Source: an uncultured Geobacteraceae bacterium (lineage in GTDB: Bacteria; Desulfobacterota; Desulfuromonadia; Geobacterales; Pseudopelobacteraceae). From it: a DNA stretch of 62,921 nucleotides. The notes beneath the pieces are model-generated. The model made no database searches, was not told the DNA's origin, and was given only the letters and a program-made list of their open reading frames with translations. The translations under genes and the position numbers were made by a program. Where the stretch lies: positions 1 through 62,921 of the forward strand of contig CAIYDX010000190.1 in assembly GCA_903925005.1 (NCBI GenBank). The letters are read 5' to 3'. Position 1 is the first letter of the stretch; each line of letters begins with the position of its first letter. Below are positions 1 to 62,921 of this stretch, one piece after another.

Positions 1-149
1 GCAAGCGGATGGGTCACGCCGGCGCGATTATCTCGGGCGGCAAGGGTACTGCGGCCGAAAAAGTTGCGGTACTGGAAGAGTGCGGCATCAGCGTGGCGGC
101 CAGTCCGGCAGAGATGGCCCAGGCACTGCTCAGGATATACAAACCGTAA
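1..149 (+). CDS. sucD: Succinyl-CoA ligase alpha subunit, 3' end (partial)
   Basis: The reading frame is already open at the left edge (first full codon at position 3) and ends with TAA at 147-149. The 48 visible residues contain [19 protein letters not shown], the glycine-rich C-terminal block of the succinyl-CoA synthetase alpha subunit, and end in RIYKP. This subunit binds CoA and carries the phosphohistidine in the TCA-cycle ligase. The phosphohistidine region lies outside the window. A propionyl- or malyl-CoA ligase alpha subunit would look similar over this short stretch. Confidence 0.85.
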
Positions 150-284
150 GGATAGAACCTTTACATCAAAGCGTATACAGCTTACAAAGTCCGCATAATT
201 ATGGCTGGTGCATTTGCACCGGCCTTTTTAATTATTTCCAGCTTGAAATAGTAATACTTTTACAGCTATATACTATACGGTGTA

Positions 285-409
285 ATTCCAATTCCAAATC
301 AAAACGCTATCATCGTTGGCTCGTCTTCGGCACCTCAACGTACTGATCAGTACGCCTCGGCGCCTCAATCCTCGCCGCCTTGATTTCATCTTTGATTTGA
401 AATTGGAAT
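285..409. repeat. Interspersed dyad repeat, family 1, copy A
   Basis: This is an imperfect 125-base inverted repeat. The outer arms are ATTCCAATTCCAAATCAAA and its near complement ending at 409, and the centre is a perfect palindrome CGTACTGATCAGTACG (339-354). A second copy lies at 1206-1329. It fills most of the 302-base gap between sucD and the PilZ gene and could form a long hairpin in RNA. It looks like a REP/MITE-like intergenic element; I see no coding capacity. Confidence 0.85.
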
Positions 410-451
410 AAGAGTGAATCATAGCCGGTCAAGCTTTGGAGATGCTTTGAT

Positions 452-1135
452 ATGATGGTGCTGCTTGTAGCGGAATCGGAAAAGAGACGCGGCGTTTATG
501 AAGAATCGTTGCGGCTGTCAGGCGCTGGGGTGACTGTTGTTGCTTCGTTGCGGGAAGCGGTGCTGACGGCTTCCGAAAAGGCATTCAATGGTGTTCTGAT
601 TGATATGCCTGTGATTATCAAGGGTGCGCAGGTGGCAAAACAATCAGTGGACGATCTGATGGAAGGTCTTCCGTGCGCGTTTCTCAATCTAAACGGAAAA
701 AATCGTGAAATCCGTCTTCTTGGCCGCGGAGCCGCTGCCAAGGGTTCAACTACAATGGAAGAATTTGTCGATGTGTGCGGCCAATATACCCCAAGGATTA
801 TCTTTTCACGTGTCAGGGAGCATGTCTACATAAATGCCCTGCTGGATCTTTCACCCGATGTTCTTTCTCCTGATCGAACCACTACCATCGACATCTCAGC
901 CGGCGGCTGCTTTCTCTTCTCGGTTCGCGATGATATTCAAACAGGGGCTGCCGTCTGGATCAGGCTGGTAGGGCTGCCTTACAATGAACCTATTCAGGGA
1001 GCTGTATGCTGGAAACGGGAATGGGGTGCCGCCAACGCCATTCCCGGTATTGGAATCCGGTTCGAAAATGCCTCAGACTCTTTTAAGGAAGAGATAACGG
1101 CGGCACTGGCCATGCAAAAATTGTTTCAGCGCTAA
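452..1135 (+). CDS. PilZ domain protein with degenerate receiver-like N-terminus
   Basis: 227 residues. The N-terminal 100 residues resemble a CheY-like fold (MMVLLVAESEKRRGVYEESL, a response-regulator beta1-alpha1 pattern), but the usual acidic pocket and phosphoacceptor Asp are not clear. The C-terminal half is PilZ-like: an Arg-containing SRVREH segment, then TIDISAGGCFLF, matching the D/N-x-S-x-x-G motif of c-di-GMP-binding PilZ domains, and a closing GIGIRFEN strand. The likely role is c-di-GMP-responsive regulation, partner unknown. It is monocistronic between two copies of the family 1 repeat. Confidence 0.75.
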   Translation: MMVLLVAESEKRRGVYEESLRLSGAGVTVVASLREAVLTASEKAFNGVLIDMPVIIKGAQVAKQSVDDLMEGLPCAFLNLNGKNREIRLLGRGAAAKGSTTMEEFVDVCGQYTPRIIFSRVREHVYINALLDLSPDVLSPDRTTTIDISAGGCFLFSVRDDIQTGAAVWIRLVGLPYNEPIQGAVCWKREWGAANAIPGIGIRFENASDSFKEEITAALAMQKLFQR

Positions 1136-1205
1136 AATAACCCGCATCCGGAAACGGAAATATATGCCGTCAGCCATATTTCCAGATGTCTGCCTGACTA
1201 TCCTT

Positions 1206-1329
1206 ATTCCAATTCCAAATCAAAGCGCTATCATCGTTGGCTCGTCTTCGGCACCGGGGCGTACTGATTAGTACGCCTCGGCGCTTCAATCCTCGCCGCC
1301 TTGATTTCATCTTTGATTTGAAAATGGCA
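1206..1329. repeat. Interspersed dyad repeat, family 1, copy B
   Basis: Second copy of the element at 285-409. It has the same left arm, a central palindrome-like CGTACTGATTAGTACG (1260-1275, one change from copy A) and the same right arm. Its right edge abuts the stop codon of the minus-strand kinase-like gene, so it may act as a transcript-end hairpin for both convergent genes. Confidence 0.85.
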
Positions 1330-2039
1330 TTATTCATCACATCTTGTCGTCACATACTCCGCAATCACCTGGGCAATCTGCTCGGGAGTGTTCTTGTCAT
1401 TGTTGAAAACCATATGGTAGAAACGCAGGTCGCGGGGATCCAGGCTGAAGTAATCCTTGATGAAGGCATCGCGCAGCTTCTGATTCTTCTCGACAGCACT
1501 TTCAGCTTCGTCCTTGGAAATATCGAGCCGTTTGGCAATGGACGCCACTTTGAACGGATGGGAGGCGTACATGCGGAAATGATGGCAATTTTTCAGCTGC
1601 TGAGTGACGATGGCACTTCCTCGTCCGACTATAATCGAATTGCCTTTCTCCGCCAGGGAAAATACATGCTTGCAGAGTAGGCGGAAACGGTCGTTATCGC
1701 TTTTCCAGTGTGGTGAGAATGTTGTCAGGACCTCATCAAGAATGCGGCTTTTCTGCTTCCCCAGATTGCTGACCAGCTCTTCCGACAGTTTTTGATGTTT
1801 CGATACCTCCTCCAGCAGCGCCTTGTCCATGATGGCCCAGGTCTCGCCGCTCTTCTTCTCCATTATCTCCTTGAGGTGGCAGGACATCGGGTATGCCTCG
1901 CAGCCGAATTCACGAGAGATGGTTATAGTGGGTCGTACCTTGTTACGGACCGCACATCGCTTCCGTCCTTTCTTCGATTGAACTCCAGCAGCGCCCCAAG
2001 CCGCATTTCTATCGCCGGCAACATTAGTCTCTCTGACAT
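1330..2039 (-). pseudogene. Cytidylate kinase-like protein, frameshifted near N-terminus
   Basis: The translation from 1887 down to 1330 (185 residues) matches the cytidylate-kinase-like family (IIVGRGSAIV, RMYASHPFKVASIAKRL). Its proper N-terminus lies upstream in two frames. An ATG at 2039 with a good ribosome site (GAAGGGGG) encodes MSERLMLPAIEMRLGALLEF and reads to a stop at 1923-1925. The next frame carries VRPTITISREFG, the family's usual start, directly joined to the 185-residue frame but with no start codon of its own. A single-base shift around 1930-1945 would join them. It is either a broken gene, a sequencing error or an unusual recoding site. Confidence 0.75.
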
Positions 2040-2202
2040 GGCATCCCCCTTCACACCTGTAGTAATGGCGGTTATGGATAAATTATAACATGGTTAAACG
2101 TATTCTCAAGTCGGAGTGACTACGTTGGGTCATACAGGTCAGCAGGGGATTTTATTGAATTTTACGAAAAGTTATGGATTGGGCTTCAATGTAGCGACAA
2201 GA

Positions 2203-3027
2203 TTATTTTATCAAGTTTATTACGTGCATCTCCATTGAAAACAGATCGATCATCAATTGACGCCCCTGCAATGGGGTTCCTTGGCCGAGCAACAGTTTGC
2301 AGACTTCGGCGACTTCCAGGCTGGCAACCAGAGCGGGTGTAAAAGAAGGGTTTCCGAGAGACTGCTCAACACCTTTTCCGGCTTTCCACGAGTGATAGAT
2401 CGTTTGTAATGTGTCGTCGCCGGGAAACTGGGTGGCGACATGGCCAAACCAGCCGGCGATGGCGCCATGCACGAGGGGGATATTGACAGCAGTGCTGACC
2501 TCGGCCAGCTCCAATCGGACCTGTATCGAATCGAGCGCATCTACCGCCACGTTACATCCGGCAAGCAGTTCGGCTCCGTTTTCTGGAGAAAATGCCGCCT
2601 GAACCGGCACAAGGGTAACTGCGGGGTTAATGTCATTGATTCGTTTGGCGGCGGCTTCTACCTTGGCACTGCCGAGATTTGCAGGTGTGCTGAACAGCTG
2701 CCGGTTCAGATTATGTTCTTCAAAAACATCGGGATCGACAACTACAATCCTGCCGACGCCCAGACGCGCCAACTCTTCGACAATATAGCCGCCGAGCCCT
2801 CCGCAGCCGATCACGGCCACACAGCTGCGGAACAGTGTCAGCTGGTCACTGACGGAGATGGCATTGCGATTGCGCTGATAGCGGGCAGGCAGAATACTCC
2901 GTTCCAAGGCAACCTCTTCAACCTGGGCAAGGGTCACGCCGAAACGTTCGGTCGCCTCAATTTGCCGCTTCCAGGGGAGCAGCTGACCTTCTGCCTGTTC
3001 GCGAATAAAAATCGGCAGAGAGTCCAT
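2203..3027 (-). CDS. ThiF/HesA/MoeB-type adenylyltransferase for a MoaD-like protein
   Basis: 274 residues from an ATG one base after the MoaD stop; the longer in-frame start at 3099 would overlap moaD and is rejected. It has the E1-like Rossmann motif AVIGCGGLGGYIVEELARLG, followed by VVVDPDVFEEHNLNRQ, the ATP/Mg-binding pattern of MoeB/ThiF enzymes. The CxxC pairs that hold zinc in MoeB and ThiF are not visible, and there is no rhodanese domain. By context it adenylates the C-terminal Gly-Gly of the MoaD-like protein for tungsten-pterin synthesis. It is last in the AOR operon. Confidence 0.85.
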   Translation of the reverse strand: MDSLPIFIREQAEGQLLPWKRQIEATERFGVTLAQVEEVALERSILPARYQRNRNAISVSDQLTLFRSCVAVIGCGGLGGYIVEELARLGVGRIVVVDPDVFEEHNLNRQLFSTPANLGSAKVEAAAKRINDINPAVTLVPVQAAFSPENGAELLAGCNVAVDALDSIQVRLELAEVSTAVNIPLVHGAIAGWFGHVATQFPGDDTLQTIYHSWKAGKGVEQSLGNPSFTPALVASLEVAEVCKLLLGQGTPLQGRQLMIDLFSMEMHVINLIK

Positions 3028-3028
3028 A

Positions 3029-3253
3029 TCACCCCCCGCCCAGAAGCGGAAAGAGCGCCAGTGTGTCGCCTTCCGCAAGCTGCCGGTCGAGTTTGACATG
3101 CCGGTTGTTGACCATCATGATACCGAGCTCGGATTGCGGCAGTTTCAGGCTGTCAGCCACGTCAGCGACGGTGGTGCCGACAGGATAATCGCCGGTTTCA
3201 ATTTCAAAGCGCCCGGTACGGAATGAAGCGAATAGTTTTACTGTTATGTTCAT
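3029..3253 (-). CDS. moaD: MoaD/ThiS-like sulfur carrier
   Basis: 74 residues with the ubiquitin-like pattern (MNITVKLFASFRTGRFEI at the start) and a C-terminal ...LFPLLGGG tail ending in Gly-Gly, which is adenylated and thiocarboxylated in MoaD proteins. It sits between an AOR-associated unknown gene (3 bases upstream) and the ThiF-like activating enzyme (1-base gap). This supports a dedicated sulfur-transfer pair for the AOR tungsten cofactor. A MoaE partner candidate is encoded at 47193. Confidence 0.88.
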   Translation of the reverse strand: MNITVKLFASFRTGRFEIETGDYPVGTTVADVADSLKLPQSELGIMMVNNRHVKLDRQLAEGDTLALFPLLGGG

Positions 3254-3256
3254 TTG

Positions 3257-3829
3257 TTACTCCCTAAACAAAGCGGTCAGAAACACCCGGTAAATGCCGG
3301 CTGGTAAATCCTGACGAACCGGGAGGTATTTCATAAGTTCATTCAGCTCGTCATGCTCAAGAATCAGGCCGCGTGCCAGAACAAGTGGCCCAAGTTCTGC
3401 CAGCAGCAGATTGAATAGTTTTACACTGACAGTCCCATATTCGCCCGCTGTTGTGACGCTCTCCAAAGCGTGGCTGATTCCCTCTCGAAGTGCGGCGTAA
3501 TAGCCGCCTCGCCGCATGGTTGCGCCGACAAGACCGGGCATAGCGGCCGACAGGGTTACTCTGGAACCATTGTGAATTATAGTACGGTCTAGATCGTCAA
3601 CGGGACTGTTGTCAAGAAATATGGTGGTTATGCGGTCGGTTATGTAGTCGTCAGGTATGGCAAACTGGTCACGGAGCAGGCTTCGTAGCGTGCACCCGAC
3701 AACAGCCGGAACCGTCACCCCCTTCTGGAGAAGCGGGAAAAAATTGATTAGTTGGTCTGTGGACAGGCGCAACACCAGAGGTTCGAGTTTTGGGACAACT
3801 GTTGACTTGTCAGATATCGTCTCCGTCAT
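3257..3829 (-). CDS. Unknown protein of the AOR operon
   Basis: 190 residues from the ATG at 3829 (MTETISDKSTVV); an ATG four codons earlier at 3841 is possible. I do not recognise a domain. The middle holds a run with TLSAAMPGLVGATMRRGGYY and an amphipathic C-terminal half; no signal peptide, cysteine cluster or membrane segment is evident. It lies between AOR and moaD on the same strand, so a role in assembly or as an AOR partner is plausible from position only. Confidence 0.7.
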   Translation of the reverse strand: MTETISDKSTVVPKLEPLVLRLSTDQLINFFPLLQKGVTVPAVVGCTLRSLLRDQFAIPDDYITDRITTIFLDNSPVDDLDRTIIHNGSRVTLSAAMPGLVGATMRRGGYYAALREGISHALESVTTAGEYGTVSVKLFNLLLAELGPLVLARGLILEHDELNELMKYLPVRQDLPAGIYRVFLTALFRE

Positions 3830-3878
3830 GACTGTCTCCACAATTCCAATTACAATTTCAAATAAAAATGTAACCTTT

Positions 3879-3968
3879 GTAGGGGCGAAGCAAAAGCCTC
3901 ATCTGCTTCGCCCCTGTTGCCACTGCGGGAAAGGCGGGCGAAGCAGATGGAACTTGCTTCGCCCCTAC
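3879..3968. repeat. Interspersed dyad repeat, family 2, copy A
   Basis: An inverted repeat with arms GTAGGGGCGAAGCA and TGCTTCGCCCCTAC and extra internal copies of the CTTCGCCC motif. A second copy is at 42893-42982. It sits in the 150-base gap between AOR and the downstream unknown gene of the same operon. Confidence 0.85.
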
Positions 3969-3981
3969 TAATGTCAAAACA

Positions 3982-5718
3982 TTACCAGTTAAATACGTCG
4001 TCCAGCTCTTCATCCTTCATCATAAACGTCTGGTTGTGCGGCGCAATCGGCTCATTGTAGAAAAAGCGCGGCAGCCGGTCGTGGTGTTTGGTGAAGCCGG
4101 CGCGGGTATTGAAATCGCGCTCGGCGGAGAGAACCTTCTTGCCCAGCGCCACAACATCGTCGCCGGTCATCGTGATGCCGTGGAACGACCCAAGCATGTC
4201 AAGCAGCGCCTGGAAGGTTTCCGGCTGATCCATGATGGCAAAGGCGATAAACAGGCACATACCGGTTGAATCGATGGCGGCCGTGGCGATCTGCAGGTTG
4301 CGCGACAGCTCGATCTGCCCTTCGGTCTTGAGCGGATCGACGTCGCCGCCGACTTTGAGGATGTTGGTGGCGATAGCGTATCCGGCGGTGTGGTCAGCCC
4401 CTTGGGTCGTTGTTGCATAAGTGACGCCGATCCCTTGAATGGCGCGCGGATCGTAGGCAGGCAGGGCCTGGTCCTTGACGACAGGAACGCGCTCAACACC
4501 AAATACTTTGCCGGTTATTGCTGCGCCGCTTCCCAGGATGCGCCCCAGTGGAGTCCCTTTCTCCACCTCTTCCAACAGCCGGATAGCTGCGGCATCGTCA
4601 CCGAATTTGGCCAGCCCGGCATCCATGGCCACGCCGATCGTGACACCCATTTCAATGGTATCGACACCGATATTGTCATCCATGTAGTCCAGTTTGGCTA
4701 CGGTGTCCAGGTTGGAGATGCCGCAATGGCCGCCGTGTGACCAGACGGTTTCATATTCAGGCTGTTTGGTTACGTAATTGCCGTCTTTGTCATTGAAAAT
4801 ACCGGAACACTGGATGACGCAACCGCGATGGCAGCCATGAGTGGCTGATCCGCCTCGTGCAATTTCCAATGCCGCCTGTGTCTCGCCGCTCAAATTCGAG
4901 GCCTCGGCAAACTGTCCCGATTTGAAGTTGTTGGTCGGATAGCCGCCGGCTTCGTTCAATACGTTGGTCAGAACGTTGGTGCCATATGCAGGAAGACCTT
5001 CGCCGGTGACCGGGTGCTTACGCAGCCCTTCGACGAATTTGCGGTTGGCATCGCGATAGGCATCCGGATCTTTTGGCGTACGCATTTTTACACCGGCGTC
5101 ATCGATGATGATAGCTTTTACATGTTTTGCTCCCATGACGGCGCCGACGCCGCCGCGTCCGCAGTGGCGCGTCGGGCGCAGTTCAGGGTCGGTGCAGGCG
5201 ATGGAGGCGGCCAGCAGCTTGCGCTCTCCGGCCGAACCGATTGTCATGTAGGCAACCTTGTCGCCATATTCCTGACGCAGTTTGGCTACAAGCGGATAGT
5301 TGTCCATCAGTTTCAGGCTGTTGTCCACGATGACCTGGATGCCGTCTTTGTTGATAACAATTTTGTAGAGGTCGTCACCAACCGGTTTCCCTTCGAGAAT
5401 GACGGCGGCGTAGCCGAGTCTGGCCAGTACCTGGGCCGCCTGCCCCCCGGCGTTTGACTCCTTGATGGTGCCGGTCAGAGGGCTCTTGCAGCCGACCGAC
5501 AGCCTGCCGGTCATCGAACCGGTGGTGCCGCTGAGCATGCCGGGAGAGATAACCAGTTTGTTTTCAGCGCCCAGTGCGTGGGCCAGTGGATGAACCTCAG
5601 CCGCGACCACCAGAGAGGTCATCGCCCTGCCGCCCAGTCCGGCATACTCGCCGAGGCCGCCAACAGTTACTTTCGGGCCGCCTGCGGCCCCCATGTCAAT
5701 CCGCGCAATCTTGTCCAT
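3982..5718 (-). CDS. aor: Tungsten-containing aldehyde:ferredoxin oxidoreductase
   Basis: 578 residues from the ATG at 5718, chosen because AAAGGAG lies eight bases upstream; the frame runs further up but through the riboswitch. It has the AOR N-terminal domain (residues 1-200, ISPGMLSGTTGSMTGR, HCGRGGVGAVMGAKHVKAI). The cubane ligands are C296, C300 and C304 in GCHRGCVIQC, with a probable fourth at C488. Family members oxidise aldehydes to acids using a tungsto-bispterin and a 4Fe-4S cluster; the electron acceptor is ferredoxin or a partner subunit. It is followed by an unknown gene, moaD and a thiF-like gene. It lies 154 bases after mftF with no obvious promoter between them, so co-transcription with the mycofactocin genes is likely. 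Confidence 0.93.
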   Translation of the reverse strand: MDKIARIDMGAAGGPKVTVGGLGEYAGLGGRAMTSLVVAAEVHPLAHALGAENKLVISPGMLSGTTGSMTGRLSVGCKSPLTGTIKESNAGGQAAQVLARLGYAAVILEGKPVGDDLYKIVINKDGIQVIVDNSLKLMDNYPLVAKLRQEYGDKVAYMTIGSAGERKLLAASIACTDPELRPTRHCGRGGVGAVMGAKHVKAIIIDDAGVKMRTPKDPDAYRDANRKFVEGLRKHPVTGEGLPAYGTNVLTNVLNEAGGYPTNNFKSGQFAEASNLSGETQAALEIARGGSATHGCHRGCVIQCSGIFNDKDGNYVTKQPEYETVWSHGGHCGISNLDTVAKLDYMDDNIGVDTIEMGVTIGVAMDAGLAKFGDDAAAIRLLEEVEKGTPLGRILGSGAAITGKVFGVERVPVVKDQALPAYDPRAIQGIGVTYATTTQGADHTAGYAIATNILKVGGDVDPLKTEGQIELSRNLQIATAAIDSTGMCLFIAFAIMDQPETFQALLDMLGSFHGITMTGDDVVALGKKVLSAERDFNTRAGFTKHHDRLPRFFYNEPIAPHNQTFMMKDEELDDVFNW

Positions 5719-5740
5719 ATGTGTTTCTCCTTTCCCTTTT

Positions 5741-5757
5741 TCTGTGCCGGGCACAGA
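5741..5757 (-). promoter_or_regulatory. Hairpin between riboswitch and AOR ribosome site
   Basis: A 17-base dyad (TCTGTGC, CCG loop, GCACAGA) directly before AAAAAGGGAAAGGAG and the AOR start. It is followed by purines rather than a U-run, so it is not a standard intrinsic terminator. It may form part of an expression platform acting on translation. Confidence 0.5.
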
Positions 5758-5763
5758 TGAAAT

Positions 5764-5853
5764 TCTCCTTTTCAAAGGAAGGCTGCACCGTTTCCCGTGC
5801 AACCCAATGGCCTGTTGCCCTGGGAGGGACCCTTTAGGCGGTCAGGCTCGGAG
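5764..5853 (-). promoter_or_regulatory. Moco/Tuco-type riboswitch upstream of AOR
   Basis: On the minus strand the leader opens with CUCCGAG, then GCC..UUGGGUUGCAC, a GGGAAAC-capped stem, and GCCUUCCUUUGAAAAGG. This arrangement matches leaders at 46921 and 51043 in this window and resembles the moco RNA motif (GCC/UCC, tetraloop-like stem, GAAAGG). Known members sense molybdenum or tungsten cofactor. It begins only about 19 bases after the mftF stop codon. Confidence 0.75.
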
Positions 5854-5871
5854 TAAAAATGTTTGTATTAT

Positions 5872-7311
5872 CTACGCTGTCTGTTCCATCTGCCGGAGTA
5901 CGACAACCCGGTACGAGCTGAAACATCTCCTGCTCAGACATCCCCGGAATACCCCGGTGCCGTATGCTATATGTTCCAGCAGGTAAATACCGCTGAAAAG
6001 AGCGAACGAAAGAGGTGGTTTCCTGATGGAATAATCAACTCTTGCCGCGCATACAAATGCCAGCAGCGGCAGAAGCCATGCCCATAATCCCGGAATAAGA
6101 AGAGCCGCAACGCAAAGCGGCGTGGCGTAATATCTAACGAGATGAAAACTGAGGTAATAGATCAGGCTGCCGAGAGCCCGCAATTTGCCGGAAATCAGGG
6201 CCGGCAGACTGACAGGCAGATTTCGGCGAATAAAAGCAAATCTGGCAATGACACTATCAACAACCAGCAGGCCCGCTGCCACCGCCAGTGACCACCAACT
6301 GCTGAAAGGAGCTATGAGGCAGAGTGTCAGCAGCAGCGCCAATAATGGCGGAATAACCATCTGCTTCCGCCGCTGGGGGTGAAGCCGCTGCAGCATCCCC
6401 TCGGAAGTGCCGTAATCGAAACGCCGGGACATGAACGACCGGATTGAACTGCGATGTTCATGCAGGACATTGCCTCTCGGCATGTAGCAGATGGTCCACC
6501 CCTTGTCCCGCAGCCGCCAGGTCAAGTCGACATCCTCGCCCACATGCATGCTGTCATCAAAACCGCCGGCTTGTCTGAAAGCGTTGGCGCGTACCAGCAG
6601 ATTGCAGCTCGGCAGATAGAAGGTGTCATTGCCGCGGCTGCCGCTCCGTTCACGCGAGCCGAGCGACAGGCTGGACATGACCGACTCATAGCGATCGACC
6701 GCCGATTCGTTGCACATTCCGTCAACCTGGCCGCCGACCGCCGCCATTGTCGGATCGTCAAACGCCGGCAACAGCTCACGCAGCCAATTTTCCGAGGCAC
6801 TGCAATCGGAATCTATAAACGCAATTATATCACCTTTGGCAAAAGATGCACCGACGTTACGGGCAGCCGCCGGACCACGGCCGACACCGCCGGATGGTAC
6901 CAGCAGCGCTCCGAACTGCCGCGCCACCAGAGGGGAATCATCGCTGCTGCCGTCGTCCACGACTATTATCTGGAGTTTTTCCCTGGGATAGGCGAGCTGT
7001 GTAAGAGAGGTCAGGCAGCGTCGCAGCTCGTCGGCCCGATTCATGACAGGTATAATAATGCTTACATCAGGGAATGTTGCCGGTTGCTGCTGAACAGTTT
7101 GCAGCCGTTCGGTGAAACCTTTTGTCGTCAGCTGCTCCATGATGATCTGTTCAGCAGCGGAAGCGGCAATCGGTGATCCGTCAGCTCCCCGTCCGACCAG
7201 ATTGGCCAGGGAGATGTTGAGGCGCAGAACAGAGAGTGGCGTTTTTGACATGAGGAAGTACTCCCCATTTCGTTCCACCAGTTCCACATTGTGCCTCAGA
7301 CGGTAATTCAT
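5872..7311 (-). CDS. mftF: Mycofactocin system glycosyltransferase
   Basis: 479 residues, starting in a 4-base overlap (ATGA) with the ETF beta stop. The N-terminal 80 residues resemble a PqqD/MftB-like region (VELVERNGEYFLMSKTPL). A family 2 glycosyltransferase domain follows (DVSIIIPVMNRADELRRCL, VVDDGSSDDSP, AFIDSDC, GEDVDLTWRL), then several hydrophobic segments after residue 330. This order matches MftF, which adds beta-1,4-linked glucose units to premycofactocin. It ends the mft block just before the AOR riboswitch. Confidence 0.88.
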   Translation of the reverse strand: MNYRLRHNVELVERNGEYFLMSKTPLSVLRLNISLANLVGRGADGSPIAASAAEQIIMEQLTTKGFTERLQTVQQQPATFPDVSIIIPVMNRADELRRCLTSLTQLAYPREKLQIIVVDDGSSDDSPLVARQFGALLVPSGGVGRGPAAARNVGASFAKGDIIAFIDSDCSASENWLRELLPAFDDPTMAAVGGQVDGMCNESAVDRYESVMSSLSLGSRERSGSRGNDTFYLPSCNLLVRANAFRQAGGFDDSMHVGEDVDLTWRLRDKGWTICYMPRGNVLHEHRSSIRSFMSRRFDYGTSEGMLQRLHPQRRKQMVIPPLLALLLTLCLIAPFSSWWSLAVAAGLLVVDSVIARFAFIRRNLPVSLPALISGKLRALGSLIYYLSFHLVRYYATPLCVAALLIPGLWAWLLPLLAFVCAARVDYSIRKPPLSFALFSGIYLLEHIAYGTGVFRGCLSRRCFSSYRVVVLRQMEQTA

Positions 7312-8201
7312 GGCGTCCCTGCCGCTGTTAAGCCTTCTTCCCTGAAAATCCGCACAAGAGCAGCGGCCGTGTCATCGGCCGATTGAATGTTCAGTTTCCC
7401 CGCACGCGCCTTGATACCGCCGGAGAGAAGGGAGAGTATCCGCTCAAATGCGGGGAGCGAAGGATCGGGGGTTACCACGCGCACAGGGTCCGGCCGGGGA
7501 ACTCCGAAGTCGGCCGCGGCCAAGTAGGCGCCGGCAGCGCCTATTTCCCAGAAGGGAAGCCCCAGATGTGCCAGATCCCACTTCTCGATGTCGGCGGAAA
7601 TCGCGGTGGTGACAGCATCGATCGATGGGTAGCGCGGCGAGCGTATCTCCTCGAAGAGAATCGTACAGGGGGTTTCGGCGCTGACAAGTTGTCGCGCGCC
7701 ACGATCTGATTTGCGTTCCACTTCGACCTGGTCAAATACCGGGGTAAACGAGACAGCTGCGGCGATGCAGGGCATGGCGTTTTTTGCGGCGGCAAGCGCG
7801 GGAACCGGATCATCGCCGCGGTCTGCCAGACGGCTGCCGGTGAATACGAGTGTCGGCGAAAGAATGGTTACGATGCGGGCCAATACCCTGGCATCGGCTA
7901 TGGCGTCGCCCCCTTCCAGGCCATGATCCCAAAAACGGACCGCACGGTCGGCTCCCATCGAAACGGCCAGCCGAAGGGTGTCGTCAAGACGATCCGGACC
8001 AACTGCCAGTACGGTGACTTTGGCGCCTTTGGTATCCTTCAGGCAGAGCGCTTCCTCCAGGGCCGCCATGTCGGCCGGGTTCGGTATGCGCCGCAGCCCC
8101 CGGTCACTGATGGCCGCCCCACGCGTAGTGACGCGGGCGGGAGGCCTGGGGTCGTTGGTCTCGCGCATGAGGACGAGGATGTTGAGTTTATTGTTGGGCA
8201 T
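7308..8201 (-). CDS. etfB: Electron transfer flavoprotein beta subunit
   Basis: About 297 residues from the ATG at 8201 (GGAG six bases upstream); the ORF extends 20 codons further up without a ribosome site. ETF beta features are NILVLMRETNDPR at the start, NPADMAALEEAL, then a VLAVGPDRLDDTLRLAVSMG segment and the ADRAVRFWD strand. It pairs with the ETF alpha at 9861 and probably binds AMP/FAD at the dimer interface. In this operon it would carry electrons to the FixC-like quinone reductase. It overlaps mftF by 4 bases. Confidence 0.88.
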   Translation of the reverse strand: MPNNKLNILVLMRETNDPRPPARVTTRGAAISDRGLRRIPNPADMAALEEALCLKDTKGAKVTVLAVGPDRLDDTLRLAVSMGADRAVRFWDHGLEGGDAIADARVLARIVTILSPTLVFTGSRLADRGDDPVPALAAAKNAMPCIAAAVSFTPVFDQVEVERKSDRGARQLVSAETPCTILFEEIRSPRYPSIDAVTTAISADIEKWDLAHLGLPFWEIGAAGAYLAAADFGVPRPDPVRVVTPDPSLPAFERILSLLSGGIKARAGKLNIQSADDTAAALVRIFREEGLTAAGTP

Positions 8202-8204
8202 GGA

Positions 8205-8288
8205 TAACTCCAAAAAAAGATGAGGGATGAGGGATGAGAGAAGAGGATTTGTCTTTTTCATCCCTCAACTCTCATCTCTCATCATGGT
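8205..8288. repeat. Inverted repeat of GATGAGGG units
   Basis: The gap between the ferredoxin and etfB holds GATGAGGGATGAGGGATGAG and a near-complementary CATCCCTCAACTCTCATCTC stretch. The same octamer theme recurs at 30255-30350. It is a likely interspersed repeat rather than a terminator, because the operon continues. Confidence 0.6.
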
Positions 8289-8290
8289 TT

Positions 8291-8569
8291 TTAAGTCATT
8301 CTATACGCGACCCCGAAGCCGCCCCGGGGGTAGCGCCAGCGGGTAAAGGCGTTGCGATGACAGACGACATAGCAGGTGCCGCACTCCAGGCAGCCGTCAT
8401 GCACGAAGGTCATTTTCTGCTCTTCTTCCGCCCAGGTATAGCAGCGGGCCGGGCAGGAGTTGACACAGCCGCGGTTATCGCAGCCGCTGCAAACCTCGTA
8501 GTTCAATACGATATGGGCTTCGCGGTCGATCGTGAAGCTGGTGTTGTTGAAAATTTCTTCTATATTCAT
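8291..8569 (-). CDS. fixX: FixX-like ferredoxin
   Basis: 92 residues with two cysteine clusters (CSGCDNRGCVNSC and CLECGTCYVVC), the pattern of the ferredoxin-like subunit that partners ETF:quinone oxidoreductases. It overlaps the fixC-like gene by 4 bases. In Fix/ETF-QO systems this protein completes the FeS part of the flavoprotein:quinone oxidoreductase, so it probably works with the protein encoded at 8566-9864. Confidence 0.88.
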   Translation of the reverse strand: MNIEEIFNNTSFTIDREAHIVLNYEVCSGCDNRGCVNSCPARCYTWAEEEQKMTFVHDGCLECGTCYVVCHRNAFTRWRYPRGGFGVAYRMT

Positions 8570-9864
8570 AGCGATCTCCAGGCGCTGAAGCCGTCCGCCA
8601 GCAGATTTCCCAGCCCGACTTTCTCCTTGGCCGATTTCAGGAACAGCTTAGTAATGTTTTCCTTCGGCGCGCCTTCTATCTTGTAGATGTTTTCCATGAA
8701 ACTGCACATCAGCTCAGGGTACTCCTGATAGATGCGGTTGTTGTGGAGCATATGCGGAGCCTTGCGGTAGAGCTTCAGGTCCTTGATTACGTAACTCTCT
8801 TCAAGGAGTTTTTTATAGACGGAGAGGCCGTTCTTGCTAAAGTCCTTGTCCCGGTGGGCGGCGACGACCGCTTCTCCGGCAATGACGCCGGATTGGGAAG
8901 CTAGGTTGATCCCTTCCAGGTTCAGGCCGGTGGCGTTACAGAATGCCGCAGCGTCCCCCGCGACAATGATGCCGTCCCCCACCAGCTCGGGAATCATATC
9001 GTACCCGCCTTCGGGGATCAGATGAGCCGAATATTCCTGTAAACGCCCGCCGTTGACCATCTTGGCCATCTGCGGCTGTTCCATAAAGGCGTTCAGCAGG
9101 TCGTACGGGGTTTTGCCGCTGGTGCGCAAGCTGGCAAGATGAAACACCAGCCCGACGGAGAGCGAATCGTAGTTTGTATAGAGAAAACCGCCGCCGCGCA
9201 CCCCTTCGGTGCAGCCGACGAACTCGTTGGCGAAACCCTGGTCCCGCACCAGCCCGAAGCGCTCGTCAATCATCTCGCGCGGCATGTCGATCAACGCCTT
9301 GACCCCGACCGCCATCTGGGCAGGATCAAAGCTCGGCCGACGAAGGCCTGCTTTTTGAGCGGTGAATGAGAGGACACCATCGGCCGCGACTACCACCGGG
9401 GCATTCAGTTGTCCGCTCCGTCCCAGTATGGAGACTCCGGTCACCCGCCCGTCTTTACGCAGCACTTCATCGACCGTGGCGCGGGTGATCAGCTTGGCGC
9501 CGGCGGCAACAGCCTCCTCGGCCAGCCAGCTATCGAAGCGGGGACGGAAAATCGTGTAGCCGTTGTACGGCGGCTTATCGAAATTGCCCGCCTCGATAGT
9601 CGTATTGAAACTGGAATCACCGGTCATGAAAGTGACGCCCTTCTTGATGATGTGCCGCTCCAGCGGCGCCCGCTCCCAGAAATCGGGGAAAACTTTCTCC
9701 AGCGCGGGGAGGCGGTGCAGAACTCCGCCGAACATGTTCTTTTCGCCCGGGAAACTGCCCCGTTCGACCAGCGCCACATCCAGACCGGCGCGGGCCATGG
9801 TCAGGGCGGCCGAAGATCCGGCCGGACCGGCGCCGATAACTATTGCCTGATAGGTTTTACTCAT
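8566..9864 (-). CDS. fixC: FixC-like ETF:quinone oxidoreductase flavoprotein
   Basis: 432 residues. The N-terminal FAD-binding motif is AIVIGAGPAGSSAALTMARAG, followed by ALVERGSFPGEKNMFGG, which is characteristic of FixC/ETF-QO. A second FAD block, GDGIIVAGDAAAFCNATGLN, lies near residue 310. The FeS domain is separate, in the fixX-like gene. The reaction by family is transfer of electrons from reduced ETF to the quinone pool. It overlaps etfA by 4 bases. In this mft block it is a candidate respiratory outlet for mycofactocin. Confidence 0.88.
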   Translation of the reverse strand: MSKTYQAIVIGAGPAGSSAALTMARAGLDVALVERGSFPGEKNMFGGVLHRLPALEKVFPDFWERAPLERHIIKKGVTFMTGDSSFNTTIEAGNFDKPPYNGYTIFRPRFDSWLAEEAVAAGAKLITRATVDEVLRKDGRVTGVSILGRSGQLNAPVVVAADGVLSFTAQKAGLRRPSFDPAQMAVGVKALIDMPREMIDERFGLVRDQGFANEFVGCTEGVRGGGFLYTNYDSLSVGLVFHLASLRTSGKTPYDLLNAFMEQPQMAKMVNGGRLQEYSAHLIPEGGYDMIPELVGDGIIVAGDAAAFCNATGLNLEGINLASQSGVIAGEAVVAAHRDKDFSKNGLSVYKKLLEESYVIKDLKLYRKAPHMLHNNRIYQEYPELMCSFMENIYKIEGAPKENITKLFLKSAKEKVGLGNLLADGFSAWRSL

Positions 9865-10865
9865 GGCGCACCTCCAATCCCTGCTTTGACCTGTTTCAGA
9901 AGGCGCGGCAGCACCTCTTTCAGGTCGCCGACAAAGCCTTCATCGACGTTCGGAAAGATCGGAGCCTTCGCATCGCTGTTGACCGCAATGATTCTGCGGG
10001 AATCCTTGATGCCACCCACATGATGCATGGAGCCGGAAATCCCCAGCGCTACATACAGCCTGGGTGTCACCGTGCGGCCGGTCTGGCCGACCATCCTCTC
10101 GAAACCGGTCCACCCCAGGTCATAGACCGGGCGGGTGACGCCGAACGAGACATTCAGCAGTTTGCATAATTCCTTGAGCATTTCGAAGGTGGCCGGATCG
10201 CACCCCTTCCCGGCGCTGAAAATCACTTCCGCCTCGGTCAGGTCGACAGTCTGTGGATCGGGTGGGATTCGTCCGTTAATGGTTGCCGCTGTTCCGGTGA
10301 GCGGCGTTTCGGGGCTCCAGGTGGTCACGGTCGGCACGGTCGTGCGTACGGTGGCCATCAGTACCTGGCTAAGAGAGCGCGTCGGAACCGTGGCAACCAG
10401 TGGGCGGGTACGATCCCACAGCCTGGTCTCGGCGATCCGAACCCCCAGTGCCCTGCGGGAGAGGCGCACGCCATCCGCGCTTTGTCGCACGGTAACCAGT
10501 TCCGTCATGATAGCGGCGCTCATTTCATGAGCGATAATTGGCGCCAGGGTCGAACCGAGGTCGTTGTGCGGAAGAAAAACGACCGTAGCGGATGTCGCCT
10601 GTGCCAGCGCCGCAATGTTTTTGCCGAGCAGCGCCGGTCTATCCAACAGACTGTTCCCTTCCGTTATGCAGGTTATCGCCGGGGTACCGTAGGCGCCGAA
10701 GGCGGCCTGCTGCTCGAAATCCGGTACCGTGGCAACGGCGACTTCCCAGGGAGAGTCAAGAATGCCGGCCAGGCGCGCTCCGTAGGAGAGCAATCCCCGG
10801 CCGGTCTCATCGACTTCGCCGCCCGGAAGATCGACAAAAACGAGAATTTTACCGTTGCTCCCCAT
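9861..10865 (-). CDS. etfA: Electron transfer flavoprotein alpha subunit
   Basis: 334 residues starting with GKILVFVDLPGG and ending in the conserved FAD-binding domain: GRTVTPRLYVALGISGSMHH, GIKDSRRIIAVNSDAKAPIF, DEGFVGDLKEVLPRL. That C-terminal third is diagnostic for ETF alpha. It overlaps the fixC-like gene by 4 bases and shares one base with the OYE gene stop. It is probably the electron carrier between the mycofactocin-linked dehydrogenases or OYE and the quinone oxidoreductase. Confidence 0.9.
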   Translation of the reverse strand: MGSNGKILVFVDLPGGEVDETGRGLLSYGARLAGILDSPWEVAVATVPDFEQQAAFGAYGTPAITCITEGNSLLDRPALLGKNIAALAQATSATVVFLPHNDLGSTLAPIIAHEMSAAIMTELVTVRQSADGVRLSRRALGVRIAETRLWDRTRPLVATVPTRSLSQVLMATVRTTVPTVTTWSPETPLTGTAATINGRIPPDPQTVDLTEAEVIFSAGKGCDPATFEMLKELCKLLNVSFGVTRPVYDLGWTGFERMVGQTGRTVTPRLYVALGISGSMHHVGGIKDSRRIIAVNSDAKAPIFPNVDEGFVGDLKEVLPRLLKQVKAGIGGAP

Positions 10866-12826
10866 CAGATCTCCCTCCCGAGTTTATGCCCTTCCCATAT
10901 GGCCATATCAACTTTGCGGGGAGACACGCAGTCGCCGATCCGGTACAGCTCCGGAACCTTTCCTTTCAAGCTCATATACAGATCATCGTCAACCTGCTGT
11001 CCCATGGCCAGCACGATGGAGTCATAGGGACCCCAATCGTACCAGACATTGGAGTAGACGTTGAAGCCCTTGACCGTCTTGGCTCCCGCCTCGCCGCCGA
11101 CTTCCATCACGGCGATATCCGGGGTGAAAGTAACCCCCTTCTGAAGCAGACGCTGCCTTGACGAGTAAAGATCCTGGGTCGGTCCCAATTCGGCGCAGAT
11201 GAACAGGCTGGAGGTGATCATGTCGACCTTTTTTCCCTGGTTTGCCAGGAATTCAGCGGTTGCGGTGGCCCGCTGGTGACCGTCATAATCGATCAGGCAG
11301 ACATTTTGCCCCAGTTCAGCTTCGCCGTTGAGCACCTGCACGACATTGAAGATCGCGGGACCATCGGCGCCGCCGACAGCGTGCTTTTTGGGGACACTGC
11401 CGGTGGCTACGATCACCACATCGGCCTTATCGGCCACCAGTTGTTCCATGGTCGCAGTCTCGCCCAGCTTCACCATTACGCTTGATTTGTCGATCTGGCT
11501 CTTTTCGTTGCGGATAATGACGCCAAACTCGTCGCGTCCGGTACCTTTCATGGCGGTGATTACCTGCCCCCCCAAGCTCTCGCCCCGGTCGAGCAGAGTG
11601 ACCTTGTGGCCGCGTCGATTCGCCATCTTGGCCGCCCACATGCCGGCCGGACCACCGCCAACGATCGTCACTTTCTTCTTCACGCTGGCTTTTGTCAGGG
11701 TGCCTTCACCCCACTCTTTTTCCCGGCCGACTGCGGGGTTCTGGACACAGCCGAGAGTCTTGTTCATTCCGATGCGGCCGATGCACCCCTGGTTGCAGGC
11801 GATGCAGTAACGAATATCGTCCATACGCCCTTCCAAGGCTTTTTTGGGAAGGAACGGATCGCAGATCAGAGCGCGGCACATGCCGATCATGTCGGCCTGG
11901 CCATTGGCCAGCACCTTCTCGGCCATGACCGGATCGTTGATCCTGCCGGTGCAGAAGACCGGCAGCTTGATTTTTTCGCGAATCCCGGCAGCCAGCGGAA
12001 TGGTGTAACCGAGCGGAGAATGCATGGAGCCTTCTACCAGATAGAGGTTGTAGAAGGTTGCTATGGAAAGATCCATGAAGTCGATGAGGCCGGATGCTTC
12101 AAAGCGGGCACAGATCTCCTGTACCTGGCCAAGATCCAGACCGCCCGGGATCATCTCGTCGGCGCACATCCTGATGCCGAGCGTAAAGTCATTGCCGACC
12201 GCCTTGCGTACTGCAGAAATGAACTTGAGCGGTGCCCGCATGCGGTTTTCCAGTGAACCTCCGTACTCGTCGGTTCTGTAATTGGTCAACGGTGAGAGGA
12301 ACTGGCGTGCCAGACTGGAGTGACCGAACTGGATCTCGATCCCGTCGAAGCCCCCTTCACGGACATGGATGGCGCTTCTGGCAAAATAGCGGGCGACCTC
12401 CTCGATATCTTCCGGCTCCATTGCCTTGGGCACCTCGCGGAACAGAACGTCTGGAACCGGTGACGGAGCCCAGACCGGCAGCCGGGAGAGGCTTCCGTCT
12501 CCCTGCTGACCGTTGTGGTTCAGCTGGGCAAAAATCTTGGAGTCGTACTGGTGCACATAGTCGGTGATCTTCTTGAAACCGGGAATCACCTCGGCATGGT
12601 AGACATCGATCAGCTTCTCATAGGACATGTCGGTCGGGTGAACGGTCAGCTCTTCGGTGATGATCAGACCGGCGCCCCCTTTGGCGCGCTCGCCCCAGTA
12701 GTACATCTGCCGTTCACTCGGCAGATTGCCTATCGCCAGGTTGGTCAGGTGAGGCTGGAAGGAGATGCGGTTCTTAACCTCGACCGTACCTATTTTAAGG
12801 GGTGAGAACAGATTCGGAAACATCAT
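10865..12826 (-). CDS. FadH/OYE-type FMN-FeS-FAD oxidoreductase of the mycofactocin cluster
   Basis: 653 residues from the ATG at 12826, chosen for TAGGAG nine bases upstream. The N-terminal 330 residues are an old-yellow-enzyme TIM barrel (AQLNHNGQQ, GFDGIEIQFGHSSLARQFLS, ENRMRAPLKF). A CxxCxxxCx11C 4Fe-4S motif follows (C341, C344, C348, C360). The C-terminal FAD/NAD half starts VTIVGGGPAGMWAAKMANRR. This matches 2,4-dienoyl-CoA reductase/trimethylamine dehydrogenase architecture, and an FadH/OYE type is a known member of non-actinobacterial mycofactocin clusters. Its substrate is unknown. A 174-base repeat-bearing gap separates it from mftC. Confidence 0.87.
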   Translation of the reverse strand: MMFPNLFSPLKIGTVEVKNRISFQPHLTNLAIGNLPSERQMYYWGERAKGGAGLIITEELTVHPTDMSYEKLIDVYHAEVIPGFKKITDYVHQYDSKIFAQLNHNGQQGDGSLSRLPVWAPSPVPDVLFREVPKAMEPEDIEEVARYFARSAIHVREGGFDGIEIQFGHSSLARQFLSPLTNYRTDEYGGSLENRMRAPLKFISAVRKAVGNDFTLGIRMCADEMIPGGLDLGQVQEICARFEASGLIDFMDLSIATFYNLYLVEGSMHSPLGYTIPLAAGIREKIKLPVFCTGRINDPVMAEKVLANGQADMIGMCRALICDPFLPKKALEGRMDDIRYCIACNQGCIGRIGMNKTLGCVQNPAVGREKEWGEGTLTKASVKKKVTIVGGGPAGMWAAKMANRRGHKVTLLDRGESLGGQVITAMKGTGRDEFGVIIRNEKSQIDKSSVMVKLGETATMEQLVADKADVVIVATGSVPKKHAVGGADGPAIFNVVQVLNGEAELGQNVCLIDYDGHQRATATAEFLANQGKKVDMITSSLFICAELGPTQDLYSSRQRLLQKGVTFTPDIAVMEVGGEAGAKTVKGFNVYSNVWYDWGPYDSIVLAMGQQVDDDLYMSLKGKVPELYRIGDCVSPRKVDMAIWEGHKLGREI

Positions 12827-12862
12827 GGGTTCGCTCCTAAAATATTGCATATTATATTGATT

Positions 12863-12998
12863 ATCTTCCCCTCCCTTGACGGGAGGACCCTCTGGGGCCT
12901 AAAGGGATTGTGAGGGGTGGGTGAAACTGCAACGAAGTCGTACATTGCAACTACCCCCACCCCCTAACCCCCTCCCGCAAGTGGAGGGGGGATATTTT
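12863..12998. repeat. G/C-run inverted repeat inside the mft unit
   Basis: The gap between mftC and the OYE gene holds complementary runs: CCCCTCCCTTGACGGGAGG on the left and CCCTCCCGCAAGTGGAGGGG on the right, with a middle GAGGGGTGGGTG pairing to CACCCCCTAACC. Similar material lies at 28428-28511. It could make a strong RNA hairpin that lowers expression of the downstream ETF genes relative to mftABC. Confidence 0.6.
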
Positions 12999-13000
12999 AA

Positions 13001-14041
13001 TTACGCGGCCTCTTTCAGCCGATTATCGGCAATAGAAGTTACGCAGCGCTCCAAACACTCCGGATCGCCGCTGTTGATATCGTTTTTAAGATGGTACGCC
13101 ACCGCCGGGCAGCCGCCGTGGCACTGGTCGAAACGTGTGCACTCCTCACAGGAATGGATGCGCAGGTTACGGAATGATTCATAGATTTCCGCGTTGTCCC
13201 ATATTTCCTGAAAGCTGCTGGTGCGGAGATCTCCCGCCTCGAAATGGTCGCTCTGCAAAAATGCGCAGGGATACATATGGCCGGTCGGGCTGACGCAGCA
13301 GGTGAGCTTGGCTGCGCCGCAGAGGTTAAGGCCGAGACCCTGGCGCTCCTGGGATGTCAGCGAGAAGAAGCTGTCGCCGGTCCGCACGTCGCCGCTGGCG
13401 GCCAGCCAGTCGGAAAAGGCCAGAAGCTGGGTCGGAGTGGGGCGGAGGCTCTCCCAGTTTTCAGCGCCGCGCCCGGAGGGGCGGAAGCGGCTGACCCGCA
13501 GCGACACGCCGAGCGACCTTGCCAGTTCGTGCATGGTAGGGATCTCGTCGGCATTCTGGGTGGTAAGCACCGTATTGATGCTGGTCGGAATCCTGGTTGC
13601 CGCAAGCAGTTTGACGGCCTGAATGGCGGCGTCGAAGACTCCGTCGCCCCGGACGGCGTCGCAGGTTTCCCGTTTGGCTCCGTCAAGGCTCACCTGGATG
13701 GCCACGAGCCGGTTGGAAGCAAGCCGTGCGACCAGTTCATGAGTAATCAGGGTGCCGTTGGTGGAGATGCAGGTCATGATGCCGTGCGAATGGCAGGCGG
13801 CCAGGATCTGCTCAAAGTCAGGGCGGATGAATGGTTCCCCTCCGCCGAAATTGACTTGGAAGACGCCGGCTGTGTGCAACTGTTCCACCAGGTCAAGGGC
13901 TTCGGCTGTGGAGAGTTCATTGCAGGCCTTTACTCCGGATGACGAGAGGCAGTGACTGCAGCGGAGGTTGCACGCCAGCGTGACTTCCCAGGTTAGATTT
14001 ACCGGGGAACGCATCCCCATTTCGACATATTTATTGCTCAT
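13001..14041 (-). CDS. mftC: Mycofactocin maturase, radical SAM/SPASM protein
   Basis: 346 residues. The radical SAM cluster motif CNLRCSHC supplies C24, C28 and C31, followed by NFGGGEPF. The C-terminal SPASM region has further cysteines (CGAAKLTC, CAFLQ, CEECTRFDQCHGGC). Known MftC proteins decarboxylate and then cross-link the C-terminal Val-Tyr of MftA. It overlaps mftB by 11 bases, and mftA is two genes upstream, so the assignment rests on motif plus context. Related maturases such as PqqE lack this neighbourhood. Confidence 0.93.
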   Translation of the reverse strand: MSNKYVEMGMRSPVNLTWEVTLACNLRCSHCLSSSGVKACNELSTAEALDLVEQLHTAGVFQVNFGGGEPFIRPDFEQILAACHSHGIMTCISTNGTLITHELVARLASNRLVAIQVSLDGAKRETCDAVRGDGVFDAAIQAVKLLAATRIPTSINTVLTTQNADEIPTMHELARSLGVSLRVSRFRPSGRGAENWESLRPTPTQLLAFSDWLAASGDVRTGDSFFSLTSQERQGLGLNLCGAAKLTCCVSPTGHMYPCAFLQSDHFEAGDLRTSSFQEIWDNAEIYESFRNLRIHSCEECTRFDQCHGGCPAVAYHLKNDINSGDPECLERCVTSIADNRLKEAA

Positions 14042-14279
14042 GGAGAAATCCTTTTTCCAGGAGTTGAGTTACGAATTTTTTTAGGGCATTCTTCTCCGGT
14101 TCTGACGTACCGGCGGGAAATTCATCTCTACCGCGTACGACCCCGAAGTAGTCAGCCGGGAGAAGTGTGCCGGTCGCCGCGAAGAGGAGGCGCGGTCCCT
14201 TGCAATCATAAAACAGGAGACCGAACCTCTCTTGCCGCGCGCGGCAGGACGGATGCAGCTTTATGCCTGCCGCAGCCAT
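14031..14279 (-). CDS. mftB: Mycofactocin precursor-binding chaperone (RRE)
   Basis: 82 residues from the ATG one base after the mftA stop; the longer frame starting at 14354 would run through mftA and is rejected. The sequence MAAAGIKLHPSCRARQERFG, then GLLFYDCKGPRLLFAATGTL and KKFVTQLLEKGFL, fits the MftB family, a small PqqD-like RiPP recognition element that delivers MftA to MftC. It overlaps mftC. Confidence 0.9.
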   Translation of the reverse strand: MAAAGIKLHPSCRARQERFGLLFYDCKGPRLLFAATGTLLPADYFGVVRGRDEFPAGTSEPEKNALKKFVTQLLEKGFLHEQ

Positions 14280-14280
14280 C

Positions 14281-14385
14281 TTAGTAAACCCCGCAGATGC
14301 CGTCGATTGCGAGTTCCTCGACCTGGATTTCCTCAAGGATACGCGGTTCTTCACTACATGTTACTTCTGTCTGTTCTACTTCCAT
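14281..14385 (-). CDS. mftA: Mycofactocin precursor peptide
   Basis: A 34-residue ORF that standard length cut-offs miss. It starts at ATG 14385, with AAAGGAGA ending five bases upstream. The peptide has an acidic leader (MEVEQTEVTCSEEPRILEEI) and ends ...VEELAIDGICGVY, the conserved mycofactocin core I-D-G-x-C-G-V-Y whose last Val-Tyr becomes the redox cofactor. The stop is one base before mftB. A sigma-54 promoter match lies about 64 bases upstream. Confidence 0.96.
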   Translation of the reverse strand: MEVEQTEVTCSEEPRILEEIQVEELAIDGICGVY

Positions 14386-14448
14386 GGTATTCTCCTTTCA
14401 TTCTTTGTTGCATCGAATCATGATGCTGTGTGGTATGTTTTTCTTTAT

Positions 14449-14464
14449 TGCAACGGCAATGCCA
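14449..14464 (-). promoter_or_regulatory. Sigma-54 promoter of the mft unit
   Basis: Minus-strand TGGCATTGCCGTTGCA matches TGGCAY-N5-TTGCA with exact GG-N10-GC spacing. The predicted transcript start is near 14437, about 50 bases before mftA. The shared upstream gap to the divergent Nudix gene also holds an AACGCC...GGCGTT dyad at about 14478-14516. Confidence 0.75.
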
Positions 14465-14669
14465 ACAAATATAACGCCGATTTACATAATAATTTCAGGC
14501 GGTTTATGGCGTTGTTGTTATAGGGATTATCTGAAGTGGGGAGAAATAGGACATCATTTAATTTGTGGATTAATTCTTTCGGTCGGCAAAACGTGGCAAA
14601 TAGCAACAGTGAGGATATTATCTACACTATTTTAAACCTGCGTTTGTAAATCGGTAAGGAAGGCGACTC

Positions 14670-15164
14670 ATGTTCAAAAAAAATTCCTGCTGTTCATATT
14701 GCGGCACACGCTTCCCAGCCCTGGATATGTGGCCGATTATCTGCCTGTCGTGCGGCAATAGTAATTATCTGAATCCGATTCCGGTGGTGGTGCTGCTGGT
14801 ACCTGTGGGTGAGGGGCTGGTGGTGGCCAGGAGAAATATCGAGCCGCAAAAAGGGACGCTGGTACTGCCGGGAGGGTATCTCGATCTTGGCGAAACCTGG
14901 CAGGAGGGGATGGTGCGGGAGATGTACGAGGAGACCGGCATACAGGTTTCCGCAAGCGAGATCAGTATGTACGATGTCCAAAACGGCCTGGACAACACCC
15001 TGGTAATCAGCGGTCTGGCTTCCAAGCAGCCGTTGAGCTGTTTTAAGCCGTTCTCGTCGTCGGAAACGCAGGAGATCGCGCTGATTGAAGAGCCGATCGA
15101 CCTCGGATTTCCGTTGCATAACCTGCTGGTGCGGAGATATTTTGTTGAGACCGGCAAGTTATGA
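14670..15164 (+). CDS. Nudix hydrolase with N-terminal zinc ribbon
   Basis: 164 residues. A CSYCGTRF...CLSCG zinc-ribbon pair occupies residues 8-32, followed by a Nudix box GGYLDLGETWQEGMVREMYE plus ETGIQ (GX5EX7REUXEEXGU). ADP-ribose or NADH pyrophosphatases often have this layout, but the substrate cannot be fixed here. It is divergent from mftA and is not obviously part of that pathway. Confidence 0.87.
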   Translation: MFKKNSCCSYCGTRFPALDMWPIICLSCGNSNYLNPIPVVVLLVPVGEGLVVARRNIEPQKGTLVLPGGYLDLGETWQEGMVREMYEETGIQVSASEISMYDVQNGLDNTLVISGLASKQPLSCFKPFSSSETQEIALIEEPIDLGFPLHNLLVRRYFVETGKL

Positions 15165-15184
15165 GACTAAAAAAGCCAATATTT

Positions 15185-15316
15185 ACCGCAAAGACGCAAA
15201 GATCGCAAAGAAATCAAAGAGTATATTAATATGTGATCACCTTTTGAGGCAAGAAGGATATTAAAGTCAATCTACTGTATTCTTCGTGCTCTTCGTGCTC
15301 TTTGCGTCTTTGCGGT
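15185..15316. repeat. Interspersed dyad repeat, family 3, copy A
   Basis: An inverted repeat with arms ACCGCAAAGACGCAAAG and CTTTGCGTCTTTGCGGT enclosing about 95 bases, including a tandem CTTCGTGCT. A second copy is at 32053-32178. It fills the gap between the Nudix and MFS genes. Confidence 0.88.
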
Positions 15317-15356
15317 TCAAATACCGATTTTGGATGAAGGTCTGTTATTGCCAATT

Positions 15357-16547
15357 ATGAAAACGACTCGCTCAAACATAACCAAGCTGTACGCCTTTTC
15401 CTTCCTGCAGATGACCCTCTTCCCGATGGCGATCATCACGCTCTTCTGGAAAGACCGCATCGGCCTCTCGCTGACCCAGATCCTGCTGCTGCAGGGGATT
15501 CTCTCCGTCGTGATGGTGGTGATGGAGTACCCTAGCGGCTACATCAGCGACCGGATCGGCTACCGTGTATCTCTCACTCTGGCTGCGCTGCTCGGCATGG
15601 TCGGTTGGGCGGTCTATACCGTCGCCGCCACCTTTGCCCATGTCATGGTTGCCGAAATCCTGCTTGGCATTTCACTTGCGTTCATCAGCGGTTCGGATAG
15701 TGCCCTTTTGTATGAAACCCTCAAGCAGGAGGGGGCGGAGCTGCAGTACGCGCGCCATCAGGGGCGGATGAGCGGCTATGGTCAGGCGGGCGAGGCCGTG
15801 GGGGCGATTTTTGCCGGCGTGATTTACGCCTACGCGCCGTTGCTCCCTTTTTTCCTGCAGATCGGCGTCTGGTTTTTGGTACTTTTGGTCACCCGCTCGA
15901 TGGTTGAGCCGACGAGGGAAATCGTCGTTCATGCCGGTCATCTGACAGAGGCGCTGCGCACGGCTCGCTATGCTTTCGTGGAAAACAAAGGTCTGCGCTA
16001 CACCATTATCCTTAATTCGGTGTTGGGAATTGCCTCGTTTTATCCGGTCTGGTTGATCCAGCCCTACATGCAGCACGCGGGGGTGCCGGTGACCTGGTTC
16101 GGCCCGATCTGGAGCGGGGCAAATCTGACCGTGGCTATTTTTTCGCTGGCCAGCCATCGCGCCGGTCGTTATCTGGGTGACCGGTCAATGGTGCTGCTGT
16201 TTCTGATCCTGGTCGGAGTGGGATATTTCGGGCTGGGCCTGATCGGCGGGTTGTGGGGATTTCTATTTTATTACCTGTTGACGAGCATGAGAGGGCTACG
16301 GGGGCCGATGATGCTCTCTCTCACCCAAAAGGAGTGCCCGTCAGCCAACCGGGCGGGCATCCTGTCGCTGCAGTCGTTCTGCTTCCGGCTGCTGTTCGTC
16401 TGCACCGGCCCGCTGGTCGGGATGCTGGCCGACTGGGGCGGGGTACGTGAAGCGTTTCATTTTCTGTTGTATGCTTTTCTGATTGTTCTGCCGCCACTTG
16501 TCTGGCTCTTTTTTAGGAATCTTCCGAAGGGAAGGCAAGAGGTATGA
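15357..16547 (+). CDS. MFS transporter
   Basis: About 396 residues from the ATG at 15357 (MKTTRSNITKLYAFSFLQ); an in-frame TTG at 15330 is an alternative and neither has a strong ribosome site. About 12 hydrophobic segments are visible. The loop between the second and third (YISDRIGYRVSLTLAALLG) matches the major-facilitator motif G-x-x-x-D-R-x-G-R-R. There are no substrate-defining features. Family relatives include uncharacterised drug/sugar exporters. Confidence 0.8.
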   Translation: MKTTRSNITKLYAFSFLQMTLFPMAIITLFWKDRIGLSLTQILLLQGILSVVMVVMEYPSGYISDRIGYRVSLTLAALLGMVGWAVYTVAATFAHVMVAEILLGISLAFISGSDSALLYETLKQEGAELQYARHQGRMSGYGQAGEAVGAIFAGVIYAYAPLLPFFLQIGVWFLVLLVTRSMVEPTREIVVHAGHLTEALRTARYAFVENKGLRYTIILNSVLGIASFYPVWLIQPYMQHAGVPVTWFGPIWSGANLTVAIFSLASHRAGRYLGDRSMVLLFLILVGVGYFGLGLIGGLWGFLFYYLLTSMRGLRGPMMLSLTQKECPSANRAGILSLQSFCFRLLFVCTGPLVGMLADWGGVREAFHFLLYAFLIVLPPLVWLFFRNLPKGRQEV

Positions 16548-16648
16548 TTTGTATTGTTTAAATAATTATCAGTGGTATAACGCGTAAATAATAGCGAAGT
16601 ATTATCCGGTTGTTAACAAACAATATTGCAAATAAGGGAAAATAACTC

Positions 16649-17115
16649 ATGCAAATCCCAGAATTTATCTCGATACGTCTGTCTTCGGCGGTTGTTTTGA
16701 TGTTGAGTTTGCCGAGGAATCTCTTGCAATATTCGAACTGATTCGTTCAGGTGTGTACCGTGCGGTCATATCGGAGATCGTTTTTGAAGAATTGGAAAAC
16801 GCACCTCAACGGGTCAGAAAAATTGTGTTAACATTACCGGAAAACAGGCTTGAATCAATCGCGATATCCGAAGAGATCATTCAGTTGCGTAAAGAATATG
16901 AGACCGCGGGGATTTTGGGGCCGAAGTGGATTGACGACATGACTCACGTTGCAGCAGCGACCGTTGCACGGGTGGACGCAATCGTATCCTGGAATTTCAA
17001 GCATATCGTGCGGTTGGACAAAATGAAAGCGTACAACCAGGTAAATTTGCAGAATGGCTACGGCATTCTCACCATCATCTCGCCGAAGGAGGCGATCTTC
17101 AATGGCAACGACTAA
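16649..17115 (+). pseudogene. PIN-domain protein with N-terminal frameshift
   Basis: The frame ending at 17115 reads ...YLDTSVFGGCFDVEFAEESL and ISEIVFEELENA, then WIDDMTHVAAATVARVDAIV, a PIN nuclease fold. That frame has no start codon before the catalytic YLDTS motif; a TAA lies just upstream. An ATG at 16649 reads MQIP in the next frame, so loss of one base near 16660 would explain both. A downstream GTG at 16753 would give 120 residues without the first catalytic Asp. It overlaps the next small gene by 14 bases, as in a toxin-antitoxin pair. Confidence 0.7.
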
Positions 17116-17359
17116 GGATTTTGACTGTATTGCATTTAAACGCGCCGCGCAGGAAAAGATCTATGAGCAGATTCAGGGTATGACTCCTGACGAAGAAATT
17201 GCCTGGTTCAGGCGAAAGGTTGAAAGCGGCCCTTATGGGGAGTTATGGAAGCGTATCTCTGCCAGAGACAAGAAACCGAATGGTCTTCGCTGTGCCGAAG
17301 ATGTCGTTGAGTATGGTGATGGGGCCGTTACAGCAGATGACGGGAGTAAAAAGTTGTAG
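17102..17359 (+). CDS. Small partner of the PIN protein, putative antitoxin
   Basis: 85 residues from the ATG at 17102 (MATTKDFDCIAFKRAAQEKI), with GGAG ten bases upstream inside the PIN gene. The body EIAWFRRKVESGPYGELWKR is familiar as a short conserved protein that travels with PIN genes. I cannot name a DNA-binding domain. If the PIN gene is dead, this is a solitary antitoxin. Confidence 0.65.
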   Translation: MATTKDFDCIAFKRAAQEKIYEQIQGMTPDEEIAWFRRKVESGPYGELWKRISARDKKPNGLRCAEDVVEYGDGAVTADDGSKKL

Positions 17360-17496
17360 GCGGGTCATGTGACTATTTCTATGCGACATTTTGCTCTCAT
17401 TTTTACATTCACAGATAAATGTTCCATTTGGGTAGATCACCGGTTCACGCACGTGCGTCGGGGACGAGTCGACAACGCGTTATGGCAGGAGAATGG

Positions 17497-18030
17497 ATGA
17501 CATATTCACACTTTCAACACAGACACAATTTCGCCGCATGGTGTGCTGCTCGGGCTGTTCAGAGGGGGTTTGCAAAAAACCCGATTTTTAAAGAGGCGTT
17601 GTAAAAATCAGGGTTGGTTGAATTCATTAAAAAGAACGCAATTGAAGGCCTTTCTCAAGGAGACTTCGACAAGTTGCATGAGCAGTGGTGCGATGTGATA
17701 TTGACAACTTGGGAAAAGGCCAGAGTCGATGGGGCTTCTTATGGGCGTGCTGCCAAACTTGTGGCAGTCTATATAAAGTCAATGATTGTTGTTCAAAATG
17801 ATGGAAATAGCTTTTCAAGCGTTGCTCACCCTCCTATTGACCGGATACTTCTACAGAACATTTCAAAAGACAAGACCATATGCCACCGAAATAAGTCCAA
17901 CTGGAAAGAAATCAAGTGGACACAGCTGAATAAGACCGAGTACATCAAGTTGGTCTCCGATTTTAGGCAAGTTTTTGAAGGGAAGCCGTTTTGGACCATT
18001 GAGAAGTATTGGATCGTAGAAGATGACTGA
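17497..18030 (+). pseudogene. Conserved hypothetical gene with an in-frame TAA
   Basis: A single frame runs from ATG 17497 (AGGAG five bases upstream) to 18030 except for TAA at 17602-17604. Before the stop it reads HFQHRHNFAAWCAARAVQRG, and after it GLVEFIKKNAIEGLSQ, then DFDKLHEQWCDVIL. The two halves look like one continuous family member. Without the stop it would be about 177 residues. A downstream TTG at 17614 could restart translation but has no ribosome site. The function is unknown. Confidence 0.65.
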
Positions 18031-18169
18031 GGCCATAACCATCGGCATCAGTTGGTCGGCACAATAAATCGTGCCACCGCTGCGCCACGCTACCGCTCAC
18101 TGGATAAACTATTTGACTTGCTGCAAACACCGGCGTACGATTTAGCGTACGATATGGAGGTAAGTCAAA

Positions 18170-18412
18170 ATGACAACAGTATCAGCAACGGAAGCAAGAA
18201 AAACTCTGTATAACCTTGTCGATGACGTTGCTTTATCACACGACCCGATTCAAATTGTTGGCAAACGTAACTCGGCGGTTCTCATCTCGGAAGAAGATTG
18301 GCGTGCTATCCAGGAAACTTTGTATCTCACATCGATTCCTAGTATGCGGGAATCAATTAAGAAGGGTCTTAAAACTCCGGTAGATGAGTGTTGCGAGGAA
18401 CTTGCATGGTAG
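18170..18412 (+). CDS. yefM: YefM/Phd-family antitoxin
   Basis: 80 residues: MTTVSATEARKTLYNLVDDV, then VGKRNSAVLISEEDWRAIQE, the Phd/YefM DNA-binding N-terminus, followed by a toxin-neutralising C-terminal helix. GGAGG lies eight bases before the start. It overlaps the YoeB-like toxin gene by 7 bases. It probably represses its own promoter. Confidence 0.92.
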   Translation: MTTVSATEARKTLYNLVDDVALSHDPIQIVGKRNSAVLISEEDWRAIQETLYLTSIPSMRESIKKGLKTPVDECCEELAW

Positions 18413-18672
18413 GCTGGCGACTTGTTTTTACCAAGCAGGCACAAAAAGATGCAAAGAAAATCGCGCACTCCGGGTTGAAACCGCAAGCCGAACGACTTCT
18501 GGAAATCCTTAAAGAAAATCCCTTCAAAAATCCACCACCATACGAAAAACTTGTAGGCGATCTGGCAGGCGCACATTCACGGCGGATCAATATTCAGCAT
18601 CGGCTGGTTTATCAAGTTCTGGAAGATATCAAGACTGTTAAAGTTATCCGGATGTGGACACATTATGAGTAG
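18406..18672 (+). CDS. yoeB: YoeB/Txe-family mRNA interferase toxin
   Basis: 88 residues from the ATG at 18406, which overlaps the antitoxin stop. It carries WRLVFTKQAQKDAKKI, LVGDLAGAHSRRINIQHRLV and the closing RMWTHYE. The Arg in RRINIQHR and the C-terminal His-Tyr are catalytic in YoeB. The family cleaves mRNA in the ribosomal A site. The fold appears intact. Confidence 0.92.
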   Translation: MVGWRLVFTKQAQKDAKKIAHSGLKPQAERLLEILKENPFKNPPPYEKLVGDLAGAHSRRINIQHRLVYQVLEDIKTVKVIRMWTHYE

Positions 18673-18693
18673 TAAGTCAGGAGTAATTGTATC

Positions 18694-19221
18694 ATGAAGC
18701 TGTTGTCCAGCGGCGCCAATAGAATCCGCCCTGTTTCTCTTGCAGTAACACTGCTGCTTTTTGCCACCCTTGCCGTCTTTACAGGGTGTGAACAGAAAGA
18801 ACCCGGAAAGGTTGGCGGAAAAGCACCGGGAATTTCGGGTGTTGATATACATGGCGAGTATGTCAGCCTCAGTCAGTTTAAGGGAAAAGTTGTCGTTCTT
18901 ATCTTTTGGACAAAATCCTGCTGCGGAGAAAAGATAAAAGAGCTTGAGCCATATTACAAGCTGAACAGAGATAAGGGCTTGGCTATTCTCGGCATCAATG
19001 AGAATAATTCAAAAGAGATAGTCGAGTCATACAGCAAAGCCAACGGCTTGACCTTTTCCATGCAGACTGATGAAATGGGCATGGCTGCACGGGAGTATGG
19101 TGTTTTCGGGTTCCCGACTGTTTTCATAATCGACAGGGAAGGGGTAATTCGAAAGAAGATCCTGGGGGATATCAACATCGAACAACTTAATAAAGTGACG
19201 GTACAATTCTTGACTAAGTAG
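18694..19221 (+). CDS. TlpA/ResA-like thioredoxin-fold lipoprotein
   Basis: 175 residues with a signal peptide and lipobox (LAVFTGC, lipid Cys32), then GKAPGISGVDIHGEYVSLSQ and KGKVVVLIFWTKSCCGEK, followed by FGFPTVFIIDREG with the cis-Pro loop. Family members reduce periplasmic disulfides, often for cytochrome c maturation. The usual CxxC is altered: Cys76 and Cys77 are adjacent, followed by Gly-Glu, so the second redox cysteine is out of place. Confidence 0.85.
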   Translation: MKLLSSGANRIRPVSLAVTLLLFATLAVFTGCEQKEPGKVGGKAPGISGVDIHGEYVSLSQFKGKVVVLIFWTKSCCGEKIKELEPYYKLNRDKGLAILGINENNSKEIVESYSKANGLTFSMQTDEMGMAAREYGVFGFPTVFIIDREGVIRKKILGDINIEQLNKVTVQFLTK

Positions 19222-19398
19222 TTTCCGTCCGGAAACACCGGACGAGAAACTGTTGGTTTCCGCTTTGGAAAGCGGGGATTTTTTCTCCTGGCAAGGAAAT
19301 CAAGGTGTTGCACGGAGGCGTACACCTGTACGCCGCACAAGCAAAGCCGAAGATTGACTCCGCCAGGGGGGAAAAGCACCCTTTCCGGACGGAAACTA
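19219..19398. repeat. Long inverted repeat with TAGTTTCCGTCCGGAAA arms
   Basis: Arms at 19219-19235 and 19382-19398 are perfect complements (17 bases) around 146 bases that include GGTTTCCGCTTTGGAAAGC. It spans the gap between the TlpA-like gene and the GAF gene and would form a large hairpin. I found no second full copy in the window. Confidence 0.75.
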
Positions 19399-19428
19399 AG
19401 TAAACTTTCTTCTTATGGAGTGAATGAC

Positions 19429-19968
19429 ATGACTCAGGACGGCGCTGACCAGATCAGCAAGGACAAACTGGCGGGATTAATGGAAATGGCGGCTCTCGTA
19501 AACTCTTCCGATGACCGGTCTGTGATTATGGACCGTGCGGTCAAATTGATCTGCCGACTGACTCAGGCAGAAGCAGGCAGTATCCTGCTGATCGACAATT
19601 TTACCGGGCACCTGGGGTTTGAGGTGGTGCAGGGAGAGCAGAGCGATGTTCTGCCATTCTTCAGGGTTCCCAAAGGGCAGGGGATTGCCGGATGGGTCGT
19701 CGAAAACGATACGCCGCTGATAGTCCCTGACGTACAGGACGATGAACGTTTCTATCGTTTTGTTGATCAGCATCTGAAGTTTACAACACGGGATATGATT
19801 GCGGTGCCGCTCCGTTCAGGCGGTGCGGTGATTGGCGTACTGCAGGTGATCAACAAAAAGAAAGGGATATTTACCCAAGTCGACCTGAAACTGGCAATGG
19901 CGTTAGCCGACCAGCTTGCGGCGGTCATCAGCAAGGCCGGTAAGGAAAAGGGAAATAATGGAGCCTGA
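19429..19968 (+). CDS. GAF domain protein
   Basis: 179 residues from the ATG at 19429 (TATGGAG upstream); the longer ORF runs back into the repeat. Almost the whole protein is one GAF domain: AVKLICRLTQAEAGSILLID, VPKGQGIAGWVVEND, AVPLRSGGAVIGVLQVINKK. No output domain is attached. It may bind a small ligand or work with a separate kinase or cyclase. Confidence 0.85.
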   Translation: MTQDGADQISKDKLAGLMEMAALVNSSDDRSVIMDRAVKLICRLTQAEAGSILLIDNFTGHLGFEVVQGEQSDVLPFFRVPKGQGIAGWVVENDTPLIVPDVQDDERFYRFVDQHLKFTTRDMIAVPLRSGGAVIGVLQVINKKKGIFTQVDLKLAMALADQLAAVISKAGKEKGNNGA

Positions 19969-20162
19969 TGGACTATAGATGTTCTTGTCTTTAGGGCGGC
20001 AAATGGTATACTTGTGCCAGATTGGTACAAACGAAGTCGGTAGATTGAAGTTAGTTTGAGAAGTCACAACAGGCAGCCTGTCTTCCTTATCGCCTTGAGG
20101 GTGGATCTTTATTGTTGGTCATGGTGTACTGCAATCATTGCCGGTAAAACTGGAGAAAATCA

Positions 20163-20489
20163 TTGTATTCATCAAGCGATTTTGAAGAGATAAAGGAAAT
20201 TGTTATTTCCGCTGTTCCATCGGTGGAAAGCATTTTCCTTTTTGGCAGTTATGCCAGAGGCACGGCGCGGGAACAGAGTGATATTGATGTTGCCATATTG
20301 CTGACTCGGGATCTGGAGTGGCGGGAACGCAACAGTGTATTGAACCGGCTTTATGGAGCTGCGGCGAAGAAAGGATACAATGTTGACTTTCTGCTAAAAG
20401 GTGCCGATAAATTCCGTGAAGACAGTCTCCTGCCGACCATGTCGCGGGTTATTCAGCGCGAAGGGAGACTCTTGTGGACGAAAAGCTGA
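20163..20489 (+). CDS. mntA: MNT-type nucleotidyltransferase (antitoxin of a HEPN/MNT pair)
   Basis: 108 residues with a TTG start preceded by CTGGAG. It contains GSYARGTAREQSDIDVAI, the nucleotidyltransferase GS-x(n)-D-x-D signature, and NVDFLLKGADKF with the third acidic residue. In characterised pairs MntA AMPylates and silences the HepT RNase. It overlaps the HEPN gene by 16 bases. Confidence 0.88.
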   Translation: MYSSSDFEEIKEIVISAVPSVESIFLFGSYARGTAREQSDIDVAILLTRDLEWRERNSVLNRLYGAAAKKGYNVDFLLKGADKFREDSLLPTMSRVIQREGRLLWTKS

Positions 20490-20875
20490 AGTTCATTGTC
20501 GGACAATGGCTTGTCAAAGGGGACAATGACCTTAAAACCGCGGAACATGGCTTGACAGCTGCAGAGCCGGTGACCGACACTATCTGTTTCCATTGTCAGC
20601 AGGCGGTTGAAAAGTATTTGAAAATGTATCTTGTCAGCAAAGGGGATGAACCGGTCATCACCCACAATATTTCCATCCTTATTGCCAAATGCGCTCTGTA
20701 TGATCCTGATTTTAACGTACTTGGCAAGTTTGATTTTTTGACAGGCTACGCTGTATCGCTTCGCTATCCGGATGATTTTTACATGCCGGAGATTGAAGAG
20801 GCGCAAGAGGGGCTTTTTGCGGCTAAGGAAGTCCGTTCGTTCATAGTAGGACGGATCGAGTTAAAGCCTGTGTGA
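20474..20875 (+). CDS. HEPN domain protein (HepT-like toxin)
   Basis: 133 residues, GTG start inside the MNT gene. The helical body shows VKGDNDLKTAEHGLTA, ICFHCQQAVEKYLKMYLVSK and RYPDDFYMPEIEEAQ, a HEPN pattern. The classical R-x4-6-H RNase motif is not evident, so RNase activity is uncertain; RYPDDFY is at the usual position. Confidence 0.82.
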   Translation: MDEKLKFIVGQWLVKGDNDLKTAEHGLTAAEPVTDTICFHCQQAVEKYLKMYLVSKGDEPVITHNISILIAKCALYDPDFNVLGKFDFLTGYAVSLRYPDDFYMPEIEEAQEGLFAAKEVRSFIVGRIELKPV

Positions 20876-20937
20876 CTCTACGCCCGTAACGTCGGTGTTA
20901 ACCATGCAGCATGACTGTCAAATCCGCTAGAATCCTA

Positions 20938-21450
20938 CTAACATCCTACCATATTGGGTGCCACATCAAGCTCACGCCGCATTTTGCAACTTTCCCCCAA
21001 ATCCCGCTTGACCTGCACAAGATACGGCCCGGTTGTGTACGCCTTGTAGACCGGCGTCCCTCGATACTCCAACAGCGCCGTGAGGCGATCCTTCATGACC
21101 GGGCTCTCGACTTTGTCACGTGCCTCGGTTTCCGTTACCCAACGCGTTTCTACGCTGTCCCCGGTGGGTGTCAGTGCCCCGCCTGCGTAACGCCCCAGAA
21201 AGGTGAATATCAGCGCGGCTGGGGGCGTCAGCTTCGACCAGATTGCAGCCAGCGGGCCTAGTTCGATCTCGACACCGGTCTCCTCGCGCACTTCGCGGTG
21301 CAGCGCATCGACCAGATTCTCCCCCTCTTCGACCCGCCCCTGAGGAATCTCCCACCCCCGTTTGTGATGCCGGATCAGCAAAACCTCGTTCCCGGCGTTG
21401 CGGACCAGGCACCCTACCACCACGCTCTGCAGCGAATGATTGCCGGACAT
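20938..21450 (-). CDS. Nudix hydrolase
   Basis: 170 residues; Nudix box GRVEEGENLVDALHREVREE plus TGVEI. The N-terminal SVVVGCLVRNAGNEVLLIRH and GWEIPQGRVE resemble RppH/MutT-like enzymes. No zinc ribbon. The substrate is not inferable. It is transcribed toward the HEPN gene, and a separate IclR gene follows upstream. Confidence 0.85.
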   Translation of the reverse strand: MSGNHSLQSVVVGCLVRNAGNEVLLIRHHKRGWEIPQGRVEEGENLVDALHREVREETGVEIELGPLAAIWSKLTPPAALIFTFLGRYAGGALTPTGDSVETRWVTETEARDKVESPVMKDRLTALLEYRGTPVYKAYTTGPYLVQVKRDLGESCKMRRELDVAPNMVGC

Positions 21451-21523
21451 AATATCTACTCCTTCCTTTTCAGGACTCTTCTATATAGATATTACGGACG
21501 ATTATCAAGGCTTTATCATAAAA

Positions 21524-22384
21524 TCAATGCAGTGCTATTGATGATTTGCAGATCATTTTTTTGCCGGCCCGCAGTTTTTTGGGACTCTGGACAGAGGTGG
21601 CAAAACTTTCCAATTGCTCCCGGCGTCGCCCCAAGCTGTCGGAGAGTTGTGCCGCTTCACTCTGAAGCATTGTGAGCAAATCATTTACAAAAAGACCACC
21701 AGCCAGACGCATTGACGGTCCTGATATGCAGAGCGCGCCAAGGATTTTGCCGTTGCAGTCAAAGACCGGCGCGGCGATCTCCATAACTCCGAGGTCATGT
21801 TCCTGATCCTCGATAGCATACCCCTGCCGGGCAATTTTAAGCAGTTCACCTAGCAGCGTTTCCGAATCGGTAATTGTGCGTGGAGTGTAACGCTTCTGTT
21901 CCATGCCCTGTACGAGATGAATCATTTCTTCCTGCCCCATAAAAGCCAACTGAACCTTGCCAGCAGCGGTGCAGTGCAATGGCAGGCTGCTGCCTATTCT
22001 GTGGGCTGCTCGCACCGGAAGATCCGATTCGACCCCGTCAAGATAATAGGAGTGGCAGTCTTTCCTGACCGATAGATAACAGTTTTCGCGGCTCGTTATT
22101 TTCAGCTTTTGCAGGATAGGCCGGGTATGGCTGGTAAGGTTGTTCTGCCTTGTGGCAGCCATCCCAAGTACGCTGGTTTTCAGGCCCAGCCGGTATTTTC
22201 CGGTGGTATCGTTCATTTCTATGTAATTGCGGGCCTTCAATGTGGCGATAAGCCGGAAAACGTTGTTCTTTTGCAGTTTGAGCCTTGTACTCAGATCAGT
22301 CAAACCGAGTTCGATATTGTTTTCTACGAACTGTTCCAGTACGTCGAGGGCACGTGAAACCGTTTGGATGTTGTAATTGTTCAT
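21524..22384 (-). CDS. IclR-family transcriptional regulator
   Basis: 286 residues. The N-terminal winged helix reads SRALDVLEQFVENNIELGLT and KLQKNNVFRLIATLKARNYI. The C-terminal effector domain includes SSLPLHCTAAGKVQLAFMG and YAIEDQEHDLGVMEIAAPVF, both typical of IclR. The effector is unknown; many sense aromatic or organic acids. The divergent 195-base gap to nudC holds no clear operator. Confidence 0.92.
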   Translation of the reverse strand: MNNYNIQTVSRALDVLEQFVENNIELGLTDLSTRLKLQKNNVFRLIATLKARNYIEMNDTTGKYRLGLKTSVLGMAATRQNNLTSHTRPILQKLKITSRENCYLSVRKDCHSYYLDGVESDLPVRAAHRIGSSLPLHCTAAGKVQLAFMGQEEMIHLVQGMEQKRYTPRTITDSETLLGELLKIARQGYAIEDQEHDLGVMEIAAPVFDCNGKILGALCISGPSMRLAGGLFVNDLLTMLQSEAAQLSDSLGRRREQLESFATSVQSPKKLRAGKKMICKSSIALH

Positions 22385-22579
22385 GTTCTAAATCCTTTCA
22401 GGTGTGTGTTAATTTGACTTATGCGCAAATTCATAAAACAGCGTATGCCATTTAGTTAGCAAAAACCACGCCAGTATTGTAACTGTACGTAATCGCAGTA
22501 ATTGTTTCTAAAAACCGTTTATTGACGAGGATGGCAATGGGAAAAAAATCATCGGAATTAAAATAAGGTGTGGCGGTTG

Positions 22580-23440
22580 TCAACGGCAAAAACTGTCTAT
22601 AATCCTGCGGGCGATACTTCGTGTCGGCGGGAGTGTCGGGAGAGCTGAAACAGGGAACCAGCGGGCGTCTTCAAGTTCAGAATGGTCTACGACCAGCTCG
22701 CCGTCGGCGTAGGTGGCGACAAAACCGGCCATTAGCTGTGAGGGAAAGGGCCAACTCTGGCTTCCGACGTATCTGATGTCGGTAATTTCTATACCGGTTT
22801 CTTCTCTGACTTCACGGGCCGCACAATCTTCCAGCGACTCGCCGAAGTTGAGAAAACCAGCAGCCAGGCTGTATCTGCCGGTCGGCCATGCTGCATTTCT
22901 GACCAGCAGCACCTCATCGCCGCGCTTGACCAGGACTATTGCGCAGGGGGAAATTCTCGGGAACTGCTTGGCACCGCAATTGGAGCAGATCCGGCCCCAT
23001 TCGCGGGAAAACGGTTCGGTTCCGCCGCCGCACAAGGAGCAGAAGCGACTCTGCTGCTCCCAGTGAAGAGCCTGCCTGGCGAGGCCGCCGATGCCAAGGG
23101 TGGCATTATCCATTGTTTGAACCACGGCATTGAGCGCCTCGACCAGGAATTGCGGCGGGATAGTGCAATTCGAATCCAGCATCAGGATGCGCAGCGGGTG
23201 CCCTTGCCATCTGCCAATGGTGAGCGGAGTCGCGGAAGCTGCAAGCCACTCCGGCAGTTCCCCGAAGGGAAGAACCGGCATGGTTTCCCCCGGCTGAAGG
23301 ATCAAATTGTTCCCCTGCATGATGACCCAGTATCCCGGTTCAGACGGCTGTGGCGAATAGCCGGGTATGCCGGGTACAAACAGATCCTTAATAAAGACGC
23401 TATTGAAAGAAATATTTATGAGGTCGGGGTAGTTGGACAT
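22580..23440 (-). CDS. nudC: NAD+ diphosphatase
   Basis: 286 residues. Four zinc cysteines (CSLCGG, CSNCG) precede the Nudix box GFLNFGESLEDCAAREVREE plus TGIEI. The NudC tag SQSWPFPSQLMAGF matches the array that selects NAD(H) or NAD-capped RNA. It starts 25 bases after the sensor kinase stop on the same strand, so it is probably last in the moxR operon. Confidence 0.92.
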   Translation of the reverse strand: MSNYPDLINISFNSVFIKDLFVPGIPGYSPQPSEPGYWVIMQGNNLILQPGETMPVLPFGELPEWLAASATPLTIGRWQGHPLRILMLDSNCTIPPQFLVEALNAVVQTMDNATLGIGGLARQALHWEQQSRFCSLCGGGTEPFSREWGRICSNCGAKQFPRISPCAIVLVKRGDEVLLVRNAAWPTGRYSLAAGFLNFGESLEDCAAREVREETGIEITDIRYVGSQSWPFPSQLMAGFVATYADGELVVDHSELEDARWFPVSALPTLPPTRSIARRIIDSFCR

Positions 23441-23465
23441 TGATGGATATTCCTTTCAAGCGAAT

Positions 23466-25373
23466 CTACTCACAGCAGGCAGGGAGCATGACGGTAAACG
23501 TTGTTCCTTCGCCCACACGGCTTTCCACCGTGATCTCGCCGCCATGCCTATTGACAATGTTGTAGGTCAAGGCCAGGCCGAGCCCGATCCCCTTGCCGAC
23601 CTCCTTGGTAGTGAAAAACGGGTCCCAGATACGGTCTATTACCTCTGGAGCGATGCCGCAGCCGGTATCATGAACCTGGACGTGAATTGTCCAGTCTTTT
23701 TTTGAAAAGGTCGTCGATATTTCAATCCGGCCACGATGATTGAGCGCATGGCAGGCGTTAATCAACAGGTTCATGAATACCTGACGCAGGCTGGATGGGT
23801 CTCCGAGCATGGATGGGATGTTCTCCGCGAGATCGGCGACTACTTCCATCTCTTTACAGTTCGGCTGGTGCCGTATCAGCTCAAGGATCTCCGTCAGCAG
23901 CGCATTGAGGTTTACGTTGCCGAGCAAACCGTCGGATTTTCTGCCAAAATTGAGCAGACTGCCGATAATACCCTTGCAGTGGTATGCCTCCCGGACGATG
24001 ACCTCAAGGTATTTAGTAAAGTCATCAAGCCGGCTGTCACTGTTTAGTGAGGGTTCGTCTCGAAAGCGGCGCAGCAGCGCTTCCGCATAGCCCGCTACCG
24101 AGGTGAGCGGATTATTGATTTCATGGGCAATCCCGGTGGCAAGGACTCCGATGCTCGACATTTTCTCGGTTTGAATCATCTGCATTTCATGGACTCGTTT
24201 CAGCGTTACATCCCGCAAAAAAACGAGCGCCCTGGTTTTCTCCCCCAATTCATCATGTATCGGATTGGCTGTTATGTCTATATAACGGGTATCGTGACCA
24301 TCCCGTACGGAAACCATGGATGTCTCGACCCGCTCGCCGCGGAGAGCCAGTTCAACCGGGCATGTATGTGGCGAGACGGCCAGTTCCGGATGAAATACAT
24401 CTCTGCAGCCACCCTCCGAAAGAACTTCCGGTGGGAAAAAATCAGGACAGATGTGATTGAGATGCTGAATCGAGCCGTTATGGTCAAAGACAATGACACC
24501 ATCGTTGACCGAGTCAAATATTGCCTGCAATTCGTTTTTCTTGTTTCGCAGCCTGACCTCGTCCTGTTTGCGTTCGGTTATGTCCTGCGTCGTGCCGTAC
24601 AGTTTCACAACTTGCCGGGCAATATTAACCGCCGGTTCGACAATCGTAAAAACCCATTTCGAGGTGCCGTCCCGGAGCAGCAGGCGATGCTCGATCTCGT
24701 AGTTCGTTCCCTGTTCGGAGCCCTGTTGCAGCAACGCCATGACGGAATCGCGATCATCGGGATGGATCAGGCTTGCTAAAATTTCCGGAGTCGCTTCTTC
24801 GCGTTTGAGCCGCATGATGCGGAGCAGTTCGTCTGAAACACGCAGGTCACCGGTCAGCGGGTCCGAGCGCCAGGATCCTACATGGGACATCGATTGAGCC
24901 TTTGCCAGATTGTATTCGCTCTCCTGCAGGTACTCTTCCGCTCGTTTGCGTTCCGTTATATCCACCAGCGCGGCGTGACACTCGTCACCAGATCCCGACG
25001 CCATTGCTTCTATTCGTACAAAGACAGGGTGACTGCCCCCTTTTCCCAGTTTAAGCCGGCATGTCATTTTATCGTGGTTTGCAAATACTCTCTGCAGAAA
25101 ATCGACGAAAACCGGGCGATCTTTGTCGGCGACCAGATGCTCAAAGCTCCTGCTGATCAGCAGGGAGCGATCAATCCCCATCAGGTTCGCCCCGGTCAGG
25201 TTGACGGCCCGGATGCCCCCCTCACGGTCGAATGTGAAATAGCCGACAGGGGCAAAGTCGTAAAGGAGGGCGTATTTATCCCGTGAGGCTTCCAGCTCCT
25301 TATTTGCGCTGCGCAGCTCTTCAAGCTGTTTTTTCAGCTCATACCGGCCCGGTGCGAGCCGCATTCGACTCAT
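23466..25373 (-). CDS. PAS-rich sensor histidine kinase
   Basis: 635 residues with no membrane segment. A short coiled coil is followed by PAS domains near residues 30-140, 145-275 and 280-400, then HisKA ([20 protein letters not shown]) and HATPase ([40 protein letters not shown]). The third PAS has a Cys-rich insert ([26 protein letters not shown]) shared with the kinase at 34594. No response regulator is adjacent; the NtrC-type regulator at 33191 is a candidate partner. It starts 22 bases after tpx. Confidence 0.9.
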
Positions 25374-25395
25374 GATGTCCCTCTCTTATCCATTT

Positions 25396-25956
25396 TCAGT
25401 AGCCGCCGCAGACGCCATCCATAGGCACCTGTTTGACAGCTATCTGCGGTTCCCTGGCTGCCTCGAACGCGGCGGCGTAGTCAGGCTCGGCGGTGATTTC
25501 CGAAACATGCTGGATGTAACGGATGGTGTCGTCCGTATCCACCACGAAAATCGAGCGGGAAAGGAGTCTCAGCTCTTTGATCAGCACCCCGTACGCAAGG
25601 CCGAATGAATGCTCCTGATAGTCGGACAGTGTGGTAATCCGGTCTATTACGGCGGTTCCGCACCATCGCTTTTGCGCGAAAGGGAGATCCATGCTGAATG
25701 TCAGCACGACAATGGTACTGGCGAGTTGTGCGGCCTCTTTATTTAATCTTCGGGCTTCGCAGTCACAGACCGGGGTATCGAGAGACGGTACCGTGCAGAT
25801 GATTTTGGTTTTGCCTTTGAAATCGGCCAGGGTAACCGGTTTGAGGTCTGTGTCAACCACCTGGAAGTCGGGGGCTTTGTCCCCGACCTTGAGCTCCGGC
25901 CCAAGCAGGGTGACGGGGTTGCCGTTAAAAGTGATGGAACCGCTGCGTTCTTCCAT
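25396..25956 (-). CDS. tpx: Thiol peroxidase with an MftA-like C-terminal tail
   Basis: 186 residues. The Tpx core is clear: SLDTPVCDCEARRLNKEAAQ with peroxidatic Cys64, and DLPFAQKRWCG with resolving Cys99. After the usual Tpx end there is an extension IAVKQVPMDGVCGGY (last eight residues 179-186). This resembles the mycofactocin core IDGICGVY encoded at 14281. It reduces peroxides with thioredoxin in known relatives. It follows the VWA gene by 33 bases in the moxR operon. Confidence 0.92.
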   Translation of the reverse strand: MEERSGSITFNGNPVTLLGPELKVGDKAPDFQVVDTDLKPVTLADFKGKTKIICTVPSLDTPVCDCEARRLNKEAAQLASTIVVLTFSMDLPFAQKRWCGTAVIDRITTLSDYQEHSFGLAYGVLIKELRLLSRSIFVVDTDDTIRYIQHVSEITAEPDYAAAFEAAREPQIAVKQVPMDGVCGGY

Positions 25957-25989
25957 TATATCTGCCTCCTGTTTGAGTTCTCTTTATTG

Positions 25990-27396
25990 TCACCAATGGC
26001 TGCGCCCGGCAGGGTCGAAAATCGGCTCGCTGGCGGCGCCGGGACCACGGGTGTAGTAATCTTTGGGATCGTAGCTCTCCGCCGCTTTGGCTTCTCGCAG
26101 CCGTTTCTTGTCAATCGGATCAGCGTTGTCGGCATAGATGTCGCGCAGCAGATCCTCAACAACCAGGCTGAGGTCTTCAACGGTTTTAACGACCTCAACC
26201 TTGTCGCAATATGAACCGTAGGTTTCTATCAGGCAGTCGCCGCGGCTCCAGGTGTCACGCTCTTCCGGGGTAAGCCAGAGCATGTAGCGGGCCTTCTCGC
26301 GGATTTCGTCCAGAACGAAGTCGTTGGCTTCGCTGTAGTTGTTGCGGGCATCTCCCAGGATGATAAAGGCCGGCCTTCCGCGCAGGTTTTCAAGGTATCT
26401 TTTTTTGAAGCTCAGAAACATCTCGCCGAAATTGCTGTTTTCATCCAGATCGACCAGGTCTCCCTCGTCGATGGTTTGCATAAGGTCGTTTACCGGCATA
26501 TTGGCGAGCATTTCGGTTATTTCCGCGATCTCACGGTTGAAGATGAAGCTGCGGACATCAAGCATCTGGTTATGCAGGGTATGGAGCAGCAGCAGCATGA
26601 AGCGGGAGGCATGGCTTACTGAGAAGCTGACATCGCAGAGTACCACCAGACGCGGTTTTTCCCGGCGTTTACGGCGCAGCGCCACCTGGAAAGGAACCAT
26701 GTCGTGGCGATAATTTTTCTGGATCGTCTTGATGACATGGAGTTTCCCCCGATTCTGATTGTTCTTCATCCGGCGCATATCTTTACGGAGGCGCATCATC
26801 ATGCGGGAAACCACATCCTGCATGGCGGCCTGCTCTTCGGCGGTAAAGGTTATTCCTCTCCCGGAGCTGTTGCTCTTGTTGAGTTCTATCGTGAGCGGAT
26901 TCTGCGTAAATCGTCTTGTCGGGCGGGGAGCTTTTGCCTTACCACGGTACCCCTTCATCTGCACGGTTATTTCCGTGCCGTCCGTATCATCCGGATCAAT
27001 CTCGGTCAGGCTTTTCAGCTCGGCCAGATCTTCCGGGCTGATCTCGCTGTCAAGCTTGATCAGGGGGCCGGGTTCGTCGTGGTCGTCCTGCTTGCGCTCG
27101 TCAAGATAGTTGAATTCCCCATCCATGCTGATGATGGCGGCGTCCATGAGTTCAGGAACATCAAGCTCCGGATCTACAAACTGGAAACGGCTGAAAAAAC
27201 GGTTGAAGATCTCATTGAACAGCGGAATGTCGTTGACGTTCTTAACCAGAGTCAGTCGCAGGAGCTGGCGGGATGATTTGCGGCTTTCCATTCCGCATAA
27301 TGCCAGGGCCTGAACCGCATCCAGACTCTCACCGGGTGAGACGCGGATGCCGCTTTCTCGAAGAGCAGCAACGAAGCCTGCGATTATCCGCTCCAT
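25990..27396 (-). CDS. VWA domain CoxE-like protein
   Basis: 468 residues. N-terminal SGIRVSPGESLDAVQALALC matches the CoxE/VWA family, followed by an acidic Asp/Glu-rich linker. The C-terminal VWA domain has PRLVVLCDVSFSVSHASRFM, a MIDAS-like D-x-S-x-S. It starts 2 bases after the MoxR ATPase stop. MoxR-VWA pairs act as metal-insertion or assembly chaperones, for example for CO dehydrogenase. The local clients could be the tungsten AOR or Fe-ADH, by inference. Confidence 0.88.
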   Translation of the reverse strand: MERIIAGFVAALRESGIRVSPGESLDAVQALALCGMESRKSSRQLLRLTLVKNVNDIPLFNEIFNRFFSRFQFVDPELDVPELMDAAIISMDGEFNYLDERKQDDHDEPGPLIKLDSEISPEDLAELKSLTEIDPDDTDGTEITVQMKGYRGKAKAPRPTRRFTQNPLTIELNKSNSSGRGITFTAEEQAAMQDVVSRMMMRLRKDMRRMKNNQNRGKLHVIKTIQKNYRHDMVPFQVALRRKRREKPRLVVLCDVSFSVSHASRFMLLLLHTLHNQMLDVRSFIFNREIAEITEMLANMPVNDLMQTIDEGDLVDLDENSNFGEMFLSFKKRYLENLRGRPAFIILGDARNNYSEANDFVLDEIREKARYMLWLTPEERDTWSRGDCLIETYGSYCDKVEVVKTVEDLSLVVEDLLRDIYADNADPIDKKRLREAKAAESYDPKDYYTRGPGAASEPIFDPAGRSHW

Positions 27397-27398
27397 GA

Positions 27399-28301
27399 CT
27401 AGCTCAGTTCCTGTGCTGCCAGATCCATAACCTTCTGCAGGTCGGTCTGGTGCTTGGCAATGGCACCGACGGTATTGGCGACTACTTCCGGCGTAAGCTT
27501 CGTTGCTTTCATGATAGAAAGCACCTGAGCCCAGTCAAGGGCTTCCGAAACACTGGGGGCCTTGCGCAGATTCAGTTCGCGGGCCTTGCGCAGGAACTCC
27601 ACCATCTGGCGCGCCAGTACTTCGCAAAGGTCCGGGAATTTTACCCGGACGATCTCTACTTCCCGCTCCAGTTCCGGATAACCGATGTAGAGATAGAGAC
27701 AGCGCCGGCGCAACGCGTCGGAGATCATCCGCGTGCCGTTGCTGGTCAGGATCGTCAGCGGCTTTCTCTTGGCTTCGATCACACCCAATTCGGGGATCGA
27801 AACCTGGAAGTCGCTCAGACACTCCAGCAGCAGCGCTTCGAACTCGTCGTCGGAGCGGTCGATCTCATCGATAAGAAGCAAAGAACGTTTTTCTGAGAGG
27901 AAGCTGCGAAGAATCGGGCGCTGCACCAGGAAGTTTTTGGAGAAGAACAGGCTTTCTTCGGCAGAGAGGCGTTCGACCGCTTCACGCAGATCGGACGAAA
28001 CCGAGAGGTAGTTGTCAAGCTGAGTGCGCAGCAATTGAGTATAGAGCAGCTGCTTGCCGTACTCCCAGTCGTAGAGCGCCTTTCCTTCGTCGATCCCCTC
28101 GTAGCACTGCAGTCTTACCAGCGGAAAATCAAGAGCGGTGGAGAGGGCCTTGGCCAGGCCGGTCTTGCCCACACCGGGAGGACCTTCGATCAGGATCGGC
28201 TTCTCCATCCGGAGGGCCAGGAAAACGGCTGTGGCTATGGCGTCGTCGGCGATGTATCCGCCTGCTTGAAGAAAATCCTTAACCCCTTGTTCGGTAATCA
28301 T
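27399..28301 (-). CDS. MoxR-family AAA+ ATPase
   Basis: 300 residues. Walker A is EGPPGVGKTGLAKAL, Walker B LLLIDEIDRSDDEFE, and sensor and arginine-finger regions follow (TSNGTRMISDALRRRCLYLY). The N-terminus DDAIATAVFLALRMEKPILI is typical of CoxD-like MoxR ATPases. It is first gene of the moxR-VWA-tpx-kinase-nudC run, with a sigma-54 promoter match 50-65 bases upstream. Confidence 0.92.
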   Translation of the reverse strand: MITEQGVKDFLQAGGYIADDAIATAVFLALRMEKPILIEGPPGVGKTGLAKALSTALDFPLVRLQCYEGIDEGKALYDWEYGKQLLYTQLLRTQLDNYLSVSSDLREAVERLSAEESLFFSKNFLVQRPILRSFLSEKRSLLLIDEIDRSDDEFEALLLECLSDFQVSIPELGVIEAKRKPLTILTSNGTRMISDALRRRCLYLYIGYPELEREVEIVRVKFPDLCEVLARQMVEFLRKARELNLRKAPSVSEALDWAQVLSIMKATKLTPEVVANTVGAIAKHQTDLQKVMDLAAQELS

Positions 28302-28350
28302 GATGGCCTCGTATAGTTTGGATTTTACATCTCGTGGCGATCTAGATCAT

Positions 28351-28366
28351 TGCAATCTTTGCGCCC
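28351..28366 (-). promoter_or_regulatory. Sigma-54 promoter of the moxR operon
   Basis: Minus-strand GGGCGCAAAGATTGCA has GG-N10-GC spacing and a good -12 TTGCA; the -24 box GGGCGC deviates from TGGCAC. The predicted start is about 40 bases before moxR. The rest of the 367-base gap holds a G/C repeat and the ADH1 terminator. Confidence 0.55.
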
Positions 28367-28427
28367 GTTGCAACAATATGTTTGATTTTTTCGGCTGCGG
28401 TTTATTCCAGGTTGCCATCAAAATGGC

Positions 28428-28511
28428 ACTAAACCCAACCACCCCCAGCCCCCCCTTTGTAAGGAGAGGAGCTAAAATCCCCCTCCTATTTTAGGAGGGG
28501 TTAGGGGTGTT
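28428..28511. repeat. G/C-run inverted repeat near moxR
   Basis: Contains AACCCAACCACCCCCAGCCC and the complementary TAGGAGGGGTTAGGGGTGTT, with an inner CCCCCTCCTATTTTAGGAGG hairpin. It resembles the element at 12863-12998. Confidence 0.55.
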
Positions 28512-28552
28512 AAGGTGTCAGCTTGAAATCAACTTGGAATAAGTAACTCAAA

Positions 28553-28608
28553 AAAAAGAAGCCGCCGGCGTCCGGTGAGGGTAATCTTCCCTTCGGAGCC
28601 AGCGGCAT
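28553..28608 (-). terminator. Rho-independent terminator of ADH1
   Basis: On the minus strand GCCGCTGGCTCCGAAGGG, a short loop, then the complementary CCCTCACCGGACGCCGGCGG precede CTTCTTTTTTTT. It lies about 60 bases after the ADH1 stop and separates ADH1 from the moxR operon. Confidence 0.85.
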
Positions 28609-28668
28609 TGCATCACATGGAGGAACAGCGAACTTCGGTAGTTTTCACTTGGAAACTACTTTTACTAA

Positions 28669-29874
28669 CTACATGCACTTATGGAAAATCTTGATCATAT
28701 CCTGCAGGCCGGTATCGGTCGGGTTACCCTCTGTGCAGATATCGGCTACCGAGAAGCGTGACAGCCCTTCGACGTCTTTTTCAAGCAGACCAAGATCCGT
28801 GAAGGTCTTGGTGATGCCCAGGTCGGCTTTCAAATCCACGCAGGCTTTGATAAATGCTTCGCCGGCTTTCATGTCGGACATTCCGCTTACGTCGATTCCG
28901 GCAGCCTGTGCCATCATCTTGAAGCGCTCAGGGCAGGCCGGCAGGTTGAAAGTCATGACCGGCTCGAGACCGATGGCGTTGCAGAGTCCGTGAGGAGCAT
29001 CGTACATACCGCCCAGAGCGTGAGCCATACTGTGAATGAGGCCGAGACCGGCGCTGTTGAAGCTGTATGCGGCTGCCATTTCGGCCCATACCATCGCTTC
29101 GACGGCTTTGTCGTTGTTTCTGTTCATTGCCGATTGACGCAGGTTGCCGAAAATCAGGGATATTGCGCTCAGGCCGGGGCCGTAAGCAGAGATAACACCT
29201 AGGCGGGATGTGATAGCTTCAACACCATGAGCAAGAGCATCCATACCGGTGTAACCAGCGAGGTCGCCAGGCATACACTGATGAATCAGCGGGTCATTGA
29301 TGGATTTGCTTGGTGTGCAGTTTGGATCGAACAGAGCCATTTTGTATTTCTTGTCGGTGTGGTTGATGATCGAGAAGCAGGAAACTTCGGAACCTGTTCC
29401 TGATGTGGTGTTGATGGCAAGCTGGGGAATCGTGTTGGCTTTCGTAGCTTTGAAAGCGCCTTCAAAAGAGCGAACGTCCTGGCCGTCATGGCTGTGAACA
29501 AGTTTGATAGCCTTGCAGCAGTCGTGCGAGCTGCCGCCGCCGAGGCTGATCAGACCGTTGAATTTGCCGGATGCCAATACCTTGGCGCCTGCCATTACTT
29601 CATGATCTTTAGGGTTCGGAGTAACTTTGTCAAACACCTCGGAAGAAACCCCGGCAGCCTTAAGCACGCCCTGGATTGTTTCGACAATGCCGGTGCCACG
29701 GAGGCCGGTGGTTACGATCAGTGCATTGGTCATGCCCAGCGCTCTGGCGTCATTGCCAACCATTGTGTGTGCGCCCCAGCCGACATTTACGGAAGGATAT
29801 GCGTGCATCATTTTGATCGGGTATTCCAGTCTTTCATTCTTAAGGGTCCGTTTTACGTCTTTGTTGTGTGACAT
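28669..29874 (-). CDS. Iron-type alcohol dehydrogenase resembling mycofactocin-dependent MDO/MNO
   Basis: 401 residues (ADH1), AAAGGAGGTAG upstream. Type III Fe-ADH features are ISLGGGSSHDCCKAIKL, NTTSGTGSEVS and the metal-site region GMDALAHGVEA with HSMAHALGGMYDAPHG. Several segments (YPIKMMHAYPSVNVGWGAH, VTTGLRGTGIVE, FEGAFKATKA, a CTEGNP tail) fit the nicotinoprotein MDO/MNO branch that reoxidises tightly bound NADH with mycofactocin; that subfamily call is from memory of the family. It is monocistronic, with a sigma-54 promoter match upstream and a terminator downstream. Confidence 0.88.
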   Translation of the reverse strand: MSHNKDVKRTLKNERLEYPIKMMHAYPSVNVGWGAHTMVGNDARALGMTNALIVTTGLRGTGIVETIQGVLKAAGVSSEVFDKVTPNPKDHEVMAGAKVLASGKFNGLISLGGGSSHDCCKAIKLVHSHDGQDVRSFEGAFKATKANTIPQLAINTTSGTGSEVSCFSIINHTDKKYKMALFDPNCTPSKSINDPLIHQCMPGDLAGYTGMDALAHGVEAITSRLGVISAYGPGLSAISLIFGNLRQSAMNRNNDKAVEAMVWAEMAAAYSFNSAGLGLIHSMAHALGGMYDAPHGLCNAIGLEPVMTFNLPACPERFKMMAQAAGIDVSGMSDMKAGEAFIKACVDLKADLGITKTFTDLGLLEKDVEGLSRFSVADICTEGNPTDTGLQDMIKIFHKCM

Positions 29875-30074
29875 GGGTACTACCTCCTTTTTTGGTGTGT
29901 GTTTAGTTTGAACTGCTTTGATGGCACTGCTTTGCTACAACTGCCGCTACATTTTCCTTTCCGGAATTTAACTCCCACCTCCTCATAACCAGGTTTTACG
30001 ATCATCTCTATATGCTGCAAGTGAGTTGAACAGAGCTTCTTTTCGACTCATCGTGATCGATTTGACAATGGTTT

Positions 30075-30090
30075 AGCAAGTTGAATGCCA
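30075..30090 (-). promoter_or_regulatory. Sigma-54 promoter of ADH1
   Basis: Minus-strand TGGCATTCAACTTGCT is a close consensus match with GG-N10-GC spacing. The implied leader to the ADH1 ATG at 29874 is about 190 bases. The upstream part of the gap (30091-30254) holds GTGTTAAGAAACA-like dyads but no gene. Confidence 0.75.
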
Positions 30091-30254
30091 ACTTATAAAT
30101 ATGTTTTAAATCAGCTAGTTGAGATTGTTTTTGCTGGTAGCGGCTAAAGACTGGATTAAGAGGCGGGGTGTTAAGAAACAGTTTTATATAATTATGTCCA
30201 CAATATGTACTTTTTGGGCTATGGATTTTAGCTACAGTGGGGAATTTTGAATCA

Positions 30255-30350
30255 TTAGGGTCAAGGGTCAAGGGATGCAAGGGATGAGAGGATGAGAGGA
30301 TGAGAGGATGAGAGGATGTATGAAGCTCTTCTCCTGAACCCTTGCCCCTT
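30255..30350. repeat. Tandem GATGAGAG octamer within an inverted repeat
   Basis: Four perfect GATGAGAG copies occupy 30283-30314, flanked by GGTCAAGGGTCAAGGGATGC on the left and CCTTGCCCCTTGCTAGCCCC on the right. The right part runs into the stop codon of the radical SAM gene. It probably acts as that gene's transcript end, and slipped-strand length change is possible. Confidence 0.8.
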
Positions 30351-30351
30351 G

Positions 30352-31440
30352 CTAGCCCCTGCTCTGATAAATGGCGCGTCTCGCCTCGCAGCGATCATCC
30401 GTGGCCAGGAGGTTTCCGCAGCTTCCCCACGCGCGTCCCATGCAGCCGCCGGCACAACGTAGTTTCCCCGGGCAGTCGTGGCACTCCGGGATTTCATCGG
30501 CGCGGCGCCTGCTGATATGAAGCAGGGATGACCAGAGCGGAGCGCCTTCGGCAAGGGCGGCGACGAGTCCTTTTTCATAAACCCCTGAAACGGAGAATTC
30601 GTCATTGTGGCAGAGCAGGCATGGGTAGAGAATGCCGGATGGCGTGAGATAGGGATTTTCGACAAACGTACAGCACTCATGGCGGATGGTATCGCCTTCA
30701 CGCCACTCCTGTGCGGCAATATTGCCCATCTTCAGATATAGCTCCCGAAAGCGTGGATCAGAATCGTAGCGTTTCAGCAGGTTCAGATACTGCTCAGTTT
30801 CGGGAGGAAAAACGGCATCTCCTTCGGCGGCCCGGCCGCAGAGGACAAGGGCGCCGCTGCTGACGGAGGCTATACTCATGTTGTCGGCAAATTCGAGTAC
30901 TGCCGGAAGCTCCTCCAGATTATGGCGCATCTCGGTAAAAAAGAGCGAGATACGCTGGGCAAGCCCCTCCTGTATAAGTTTTAGAATACCATTCAGCGCA
31001 CTGTCGAAGGCACCCGTGCCGCGCAGCAGATCATGCGTTGCGGCCGTGGCTCCGTCCAGGCTGATCTGGATTGAAAATCCCGGGAAGTCCAGCTCTTGAA
31101 GAACGGCAAGATGTTCGTCTCGCAAGAGCATGGCGTTGGTCTGGAGGATTATCGTTTTGAATCCGAGAGAGCGGGCGGTCTGAATGATATTCAGCCAGTG
31201 TGGGTGGCAGAGAGGTTCGCCGCCGGTAATGCGGATGCCGTCGCCGCCGATTGCGGCAAACTCTTCCATAATTCGGCTGACTTTCTTCAGCGGCACGTGA
31301 GTATGAGATGTTGCTTCACCTGCGCCGACCCAGCAATGACTGCAGACAAGATTGCATGAGCCGGTAATGGCAAGTGTCAGTATCCGGGGTGGACGCAAGC
31401 CTGCCTGATCCAATTTATGTAATATCGCTGAAGGCGTCAT
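30352..31440 (-). CDS. Radical SAM/SPASM maturase-like protein
   Basis: 362 residues. CNLVCSHC supplies C29, C33 and C36 of the SAM cluster, followed by RITGGEPLCHPHW and a SPASM tail with CCTF, CLLCHNDEF and CHDCPGKLRCAGGCMG. It resembles Geobacter SPASM proteins thought to mature metalloenzymes or peptides. No short precursor gene is visible beside it. It lies upstream of ADH1 on the same strand, and two palindromes sit in its promoter region. The substrate is unknown; it is not MftC, which is encoded at 13001. Confidence 0.85.
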   Translation of the reverse strand: MTPSAILHKLDQAGLRPPRILTLAITGSCNLVCSHCWVGAGEATSHTHVPLKKVSRIMEEFAAIGGDGIRITGGEPLCHPHWLNIIQTARSLGFKTIILQTNAMLLRDEHLAVLQELDFPGFSIQISLDGATAATHDLLRGTGAFDSALNGILKLIQEGLAQRISLFFTEMRHNLEELPAVLEFADNMSIASVSSGALVLCGRAAEGDAVFPPETEQYLNLLKRYDSDPRFRELYLKMGNIAAQEWREGDTIRHECCTFVENPYLTPSGILYPCLLCHNDEFSVSGVYEKGLVAALAEGAPLWSSLLHISRRRADEIPECHDCPGKLRCAGGCMGRAWGSCGNLLATDDRCEARRAIYQSRG

Positions 31441-31456
31441 GGTCTGTTTTTTTTGG

Positions 31457-31530
31457 CAAGTGTGGCATTATGCCACACTTGGGTGTTTTCTACTCAGCGT
31501 TCGTTGTGCTTTGTGTGGCATTATGCCACA
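31457..31530. promoter_or_regulatory. Two palindromes upstream of the radical SAM gene
   Basis: A 25-base perfect dyad with arms CAAGTGTGGCAT and ATGCCACACTTG lies at 31457-31481, and a second site TGTGGCATTATGCCACA at 31514-31530. They are 17 and 74 bases upstream of the radical SAM start. Diverged copies in the same order occur at 49860-49912. They look like operators of an unidentified regulator. Confidence 0.65.
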
Positions 31531-31571
31531 GTGTTGTCAAGGCAGTGTTAAGGAGCGTGTTGAAGCCCCGT

Positions 31572-32009
31572 TTACGGGGCAACGAGCAGGATGTCCGTAC
31601 CGGCGGTTACGACTCCCCCCTTGAGAACCCTCGCGAAGATACCCTCTTTTGGCATGACGCAGTCTCCGGCCTGGTAGTAGATCGCACAGCGGGTGTGGCA
31701 TTCTTTCCCGATCTGGGTGACTTCGAGAAGCGCCGTACCGATCTCAAGTTTGCTGCCGATCGGGAGTGATACCAGGTTTATTCCGGTTGTCGTGATGTTT
31801 TCGGCAAAATCACCGGCGCTGACCGACAGACCCATGGCGCGCATCTTGTCGATGCTTTCCTGGGCCAGGAGGCTGACCTGGCGGTGCCAATCTCCGGCAT
31901 GGGCATCACCTGCTATGCCATGTTCAGAAACAAGCTCAACAGATGGAACAGGTATTTTTCGTTCGCCTTTATTGAGGCTGGTGCAGACTGCCAGAACGGA
32001 ACCGGACAT
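31572..32009 (-). CDS. MOSC domain protein
   Basis: 145 residues, MOSC fold: SLNKGERKIPVPSVELVSEH, GIAGDAHAGDWHRQVSLLAQ, GDFAENITTTGINL, EVTQIGKECHTRC with the conserved Cys. Bacterial MOSC proteins are thought to carry sulfur to, or bind, molybdenum or tungsten cofactor. It lies just downstream of moaA on the same strand, with a family 3 repeat between them. Confidence 0.9.
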   Translation of the reverse strand: MSGSVLAVCTSLNKGERKIPVPSVELVSEHGIAGDAHAGDWHRQVSLLAQESIDKMRAMGLSVSAGDFAENITTTGINLVSLPIGSKLEIGTALLEVTQIGKECHTRCAIYYQAGDCVMPKEGIFARVLKGGVVTAGTDILLVAP

Positions 32010-32052
32010 GTATATGCTCCTTCAGTAATTTATCCTTAAATACGTCACTTGA

Positions 32053-32178
32053 ACCGCAAAGACGCAAAGAACGCTAAGAAAGTCAGTATATTAACGTAAC
32101 AAGCCTTATTGCCCAAAAGGGGACTACATTTTTCTTGTCAACTCTTCGATTTCTTTGCGAACTTTGCGTCTTAGCGGT
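32053..32178. repeat. Interspersed dyad repeat, family 3, copy B
   Basis: Arms ACCGCAAAGACGCAAAGA and TTTGCGTCTTAGCGGT flank about 90 bases. It is the same family as 15185-15316 and sits between moaA and the MOSC gene. Confidence 0.85.
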
Positions 32179-32205
32179 AATGAACTGCTTTTTATGGGTT
32201 TATAT

Positions 32206-33186
32206 TTACCCGCCTATAGACGACATGTTGAATGCCTGATGATGGCACTCATCAGGAGTCATCTGATGTCGAACCGGCTTGGTATCGACAATTGCGCCCA
32301 GGGTCTGGGCAAGCAGCAAGTCGGAACCGCTTCGCAGGGACGGCTTCAGATCGATCTGTGACCCGGCAAAGAGGCACCCTTTGACCGTACCCGATGCGGT
32401 GACCCTGATCCGGTTGCACTCGGAACAGAAGTGATGAGAGACCGGGGTGATGACGCCCAGAGTGCCGGACGCGCCGGCGATGCGGAAGTTTCGTGCCGGA
32501 CCGGCCATTTCCGCCTGTTCAAGAGGAATCAGCGTTAAGCGCTGCTCCAGCCTGGCCAGGATCTCCGAGCCGGGCAGTACCAGTTGCTGCCAGCCATGTT
32601 CACGAATTGCCGGCATATATTCGATGAAGCGGACGGTAATTGCAGAGCTGGTCGCCAAGGTGGCAAAATCCAATATCTCATGGTCGTTGATGCCGCGCAT
32701 TACCACCATGTTGAGTTTGATCGGAAAGCCGCACGATTGTGCCGCCTCTATTCCGGCCAGAACACGCGCCAGGTCGCCGCAGCGGGAAATCTGCGCAAAG
32801 GTTTTCGGATCAAGGGAGTCGAGGCTGATGTTAAGCCGCTGTACCCCGGCCAAACTAAGGTCGGCAGCCATTTTTTCAAGAAGCACGCCATTGGTTGTCA
32901 ACACCAGCTGCTTCAAGCCGGGAATCTCGGCCAGATGCTGCAGAAACGAAACGATCCCTTTGCGTACCAGTGGTTCGCCGCCGGTTATCCTGATTTTATC
33001 TATGCCGATGGCAACGGCAACCTGGGCAATCCGGTACAGTTCTTCGTAGCTGAGAATTTCGCCGTGAGCAATTTTGCCGATTCCCTCTTCCGGCATGCAG
33101 TATCTGCAGCGAAGGTTGCAGCGATCGGTAACGGAGAGGCGCAGGTAGTTGATGGTTCTGCCGATGGAGTCTTGAAGCGGTTTCAT
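32206..33186 (-). CDS. moaA: GTP 3',8-cyclase
   Basis: 326 residues from the ATG at 33186 (AAGGGTG upstream). The first FeS cluster motif is CNLRCRYC (C23, C27, C30), the C-terminal cluster is CSECNRIRV with GCLF, and the protein ends ...SIGG with the conserved Gly-Gly. It catalyses the first step of molybdopterin synthesis. It is downstream of the NtrC-type regulator and ADH2-kinase genes, so pterin supply may be co-expressed with them. Confidence 0.95.
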   Translation of the reverse strand: MKPLQDSIGRTINYLRLSVTDRCNLRCRYCMPEEGIGKIAHGEILSYEELYRIAQVAVAIGIDKIRITGGEPLVRKGIVSFLQHLAEIPGLKQLVLTTNGVLLEKMAADLSLAGVQRLNISLDSLDPKTFAQISRCGDLARVLAGIEAAQSCGFPIKLNMVVMRGINDHEILDFATLATSSAITVRFIEYMPAIREHGWQQLVLPGSEILARLEQRLTLIPLEQAEMAGPARNFRIAGASGTLGVITPVSHHFCSECNRIRVTASGTVKGCLFAGSQIDLKPSLRSGSDLLLAQTLGAIVDTKPVRHQMTPDECHHQAFNMSSIGG

Positions 33187-33190
33187 GGTA

Positions 33191-34606
33191 TCACCCTTCC
33201 AGGCCGTAGCGTTCCAGCTTGCTGTACAGGGTCTTGCGGTCAATTTCGAGCAGTTTTGCGGCCTGGCTTTTATTCTGGTCAACCTGTTCGAGAACCTTCT
33301 GAATATGGTCACGCTCAACAACCCAGAGCGGCGAAGCGGTGAAGGGTGATGAGTTCTCGCTCCGCGTTATGCCGGCTGCAGGCGTATACACCGGTTTTTG
33401 TGGCGCAAAAGGAAACAGATCAGGCGTAATAACCGGCTCGTTGGCAAGAATGCAGGCCCTGCGAATGGTGTTGCGCAATTCCCTGACGTTTCCCGGCCAC
33501 TGATAGGCACAGAGCGAGGCCATCGCTTCATCGGTGATTTCCCAGGTTCGGGAATCATGCTCATTGCACTGCTGGATAAAGAACCAGGTCAGCGGAATGA
33601 TGTCGTCGGGTCGTAGCCTGAGCGGCGGCAGCGGAATCGGCAGCAGGTTGATCCGGTGATAGAGGTCTTCCCGGAACTCGCCACGGTTGACGCAGTCGGA
33701 CAGGATTTTGTTGGAGGCAAAGACGAAGCGGACGTTTACCCGGATATCGTGGTTTCCCCCCATGCGGCGGAAGGTGCTGGTTTCGAGGATGCGGAGAAGC
33801 TTGACCTGGACGTCGAGCGGCATCTCCGAGACTTCGTCCATGAACAGGGTGCCGGTGTCGGCCAGCTCGAACAGACCGGCCCGCATTTTGTTCGCGCCGG
33901 TAAAGGCCCCCTGCATATGGCCGAAAAGTTCGCTTTCCGCGGTATTGGCGTCGAACCTTCCGCAGTTGACGGTAACAAACGGTTTAGTCACACGCCGGCT
34001 GGCGTCATGTACCGCCCTCGCAATCAGCTCCTTGCCGGTGCCGCTCTCCCCGGTGATCAGTACATGCTCGTCGGTCACCCCCCATCGCTGCACGGTGTCC
34101 AGAACCTTCTGAATTACCTGGCTCTTGCCGATGATGCGGTGGTTTTCAAAACGTTTTATCTCTTTTTTGAGGTTGATATTTTCCAGCCGCAGGCGGTTTT
34201 TCTCGCGCGCCTTGTCGATCAGCAGTTCCAGTTCATCCAGCTTTATCGGCTTGGTAAGGTAGTCGTAGGCGCCGAGCTTGATGCATTCCACCGCGGTTTC
34301 AATAGTGCCGTGGCCGGTAAACATGATGACTTCCGGAATATTTGATTCCGCCCGCATCAGTTTCAGTGCTTCAACGCCATCCATGCCGGGCATGCGTATA
34401 TCCTGGAGAACCACGTTGAATATCTCCTCGCGGTAGGCTTCCAGCCCCTCTTCGCCGCTCGACGTGGCTGTCACCTTGTATCCGGAACGGGAGAGCTCCA
34501 TCTGCAGCAGTTCCCGAAGTGACTTGTCATCTTCGACGACAAGAACTTTCGTATCGTGGGGTTGTAAGCCCAAACCGGCGGAATTTATCCAATCTATTTC
34601 TGACAT
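33191..34606 (-). CDS. NtrC-type sigma-54 response regulator
   Basis: 471 residues from the ATG at 34606, overlapping the kinase stop by 13 bases. The receiver domain has phosphoacceptor Asp in VVLQDIRMPGMDGV. The AAA+ domain carries GESGTGKELIARAV and GAFTGANKMRAG, the sigma-54 contact loop. The C-terminal Fis-type HTH ends KSQAAKLLEIDRKTLYSKLE. It is probably phosphorylated by the adjacent kinase and activates the -24/-12 promoters found in this window. Confidence 0.94.
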   Translation of the reverse strand: MSEIDWINSAGLGLQPHDTKVLVVEDDKSLRELLQMELSRSGYKVTATSSGEEGLEAYREEIFNVVLQDIRMPGMDGVEALKLMRAESNIPEVIMFTGHGTIETAVECIKLGAYDYLTKPIKLDELELLIDKAREKNRLRLENINLKKEIKRFENHRIIGKSQVIQKVLDTVQRWGVTDEHVLITGESGTGKELIARAVHDASRRVTKPFVTVNCGRFDANTAESELFGHMQGAFTGANKMRAGLFELADTGTLFMDEVSEMPLDVQVKLLRILETSTFRRMGGNHDIRVNVRFVFASNKILSDCVNRGEFREDLYHRINLLPIPLPPLRLRPDDIIPLTWFFIQQCNEHDSRTWEITDEAMASLCAYQWPGNVRELRNTIRRACILANEPVITPDLFPFAPQKPVYTPAAGITRSENSSPFTASPLWVVERDHIQKVLEQVDQNKSQAAKLLEIDRKTLYSKLERYGLEG

Positions 34607-35814
34607 GCCGGCATCCTCACTGTAAATTTCGATCCTTTGCCAACCTGGCTTTCCACACATATGTCACCGCCAAGGCGTTTGATGATGTTGTACGTAATTG
34701 CCAAGCCAAGGCCAAGTCCCTGCCCGACATCCTTAGTGGTGAAAAAAGGGTCCCAGATCTGGTCAATAGCCTCTTTGGAGATCCCGCAACCTGAATCCCT
34801 GATCTGGAACATAACCATTGATTCCTTTGTAGTTTTGGTGGTTATTTCCACTACTCCTGCGCCGCTGATGGCCTGATGCGCATTTATCAGCAGATTCATG
34901 CAGACCTGGCGCAGGCCGGTTGAATCGCCGATGACATCGGGAAGATCGCTCTGGAGACTGGTCCTGATCTCGATTTTTTCGTTGCGTGATTTGTATTTTA
35001 CCAGCTCCAGGACTTCGTTCAGGATGTCGTTAATGTTCACGTTGCTGACTGAACCGTCAGACTTGCGGCTGAAGGAGAGCAGGCTGTCGATAATGCCTTT
35101 GCAGCGATACGATTCCCGGACGATCACCTGCAGATATTGGGGGAAATCCTCCAGCCGTGGATCTTCCGCCAGAGCATGCCCCTCGTTGAACCGTCTGAGC
35201 AGGGCCTCTGCATACCCAGCTACCGACGAGAGCGGGTTGTTGATTTCGTGGGCGACGCCGGCTGCCAGGACGCCGATGCTGGAGAGCTTTTCGGCCTGCA
35301 TCAGCTGCAGCTCCTGGAGGCGTTTTTCGGTTACATCGCGCAGAAACAGGAGTGCCCGATTCTGCTCCCCTTTACTATCCTCGATTGGTGTCGCCGTTAC
35401 CTCGAAGTAGCGGGCCTTCTCTCCGGAGGGGTGAGACGTAATGGATGTTTCAACCCGTTCGCCGGCCAAGGCCCGCTCTACGGGACATTCAAGCGGGGCC
35501 GATTCGTGCTCCGGATGAAAAAGTTCTCGACAGGAACAGCCGGGAAGAGTCTTTTGCGGAAAGTACTGCGGGCAGACATGGTTGCGATGCTGCACCATGC
35601 CGCTGTTGTCATAGACGATGACGCCGTCGCCGATGGAGTCGAACATGGCCTGAAATTCGCTGCTTTTTCTGCGCAAACCCAGATTTGCCGCCTCCAACTC
35701 GTGAATTTTTTGTTTAACCTCGGCATAGAAACCGATTTTAGAACTATTCAGCCCAAGCAGCCGCTCAAGCGATGATTCGTCCATCTTCGTTCTGACGGCT
35801 GCCTTGCTGTTCAT
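34594..35814 (-). CDS. PAS sensor histidine kinase paired with the NtrC-type regulator
   Basis: 406 residues, soluble. A coiled coil is followed by one PAS domain (residues 45-170) with a Cys-rich stretch (HVCPQYF, GCSCRELFHPE, LECPVERAL), then HisKA ([20 protein letters not shown]) and HATPase. The C-terminal 230 residues resemble those of the kinase at 23466. The start codon overlaps the ADH2 stop (TGATG), a tight link to alcohol oxidation. Confidence 0.92.
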   Translation of the reverse strand: MNSKAAVRTKMDESSLERLLGLNSSKIGFYAEVKQKIHELEAANLGLRRKSSEFQAMFDSIGDGVIVYDNSGMVQHRNHVCPQYFPQKTLPGCSCRELFHPEHESAPLECPVERALAGERVETSITSHPSGEKARYFEVTATPIEDSKGEQNRALLFLRDVTEKRLQELQLMQAEKLSSIGVLAAGVAHEINNPLSSVAGYAEALLRRFNEGHALAEDPRLEDFPQYLQVIVRESYRCKGIIDSLLSFSRKSDGSVSNVNINDILNEVLELVKYKSRNEKIEIRTSLQSDLPDVIGDSTGLRQVCMNLLINAHQAISGAGVVEITTKTTKESMVMFQIRDSGCGISKEAIDQIWDPFFTTKDVGQGLGLGLAITYNIIKRLGGDICVESQVGKGSKFTVRMPACQK

Positions 35815-36980
35815 CAGTATGCCCTTTCCAGGATACGCAGGAGATCTTCTTCGTCCGCCTCACGTGGGGAGGTGACGATGCAGACATCCTTGAGCGCCTG
35901 ACGTGCCAGTTCCGGTAGATCCTTGCGAAGAACCCCGATGCTGCGAAGGCTGCGCGGGGCTCCGCTCGCTTCCAGAAGCGAATCGAGTGTCTCCTGGACC
36001 CGTTCACTGGCGGCTGTGATATCGCCATTGGCGCTGTGTCCAAGTCCCCAGGCAAGTTCCTGTAGTTTGTCGGTGACAACAGGAATGTCGTATTTGATCA
36101 CTTCCGGCAGCAAAATCGCATTGATGCTGCCGTGGTTTGCATCGTAGAGGCCGCCAATCGGGTGAGCCAAAGCATGAACAATGCCGAGCATTGAATTGGA
36201 AAAGGCCATTCCGGCATGCAGGCTGGCCCGTGCAAGATTCTCCAGATCTTCCGGCCTCCGTTCGTGAACGGCATCCGCCAGGCTGCCTGCCAGAAGACGC
36301 AGCGCCTTGATGGCATGGACATCGGTGAGGGTGGTTGAGGCAATTGAAAAGAAAGCCTCCATGGCATGACTCAAGGCATCGGTAGCGGTGGTGCCGACAA
36401 ATTCATCCGGCAGGGTTGTGAGGGTGTCCGGATCTGTCAGGCTGATATCCGGAGCGACACAGCGACTCATGATGCATATTTTTCGAAAGTGCTCGGTATC
36501 ACTGATTATGGCAAACTGGGAGACATCGGAGCCGGTGCCGCAGGTTGTCGGACAGAGAACCAAAGGGGGAAGCGGACGAATAATCCGATCCGGCCCCTCG
36601 AAGTCCCGGATTTTTCCTCCGTTCGAGACTAAAATGGCGATCGCCTTGGCCGCATCCATCGAGCTGCCGCCGCCAAGACCGACAATTACATCGGCACCAT
36701 GGCGCTGGTATTCCCGTACCCCCTCTTCCACTTCGTGATCCTTTGGATTCGGAGTGATCCCGTCAAAATAAATAAACTCAAGTCCGGCATCAAGAAGGCT
36801 TCGCATGGCCACATCGACCCAGCCGGCATGAAACAGCCCCTTGTCGCTGACCAGAAAGACTTTTTTGCCTCCAAGCCTGCGGGCGCACCCACCCACCTGG
36901 CTCAGCATGCCTCTACCGAAAATAATTTCAGGAACCTCAAATTTATAATTATGCAATGTGCTGTTCCGGTGCTTTTCCAT
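35814..36980 (-). CDS. Iron-type alcohol dehydrogenase (ADH2)
   Basis: 388 residues from the ATG at 36980 (GAAAGG upstream); the frame extends further up without a ribosome site. Fe-ADH motifs: VGLGGGSSMDAAKAIA, CPTTCGTGSDVSQFAI, ATDALSHAMEAFF, HALAHPIGGLYDANHG. It resembles ADH3 at 40081 more than ADH1. NAD-dependent ethanol, butanol or 1,3-propanediol oxidation is possible. It is first gene of an ADH-kinase-regulator-moaA run with a sigma-54 promoter. Confidence 0.9.
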   Translation of the reverse strand: MEKHRNSTLHNYKFEVPEIIFGRGMLSQVGGCARRLGGKKVFLVSDKGLFHAGWVDVAMRSLLDAGLEFIYFDGITPNPKDHEVEEGVREYQRHGADVIVGLGGGSSMDAAKAIAILVSNGGKIRDFEGPDRIIRPLPPLVLCPTTCGTGSDVSQFAIISDTEHFRKICIMSRCVAPDISLTDPDTLTTLPDEFVGTTATDALSHAMEAFFSIASTTLTDVHAIKALRLLAGSLADAVHERRPEDLENLARASLHAGMAFSNSMLGIVHALAHPIGGLYDANHGSINAILLPEVIKYDIPVVTDKLQELAWGLGHSANGDITAASERVQETLDSLLEASGAPRSLRSIGVLRKDLPELARQALKDVCIVTSPREADEEDLLRILERAY

Positions 36981-37026
36981 TACATGCCTTTCGTAGTGAA
37001 CCATACCGAGGGGGTTAATCCTTACA

Positions 37027-37042
37027 AGCAATGCTCGTGCCC
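37027..37042 (-). promoter_or_regulatory. Sigma-54 promoter of the ADH2 operon
   Basis: Minus-strand GGGCACGAGCATTGCT has exact GG-N10-GC spacing, differing from consensus only at the first T of the -24 box. It predicts a leader of about 36 bases before the ADH2 ATG at 36980. Confidence 0.7.
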
Positions 37043-37049
37043 AATGCAA

Positions 37050-37316
37050 AACCAGGTTCTATGTTTTTTATCATTTTTCCATACTTCCGCAATAATTTTT
37101 CATTTTCCTTGTACATCACTTGTCAATAGTTAATGCGATTTTCATTTTGGGACTATTCTCCACGGTGTAGAACTCTTACTCATTACTATATCATACAATA
37201 ATTACGGCATGTTAGAAAATATGTCGCGTATATCCACACTTTCTTCCAACCAGGGCTTCGCAATCTGTAAGCCTGTAACATGCCGAAACTAAACAACAAT
37301 ACCATTGTTTTATTTT
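37050..37316. other. AT-rich intergenic DNA between ADH2 and porin promoters
   Basis: No coding region is convincing on either strand. Candidate enhancer DNA for the divergent sigma-54 promoters at 37027 and 37317 should lie here, but I see no strong palindrome. Confidence 0.5.
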
Positions 37317-37332
37317 TGGCACCGTGGTTGCA
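37317..37332 (+). promoter_or_regulatory. Sigma-54 promoter of the porin operon
   Basis: TGGCACCGTGGTTGCA matches the full consensus TGGCAC-N5-TTGCA. The leader to the porin start is about 270 bases and includes a dyad, TGTTCAG and CTGAACA spaced by nine bases, at 37501-37523. Confidence 0.82.
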
Positions 37333-37615
37333 CAAGGGATAGTCGTGCCTCTGTATGGATCTGCATGGTTGACCATGGTGAGTGGCGGATCCTGGTGCAA
37401 ATTTACAAGAACGTCGGATAACAGGGTGTTGATCGACTACCAGGTAGAGATGATTGTAGCAAGGTGATTACACTATCTCAAGGAAAGGAGAAGCAGTACG
37501 TGTTCAGTCAGAGCGTCTGAACAGAAATGGCAGTGAAGCGAGTCATCATAGTTTCACCGTGTAGTGGAAATCTTGTTTGAGAATCTAAATTTATCTAAAG
37601 AGGGAGAATGCGTTT

Positions 37616-38866
37616 ATGAAGAAGAGTACACTATTAGGGCTTGGACTTCTGGCAGCAGCTGCAGTGGCCGCAAGCAACCCGGCAAACGCGGCAGTTGAAC
37701 TTGTTGGAGCAAACGGCTGGAAACTCAGCACGGACGGCATAGTGGATTTATACTCCACCTACGCTTCGACAACCAAAAATCCAGGCGGCGCCGGTCGTTC
37801 GTTAAGCCTGCTGAGTGTCGGCGGCACTGAAACCAAACAGGATGAACGATTCGGCATGGGCATCGGCCTGCTCCCGTCGGTAATCGCCTTCAATGTTACG
37901 GCTCCCACCACCAGCGGGGTGGATTCGGCCGTGCGGGTCGGTATTTATCCGGCTCTTCAGAATAAAGCAAACGCAACCGGCACCGCTAATCGTTTCGACA
38001 CCGCTCCAAATATCGACTTCCGTGAATTCTTTTATACCGCCAAGGGCGCCTATGGTGAACTGTTGATCGGTCGCGCCCTCAACCTCTATCAGGGGAAAAA
38101 TATCCTGAATGACATGACGCTCCTCGGGGCTGGTGTCGTGCCGGGAACCGCATTCCGCGGCAATACGACCCTTGGCCACATCGGCTACGGCTATCTCTAT
38201 ACAAACTTTGGACCGCAGTTCCGCTATACCACGCCGGACATGGCTGGGACCAAAGTGGCGGTCTCTATCGGTGAACCCTACAAAATCAGCGCCGACACCG
38301 CTTCAACAAACTCACCACGCCTGGAGGCAGAAATCTCTTATGCCAAAACCTATGGCGGAACAGCTGTGCAGGCATGGGCTTCCGGGTTGTACCAGAGCGC
38401 AACACGCAGTGATACGGCCGCAGCGCGACCGGGAGAGAAAAATACATCAACCGGCGGCGCCGCTGGCGTCAGCGCCGGTTTTAGCGGCATCAACCTGATG
38501 CTCTCCGGTTATGGCGGCAAGGGGCTTGGCATGGTCAGCGTACAGGACGGTGACTTCCTTGGATCAACCGCAACAGATGCAGCAGGGAACGAGAGAACCG
38601 CCTGGGGTTACCTGGCCCAGGTCACTTATGCGCTGACCCCTTCTGTTACGCTGGGAGTTAACTATGGTCAGAGCCGTGAGAAAGCCGGCACGGCAGCCGA
38701 TACTCTTTTGATTACGAGCCAGGAAGCGGGAACAGCGTCCGTTACCTACGGTCTCAACAAATTCATCAAGTTTACCGGCGAATATACCTATGCCCAGAAT
38801 ACCTGGAATGATCATGCAACACAGCATTCCAACCAGTTTGCTCTTGGATCGACGTTCTTCTGGTAA
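37616..38866 (+). CDS. Outer-membrane porin-like protein
   Basis: 416 residues. A signal peptide (MKKSTLLGLGLLAAAAVAAS, cleavage after ANA) is followed by alternating beta-strand sequence and a C-terminal aromatic residue (...FALGSTFFW), typical of outer-membrane barrels. GGGAG lies nine bases before the ATG. It heads an operon with a DUF4242 protein and an AmiS/UreI-like channel, suggesting small uncharged solutes as cargo (inference). Confidence 0.82.
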   Translation: MKKSTLLGLGLLAAAAVAASNPANAAVELVGANGWKLSTDGIVDLYSTYASTTKNPGGAGRSLSLLSVGGTETKQDERFGMGIGLLPSVIAFNVTAPTTSGVDSAVRVGIYPALQNKANATGTANRFDTAPNIDFREFFYTAKGAYGELLIGRALNLYQGKNILNDMTLLGAGVVPGTAFRGNTTLGHIGYGYLYTNFGPQFRYTTPDMAGTKVAVSIGEPYKISADTASTNSPRLEAEISYAKTYGGTAVQAWASGLYQSATRSDTAAARPGEKNTSTGGAAGVSAGFSGINLMLSGYGGKGLGMVSVQDGDFLGSTATDAAGNERTAWGYLAQVTYALTPSVTLGVNYGQSREKAGTAADTLLITSQEAGTASVTYGLNKFIKFTGEYTYAQNTWNDHATQHSNQFALGSTFFW

Positions 38867-38898
38867 CAGATGGTTCAGACTCTTAAAAGGAGATTACC

Positions 38899-39171
38899 AT
38901 GCCGAAATATGTAATCGAACGTGAACTTGCAGGGGCAGGGCAACTGCCGGCTGAAACATTACAGGCGATATCACAGAAATCCTGCAGTGTACTCAACGGG
39001 CTCGGCCCGCAGATTCAGTGGGTCCAGAGCTATGTGACCGACGACAAGATTTATTGCATCTACATCGCTCCCAACAAGGAGATGGTGCTGGAGCACGCTA
39101 AACAGGGCGGATTTCCGGCCAACAGTGTTGCTGAAGTCAGGACGATGATTGACCCGACCACGGCAGAATAA
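38899..39171 (+). CDS. DUF4242 family protein
   Basis: 90 residues: MPKYVIERELAGAGQLPAET, then IQWVQSYVTDDKIYCIYIAP, GFPANSVAEVRTMID. This matches DUF4242, a small ferredoxin-like fold with a nickel-binding member in Streptomyces. AAAGGAG precedes it. It is 32 bases downstream of the porin and 68 bases before the channel-like gene. Confidence 0.85.
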   Translation: MPKYVIERELAGAGQLPAETLQAISQKSCSVLNGLGPQIQWVQSYVTDDKIYCIYIAPNKEMVLEHAKQGGFPANSVAEVRTMIDPTTAE

Positions 39172-39239
39172 CTATCCCTTTGCTCCCCTTCCCGATTGAT
39201 TCGGGAAAAGGGACTGTAATTAAATTCAAGGAGAGTGTC

Positions 39240-39770
39240 ATGACTTTAGCATTATTGATAGCAATCAGTATTATGTGGATCCCTGTAGCAATTTTGTTTC
39301 TTGGCAAAGGCGAGGCCAAGGGTACCGGCGCCATTACCGGTTTTGTTGGTGTGACGGTTGTGTTGGGGGCTTTCCTGCAAACCGCGCTTTTTAAGGATGC
39401 CTTTACCGGCGGTCTGTTGTTTGCACACGGGCTTCTGTACTGTACCGTTGCCTATGCGCTTCTTAACGGGTTGGAAGATCTGCGTTCGGTGGGGAATGTC
39501 AGTCTTACGGTCGCAATTATCTCCGCCGTGTACATGGTGCTCTTTTATGTTGGCGGCGCTCCTGGGCCGGATGGAAAGCCGCTGTCGCCGCAAAGTACAT
39601 ATTTGGCCTTTGCCTGTGCAGGCTATACGGTGTTGACTGTCGAGGTTTGGCTGAATGCCTATGGCAAGCTGTCAGCCAGTACTCTGGCATATTCTTTAAT
39701 TGCATGGGCGTTTCCGGGCCTGCTGATTCCATCATTCATGCTGATGTCATCAGGCAAACTGCCTTTTTAG
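39240..39770 (+). CDS. AmiS/UreI-like membrane channel
   Basis: 176 residues from the ATG at 39240 (AAGGAG upstream), about six hydrophobic segments. GEAKGTGAITGFVGVTVVLG, then AHGLLYCTVAYALLNGLEDL and YTVLTVEVWLNAYGK follow the AmiS/UreI pattern of proton-gated urea or amide channels. Acetamide and urea are known cargo; alcohols or short amides are guesses for this operon. Confidence 0.72.
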   Translation: MTLALLIAISIMWIPVAILFLGKGEAKGTGAITGFVGVTVVLGAFLQTALFKDAFTGGLLFAHGLLYCTVAYALLNGLEDLRSVGNVSLTVAIISAVYMVLFYVGGAPGPDGKPLSPQSTYLAFACAGYTVLTVEVWLNAYGKLSASTLAYSLIAWAFPGLLIPSFMLMSSGKLPF

Positions 39771-39786
39771 TTCAAAATCAGGTATT

Positions 39787-39832
39787 GAGGCTGAAGGTTA
39801 AAGGTTTTGTTTTCTAACAGCCTTCAGCCTAT
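39787..39832 (+). terminator. Hairpin after the channel gene
   Basis: AGGCTGAAGG and CCTTCAGCCT pair around a 24-base loop soon after the stop codon. There is no U-run, so termination efficiency is doubtful. Confidence 0.5.
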
Positions 39833-39879
39833 CAACCTGTCTAGTAACATACAGATCTGACTCGAAAACGTGATTTCAC

Positions 39880-39998
39880 AATAAACGACCAAGACCCATA
39901 GCGGCATGGCAACCGTAGCGGTAAAGCTACAGAAAAACACGATACGAGGCTGGAGCAGGGGCGCTTATTCGACAAGCGCCCCTGCTTTTTTGTCAAAC
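39880..39998 (+). ncRNA. Structured leader or small RNA with terminator, class unknown
   Basis: From about 39890 the RNA can fold into CCAAGACC pairing with GGCUGG, with inner hairpins CGG...CCG and GUAGC-GGUAAA-GCUAC, then AGAAAAACACGAUACGAG. It is followed by a perfect terminator, GCAGGGGCGCUU, AUUCGAC, AAGCGCCCCUGC and a U-run. ADH3 starts about 83 bases after. I could not match it to GEMM, moco or other aptamers. Confidence 0.45.
39958..39995 (+). terminator. Strong intrinsic terminator before ADH3
   Basis: GCAGGGGCGCTT and AAGCGCCCCTGC form a 12-base stem with an ATTCGAC-like loop, followed by TTTTTTG. It may end the structured RNA or attenuate ADH3. Confidence 0.88.
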
Positions 39999-40080
39999 GG
40001 CCGCCTATTAAAAAGATTGAGGGATGTTTTCGGATAGGATAGAATACAGTTTTAGAGAGATACTTTTTTTGGAGGCTGTC

Positions 40081-41241
40081 ATGTCAGAGGGTTTTGAGCT
40101 GCGAAAGTTTGTTGCCCCTGAATTCGTTTTCGGAGTGGGGGCGCGGCATCTTGCCGGGCGCTATGCGAAAAATCTGGGGGGGCGTAAGGTACTTGTCGTC
40201 TCCGATCCGGGTGTGGTCGCAGCGGGATGGACCAAGGATGTGACGGACAGCCTCGAAGCGGAAGGGTTGTCCTTTGCCCTGTTCACCGGGGTGACATCCA
40301 ATCCCAAGGCCGACGAGATAATGGCAGGTGTTGCACAATACAGGTCGGAGAGGTGCAATGCGCTTATTGCCGTAGGTGGCGGCAGCCCGATCGATTGCGC
40401 GAAGGGGATCGGTATTGTCTGTTCCAACGACCGGCACATCCTGCAGTTCGAAGGAGTGGATACGGTAAAACTGCCGATGCCCCCTCTGGTTTGCGTCCCG
40501 ACTACCGGGGGGACCTCGGCGGACGTTTCGCAGTTCGTCATCATCAGTAATCCGCTGGAAAAGGTCAAATTCGCCATTATCAGCAAGTCGGTCGTCCCCG
40601 ACCTGGCGCTGATCGATCCGGAAACTCTTACCACCATGGACTCCTACCTCACGGCCTGTACCGGACTGGACGCCTTGACCCACGCCATCGAGGCCTATGT
40701 CTCGACGGCCCGCTCAGCGATGACCGATCTGCATGCCATTGAGGCAATTCGGCTGATTTCCAAAAGTCTTCTCCCCTCGATTGCAAATCTTAACGACCTG
40801 GAACTGCGCAGCAATATAATGCAGGGGAGCCTGCAGGCGGGGCTGGCCTTTTCCAATGCCATTCTGGGTGCCACCCACGCGATGGCTCATAGCCTGGGTG
40901 GGGCGCTCGATATCGCCCATGGCGAATGCAACGCCATCCTGCTCGACCACGTTATTACCTTCAATCTGCCGACAGCCCCGGAACGTTTTGAACACATAGC
41001 CGAGGCGATGGGGCTGGATCTGCGTGGGATGGGTTCCGTTCAGAAAAAATCGGCCCTGCCGAACCACGTCAGAGAACTGAAAGCCGCTGCCGGTATCTCC
41101 CGTACTTTGAATGAACTGGGGGTAGGGCGTAGCGATGTCAATTTCCTTACCGACCATGCTTTGAAAGATCCCTGCATGGCGACCAATCCGAGAAAGGCGT
41201 CTCACCGGGATATCGAGGTAGTGTATGAAGAATCACTCTGA
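40081..41241 (+). CDS. Iron-type alcohol dehydrogenase (ADH3)
   Basis: 386 residues from the ATG at 40081 (TTGGAGG upstream). Motifs: IAVGGGSPIDCAKGIG, CVPTTGGTSADVSQFV, GLDALTHAIEAYVS, THAMAHSLGGALDIAHG. It is a type III Fe-ADH. It overlaps the following hybrid kinase gene by 17 bases, repeating the ADH-kinase link seen at ADH2. I found no sigma-54 site before it. Confidence 0.9.
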   Translation: MSEGFELRKFVAPEFVFGVGARHLAGRYAKNLGGRKVLVVSDPGVVAAGWTKDVTDSLEAEGLSFALFTGVTSNPKADEIMAGVAQYRSERCNALIAVGGGSPIDCAKGIGIVCSNDRHILQFEGVDTVKLPMPPLVCVPTTGGTSADVSQFVIISNPLEKVKFAIISKSVVPDLALIDPETLTTMDSYLTACTGLDALTHAIEAYVSTARSAMTDLHAIEAIRLISKSLLPSIANLNDLELRSNIMQGSLQAGLAFSNAILGATHAMAHSLGGALDIAHGECNAILLDHVITFNLPTAPERFEHIAEAMGLDLRGMGSVQKKSALPNHVRELKAAAGISRTLNELGVGRSDVNFLTDHALKDPCMATNPRKASHRDIEVVYEESL

Positions 41242-42868
41242 TTCTCCCGATTCGCTGGACGCCTTGCAGAAAAAGCTGGCCGGATTCGGCGAATTCTCTG
41301 TGCGCAAAACCTATTACCCCGAACTGCAGCAGCGTCTTGAGGAGCTGCGCGAGAGCGAGGCATTTCTTAAAAACATCGTTGACAACATCCCCGCCATGGT
41401 CTTCGTAAAAGATGCGGCTGAACTCCGTTATGTAGCCTTAAACAAGGCCGGAGAGGATCTGCTCGGTTACTCGCGGGAAGAGTTGCTGGGTAAAACCGAC
41501 CGTGATATTGTTCCTGAAGAGCAGGCGGCATTCTTCACCGGTAAGGATCGGGAAGTGCTAACGCGGGGCAATCTGGTTGAAATACCGGAAGAGACGGTTA
41601 AAACCAGGTCTGGTGAAGACCGGATTCTGCGCGTCAAAAAGATCCCGCTCTATGATAGCGAGGGGACCGCCCGTTACATGCTCGGCATTGCGGAAGACAT
41701 TACCGATCGCAAACATCTGGAGGAGCAGCTTTTGCAGTCCCAGAAGATGGAGGCGATCGGGCAGCTGGCCGGCGGGGTGGCCCATGATTTCAACAACATC
41801 CTGATGGTGATCATGGGTTACGGTCAGATGTTGAGTAGAGACCTTGCTTTGGACGCCCACCAGAAGGAGAAGGTGGAGCTCATTATCGAGGCATCGGATA
41901 AAGCGGCTCTGTTGACCCGCGGCCTGCTGACGTTCAGTCGCAAGCAGGAGATGACCCCCAGGGTGGTCAACCTCAACGATGTTGTTCAGCAGGTGCATAA
42001 GTTCCTTGCCAGAATTATCGGGGAAGATGTTCAGCTTACGCCAAAACCGGATACGTCCGAGCTGCTGGTTAAAATAGACAGCGGCCAGATCGAACAGGTT
42101 CTGATTAACCTGGCCACCAATGCTCGGGATGCGATGCCGAAAGGGGGCCTGTTGACCATAGGGACCGGACTTATGGACGTCGATGCCTCATTTGTTCAGG
42201 CTAACGGTTATGGTAAAACCGGGCGTTATGCCCTGATATCGGTCTCCGATACCGGCAGCGGAATGGATGAGAAAACCAGAAGCAGAATTTTCGAACCCTT
42301 TTTTACTACAAAGGAGGTGGGTAAGGGGACCGGTCTCGGCATGTCGATCGTGTACGGAATCGTCAAGCAGCATCACGGTTTTATCAATGTATATAGCGAA
42401 CCGGGGATCGGAACCACCTTCCGCATCTATATCCCTCTGATTGACAAGGGGCTTGCGGAGGATGAGAGTGTTGTCATGCCGACGCCGCCGAAAGGGGGGA
42501 GCGAAACTATCCTGGTGGCCGAGGACGATGCCGCCGTGCTCATGCTCACCGAGGAGATCCTTACCAGTTTCGGCTATCTGGTGATTCCAGCCGAGGACGG
42601 CGAGGACGCGGTTGAGAAGTTCAAGGTGCACCGGGATACGATCAAGCTCATCCTGATGGATATCATCATGCCGAAGAAAAACGGCAAGGAGGCTTATCGC
42701 GAGATCAGGCAGTTAGACGCCGATGTCAAGATCATCTATTCCAGCGGCTATACCCTGGATATCATTCAGAGCCGCGACGTCCTTGATGAGGGGGCGGAGC
42801 TTATCATGAAACCGGTTCAGCCGTTGGAGCTGTTACGGAAGGTTCGGGAACTGCTCGATGGAGAATAA
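41225..42868 (+). CDS. PAS hybrid histidine kinase with C-terminal receiver
   Basis: 547 residues. PAS domain near residues 48-165 (FLKNIVDNIPAMVFVKDAAE), HisKA GVAHDFNNILMVIMGYGQML, HATPase with DTGSGMDEKTRSRIFEPFFT, and a receiver from about residue 430 with IKLILMDIIMPKKNGKEAY. It starts inside the ADH3 gene. The HDFNN H-box differs from the HEINN of the other two kinases, so it belongs to another subgroup. Likely output partner: the AcoR-type activator or an unlinked regulator. Confidence 0.92.
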   Translation: MKNHSDSPDSLDALQKKLAGFGEFSVRKTYYPELQQRLEELRESEAFLKNIVDNIPAMVFVKDAAELRYVALNKAGEDLLGYSREELLGKTDRDIVPEEQAAFFTGKDREVLTRGNLVEIPEETVKTRSGEDRILRVKKIPLYDSEGTARYMLGIAEDITDRKHLEEQLLQSQKMEAIGQLAGGVAHDFNNILMVIMGYGQMLSRDLALDAHQKEKVELIIEASDKAALLTRGLLTFSRKQEMTPRVVNLNDVVQQVHKFLARIIGEDVQLTPKPDTSELLVKIDSGQIEQVLINLATNARDAMPKGGLLTIGTGLMDVDASFVQANGYGKTGRYALISVSDTGSGMDEKTRSRIFEPFFTTKEVGKGTGLGMSIVYGIVKQHHGFINVYSEPGIGTTFRIYIPLIDKGLAEDESVVMPTPPKGGSETILVAEDDAAVLMLTEEILTSFGYLVIPAEDGEDAVEKFKVHRDTIKLILMDIIMPKKNGKEAYREIRQLDADVKIIYSSGYTLDIIQSRDVLDEGAELIMKPVQPLELLRKVRELLDGE

Positions 42869-42892
42869 TTAGGGTTCCGTACCCTTTTGGTT

Positions 42893-42982
42893 GTAGGGGT
42901 GAAGCATGTTTTATCTGCTTCGCCCGCCTTAGATCTCCATAGGAAATAGGGCGAACAGGTGCGGCTTTTGCTTCGCCCCTAC
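42893..42982. repeat. Interspersed dyad repeat, family 2, copy B
   Basis: Arms GTAGGGGTGAAGCA and TGCTTCGCCCCTAC, with an internal CTTCGCCCGCC and its partner. It is the same family as 3879-3968 and sits between the convergent hybrid kinase and acoR-type genes. Confidence 0.85.
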
Positions 42983-44971
42983 TTATTGTATATACGTGTG
43001 GTTTTCTGCCGACGTCAGACTGCGCAACTTCCTGTAAAGCGTGTTTCTGCCGATTCCCATTATTTTTGCCGCCGCCGCGATATTTCCGCCGGTCCGGTCA
43101 AGTGTCGAGGAGATAGTCCTGGCTTCGACGTCTGCCAGTGACGCATTTCCGCAATTCCTGTCTGATGGGTCGCCGCTCATATCCCTTCCTCTGTTGCCGC
43201 AATCGGCCTGTTCCATGAAATCCTCCGGCAGCTCGCCAACTGTTATCTCATTCCCTTCGCCAAGCAGCGCAACTGCGGTCCTGAGTACATTATGCATCTG
43301 GCGGATATTGCCGGGCCAGGGATGGCTTTCAAAGATCCGGAGAACCTCCGGACTTATGCCGACCGTCCGCTCCGGACCCAAAAGGTCGTCGAGAATCTTT
43401 CTGGAAAGCGGCACCCGGTCTTCACGCTCCTTCAAGCTGGGGAGGGTGAGCAGCAGGCCGTTAAGGCGATAATAGAGATCCTCACGGAAAGTTCCGGCGG
43501 CAACCGCATCCCGAATGCGCCGGTTAGTGGCGCATACGACCGACAATTCGACACGAAAGCTTCCGGTGCCGCCAAGCGGCGACACCATGCGATCCTGCAA
43601 AACCCGCAGCAGCCGTGCCTGGAGCTGCAGCGGCATTTCCCCTATTTCGTCAAGGAACAGTGTTCCTTTGTCAGCCTCCCGGATCTTGCCGATATGCCCT
43701 TTACGTTTCGCCCCGGTAAAAGCCCCTTCCTGATAGCCGAATAGTTCCGATTCGATCAGCCCTTCCGGTATCGAGGCGCAGTTGACCGGTACGAATGGGC
43801 CGTTTTTGCGCGGTCCGGCCATATGGAGCGCCCGGGCCAGAAGCTCTTTCCCGGTGCCGGATTCACCCTCAATCATAATGGGGATGTCATGGCCGACGAC
43901 TTTCATGGCTTTACCGATCAGGACCTGCATTTTGCGGTCGCCAAACTCCAGCTCATTCAGCAATGTCGGTTCACCTGCTGCGATGGCCCGCGTTTTGTTT
44001 TCATTTGATGGCGATGTGGTGATGGGGAGGAAGGTGACCGGTGAGATGGAGGCTCCCGGCCAGACCCTGCCGAACAACTCGGCACCAGATTGGAGCTGGA
44101 GTTTCAGAACGGGATGGTGCTGAAAGCGCGTCTGTTCCAACAGTTTTGGCAGACTGAGCCTGAACAGCGAAGCGAAACAGTGGCCGGTCATCCTGAAGCG
44201 GTCAAGACCGAACTGCAGTAGGGCACTGCGATTGGCGGCTATGAGATCGCCTTGGGGAGAAAATACGGCGATCCCCTCGTAAAGAGTGCCGACAAATTCC
44301 GGCTTAACATGAAAGCAGATGACTATGTCGTCGGGAAATTCCGGGGCGAACATCTGGTTTTCGATAATCTGGGCTGACAGCCGCACCAGAGCCATCGTGT
44401 GTTGCTGGTGGCCGCGATAGTCACCTGATACATCCAACGCTCCCAGAACTGCTCCGCGCGGGTCAAAGATTGGGGTGGCCGAACAGCTCAAAAAGCGGTT
44501 TTTGTCTATGAAGTGCTCGCTGCTGTGCACATGGACCGGTTGCTGTTCCTCCAGTGCCGTGCCGATGGCGTTGGTACCGTTGACGCTTTCCGACCAGATT
44601 CCGCCCGGCTTCAGATAGACCTTTTGGGCCTGGTCCACAAAATTCGGATCGCCGATGGAGTGAAGCACAATCCCTTCGCGGTCAGCTAAAAGTACCATAC
44701 TGGATGTGCCGCAGATCTCATGGTAAAGATTCTCCATAACCGGTTGGGAGCGTATCAACAGGGTATGGTTTTTATCCCTCCGCTGCATGAGGTCGTAGCG
44801 CGGGATGCAGCGGGTTTCGCCACGCTCCATGCCGATACCCCGTTCCGCTGAGCGTTGCCAGGAACGGATGATGGTGTCGTTGACAACTCCCGCCGGAATT
44901 AAACCGTTGGACAAAAAATCCTCCCGGGCTTTCCTGATGCAATTGAGCTTATCCGTTGCCATGCTTCCCAT
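42983..44971 (-). CDS. AcoR/DhaR-type sigma-54 activator
   Basis: 662 residues from ATG 44971; ATG 44962 is an alternative. The N-terminal domain (VVNDTIIRSWQRSAERGIGM) and a GAF domain (YLKPGGIWSESVNGTNAIGT) are typical of AcoR. The AAA+ domain has GESGTGKELLARAL and GAFTGAKRKGHI, and a Fis-type HTH closes the protein (NIAAAAKIMGIGRNTLYRKL). Relatives sense acetoin, glycerol or alcohols. It is divergent from the aldehyde dehydrogenase and is its likely activator. Confidence 0.93.
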   Translation of the reverse strand: MGSMATDKLNCIRKAREDFLSNGLIPAGVVNDTIIRSWQRSAERGIGMERGETRCIPRYDLMQRRDKNHTLLIRSQPVMENLYHEICGTSSMVLLADREGIVLHSIGDPNFVDQAQKVYLKPGGIWSESVNGTNAIGTALEEQQPVHVHSSEHFIDKNRFLSCSATPIFDPRGAVLGALDVSGDYRGHQQHTMALVRLSAQIIENQMFAPEFPDDIVICFHVKPEFVGTLYEGIAVFSPQGDLIAANRSALLQFGLDRFRMTGHCFASLFRLSLPKLLEQTRFQHHPVLKLQLQSGAELFGRVWPGASISPVTFLPITTSPSNENKTRAIAAGEPTLLNELEFGDRKMQVLIGKAMKVVGHDIPIMIEGESGTGKELLARALHMAGPRKNGPFVPVNCASIPEGLIESELFGYQEGAFTGAKRKGHIGKIREADKGTLFLDEIGEMPLQLQARLLRVLQDRMVSPLGGTGSFRVELSVVCATNRRIRDAVAAGTFREDLYYRLNGLLLTLPSLKEREDRVPLSRKILDDLLGPERTVGISPEVLRIFESHPWPGNIRQMHNVLRTAVALLGEGNEITVGELPEDFMEQADCGNRGRDMSGDPSDRNCGNASLADVEARTISSTLDRTGGNIAAAAKIMGIGRNTLYRKLRSLTSAENHTYIQ

Positions 44972-45072
44972 TCATCCCCCCACAACAGACCGGTGTAGTT
45001 GAGCCGTCTGTCCCCATATCAATTTACTCCTGAATTTGTCTGCCATTTCCGTGCCACAAAACGGTGTTACTC

Positions 45073-45089
45073 TGTTCCGTTTTGGAACA
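45073..45089. promoter_or_regulatory. Candidate enhancer site for the AcoR-type activator
   Basis: TGTTCCGTTTTGGAACA is a perfect 6-5-6 dyad about 185 bases upstream of the sigma-54 promoter at 45273, a normal enhancer distance, and 100 bases from the activator gene start. Confidence 0.6.
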
Positions 45090-45272
45090 GCCGCCTGCGT
45101 TACTGTCACGACATGGAACAGAAATTCTCCGTGCCAATTGAATTGAAGGACCAAATTAATGCCGCTATGCAATTATTTCTAGATACGCCTCTTGGCCAAC
45201 CATCCAGAATGCAACAACTAATATAAAAACACCAGATGCTCCCGACTGATTTAGAAAAATGTTTTACTCTGT

Positions 45273-45288
45273 TGGCATGCGCACTGCT
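45273..45288 (+). promoter_or_regulatory. Sigma-54 promoter of the aldehyde dehydrogenase
   Basis: TGGCATGCGCACTGCT has GG-N10-GC spacing; the -12 box is CTGCT rather than TTGCA. The predicted leader to 45367 is about 70 bases. The remainder of this 395-base gap contains a 37-codon ORF at 45113-45226 without a ribosome site. Confidence 0.68.
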
Positions 45289-45366
45289 CTATTTGAGGTT
45301 GTTCGGACGGACAGCTAAATTTCAGAGGGTAGTAAATCACCCCAACTAAAAACAAAGGAGTTAATC

Positions 45367-46713
45367 ATGACAACGGCAGCGCAGGCAATCGATCAGATGG
45401 CGGTAAAGGCAAGCAAGGCGTTGGAGGAATTCAGGGGTTTCACCCAGGAACAGGTCAACAAGATCAGCGAGGCCATGACAGTGGCCGGTGTTGCCAGCGA
45501 GCGCTATCTTGCGGAGTTCGCAGTCGAAGAGACCGGCATCGGCAACGTGGAAGACAAGGTAATCAAGAATCACTTCGGCACGCAGGTGGTTTATGATTAC
45601 ATGAAGGACGGAAAATCGGTCGGTGTCATTGATGAAACCGACGGTGTTATCTCCATCGCCGAACCGTTCGGTATTGTCGCTGCCGTCACGCCGACCACCA
45701 ATCCTACTTCCACCACCATGTTCAAGGCCCTGATTGCGCTTAAGGGGCGCAACGTGATCATTTTTGCCTTCCACCCCCGCGCCCAGAAATGCAGCGAGGC
45801 CGCTGCCCAGATCATGCTGAACGCGGCTGTCGCCGCCGGCGCGCCGCAACACTGCATTCAGTGGGTAACCGCACCTTCCATAGAAGCCACCGATGCATTG
45901 ATGAAACATCCTGAAATAGCCATCGTTATCGCTACCGGCGGCGGAGCCATGGTCAAGGCGGCCTACAGCTCCGGACATCCCGCTCTGGGCGTCGGGCCTG
46001 GCGGCGTGCCGGTGTATATCGAAAAAAGCGCCAATCTTCGTATGGCCGTGGAAGATGTCATCGCCTCCAAGACGTTCGATAACGGCACCATCTGCTCATC
46101 CGACCAGTCGGTCATTTTCGATGATCGTAACATCGCCGAAAAAGCCCTGATACTCTTTGAAAGAAACGGCGCCTATCTCTGCACCGAAGCAGAAAGGAAC
46201 AAGCTCGAAGCCGTTATGTTCGACAAGGAAAGAGGCGTTCCGGATATGGCCATCGTCGGCAAGAGCCCGCAGGTCATTGCCGAGCTGGCCGGTTTCAAAA
46301 TCCCGGCTGACCGGAAGTTGTTGATGGTTCCCCTGACCACTACCGGCGGGGAAGACTGGATGAGCCGCGAGAAACTCTCACCGGTTTTGGGGTGGTTCAT
46401 TACCAGCAGTAAGGAAGAAGCCATTGAGGCTGCCGCAACACAGCTTGAATTCGGCGGCGCCGGTCACTCGGCGGTCGTGTTTACCGAGGACGAAGATATA
46501 GCGCATGAGTTTGCTCTGAGAGTACATGCCAACCGTGTTGTCTGGAACCAGCCCTCAGTGCACGGTACCATCGGCGCCCTGTACAACACCCTGGTACCAT
46601 CGCTTACCCTGGGATGCGGTGCCATGGGCGGCAACATCACCACCGAGAACGTCGGCTACAAGAATCTGCTCAACATCAAACGCTTGGCCCGCAGGAATGC
46701 GGCTAACGACTAA
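45367..46713 (+). CDS. CoA-acylating aldehyde dehydrogenase
   Basis: 448 residues. The catalytic Cys243 lies in TFDNGTICSSDQS. PTTNPTSTTMFKALIALKG and HPALGVGPGGVPVYIEKSAN match the acetaldehyde dehydrogenase (EutE/AdhE N-terminal) family, which makes acyl-CoA, NAD(P)H and no acid. Length fits a stand-alone acylating enzyme. It lacks the N-terminal encapsulation peptide typical of microcompartment forms, and no shell genes are nearby. AAAGGAG is upstream. Confidence 0.92.
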   Translation: MTTAAQAIDQMAVKASKALEEFRGFTQEQVNKISEAMTVAGVASERYLAEFAVEETGIGNVEDKVIKNHFGTQVVYDYMKDGKSVGVIDETDGVISIAEPFGIVAAVTPTTNPTSTTMFKALIALKGRNVIIFAFHPRAQKCSEAAAQIMLNAAVAAGAPQHCIQWVTAPSIEATDALMKHPEIAIVIATGGGAMVKAAYSSGHPALGVGPGGVPVYIEKSANLRMAVEDVIASKTFDNGTICSSDQSVIFDDRNIAEKALILFERNGAYLCTEAERNKLEAVMFDKERGVPDMAIVGKSPQVIAELAGFKIPADRKLLMVPLTTTGGEDWMSREKLSPVLGWFITSSKEEAIEAAATQLEFGGAGHSAVVFTEDEDIAHEFALRVHANRVVWNQPSVHGTIGALYNTLVPSLTLGCGAMGGNITTENVGYKNLLNIKRLARRNAAND

Positions 46714-46767
46714 TAGAACATCACCGTATCGCAACGTTTAATGGATCGCTCTCGTGGTGACTGACTG

Positions 46768-46803
46768 ATGGGGCTCTGCCGGAAAAGGCAGAGCCCCATT
46801 TAA
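46768..46803 (+). terminator. Terminator of the aldehyde dehydrogenase
   Basis: GGGGCTCTGCC, GGAAAA loop, GGCAGAGCCCC, then ATTTAATAAAA. A clean 11-base stem about 55 bases after the stop. Confidence 0.85.
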
Positions 46804-46872
46804 TAAAAGGAAAACTGCAATCAATTATAAGTATGGATATTGAACCGTTCTCGATTCGCCGAAAAAATAAGA

Positions 46873-46901
46873 TTGTCTGAATAAACTATTCTCGTTATAG
46901 T
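46873..46901 (+). promoter_or_regulatory. Sigma-70-type promoter before the moaE-tup leader
   Basis: TTGTCT and TATAGT are separated by exactly 17 bases, placing the transcript start at about 46908, just ahead of the riboswitch at 46921. Confidence 0.6.
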
Positions 46902-46920
46902 ACCGCCATATTTTGCCGCT

Positions 46921-47020
46921 CTCCGAGTTGCTGCGCCTACAAGGGAAAAATCCTCATGGCGTACAACCTGCGGGTGTCGCCGGAAACGGCGCCGCCCTCC
47001 TTTGAAAAGGGGAACCGTGC
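46921..47020 (+). promoter_or_regulatory. Moco/Tuco-type riboswitch before moaE-tupABC
   Basis: The leader shares CUCCGAG at its 5' end, a GGAAAC-capped GUCGCC/GGCGCC stem and GCCCUCCUUUGAAAAGG with the elements at 5764 and 51043. A CACCG-C-CGGTG hairpin and a terminator at 47051 follow. It is likely to switch off tungstate uptake when cofactor is plentiful. Confidence 0.78.
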
Positions 47021-47050
47021 TTGATGTGCCACCGCCGGTGGTGCGTCCGC

Positions 47051-47082
47051 GCCCCTTTTCTATCGAGAGAAGGGGCTTTTCG
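47051..47082 (+). terminator. Expression-platform terminator of the tup leader
   Basis: GCCCCTTTTC, TATCGA loop, GAGAAGGGGC, then TTTTCG. It lies between the aptamer and moaE, the standard place for a transcription-attenuating riboswitch. Confidence 0.82.
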
Positions 47083-47192
47083 TATTTGTATACTCACTAA
47101 CCCTGATAAACAGGATAAGTGCGTTAACGAAGCTGTTTTCTGCCTGAAAATAGCAGAAAATAGCTTCTAACTTACTAAAAGGAATATTTATT

Positions 47193-47582
47193 ATGATCAA
47201 GCTTGTTGAAAGTCCCATCGATCCTGCAGCTGCTTACGACTCCATCTGCTCGGCCTTTTCCGGTTCCGTGGTGTTTCACTATGCGGTTGTCAAGAAACAG
47301 GCCGGTTCAGGCAAGTCCACGACCGCCATCGAATATAAATCTCAAGGGGATACGGTTCGGGAGATGGAAGATATCGCCCGGGAACTTGAGCAGCGTTGGG
47401 GACTGGAGGATGTCCTGATAATCCGGCGTACCGGCTCCCTTGCCGTTGGCGAGATCATCTCCCTGGTAGCCGCCAGCTCTCCGAGCAGTGAGGATGCCTT
47501 CGAGGCATGCAAATCCGGGATCAGTCGCATGAAGAAAATGTCAACCATACTCAAGACCGAGAAGTTTATCGATATTGCATAA
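47193..47582 (+). CDS. moaE: MoaE-like molybdopterin synthase large subunit, divergent
   Basis: 129 residues, AAGGA upstream. RRTGSLAVGEIISLVAASS and MKKMSTILKTEKF align with the MoaE HR-x-G-x-L-x-x-GE and K...PIWKKE region, keeping two lysines but losing the usual HR and PIW residues. The N-terminal half FSGSVVFHYAVVKKQAGSGK is shorter than usual. It is first gene behind the riboswitch and overlaps into the tupA leader, suggesting a tungsten-pterin-specific version. Confidence 0.78.
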   Translation: MIKLVESPIDPAAAYDSICSAFSGSVVFHYAVVKKQAGSGKSTTAIEYKSQGDTVREMEDIARELEQRWGLEDVLIIRRTGSLAVGEIISLVAASSPSSEDAFEACKSGISRMKKMSTILKTEKFIDIA

Positions 47583-47601
47583 CAGGTCGCAGGAAAAGTC
47601 C

Positions 47602-48414
47602 ATGAAACACATTTTTCATCTGATGATTGCCATAACCCTGTTTGCCGCATGTTGTTCATCGGCCGGAGCGGAGGAGCGGCTCAGGATGTCCACCACCACC
47701 TCCACCGAGAATTCGGGACTGCTGAAAGTCCTGCTGCCTCCCTTCGAGAAGCGGAACAGCTGCCGTGTGGACGTCATTGCCGTAGGCACCGGTAAGGCCC
47801 TGAAGATCGGCGAGACCGGGGACGTGGATGTGGTCTTCGTTCATGCCCGCAAGCTGGAGGACAAGTTCGTGTCGAATGGTTTCGGCGTCAATCGCCGTGA
47901 CGTCATGTACAACGATTTTGTCATCATTGGTCCAGCCGCAGATCCTGCCGGCATCAAGGGGGCAAAGAACGCCGCCGAGGCGCTGAAGAAGATCGCCGCC
48001 AGACAGGCGACCTTTGTTTCCCGTGGCGACGAGTCGGGGACCCACCAGAAGGAGAAGGAACTCTGGCGGGCTGCGGGTATCAAGCCGGCGGGCAAATGGT
48101 ACCAGTTGGCGGGACAGGGGATGGGTGAGGTTATCGTCATGGCGACCGAACAGCAGGGCTACGCCCTGGCGGATCGAGGAACCTACAATACCTTCAGGAA
48201 TGGCAATAGCAACCTGAAGATCCTCTTCGAGGGTGAAAAGGGGCTCTTCAACCCCTACGGCGTGATTGCCGTCAACCCTAAAAAACATCCACACGTCAAA
48301 TATGACCTGGCCATGCGCTTTATTGATTTCATTACCAGCCCGGAAGGGCAGTCGATCATCGCCGGCTACAAGGCGAACGGCGACCAGATCTTCTTCATCT
48401 ACAAGGGTAAATAG
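47602..48414 (+). CDS. tupA: Tungstate ABC transporter substrate-binding protein
   Basis: 270 residues from ATG 47602, with a signal peptide (MKHIFHLMIAITLFAACCSS). RMSTTTSTENSGLLKVLLPP and VSRGDESGTHQKEKELWRAA are hallmarks of TupA/WtpA-like oxyanion binders, which prefer tungstate. Periplasmic; works with TupB and TupC encoded directly downstream. It starts 19 bases after moaE. Confidence 0.92.
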   Translation: MKHIFHLMIAITLFAACCSSAGAEERLRMSTTTSTENSGLLKVLLPPFEKRNSCRVDVIAVGTGKALKIGETGDVDVVFVHARKLEDKFVSNGFGVNRRDVMYNDFVIIGPAADPAGIKGAKNAAEALKKIAARQATFVSRGDESGTHQKEKELWRAAGIKPAGKWYQLAGQGMGEVIVMATEQQGYALADRGTYNTFRNGNSNLKILFEGEKGLFNPYGVIAVNPKKHPHVKYDLAMRFIDFITSPEGQSIIAGYKANGDQIFFIYKGK

Positions 48415-48418
48415 CGTC

Positions 48419-49105
48419 ATGGGATTTATCCGCGAATCGGTCTCCACCTCACTCGCCCTCATTCTCTCCCTGGACAGCGAGGTCTTCACGGCCGTATTGA
48501 CATCTGTCAGCGTGGCCGGTTGGTCGATCCTCATAGCGTCCGTGATCGGCATTCCCGTCGGTCTGGCAATCGCCATCGGCGAATTCACGCTCAAACGGGT
48601 GACCATCACCCTGCTCAACACCCTGATGGCCATGCCTACCGTGGTCGTTGGTTTGCTTGTCTATGGAATCATCAGCAGGCAAGGCCCGCTGGGAGGGCTC
48701 GGCCTGCTCTTTACCCCCTGGGCTATTGTCATTGGCCAAGCCCTGTTGGCTATTCCTATTGTCGCAAATTACACTCTGAGTGCTGTCAAGGGAGCTGATA
48801 GCCGCATCTTGCCGACCGCTCTGACCCTTGGAGCAAGCCAGCTGCAATGTGTGATCCAACTGGTGCGCGAGGTCCGTTTTGGGGTGATGGCTGCCGTTAT
48901 CGCCGGATTCGGCCGGGTCATCTCCGAGGTTGGGGTGGCAATGATGCTCGGCGGCAACATCCGTGGCTATACCAGGACCATGACCACCGCGATTGCCCTT
49001 GAGACAAGTAAGGGGGAGTTCGCCTTTGGACTGGCACTCGGCATCATTTTGATGGTGGTCGCCCTGGTCGTCAACCTGGCCCTGAATTTTATGCAACAGA
49101 GGTAA
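48419..49105 (+). CDS. tupB: Tungstate ABC transporter permease
   Basis: 228 residues from ATG 48419, 4 bases after tupA; the longer frame lies within tupA and is rejected. Six hydrophobic segments and an EAA loop region (TALTLGASQLQCVIQLVREV) identify an ABC importer permease of the TupB type. Confidence 0.92.
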   Translation: MGFIRESVSTSLALILSLDSEVFTAVLTSVSVAGWSILIASVIGIPVGLAIAIGEFTLKRVTITLLNTLMAMPTVVVGLLVYGIISRQGPLGGLGLLFTPWAIVIGQALLAIPIVANYTLSAVKGADSRILPTALTLGASQLQCVIQLVREVRFGVMAAVIAGFGRVISEVGVAMMLGGNIRGYTRTMTTAIALETSKGEFAFGLALGIILMVVALVVNLALNFMQQR

Positions 49106-49111
49106 TGTCGA

Positions 49112-49762
49112 ATGGTTTCACGATTAACTCTGACATCTATCCGGAAATACTATGGGGATAAGCTCGCCTTGGAAATGGACGAACTCGCTTTGGAGGCGGG
49201 ACGCCTTTACATTCTTACCGGTCCCAACGGATCGGGAAAGAGCACTCTTCTCAACATCCTTGCCTTATTGGTGAGACCGGAACGGGGTGATATATACTTT
49301 GACGGGGAATGCGTAACATGGAATAGAGACACCCTGAACCTGCTGCGCAGAAGGGTCACACTTCTTCACCAGTCACCGTACCTCTTTGTTGGCAGCGTGT
49401 TCAGCAACGTTGCTTTCGGTCTTAAGGTCAGGGGGGTAACGGGAGAGAGGTTGAAACAGGGTGTGTTGGATTCTCTGGACAAGGTCGATCTGGCCGGTAT
49501 CGAGGAAAGGGATGTCAAACATCTCTCCGGCGGCGAGGCGCAGCGTGTCGCACTGTCAAGGGCGCTGGCGTTTCGCCCGGAGATCCTTCTGCTGGATGAA
49601 CCTCTAGCAAATGTAGACAGTCGGAGTGCGGAGATAATTGAACGGCTCATAGCCTCCCTGTCCGCCGAAGGAACCACTGTTGTCATGTCCACCCATAATC
49701 CGCTCCATAATGAACGGTTAGAGGGCGATGAAATACGGCTGCTGGGCGGCAGGCTTGATTAA
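49112..49762 (+). CDS. tupC: Tungstate ABC transporter ATPase
   Basis: 216 residues. Walker A GPNGSGKSTLLNIL, ABC signature LSGGEAQRVALSRAL, Walker B LLLDEPLANVDS, H-loop STHNP. It starts 6 bases after tupB and completes the importer. Confidence 0.93.
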   Translation: MVSRLTLTSIRKYYGDKLALEMDELALEAGRLYILTGPNGSGKSTLLNILALLVRPERGDIYFDGECVTWNRDTLNLLRRRVTLLHQSPYLFVGSVFSNVAFGLKVRGVTGERLKQGVLDSLDKVDLAGIEERDVKHLSGGEAQRVALSRALAFRPEILLLDEPLANVDSRSAEIIERLIASLSAEGTTVVMSTHNPLHNERLEGDEIRLLGGRLD

Positions 49763-49853
49763 TGCATATCGATTATGCATGTGCATTCGGCATTGGCTGC
49801 CGGTTCATCGCCGGATGATTGACTGACTGTATCCCGCTCTCCGTGATTGTCGG

Positions 49854-49912
49854 CACTTGCAAGTGGGGATTATTTCCACACTTGCAAGTGCTTTATGTGG
49901 AATTTATCCACA
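49854..49912. promoter_or_regulatory. Palindrome pair related to the radical SAM promoter sites
   Basis: CAAGTGGGGATT and its near complement TTCCACACTTG span 49860-49884, flanked by two perfect CACTTGCAAGTG copies (49854-49865, 49879-49890). A second site, TGTGGAATTTATCCACA, lies at 49896-49912. Order and sequence parallel 31457-31530, including a shared TTGTTGTC-like stretch just after. It lies in the 323-base gap between tupC and the TiaS-like gene. Confidence 0.62.
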
Positions 49913-50085
49913 TTGTTGTCGATTGTACTGCCGTCCGCAGCCATTGCAAAACATATAAACTATAGTAAAATTGTTTAGTTATAAAAGTGGCGTGACTTTT
50001 GCTAATTGTTTGTAGAACTCCGTTCTTGCAATAAAGCAGCGGGAATAACACCTTGAATCATTCGGATGTAGAGGAGAGCCACTGG

Positions 50086-50829
50086 ATGCGGATCCTGATC
50101 AGTATTGACGATACCGACAACCTTGACAGTCCGGGCACCGGCGCTTTGGCGTCCCAGATTGCCGCGGATCTGGAAAGCAACGGCTGGGGAAAGAGCAGCT
50201 TTATCACCCGCCACCAGTTGCTGGTTCACCCCGATATTCTCTATACCTCACATAACAGCGCCATGTGCTTTTCGGCAGTAATCAAGGAAGAATGCCTGGA
50301 ACAGGTAATCAAATATTCCGCCGATTTTCTTGTCCGGGAAAGCGCCGTCGGGTCTGACCCCGGCCTCTGCGTGGCAAAAATAGATAGCCTGCCGGAACCG
50401 GGCGAACTCATCCGCTTCGGCCAGTCGGCAAAGGAAACGGTCCTGACCAAGGAATCGGCCTATGAACTTGCCCGGCGGGCAGGGGTCCATCTTTCCGAAC
50501 ATGGCGGCACCGGGCATGGGGTGATCGGAGCGCTTGCCGGAGCCGGCCTGCGCCTTGGCGGCAACGACGGTCGCCTGAAGGGGCAGCTCAAATTCTCCGA
50601 TCCGGGTGGCGTTGTCAGCGTTGCTGCTCTGTGCGCCCGTAACGATGTCGATGAGGTTCGGGCTCTGGACGGCAGCTCTGTAGCGAACCGGGATATGGTG
50701 CGGCTGGGTGACAAGGCGAAGACGGTCCTCCTGGACGGCAACTCGGTCCTGTTAGTTGTCGCGACTGATGGGACAGCAGACGGAGCCTGTTGGCAGACAT
50801 GTTCCCGGCAGCTGTTGAAGAAGTATTAA
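50086..50829 (+). CDS. TiaS-like DDTD-domain protein
   Basis: 247 residues from ATG 50086 (GAGGAG upstream); a TTG eleven codons earlier is possible. MRILISIDDTDNLDSPGTGA carries the DDTD motif of the archaeal tRNA-Ile2 agmatidine synthase N-terminus. The OB-fold and zinc ribbon of full TiaS are absent, so this is not a complete enzyme. It lies between the two riboswitch-headed transport operons; a link to tungsten is suggested by place only. Confidence 0.72.
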   Translation: MRILISIDDTDNLDSPGTGALASQIAADLESNGWGKSSFITRHQLLVHPDILYTSHNSAMCFSAVIKEECLEQVIKYSADFLVRESAVGSDPGLCVAKIDSLPEPGELIRFGQSAKETVLTKESAYELARRAGVHLSEHGGTGHGVIGALAGAGLRLGGNDGRLKGQLKFSDPGGVVSVAALCARNDVDEVRALDGSSVANRDMVRLGDKAKTVLLDGNSVLLVVATDGTADGACWQTCSRQLLKKY

Positions 50830-50849
50830 AATGTGGATTGGGGACGCCC

Positions 50850-51023
50850 ATGAAAAACTATGATTGGGCAGGAGCCGCCAGAACAGCAGCGACCTGTGAA
50901 AAATTTCACCCTGACGAGGAAGATGAGCAGGTCGCCGACGATCCACTATCGTGTTATAATTGCCGTTACCGGCGCTGGACCGCCACCTCGTACAACTGCT
51001 GCAAGGGTCGGACTGAAGATTAA
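50850..51023 (+). CDS. Small cysteine-rich protein
   Basis: 57 residues starting MKNYDWAGAARTAATCEKFH, ending SCYNCRYRRWTATSYNCCKG plus a short tail. A CxxC and a CC pair suggest metal binding. GGGGA lies six bases before the ATG at 50850. It follows the TiaS-like gene by 20 bases. No family recognised. Confidence 0.6.
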   Translation: MKNYDWAGAARTAATCEKFHPDEEDEQVADDPLSCYNCRYRRWTATSYNCCKGRTED

Positions 51024-51042
51024 CTGAAAACCGCATATTTTT

Positions 51043-51144
51043 CTCCGAGCTGCGCTTTCCTACCAGGGTTTCCCTCATGGAAGGCCGCCATTGGGTTCTG
51101 CCGGAAACAGCAGCGCCTTCCTTTTGAAAAGGAGAAACTTCATC
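51043..51144 (+). promoter_or_regulatory. Moco/Tuco-type riboswitch before the TupA-like/ECF operon
   Basis: Begins CUCCGAG and contains GCCGCCAUUGGGUUCUGC, a GCCGGAAACAGC stem and GCCUUCCUUUUGAAAAGG, nearly superimposable on the AOR leader at 5764-5853. An intrinsic terminator follows at 51172. Confidence 0.8.
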
Positions 51145-51171
51145 CGCGCGCTATAACTGCGTGCCGGGAGG

Positions 51172-51204
51172 GGTCTCTTCTTATCAAGGAAGAGGCCTTT
51201 TTTT
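51172..51204 (+). terminator. Expression-platform terminator of the TupA-like leader
   Basis: GGTCTCTTC, TTATCAAG loop, GAAGAGGCC and TTTTTTT, between the aptamer and the gene at 51248. Textbook form for an OFF switch. Confidence 0.88.
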
Positions 51205-51247
51205 ATGATGTAAACTGCAGAATTTAGAACTAATGAGGAGATTTTTC

Positions 51248-52180
51248 ATGTCATTTGAAGATGTTCCAATCCCTCGAAGAGTGTTCCTTGCACTCGCGAC
51301 TACAGCGCTTGCAGCCGGTTCCACTTTACTTGCTGCATCAACATCGGCACATGCAGCGGACTCTGCTGCTGTTACCGGCGCCCAAAGCCGCCCAGGCGGT
51401 ATTAAACATCCCGGTCTTGTTCGTATTGCCTGTGTACCAACAGCAGTGGAGGGGGGCTTGCTGCCGACCCTGATTGACTCCTTCAAGTCGGAAACCGGTC
51501 TTAATGTCGTGTTAACCGAGGATGATGATCCATATAATCCTGCCAAAGAGGGCAAGTTTGATCTCGTTATCTCCCACTTCGGCCATCGTGATGCCGAGGC
51601 CTTTATACTCAAAGGGTTCGGCCAGTGGCCCCGGACAGTGTTTTCAAATCAGCTTGGTCTCTTCGGGCCGCCAGCCGATCCCGCCAAGATCCGGGGCATG
51701 TCCGATCTGGCGGCGGCCTTTCGCAAAATTGCCGATGCAAAAGCGCCATATGTGGTGAATGAGACGAGAGGGATCAAGTACCTGACGGAAATTCTCTGGA
51801 ACGCTGCGGGGAAACCGCCCAAGGGGAGCTGGTTTATCGATTCGGGGATCAGCAAGAAAGATGCGATTGCTCTGGCCGCGAAACATAAAGCGTACGTAAT
51901 CTGGGGACTCACCCCTTTTGACAGTGAACAAAAGGCTTCGCACAGGGAACTCGTGCCGCTTGTCACGGCAGATCCGCTGCTGCAAAGAATCATGGTGTCG
52001 GTTGTGGTCAATCCCGAGCGCGTGGCGGGCGTGAACGTTACCGACGCTGCGAAATTCCAGAAATTCCTGCTTTTGCCGTCAACGCAGGCAAAGATTCTAG
52101 CGGTTCATTATCCGGGCGCCAACCAGGCCACGTGGGCGCCGGCCGGTCGCAACAACGCGGGGGCGGCCTTGCCGGAGTGA
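51248..52180 (+). CDS. TupA-like periplasmic binding protein
   Basis: 310 residues from ATG 51248 (AGGAG upstream). The N-terminal PIPRRVFLALATTALAAGST resembles a Tat-type or Sec signal. The body follows TupA (AVEGGLLPTLIDSFKSETGL; LFGPPADPAKIRGMSDLAAA; NETRGIKYLTEILWNAAG), but the TTTST and SRGD oxyanion segments of TupA are replaced. The ligand may be a bound form of tungsten or molybdenum rather than the free oxyanion. First gene behind the riboswitch. Confidence 0.8.
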   Translation: MSFEDVPIPRRVFLALATTALAAGSTLLAASTSAHAADSAAVTGAQSRPGGIKHPGLVRIACVPTAVEGGLLPTLIDSFKSETGLNVVLTEDDDPYNPAKEGKFDLVISHFGHRDAEAFILKGFGQWPRTVFSNQLGLFGPPADPAKIRGMSDLAAAFRKIADAKAPYVVNETRGIKYLTEILWNAAGKPPKGSWFIDSGISKKDAIALAAKHKAYVIWGLTPFDSEQKASHRELVPLVTADPLLQRIMVSVVVNPERVAGVNVTDAAKFQKFLLLPSTQAKILAVHYPGANQATWAPAGRNNAGAALPE

Positions 52181-52219
52181 TACACGGCCAAGGATTTTAA
52201 TAATCGAATGGAGAAAAGC

Positions 52220-52573
52220 ATGATTAAGAAAATAACGATATTCGCGCTGCTGGCGATGTTCTCTTGCGTATCAATGGTTGCGATATCTGCCGGGCAACCG
52301 GGCACAACCGACACGGTTTTTAACAGGAAGTTTGTCCAGAAGTTAAAGCCGATGATGCCTTATGATCAACTGGTGAAAATTATAGGCATAGAGGGTGCGA
52401 AGGTCGGAGAAGATAAACGTTCATCGCCGCCTAAAGCGCTCTACCACTGGAGCGGCGATAGGAAATCGGCTTTGGATATCAAGGTTGTCGCAGGCAAGGT
52501 TGTCGATGTCACTGTGACAACACCGAAGAAGCAAAAACTCTCGCTCGGAAAAAATGGCGAATTAGTTGAGTAG
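52220..52573 (+). CDS. Small exported protein
   Basis: 117 residues from ATG 52220 (MIKKITIFALLAMFSCVSMV signal); an ATG four codons earlier at 52208 is also possible. The mature part has VFNRKFVQKLKPMMPYDQLV and KIIGIEGAKVGED, similar to SmpA/OmlA or BLIP-like repeats that start with a helix pair. Function unknown; periplasmic, in the TupA-like/ECF operon. Confidence 0.72.
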   Translation: MIKKITIFALLAMFSCVSMVAISAGQPGTTDTVFNRKFVQKLKPMMPYDQLVKIIGIEGAKVGEDKRSSPPKALYHWSGDRKSALDIKVVAGKVVDVTVTTPKKQKLSLGKNGELVE

Positions 52574-52591
52574 GGTGAGTAGGGATTTCCC

Positions 52592-53986
52592 ATGAATAGT
52601 GACGTACTTAAAATCGACAGTCTTACCTACCGCTATCCCGGCACATCGATTTCGGCGCTGACGGATGTCTCCTGCGCGGTAAGATCGGGCGAGTTCATCT
52701 GCCTGACCGGCGATTCGGGTTGCGGCAAGACTACCTTACTGCTGGCAATCAAGGGACTTTTGCGCGGCAGCAGCTATTCAGAGGCGATCAAGATTGCCGT
52801 GCCGCCAACTGTGGATGCCTGGTCCACCTCGATCGGCCATGTTTTTCAGAATGCCGAGTCCCAGATTCTCTGCACTACCGTTGCCGAAGAGGTCGCCTTC
52901 GGTCCGGAAAACCTCTGTGCGCCATCCGAGGAAATCGCCCGTCGGGTCCGGAATGCTCTACGGGACGTGGGACTTGATGGCTGCGAAATGCGTAATGTGG
53001 AACGTTTTTCCGCCGGTCAGAAACAACGGCTGACCATCGCCTCGGTCCTGGCTATGAATCCGTCGCTGCTGCTCCTCGATGAGCCGACCTCGCAGCTGGA
53101 CAGTCAGGGAAAGCATGAACTGTGTGCTGTTCTGTGCGAGCTCAAGAGGCAAGGTTATACCATAATCATGGCCGAGCACGATCCACGCCCCTTTGCAGCC
53201 ATCATCGACCGCTATCTTCTCATGTCGGGTGGGGGGATCGGCGACTCTGTCACGATCCTGCCGAAGCCGGAGCGTTACGCCGCAAAATCCGCCGCCATGT
53301 CGCAGCCTGCCGCTGTAGATGGACAATCGGCGATCATTGCCGTAAAGGGACTCAGCTTTTCCTACCCGGAAACCGGTACGGCGCTGGAACAGGTAAACCT
53401 TCAGGTGATGAGGGGTGAACTGGTGCAACTATACGGCAATAACGGCGCGGGAAAGTCAAGCCTGCTCCGTTGTCTGGCCGGTCTGGTACGCCCCGATTCC
53501 GGTACGGTCGAGATTGCCGGTTTGGCCGGTCCCCGCCCGGAACAACTGCCGGGAAAAGTCGGAGTCCTGTTCCAGAACCCGACCCGGCAGCTATTCGCAG
53601 AGAGCGTGCATGACGAAGTGGCGTATACCCTGCAACGTATGGGGCATCCCAGTCGCGAGACAGAGCGGGTCGTAATGGAAACGCTCACACTTTGCGGTAT
53701 CGGGCATCTTGCCGAGCGGGCGCCGCTCACCTTGAGTTTCGGAGAACAGCACCGTGTGGCACTCGCGGCGGTGATGGCGCCGCACCCCGATGTGCTCCTG
53801 CTGGACGAGCCGTTTGCCGGGCTTGATTTTCCGCAGCGGCTGTCTCTGCTGGATATCCTGGCGGAAATGCCCGACAGATACGGCACTACGGTGCTGATCG
53901 CGTCTCATGACGAGCTGCCGGATCAGAGCTGGGCGGATCGTACATTGAAGATAAAGGGGGGACACCTTGTCGAAACCTGCCATTAA
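52592..53986 (+). CDS. ECF-type transporter ATPase, two fused ABC domains
   Basis: 464 residues. The first ABC domain (1-225) has Walker A TGDSGCGKTTLLLAI, Q-loop VFQNAESQI and signature FSAGQKQRLTIASV; the second (250-464) has YGNNGAGKSSLLRC, LFQNPTRQLF and LSFGEQHRVALAAV. This double layout matches fused EcfA1/A2 subunits. It is 18 bases after the small exported protein and overlaps the T component by 20 bases. Confidence 0.9.
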   Translation: MNSDVLKIDSLTYRYPGTSISALTDVSCAVRSGEFICLTGDSGCGKTTLLLAIKGLLRGSSYSEAIKIAVPPTVDAWSTSIGHVFQNAESQILCTTVAEEVAFGPENLCAPSEEIARRVRNALRDVGLDGCEMRNVERFSAGQKQRLTIASVLAMNPSLLLLDEPTSQLDSQGKHELCAVLCELKRQGYTIIMAEHDPRPFAAIIDRYLLMSGGGIGDSVTILPKPERYAAKSAAMSQPAAVDGQSAIIAVKGLSFSYPETGTALEQVNLQVMRGELVQLYGNNGAGKSSLLRCLAGLVRPDSGTVEIAGLAGPRPEQLPGKVGVLFQNPTRQLFAESVHDEVAYTLQRMGHPSRETERVVMETLTLCGIGHLAERAPLTLSFGEQHRVALAAVMAPHPDVLLLDEPFAGLDFPQRLSLLDILAEMPDRYGTTVLIASHDELPDQSWADRTLKIKGGHLVETCH

Positions 53987-54779
53987 AAACCCCGGTCACA
54001 AACTGCTCCGTACGAGCGACTATGCCTGCCAGTATATGACTCACGACTCGCTGGTTCATCGCCTCGGCGCCGGGTGGAAAATTGCCATCGGCACACTGCT
54101 GAGCGCACTGGCCGTGGGCGCGCGTACCCCAGGCGAGCTTCTTGCCCTTGTAATCGTAACGCTGGCCTACTACTTTGCGGCTCGGCTTTCGCCGTTTGAC
54201 CTCTGGCGCGATATCCGTTTCTTTGTGTTCCAGGCCCTGCTCATCACCGGCCTCTACTGCCTGCTCAAAGGTGTGTCCACGGGGCTTTGGCCCGGCATCC
54301 GGCAGTCCGTGCAGATCGTTCTCTTCTATATTCCCGGCGCGGTGCTCCTGCGTACCACGCGCTCCGCCGACATGATGCGGGGGCTGCGCCGGATCGTCCC
54401 TTACCGGCTTTCATTCCTGGTGTTCGTGAGTATCAGGTTCGTGCCGTTTTTTCTCCGTGAGCTGGATGAGATAATGGTGGCGCAGCGGCTGCGGGGGGCG
54501 CGTCTTCTCCCCCGTCAACTGGTTGATCCCCGCAACTGGGGAGACCTGTTCCACTGTCTTCTGCTGCCGCTCATGGTTCGGGCGCTGAAAACCGCCGACG
54601 ATGTCTCCAAGTCGGCCGAGGCCCGTGAGTTCGGCCGTCGCGAACAGCGCACCTTCTACGACGTCTCCCGCCAGTACGAACCGGCGGTCCTGACCGCAAC
54701 GGGGCGTCACACCGCTGCTCCGGTCGTTTTGCAGTCATGCGGCCGGATGGGAGTGGAAACAGGGAAAGGACTCTTATGA
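53967..54779 (+). CDS. ECF transporter T component
   Basis: 270 residues, TTG start with GGGGG seven bases upstream. Five or so membrane segments are followed by two coupling motifs of the Ala-Arg-Gly type (AQRLRGARLLPRQL; KSAEAREFGRREQ), the EcfT signature that contacts the ATPases. Overlaps the next gene by 4 bases. Confidence 0.87.
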   Translation: MSKPAIKNPGHKLLRTSDYACQYMTHDSLVHRLGAGWKIAIGTLLSALAVGARTPGELLALVIVTLAYYFAARLSPFDLWRDIRFFVFQALLITGLYCLLKGVSTGLWPGIRQSVQIVLFYIPGAVLLRTTRSADMMRGLRRIVPYRLSFLVFVSIRFVPFFLRELDEIMVAQRLRGARLLPRQLVDPRNWGDLFHCLLLPLMVRALKTADDVSKSAEAREFGRREQRTFYDVSRQYEPAVLTATGRHTAAPVVLQSCGRMGVETGKGLL

Positions 54780-55348
54780 CGAATTCAAGCGAACAGGTAT
54801 ACCTCTGGGATCGTTTTACCTTGCGGGAAGCTTTGCTGCTCGGCTTTTGCGCCACCTTTATCATCCTGACCAGAGCCGGGCTCAGACTGCATATCCATCT
54901 CCCGGGGCACGTGATGTTCTTCACGATGTTTTTTTACCTCCTGGCACGGGGGTGTGTACCGAAGATCGGTGCAGCCACCCTCGTGGGGCTGATCGTCAGC
55001 CTGGCGAGCATCCTCCTCGGAATGGGGACCAAGGGACCGATCGTCTTTGTCAAGTTCATCTTCCCGGCGCTGCTTGTGGATCTGGCCGGTGCCATCTTTC
55101 CCGGCTTTGTCACCAGCATGTTTGCCTGCGTACTGGTCGGCGCTCTCTCCGCCGCCCTGCGCGCGTTGTGCGACACCGGGCTTGAATGGCTGAGCGGCAT
55201 GGAAGAGGAGGTTATCCTGCGGAAGACCGTAATTTCGGCAAGTTTATTCGCCCTGTATGGCGGGCTCGGTTCACTGGCGGTCCCGTCAATTATCCGCAGA
55301 TTGCGGAAAAACGGCCTGATCGACCAGGGGGCGGGTGAAAAGGGTTGA
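54776..55348 (+). CDS. Probable ECF transporter S component
   Basis: 190 residues from ATG 54776 (GGAAAGGA upstream) with about six hydrophobic segments (LREALLLGFCATFIILTRAG, LLVDLAGAIFPGFVTSMFAC). Size, position and topology fit an S component, the substrate-binding subunit. It does not match known vitamin binders that I can recognise, so its cargo is open. Confidence 0.72.
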   Translation: MTNSSEQVYLWDRFTLREALLLGFCATFIILTRAGLRLHIHLPGHVMFFTMFFYLLARGCVPKIGAATLVGLIVSLASILLGMGTKGPIVFVKFIFPALLVDLAGAIFPGFVTSMFACVLVGALSAALRALCDTGLEWLSGMEEEVILRKTVISASLFALYGGLGSLAVPSIIRRLRKNGLIDQGAGEKG

Positions 55349-55368
55349 ACAGCTACGGAGGGGGCACA

Positions 55369-56145
55369 GTGCGTTTTGCGCCCATTCTGCTGGCATCACT
55401 GCTGCTCCATCTGGTTATAGTTATCGCAGTCACCGACGTAAGTCGGCAGGAAGACATCCTGCGGCGCTTATCGCAGAATATGGTGGTCGAATACCTCGAA
55501 TCGGGAAACGACATAAAAAAGCAGCCGGATATGACGGTTCCCCGGAATGTTACGGTGCCGACTCCGAAGCAGCAGCCCGCAGCGCCGGCCGCGAGAGAAG
55601 CCGCTACGGCGCCGCCACTCCTGAAGAATTCGGCGCTTCGTGACCCGGTACGGCAAAATGCTCCATTGTACGGCGCGCCGGCCTCTTCCCTCACGGTTCC
55701 GGCGGAACAGGGGGGGACGACTGCTGCCGGCAATGCCGGAGCGTCGGTAAAGGGGGGCGTTTCCGGCGTGATCTCGGACCGGCATGGCAATACGGGTACG
55801 GGAGCGGTGCTGAAAGCGGGCAGCGGCATGGCATCTAGCGCTTCCCTGCAGCGCCGGGGCGCCTATCAGGCTCTGCTGAAGCGGCTCATCGAGGCACACA
55901 AAGAATATCCCCTGGCGGCCCGCAGGTCAGGGCGGGAGGGGAGCTGTCAGCGCCGTTTTGTAATCAGCCGCACCGGCTTGCTCAAACGGGTCGAATCGCT
56001 TTCGTCGTGCGGCAATGCCTTTCTTGATGAGGCGGCTACCCGTGCCATCTCGGCGGTCGGCACGTTCCCGCCGCTTCCCGACGATTTCAAGGATGCTGAA
56101 GAGGCATTCATCATTACCATGACATTCACGCTTGCACGGCAGTGA
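55369..56145 (+). CDS. tonB: TonB-family protein
   Basis: 258 residues from GTG 55369, chosen because GGAGGGGG lies six bases upstream; a TTG at 55345 has none. One N-terminal membrane helix (FAPILLASLLLHLVIVIAV), a Pro/Ala-rich linker and a C-terminal TonB domain (AYQALLKRLIEAHKEYPLAA, FLDEAATRAISAVGTFPPLP). It supplies proton-motive energy to an outer-membrane receptor, here probably the one at 57684. Confidence 0.88.
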   Translation: MRFAPILLASLLLHLVIVIAVTDVSRQEDILRRLSQNMVVEYLESGNDIKKQPDMTVPRNVTVPTPKQQPAAPAAREAATAPPLLKNSALRDPVRQNAPLYGAPASSLTVPAEQGGTTAAGNAGASVKGGVSGVISDRHGNTGTGAVLKAGSGMASSASLQRRGAYQALLKRLIEAHKEYPLAARRSGREGSCQRRFVISRTGLLKRVESLSSCGNAFLDEAATRAISAVGTFPPLPDDFKDAEEAFIITMTFTLARQ

Positions 56146-56187
56146 TCTCGGCTCAGTCCGAATAAAACAAACAGAGGAGAAACAGGT

Positions 56188-57612
56188 ATGAAACGGAAAC
56201 AACTAACAATCGGGTGGCTGGCAGGCGTCTGCCTGACACTGCTGATGCTGACCCTTGCAGGCTGCGCTGGAAGCGACACGACGCCACTCGCCACTAAAAC
56301 CACTGCCTCGGGAACCATGAACACCACGACCGGCACCACCGCTGCGGTCGTGCCGGTCACCGCCCCGACCGGGGTGACGCTGTCTATTCCGGCAGGCACG
56401 GTACTTACGGATGGTTCGGGAAATCCGGTTACCGGAGATATCACTACCACTGTCGGCTATTCAACTACGACCGCCGATCTTCCTACGGCGGCGAGCACGC
56501 TGCCTGCCGGTTCCACTCTGGCGACCTTCGTCGATATCAGCATGGGAACGGTCAAACACTTTTCAAATCCGCTCACTATTGCGATCAACGTAGCCTCCAG
56601 CGGCGCCAAGGCTGGTGATGCCATAACTGTTTACAGTTTTGACAGCGGCACTAACCTCTGGACCTATGCCGGTACCGAGATAGTGGACACCAATGGCAAC
56701 ATCTCCCCCACCGTCACTCATCTGTCCATATGGGGTCTGTTCAAAAGCTCCACGCCACCGCCAGTCAAACCAACCGGGGTTCAGGCAGCAGCAGGAAACA
56801 GTCAGGCAACCGTGAGCTGGAGCGCGGTGACCGGCGCCACCTCCTACACCATCTATTACGGCACAACCGCCGGTGTTACTACCTCCTCCATTACCAAGGC
56901 GGCCGGCGCAACCTCTCCTCAGGTAATAACTGGGCTAACCAACGGCACGCCGTACTATTTTGTCGTCACCGCCTTGAACGCCGCCGGAGAGAGTGTCGTG
57001 TCGAGCCAAGTCTCCACCACCCCCGTTCCACCCGCACCGGCAAAACCTTCCGGAATCGGGGCTTCAGCCGGTGACGGCCAGGTAACTGTTTCCTGGACCG
57101 TAGTGGCTGCAACCACTTACAACATCTATTACAGCACAACTGCAGGTGTTACCACTGCTACCGGTACCAAGGTTGCCAATGTAACCAGCCCGTATGTGGT
57201 AACTCCCCTCACCAACGGTACACCGTATTATTTTGTCGTCACCGCCGTGAATGCCGGTGGCGAAAGTGGTATTTCGAGTGAGAAGTCAGCTACTCCGTTA
57301 CCAGCACAGCAAGTGCCCACGAACCCCACCGGACGTGCGGCTACATCCACAGTGGCTGGCCAGGCAACCGTTTCTTGGAATGTAGTAACCGGCGCCACCT
57401 CGTACAATATATATTATCTGAAGTCAGCTACAGCTCCAGCAACCACCAACACCGTGATTAGTACAGGCACGAAGGTTTCGAATGCCGTCTCACCTCAGGT
57501 TCTAACCGGTCTTCCAAGCGGCACCTACTATTTTCAGATTACTGCAGTTAACGCCGCCGGTGAAGGTCCCAGTCAGCCAAACGTAATGAATCCAGGGCTC
57601 TTAGTTCAATGA
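56188..57612 (+). CDS. Lipoprotein with three FN3 repeats
   Basis: 474 residues. Signal and lipobox LMLTLAGC, a Thr-rich N-terminal domain of 190 residues with VTLSIPAGTVLTDGSGNPVT, then three fibronectin III repeats (e.g. PTGVQAAAGNSQATVSWSAV; GLTNGTPYYFVVTALNAAGE). Surface or periplasmic; the role in uptake is not clear. GAGGAGAAA upstream. Confidence 0.87.
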   Translation: MKRKQLTIGWLAGVCLTLLMLTLAGCAGSDTTPLATKTTASGTMNTTTGTTAAVVPVTAPTGVTLSIPAGTVLTDGSGNPVTGDITTTVGYSTTTADLPTAASTLPAGSTLATFVDISMGTVKHFSNPLTIAINVASSGAKAGDAITVYSFDSGTNLWTYAGTEIVDTNGNISPTVTHLSIWGLFKSSTPPPVKPTGVQAAAGNSQATVSWSAVTGATSYTIYYGTTAGVTTSSITKAAGATSPQVITGLTNGTPYYFVVTALNAAGESVVSSQVSTTPVPPAPAKPSGIGASAGDGQVTVSWTVVAATTYNIYYSTTAGVTTATGTKVANVTSPYVVTPLTNGTPYYFVVTAVNAGGESGISSEKSATPLPAQQVPTNPTGRAATSTVAGQATVSWNVVTGATSYNIYYLKSATAPATTNTVISTGTKVSNAVSPQVLTGLPSGTYYFQITAVNAAGEGPSQPNVMNPGLLVQ

Positions 57613-57617
57613 CGTTT

Positions 57618-57658
57618 ACCGATACTCCTCCGGTGTTGCCGGAGGAGTATCGGTTTCA
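57618..57658 (+). terminator. Terminator between FN3 lipoprotein and TonB-dependent receptor
   Basis: CCGATACTCCTCCGG, a short GTGTTG loop, then CCGGAGGAGTATCGG and TTTCAATTTTTG. A 14-base stem that should reduce read-through into the receptor gene. Confidence 0.85.
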
Positions 57659-57683
57659 ATTTTTGTTAGCCAGGTGACTACCT

Positions 57684-59672
57684 ATGAAACAGAACGTACT
57701 GCTGGTCCTCTGCATCACGGTAATTGGCGGCTTGCTCCCCTGCCAGCGGAACCTCTATGCTGCCGAGGGGGATCGTTCCGGCGTGTACACTCTTGGCGAG
57801 GTGGTCGTTTCCGGGCAGGGGCCGGGAGTTCAGTCCACTGAAACGATTCATACCGTTACTGCCGAAGATATCCGGAGCAGCGGGGCCAAAACCCTGGATC
57901 AGGCCATTGCACTGTTGCCGGGGATTAATGTCAGGAACGGCGGCGAAGGGGTGCCGCGTATCGATATCCGCGGCTTTCGCACCCGGCATGTTGTCCTTCT
58001 TCTGGATGGCATCCCGATGAATTCCGCCTTTGACCAGCAATTCGATCCGTCCATCATCCCCACCGAAAACATCGCCGAGATCAAACTGACCACCGGCGCC
58101 AGTTCGGTGCTCTACGGTCAGGGGGGGCTCGGCGGCGTGATCAACATCATTACCAAGAAGGGGACCACCGGTGTGCAAGGGGTGGTGGCAGGCGAAAGCG
58201 GCGATCATGCGCCTTATCTCGTCAGAGGAACGGTTTCCGGCGCAACGGACAGATACAATTTTTTCCTGAGCGGCAGCTCGGCCAAGAGTGATGGTTATCC
58301 CCTGTCAAACGGTTTCAAACCCACATCGGAACAGGGCTCCGGATATCGGAGGAACAGCGACAATGAAAAGAATTCCGTTTTCGGCACCATCGGCTTTACC
58401 CCGAACAAGGACTTGGCCCTCGGATTGACCTTTAACTACACCCAGGGTTCATTCGGCCAGCCGGCCAGCGCGGTTAACGATCCCTTCGATCCATTCGCGG
58501 CCCCGGTAAAGTATGCCAGGGTTGACGACTTTTCAGGGGTTTTGGTCCAGCTAGCCGCGGATTATGCGCTGACTGACCGCTTGACTCTCAGGGGGTGGAC
58601 GTTCATTAATCAGCGTGACGAACGTGACAATCAGTACGACAACAGTAATTTTAACTCCTTCAACCTGGCGGCCGGATCATTTCAAGAACATGTCACAACC
58701 TCGATCAAGGGGATCACCCTTCAGCCGCGGTTTGAGATGGGGAGCGCCGGCGTGATCACTCTCTCGCTTGCCGCCGAACGGGACAGCTGGGATAACAGCG
58801 GACCGCTGACCGTTGCGGCCAATACTTTTACTTCACTGGCGGCGAGCAGGTCTCTCGGTATCTATTCGGCCGGCCTTGAATATGAGCTGTCGCCGTTGCC
58901 GGGGGTGGGAGTCGTGGCCGGTTACGGTCATTATCTGCAGACGAGGGACGAGCTGCATGATGATGACTACAGCCTCCTTGCCGGCGTCAGCTATGACCTC
59001 ACCACGGAAACCCGCCTGAAAGCATCCTTCAAACGGAACATCCGTTTTCCCGCGCTGGGGGATCTGTATGACCCGTCTAAAGGCAACCCGCAGTTGGCAA
59101 CGGAACGCTCCTACAGTTATGAGGGTGGGGTGGAACAGAAGCTTCCTCATAACACCCTGTTAGGTGTGACCGGGTTTTACACGGTGGCAAACAACCTTAT
59201 CCAGAACGATCAGGCGACCGGCAGAAACACCAATCTGGCCGAAGTTCGCTTCGCCGGGGTTGAACTGACGTCATCGACTGTTTTGGCAAAAAAGTTCCTG
59301 CTGCGCGCCTCGTACGCCCATCTCTATTCGGAAGACCGGTCGCGAGAGGGGAGAGAACAGCAGCAGTACACCCCCGGCGACAAGGCGACGCTGGAAGGGA
59401 AGTACGACTTCGATTGCGGCCTCTCCTCTTACGCTTCATTGCTTTATGTCGGCAGCCAGTATTTTTATACAAAAAACAACGTATCTCCGGTGCAGAAGGC
59501 GAAGCTGACCGACTACTCGCTGGTTAATCTCAAGTTGAGCCAGAAGGTATTGGATAACAAGGCGACGATCTATTTCGGCGTCAACAACCTGTTCGATGAA
59601 AACTACGAGACGAGCTACGGTTTCCCGCAGGCCGGTCGGTTTATTTACGGCGGCGTCGAGTTCCGTCTGTAA
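57684..59672 (+). CDS. TonB-dependent outer-membrane receptor
   Basis: 662 residues with a signal peptide, TonB-box-like YTLGEVVVSG, plug domain (TLDQAIALLPGINVRNGGEG, VPRIDIRGFRTRHVVLLLDG) and a barrel ending GGVEFRL with a terminal aromatic nearby. Siderophore, cobalamin and metal-complex receptors share this shape. Its context suggests a metal chelate. Confidence 0.92.
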   Translation: MKQNVLLVLCITVIGGLLPCQRNLYAAEGDRSGVYTLGEVVVSGQGPGVQSTETIHTVTAEDIRSSGAKTLDQAIALLPGINVRNGGEGVPRIDIRGFRTRHVVLLLDGIPMNSAFDQQFDPSIIPTENIAEIKLTTGASSVLYGQGGLGGVINIITKKGTTGVQGVVAGESGDHAPYLVRGTVSGATDRYNFFLSGSSAKSDGYPLSNGFKPTSEQGSGYRRNSDNEKNSVFGTIGFTPNKDLALGLTFNYTQGSFGQPASAVNDPFDPFAAPVKYARVDDFSGVLVQLAADYALTDRLTLRGWTFINQRDERDNQYDNSNFNSFNLAAGSFQEHVTTSIKGITLQPRFEMGSAGVITLSLAAERDSWDNSGPLTVAANTFTSLAASRSLGIYSAGLEYELSPLPGVGVVAGYGHYLQTRDELHDDDYSLLAGVSYDLTTETRLKASFKRNIRFPALGDLYDPSKGNPQLATERSYSYEGGVEQKLPHNTLLGVTGFYTVANNLIQNDQATGRNTNLAEVRFAGVELTSSTVLAKKFLLRASYAHLYSEDRSREGREQQQYTPGDKATLEGKYDFDCGLSSYASLLYVGSQYFYTKNNVSPVQKAKLTDYSLVNLKLSQKVLDNKATIYFGVNNLFDENYETSYGFPQAGRFIYGGVEFRL

Positions 59673-59712
59673 ATATTTGAAACATGCGAAGAAAGGTCTC
59701 TGGAGTATACCG

Positions 59713-61140
59713 ATGAAATGCAAATGGCAGAAATTCTCACTTTTTGTTTCAGCAGCCGTTCTCTGCCTGCTGCTTGGCGCCTGCAGCGGCGATACGCCGT
59801 GGCGATTCGATCCCGGAGCGCCGGACAAGCCTGTCGCTCTTACCGCGACGGCTGAGAGCGGTCAGGTTTCACTCAGCTGGCCGTCAGCAAATAATGCCGC
59901 AGCGTATTATGTGTACTTTTCGACATCGCCGAATGTTTCCACGTCTATCGGAAACAGGGTCGCCACCGTGGTTGGCACATCTTATATCCAGACCGGGCTG
60001 ACGAACGGTACGACCTGTTATTTTGTAATCACTTCCGTCAATTCCAACAGCGAAAGTGCGGCGTCGAACCAGGTGTCAACCGTGCCGGCGTTGCCCGGCC
60101 CCTATGCTCAAGGAGATATGACGGGCAGCTGGAACTTCAATATTCTGGTTTCGGGAGCGGGCGCCGGATGGCTGCGCGGCACACTGTCCGTTGACGGCAG
60201 TGGGGCGGTTACGTTCAGTTCATTTCTCGACAGTGCCGGAAACAGTCTGCCGCCCGTCGCTCTGTTCCCGGTGCTGCTGATGAACTCTAACGGGCAGGTC
60301 CGCAATGTCAATGCCGGTGTCCCGTCGTTTCAGGGAGTCATGGCGGCAAGCCGGAAAATGATCGTCGGCAATGTGTCGCCGGGCATTGGCTCTTATGGCA
60401 TGGTTGTTCTGCAGAAACAGGTTCCCGGCGTCGCGTTCAGTCCCGGCGATCTGCAAGGCTTCGGAAATACGGGGGGCGGGGGCCGCCGCTTCATTTATAA
60501 TCAGATTTCAAGCGGTTCGAGTCAGGAGTGGGAATATGCGTCGGGGCAGCTCGGCAAGGATCAAAAGACCCAATATACAGCCATATCCGCGCCATCGAAT
60601 CCGGTTACACCGGGCGATAAGGCCAGCATACTGAACATAACGGCGGACGGCATCGTGACGGAGAGCCGGACAGCCGCCTTGCCGCAGCCGGCGGTCGTGA
60701 TCGACAGAGGGGTCATGTCCGCCGACAAGTCGGTTATCATCGGCACCGCCACGGATACCAGCGGTGCAAACCCCAAATATGTCTTGCGGATTTACCAGTT
60801 GGTGAATATCGTCTCCAGCGACCCCAACACGTTCAGCCAGGCTGACTTGGCCGGTACGTACGATCTGCGGAAACTCACAGGAGGTGTAAGCATTCTGTCG
60901 GCATCCGGCACCGTCATGATTGATGCTCTCGGCGTCGCTACCTATTCTGCGTATGCCGACAGCAACGGCACTGTGACGCTGCCGGCAGGACTCACCCTTG
61001 CCATGGATGCTAGCGGCAATCTCATAAATGCCGCCGATGCATCTTTCCAGGGTAAGCTTTCATATTTTAAAGATATGTTTGTGGCTACCGGAACCGATTC
61101 ACCCGGGACCTACAGTCTCAGCATTGCCCTGAAACGGTGA
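59713..61140 (+). CDS. Lipoprotein with one FN3 repeat
   Basis: 475 residues from ATG 59713 (TGGAG upstream). Signal and lipobox LCLLLGAC, one FN3 domain (VALTATAESGQVSLSWPSAN), then two similar halves each opening with a DMTGSWNF or DLAGTYDL motif and a GSGAVTFSSFLDSAGN-type strand set. It resembles repeated beta-rich Geobacter surface proteins. Function unknown. Confidence 0.82.
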   Translation: MKCKWQKFSLFVSAAVLCLLLGACSGDTPWRFDPGAPDKPVALTATAESGQVSLSWPSANNAAAYYVYFSTSPNVSTSIGNRVATVVGTSYIQTGLTNGTTCYFVITSVNSNSESAASNQVSTVPALPGPYAQGDMTGSWNFNILVSGAGAGWLRGTLSVDGSGAVTFSSFLDSAGNSLPPVALFPVLLMNSNGQVRNVNAGVPSFQGVMAASRKMIVGNVSPGIGSYGMVVLQKQVPGVAFSPGDLQGFGNTGGGGRRFIYNQISSGSSQEWEYASGQLGKDQKTQYTAISAPSNPVTPGDKASILNITADGIVTESRTAALPQPAVVIDRGVMSADKSVIIGTATDTSGANPKYVLRIYQLVNIVSSDPNTFSQADLAGTYDLRKLTGGVSILSASGTVMIDALGVATYSAYADSNGTVTLPAGLTLAMDASGNLINAADASFQGKLSYFKDMFVATGTDSPGTYSLSIALKR

Positions 61141-61151
61141 TCGAGGAGAGT

Positions 61152-61553
61152 ATGGGAAGCGATCAAGAAGGCCGAACAGATAAAAAACAGCGCTCTGCCT
61201 GGCCCAAGGTGTTGAACCTGCTGTTGCGCAGCGGTCACATCGGGACGTCGAGCGTGCTGTTTGGCGGAGTTGTCTGGGCGGTTCCGTACACGCGTCTTGC
61301 AACCTGGCATCATCTGGCCATCGCAACCGGAGTAGCCATGATCATCTCGAACATCTGGCAGTCCCGTCACTGGCCATACCAGGGGCGGGGCGTGATGGCG
61401 GGAGTGCATGTCGGCATGGTCTGGCTGGTTCATCTCAAGCCGGATATAATAGTGCCGATGCTCGCAGCCGCGCTGGCGGTCGGGGTTATCGGCAGCCATC
61501 TTCCCGGCTTCATCCGGCATTGGTCGCTGCTTCATCGCCGGCGGATCGACTGA
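61152..61553 (+). CDS. Small membrane protein
   Basis: 133 residues from ATG 61152; GTG at 61137 is an alternative that overlaps the previous stop. After a charged N-terminus come about four hydrophobic stretches rich in histidine (RSGHIGTSSVLFGGVVWAVP; WHHLAIATGVAMII; LVHLKPDIIVPMLAAAL). No family recognised. Last gene of the uptake locus. Confidence 0.7.
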   Translation: MGSDQEGRTDKKQRSAWPKVLNLLLRSGHIGTSSVLFGGVVWAVPYTRLATWHHLAIATGVAMIISNIWQSRHWPYQGRGVMAGVHVGMVWLVHLKPDIIVPMLAAALAVGVIGSHLPGFIRHWSLLHRRRID

Positions 61554-61821
61554 CCGGAGGTTATCTAAAGGAGTGCGCCATATCCAAGACATGCCTCCTC
61601 GACCAAGACAGGACCGAAGCAAATAATTTGGCAACATTATTACTGATGAGCCTCTTGCAACAGCCCCAAAAGTTCCCCCTTCTCTGGCTCTGAGGCGGTA
61701 TCTTGTACGGTGTAGTCATGGGACGTTTTACGACAGACCACGCAAATTGACCCTTCTCTTTGACATATTTTTTGCAATTTGTTATCACTATAGCTAAACT
61801 GTAATCATGGGAGGTGCACTA
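61554..61821. other. Intergenic stretch with a short IS-like remnant
   Basis: Contains GAGCCTCTTGCAACAGCCCC (61649-61668), which recalls terminal repeats of IS5-type elements, but no transposase reading frame or second end. No other feature seen. Confidence 0.3.
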
Positions 61822-62067
61822 ATGGTGAGAACTCAAATCCAATTAGCCGAACAGCAGGTGTCAATCCTTAAACAGCTTGCCACGTTGCAACATACCTCAA
61901 TGGCGGAACTGATACGTAGGGCTGTCGATATGTTCACAGCCTCGCCTGATATGGGGAATATTCAGGCTTGTCGGCAACGGGCGTTGGCCGCCGCTGGGCA
62001 ATTCCACTCCGGGAGGAGTGATTTGTCCGCCAAACATGACGATTATCTTGCCGAGGCATACCAGTGA
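61822..62067 (+). CDS. Ribbon-helix-helix antitoxin
   Basis: 81 residues from ATG 61822 (GGGAGG upstream). VRTQIQLAEQQVSILKQLAT and MAELIRRAVDMFTAS form a CopG-like RHH domain. Its stop overlaps the toxin GTG by 3 bases (GTGA). It probably represses the pair. Confidence 0.88.
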   Translation: MVRTQIQLAEQQVSILKQLATLQHTSMAELIRRAVDMFTASPDMGNIQACRQRALAAAGQFHSGRSDLSAKHDDYLAEAYQ

Positions 62068-62468
62068 GCAACATCTTCGTCGACACATCAGCTTTTCTTG
62101 CCATTCTTGACGCAGATGACGATTTTCATGCCGAGGCAAAAAGGGCGTGGGGTGAAGTGCTGTCATCTGATTCGTCGCTGGTTACAAGCAATTACATTCT
62201 TGTGGAAACATTTGCTCTTGTACAGAATCGGTTGGGGTTACAGGCCATCAGAGTTTTTCAGGAAGATATAGTCCCACTGTTTTCAATCAGGTGGGTGGAT
62301 TCTGTCATCCATTCTGCTGCAACCGGTGCATTGTTTGCAGCAAACAGAAAGAAGCTCAGTCTCGTGGACTGCACCTCATTTGAGGTCATGCGGAATACTG
62401 CTACAAAGTGTGCATTTACCTTTGACAACCATTTTAAACAACAGGGGTTTGACTGCATCCCAAAGTAA
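62064..62468 (+). CDS. vapC: VapC-type PIN toxin
   Basis: 134 residues with a GTG start. IFVDTSAFLAILDADDDFH, then ILVETFALVQNRLG, and LSLVDCTSFEVM and AFTFDNHFKQQGF provide the PIN acidic cluster. Likely a site-specific RNase. The fold is complete, in contrast to the frameshifted PIN gene at 16649. Confidence 0.9.
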   Translation: MSNIFVDTSAFLAILDADDDFHAEAKRAWGEVLSSDSSLVTSNYILVETFALVQNRLGLQAIRVFQEDIVPLFSIRWVDSVIHSAATGALFAANRKKLSLVDCTSFEVMRNTATKCAFTFDNHFKQQGFDCIPK

Positions 62469-62615
62469 TGATCCATTTAGCCCACTGCTCTTTTGTCGAT
62501 AATCTCCACAATCTTTGCCTCCTCCGTAGACATTCTCCTCACTCTTCCTGTTGTTGTTGACTCCAATTCAGCTGTCGCCGTATTTAGTTTATTACAAAAC
62601 AGCACGTTATCAATT

Positions 62616-62631
62616 TGGCGCGGCGTTTGCT
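62616..62631 (+). promoter_or_regulatory. Sigma-54 promoter of the Hdr-like gene
   Basis: TGGCGCGGCGTTTGCT has GG-N10-GC spacing and a good -12 TTGCT. The predicted start is only about 18 bases before the ATG at 62661, so the leader is short. Confidence 0.65.
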
Positions 62632-62660
62632 AACGATAATAAAACACTGCACTGTAATAA

Positions 62661-62921
62661 ATGGACAAGAATACTATGGCTAGCAAGAAAAAAATGATCA
62701 TCTCGCAGGAAACGATGGACCTCGACTTTGTGCGCAAAGTCGAGGCGCTTGCCGACACCTCGGTCCGGAGCTGTTTCCAGTGCGGCAAATGCTCTGCAGG
62801 TTGTCCGATGGCGACATTTATGGAACACCCGCCCAACCGTGTTGTCCGCCTGCTGCAGCTGGGGCAGTGGCAGCGCATTCTTGCCGGGCGCTCCATCTGG
62901 TACTGTGCCTCCTGTGAAACC
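62661..62921 (+). CDS. HdrC-like FeS protein, 5' end (partial)
   Basis: 87 residues visible, running off the window. SCFQCGKCSAGCPM is a 4Fe-4S binding cluster, and SIWYCASCET begins the second, matching heterodisulfide-reductase subunit C. MEHPPNRVVRLLQLGQWQRI is typical of HdrC. Whether it links to electron flow from the alcohol genes is unknown. Confidence 0.88.
   Translation, partial: MDKNTMASKKKMIISQETMDLDFVRKVEALADTSVRSCFQCGKCSAGCPMATFMEHPPNRVVRLLQLGQWQRILAGRSIWYCASCET

Follow-up and report, generated by a model that had tools for sequence, protein, structure and literature searches.

Which nutrient would a bacterium import through a TonB-dependent receptor and an ECF transporter that are encoded together behind a metal-cofactor riboswitch? 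The question is raised by a cassette in a 62,921-nucleotide stretch of DNA from an uncultured Geobacteraceae bacterium (the window). The gene set is shared among Geobacter-related bacteria and looks like an energy-driven two-membrane importer. We assign a probability of about 0.58 to the reading that it is a feedback-repressed TonB-to-ECF importer of a tungsten (or molybdenum) nutrient, probably complexed metal, with the W/Mo cargo predicted from genomic linkage.

The cassette genes follow one another on the plus strand in the order that the original prediction had given for 51043–61553, and the identities proposed for EcfA, EcfT, TonB, the first FN3 lipoprotein and the receptor are borne out by scores above family cut-offs (Table 1). 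EcfA contains two PF00005 stretches, the two-ABC-domain arrangement of an ECF transporter, and also exceeds the cut-off of the cbiO model TIGR01166; EcfT likewise qualifies as an ECF subunit. The receptor combines the plug and barrel domains of TonB-dependent transporters, with BtuB (TIGR01779) as its nearest named model at 155.8 bits against a cut-off of 599.7. The second lipoprotein had also been called an FN3 protein; its FN3 score stays below the cut-off. A hairpin before the receptor gene had not been part of the prediction. Given this hairpin, the receptor may or may not share a transcript with the upstream genes.

Table 1. Features of the cassette and its surroundings in the window.
Feature	Position	Strand	Evidence or remark
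RF01055 copy upstream of AOR gene	5749–5865	−	Rfam match
RF01055 riboswitch before tupABC, P3-lacking	46909–47028	+	Rfam match and alignment
TupA, tungstate-binding protein	47602–48414	+	NF041772 252.2 bits (run from 47614), cut-off 400
TupB	48416–49105	+	NF041773 198.5 bits, cut-off 320; NF038017 233.9, above 100
TupC-like ATPase	49112–49762	+	ABC ATPase matches below cut-offs; named by position
c4, TiaS-kinase-like stand-alone protein accompanying S gene	50086–50829	+	
c5, small Cys protein, CxxCxxRRW core	50850–51023	+	27/43 loci, ORFs chosen mechanically
Moco/Tuco riboswitch aptamer RF01055, P3-lacking type	51031–51150	+	55.7 bits, above gathering threshold 36
Intrinsic terminator, presumed expression platform	about 51168–51204	+	Fold and sequence
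Exported TupA-like binding protein without oxyanion motifs	51248–52180	+	NF041772 34.7 bits, cut-off 400; start by eye (GAGGAG site)
Small exported protein, no family match	52208–52573	+	Cluster 19, 6/43 loci
Fused EcfA, two ABC ATPase domains	52592–53986	+	TIGR04520 329.6 bits, above cut-off 315
EcfT	53967–54779	+	PF02361 50.7 bits, above cut-off 25
ECF S component of unnamed family	54776–55348	+	Predicted fold; no Pfam/NCBIfam match at cut-off
TonB	55345–56145	+	PF03544 (TonB_C) 48.8 bits, above 24.6
FN3 lipoprotein, first	56188–57612	+	PF00041 above cut-off, 3 stretches; LAGC lipobox by eye
17-bp hairpin followed by weak T tract, perhaps a terminator or attenuator	57618–57654	+	Separates first FN3 gene from receptor
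TonB-dependent outer-membrane receptor	57684–59672	+	PF07715 83.2, PF00593 96.4, both above cut-off
Second lipoprotein, FN3-like	59713–61140	+	PF00041 17.8, below cut-off 25; LGAC lipobox, start by eye
Small membrane protein, PAP2-like below cut-off	61137–61553	+	Cluster 38, 4/43 loci

The leader carries a complete RF01055 aptamer, covering model positions 1–135 in an Rfam scan and starting at 51031 rather than at 51043 as first described. The P3 columns are deleted in its alignment and the P3 stem is thus absent. The same holds for all 12 RF01055 alignments inspected, comprising the 46909 and 51031 copies and 10 of 13 matches in further loci. The window contains three copies in total and one more is found elsewhere in the genome. 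A passage of Regulski et al. (2008; PMC2408646) ties the P3-less type to the tungsten cofactor, in line with the tungsten/molybdenum-cofactor class that had been proposed, and RF01055 is reported there to sense the cofactor, not the metal. Downstream of the aptamer, the segment 51140–51215 folds with −32.1 kcal/mol (z −4.9), a stability reached by 0 of 200 shuffles. We infer the direction of control: the riboswitch apparently switches the cassette off when cofactor is present.

The protein encoded between EcfT and TonB had been called a probable S component, and its predicted structure (pLDDT 81.5) supports this, the best fold matches of the model being ECF S components and its fold resembling those of the vitamin type. 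None of the named S-component families in Pfam and NCBIfam matches it above a curated cut-off, and PF09819 matches 6 of 29 members weakly (best E 0.00078). Judged from the model, the protein would represent a new ECF S family that fits no named one.

S homologues are present in 43 of 277 genomes of the class, with an EcfA homologue at most 3 kb upstream in 41 of the 43 loci and an EcfT homologue in 42. Gene counts for these loci derive from a mechanical choice of ORFs, by which some S-adjacent genes are missed or false and S itself is missed in four loci. Of 39 testable loci, 16 have RF01055 no more than 5.5 kb upstream of S, each time on the same strand and at a distance of 2.3–5.4 kb; for these 16, chance alone would give 0.04 (all matches were covered for 27 genomes, and near-S copies in the other S genomes are those among the matches listed). 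One of the testable loci, G216, has 5.0 kb of upstream sequence and carries the riboswitch. The pairing of riboswitch and ECF transporter for which comparative genomics had been suggested is accordingly confined to one part of the family: it is found in 16/16 testable loci whose S identity is 61% or higher, but in 0/23 of the others. This pattern suggests that the riboswitch was probably gained once by S loci. The proposal of a tungsten/molybdenum uptake locus thus gains from the conserved pairing and the P3-less type, but not from the other S clades, where no riboswitch is near S. Of the 26 riboswitch-free S loci (leaving out G220, which is cut), 12 have other Mo/W genes at a distance of about 10 kb or less, and 9 are near a molybdenum-storage protein (identity E 8.6e-55). 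Within one genus, six genomes have the module between c5 and a downstream gene that all of them share; two lack it at this site but keep the riboswitch and c4. With metallophore genes in mind, we judged by eye the ten ORFs longer than 900 aa in the sequence retrieved around the 43 loci.

Cobalamin or nickel signals at homologous loci had been named as grounds against the original prediction. A scan of 23 of the 43 S loci and 16 c4 loci away from S against all Rfam found no cobalamin or nickel RNA, and control by such RNAs is rejected for these loci. Heme control works through proteins. Besides tRNAs, Rfam matched c-di-GMP riboswitches in three loci (L046, L060, L061) and a single Moco-II RNA in L045.

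Outside the class, 8 of 12 matched genomes were retrieved, and the comparison covers them except for G454 and some of the G594 and G499 sequence. The order is FN3-receptor-A-T-S-c4-c5 in G305, receptor-c4-A-T with S assigned by position in G539 and G499, and receptor-A-T-S without c4 in G548. G371 has A-T-S with c4 and the receptor on the opposite strand, and the G529 locus is cut and incomplete.

Two genes upstream of the riboswitch, c4 and c5, lie beyond the cassette as first described, and their conserved neighborhood assigns them to the importer system. A c4 gene is present in 43/43 S genomes and 19/234 others (Fisher 8e-36, uncorrected for kinship). The c4 protein adopts the fold of the kinase-domain superfamily of TiaS, the tRNA-Ile2 agmatidine synthetase, and matches only the kinase-domain part of the full-length TiaS model NF040849 (25 bits, cut-off 600). 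All 26 c4 proteins compared match both the TiaS and the methanogenesis marker 11 models, far below both cut-offs, and share an invariant DDTD motif and Thr18, a residue with a known role in TiaS. Linkage of c4 to Mo/W genes extends to genomes without S: of the 16 c4 genes that do not neighbor S, 7 have RF01055 about 100 bp upstream on the same strand, and Tup genes or the molybdenum-storage protein adjoin c4 in others. In G056, a riboswitch-c4-c5-riboswitch array is followed by an OprP-type porin (family assigned on the G163 homologue), MoaE and TupABC, with no ECF/TonB module. In G252 and G257, both without S, c4 is found beside a receptor of the same family and a PF01497 protein, a binding-protein type used for metal chelates.

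The binding protein at the start of the cassette carries an RR-x-F-L stretch that we take to be a Tat-like signal motif. Aligned with the TupA of the same window, it lacks both the TTTS and the SRGDxSGTH stretch, which presumably bind the oxyanion, in agreement with the predicted loss of these motifs. Proteins with neither motif occur in 7 of 43 S loci, with a fragment in an eighth, and the TupA-like protein is an optional part of the system. The NF041772 cut-off alone says little here, since the window's TupA itself stays well below it and 0 of 277 genomes reach it.

Taken together, complexed-metal import could proceed as follows. At low levels of the metal-pterin cofactor, the P3-less riboswitch would allow read-through of the terminator. 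FN3 surface lipoproteins and the TonB-driven receptor would then carry scarce, probably complexed tungstate or molybdate across the outer membrane, energized by the cassette's own TonB, and the dedicated ECF transporter (fused A, T and the new S family) would move it across the inner membrane, with the TupA-like protein assisting in the periplasm in some genomes. In the cytosol, the putative ATP-binding c4 and the Cys protein c5 may pass the cargo to cofactor synthesis or to the molybdenum-storage protein.

The main rival to complexed-metal import is cofactor salvage, in which receptor and ECF transporter would take up a pterin, be it molybdopterin, Moco/Tuco or a product of their breakdown, c4 would re-phosphorylate or activate it and the riboswitch would repress the importer of its own ligand. 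Vitamin riboswitches in other systems act in this way. The vitamin-type fold predicted for S, the kinase-domain fold of c4, the reported sensing of cofactor rather than metal by RF01055 (PMC2408646) and a remark in PMC3766115 on the discovery of ECF transporters via coenzyme-riboswitch regulons all fit salvage. It is nevertheless unlikely given that c4 also accompanies TupABC, the OprP-type porin and the molybdenum-storage protein where no S gene is present, that a TupA match (E ≤ 1e-30) is found in 42/43 S genomes compared with 152/234 others, that a moaA match (E ≤ 1e-60) is present in every one of the 43 S genomes, whose hosts should therefore make the pterin themselves, and that Moco is very unstable when free of protein. 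Slightly less likely again is its specific version, in which a W/Mo pterin cofactor or molybdopterin would be the cargo sensed by the riboswitch and c4 an ATP-dependent pterin re-activating enzyme.

Plain tungstate or molybdate at very low concentration could also be the cargo, the receptor replacing a porin and the ECF transporter replacing or backing up TupBC, as the porin and TupABC occupying the same slot in G056 and the storage protein near riboswitch-free loci would suggest. We regard this as improbable, because a tupABC set preceded by an RF01055 riboswitch is already present in the window, the oxyanion motifs are missing from the cassette's TupA-like protein and small oxyanions are not known to need TonB. 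We give least credence to ordinary cobalamin, cobalt/nickel, heme or siderophore uptake standing by chance beside Mo/W genes. BtuB and siderophore receptors are the receptor's best named models, and EcfA (TIGR01166) and EcfT (PF02361) pass cut-offs of cobalt-transport families, but the matches to BtuB, CbiQ (TIGR02454, 15.2, cut-off 111.8) and the siderophore equivalogs stay below cut-off, CbiM/CbiN matches are absent among the cassette genes, the 23 scanned S loci contain no cobalamin or NiCo riboswitch, and the linkages to c4 and the riboswitch point elsewhere.

The original prediction had considered such a route for tungsten new. In the open PMC literature, the scope of our search, the titles, abstract openings and passages found describe no W/Mo ECF or TonB importer, and those of PMC7858054 describe none either. 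In PMC5317091, the Moco riboswitch under study is associated with an MFS molybdate transporter and with moa genes, and the TonB receptors with nickel, cobalamin and thiamine. According to PMC13119186, additions of W and Mo stimulate the oxidation of benzoate by Geotalea daltonii, which suggests that bacteria of this kind can be limited by their supply of the two metals. If correct, complexed-metal import would provide a gene-level candidate for active W/Mo uptake across the outer membrane, a new S-component family with predicted W/Mo cargo and two unstudied partners in Mo/W metabolism, c4 and c5. In the class, several of the genomes with S consist of a single contig, so cultivable strains carrying the module probably exist.

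Dedicated (Group I) ECF transporters include YkoEDC for a thiamin precursor and CbiMNQO for cobalt. Compared with these, the present system has an S protein above no family cut-off, a Moco riboswitch instead of a TPP or cobalamin one and its own TonB and receptor, with no CbiM/N match. It shares its riboswitch class with TupABC, WtpABC and ModABC, and has c4, MoaE or storage protein neighbors in related genomes, but uses an ECF module without TupB/TupC, and its TupA-like protein is far below the TupA cut-off. Plug, barrel, TonB and nearby lipoproteins resemble BtuB and siderophore receptor systems; in contrast to these, the window locus lacks a BtuFCD-type inner transporter, has a Moco RNA upstream and scores far under the BtuB cut-off. 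TonB channels near molybdopterin riboswitches are described for Pelobacter carbinolicus in passages of PMC3543383 that include no ECF transporter, c4 or comparative evidence. Finally, c4 resembles TiaS and methanogenesis marker 11 in its kinase-domain fold, DDTD motif and Thr18, but has 247 residues instead of about 420, scores far lower and often clusters with Mo/W genes.

The candidate tungsten/molybdenum (W/Mo) importer lies on contig C190, which at 62921 bases is the entire window, in a draft genome of 5.4 Mb and 419 contigs; of the relatives of the locus, the two with names are Geobacteraceae MAGs. Its gene order and strand are as originally predicted: an RF01055 Moco/Tuco riboswitch is succeeded by a very stable terminator hairpin and then, all on the same strand, by ten genes encoding a TupA-like protein, a small exported protein, a fused EcfA, EcfT, the predicted S component (S), TonB, an FN3 lipoprotein, a TonB-dependent receptor, a second lipoprotein and a small membrane protein. 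Stop and start codons, the latter picked by hand, overlap at EcfA/EcfT/S/TonB, which suggests translational coupling. A strong hairpin separates the first FN3 gene from the receptor gene. When the same gap was folded without shuffles in 13 loci, a long hairpin was plain by eye in five (G000, G226, G032, G212, G203), several others were GC-rich and foldable, and G220 showed little. These long hairpins differ in sequence between loci, and the receptor may be tuned separately from the upstream genes. Upstream of the cassette riboswitch, on the same strand, are a second riboswitch, tupABC, a TiaS-kinase-like gene (c4) and a small Cys-protein gene (c5). Just 3' of the cassette, an RHH and a PIN-domain protein in tandem likely form a toxin-antitoxin pair.

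Features of the window (forward-strand coordinates)
Feature	Position	Strand	Remark
Mycofactocin-type cluster	3982-14041	-	with AOR
RF01055 riboswitch of AOR	5749-5865	-	within the cluster
moaA	32209-33177	-	370.6 bits, above cut-off
TupA	47602		
c4	50086-50829		TiaS-kinase-like
c5	50850-51023		small Cys protein
RF01055 riboswitch of cassette	51031-51150	+	Rfam match
S	54776-55348	+	
Hairpin before receptor	57618-57654		
RHH/PIN tandem	61807-62468	+	

Within the class, 43 of 277 genomes carry an S homologue; among 395 genomes sampled from the phylum, 13 do, the window's own being one of them and a few matches being weak or partial. When all 43 class loci, the window included, were compared with mechanical ORF choice, the neighbours of S were EcfT (42 loci), EcfA (41), a receptor belonging to a single family (39), c4 (36) and c5 (27); part of the missing c5 may result from the ORF choice. 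The loci lacking the receptor (G003, G179, G217, G236) or EcfA (G220, G236) are all cut by contig ends. In one family the block extends into ExbB, ExbD and TonB.

All but one of the 43 S genomes contain RF01055, and its linkage to S is testable in 39 loci, G220, G236, G235 and G179 being cut too close upstream. The predicted riboswitch-ECF pairing holds in 16 of the 39, with RF01055 on the same strand 2.3-5.4 kb upstream of S (limit 5.5 kb; chance expectation for these 16, 0.04), but not in the other 23. S identity to the window is at least 61% in all 16 and at most 55% in the 23, and the 16 fall within one tree group of 18, together with G220 (cut) and G228 (no riboswitch). The association was therefore most likely gained once and then kept. 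RF01055 copies about 9 kb upstream in G085 and G120 perhaps serve other genes. The P3 stem is absent from the cassette riboswitch, from the copy before tupABC and from all ten alignments examined out of 13 matches, a type tied to the tungsten cofactor in a passage of Regulski et al. (PMC2408646).

Among the 26 class loci left after setting aside the riboswitch loci and G220, a molybdenum-storage protein lies within about 10 kb in nine; at least one of storage protein, TupA/TupA-like, TupB and MoaE is found in 12 and none in 14, some of which are cut. The storage protein was identified through one representative, which matched MoSto beta in the PDB at 8.6e-55 versus 4.5e-11 for uridylate kinase. 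G154 is a real exception: it holds the cassette, c4 and a weak moaA, and a genome search returned no RF01055, TupA or AOR (aldehyde ferredoxin oxidoreductase) match. Protein clusters c11 and c13 are seen, for example, at locus L109; the 70-aa c13 protein, without a Pfam family, adjoins the storage-protein homologue in nine of the ten S loci holding the latter. A helix-turn-helix plus PBP_like protein (by Pfam at L108 of G163, by eye at L101 of G371) is encoded at a distance of a few kb from the cassette or from genes for Mo/W uptake and is a possible metal-responsive regulator in riboswitch-less lineages.

The loss of TupA motifs postulated for the binding protein was confirmed by alignment with the window's TupA: the TTTS and SRGDxSGTH stretches are missing. 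Both are also gone from relatives in G230, G259, G171, G175, G178 and G180 (34% identity at best). With 7 of 43 loci plus a fragment in G220, the TupA-like protein is a recurrent yet optional companion; its gene sits between receptor and EcfA in G230 and G259.

The ECF-TonB-receptor block can be exchanged or absent. In G056 the riboswitch-c4-c5-riboswitch head precedes a Porin_O_P-type porin (typed through a Pfam run with the G163 homologue), MoaE, two TupA-type proteins, TupB and a TupC-type ATPase. Of eight genomes compared in the G057 genus, six hold the block between c5 and a single downstream gene, c20 (glycosyltransferase-like by eye); in G207 and G053 c5 directly adjoins c20, and c4 and c5 follow a Moco riboswitch with no transport block. 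This replacement and absence suggest that the block functions as a unit placed among W/Mo genes. At L104 (G024, about 9400-11600), the same head is followed by merely a 263-aa part of EcfA, apparently a decayed cassette.

Elsewhere on the contig, the mycofactocin-type cluster encodes a radical SAM maturase, OYE and MftF glycosyltransferase above the NCBIfam cut-off and ETF subunits below it, and its AOR stands behind its own riboswitch. With moaA on the same contig, pterin synthesis and W/Mo uptake are thus encoded together.

Alongside the observed gene content, riboswitch class, terminator and conserved linkage, S is predicted to adopt an ECF S-component fold. In the proposed mechanism Tuco/Moco would act through the riboswitch to turn expression off, TonB would drive the outer-membrane step and the ECF transporter would carry out the inner-membrane step for complexed W/Mo, which c4 would handle ATP-dependently. 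Riboswitch-linked ECF systems usually take in the sensed cofactor or its precursor. This rule, for which a passage of PMC3766115 offers a comparison, together with the vitamin-type predicted fold of S, would favor a pterin cargo and makes the choice uncertain; we nevertheless prefer a metal cargo because c4 keeps company with oxyanion importers and the molybdenum-storage protein. c4, a relative of methanogenesis marker 11, looks like an unstudied partner in Mo/W metabolism, as does c5.

Judged by titles, abstract openings and some passages, none of the open PMC papers searched describes a W/Mo importer of the ECF or TonB type; receptors near molybdopterin-responsive riboswitches were already noted in a passage on the Pelobacter carbinolicus genome (PMC3543383). 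The component parts are of known kinds, and the S family, the combination of parts and the predicted cargo appear to be new.
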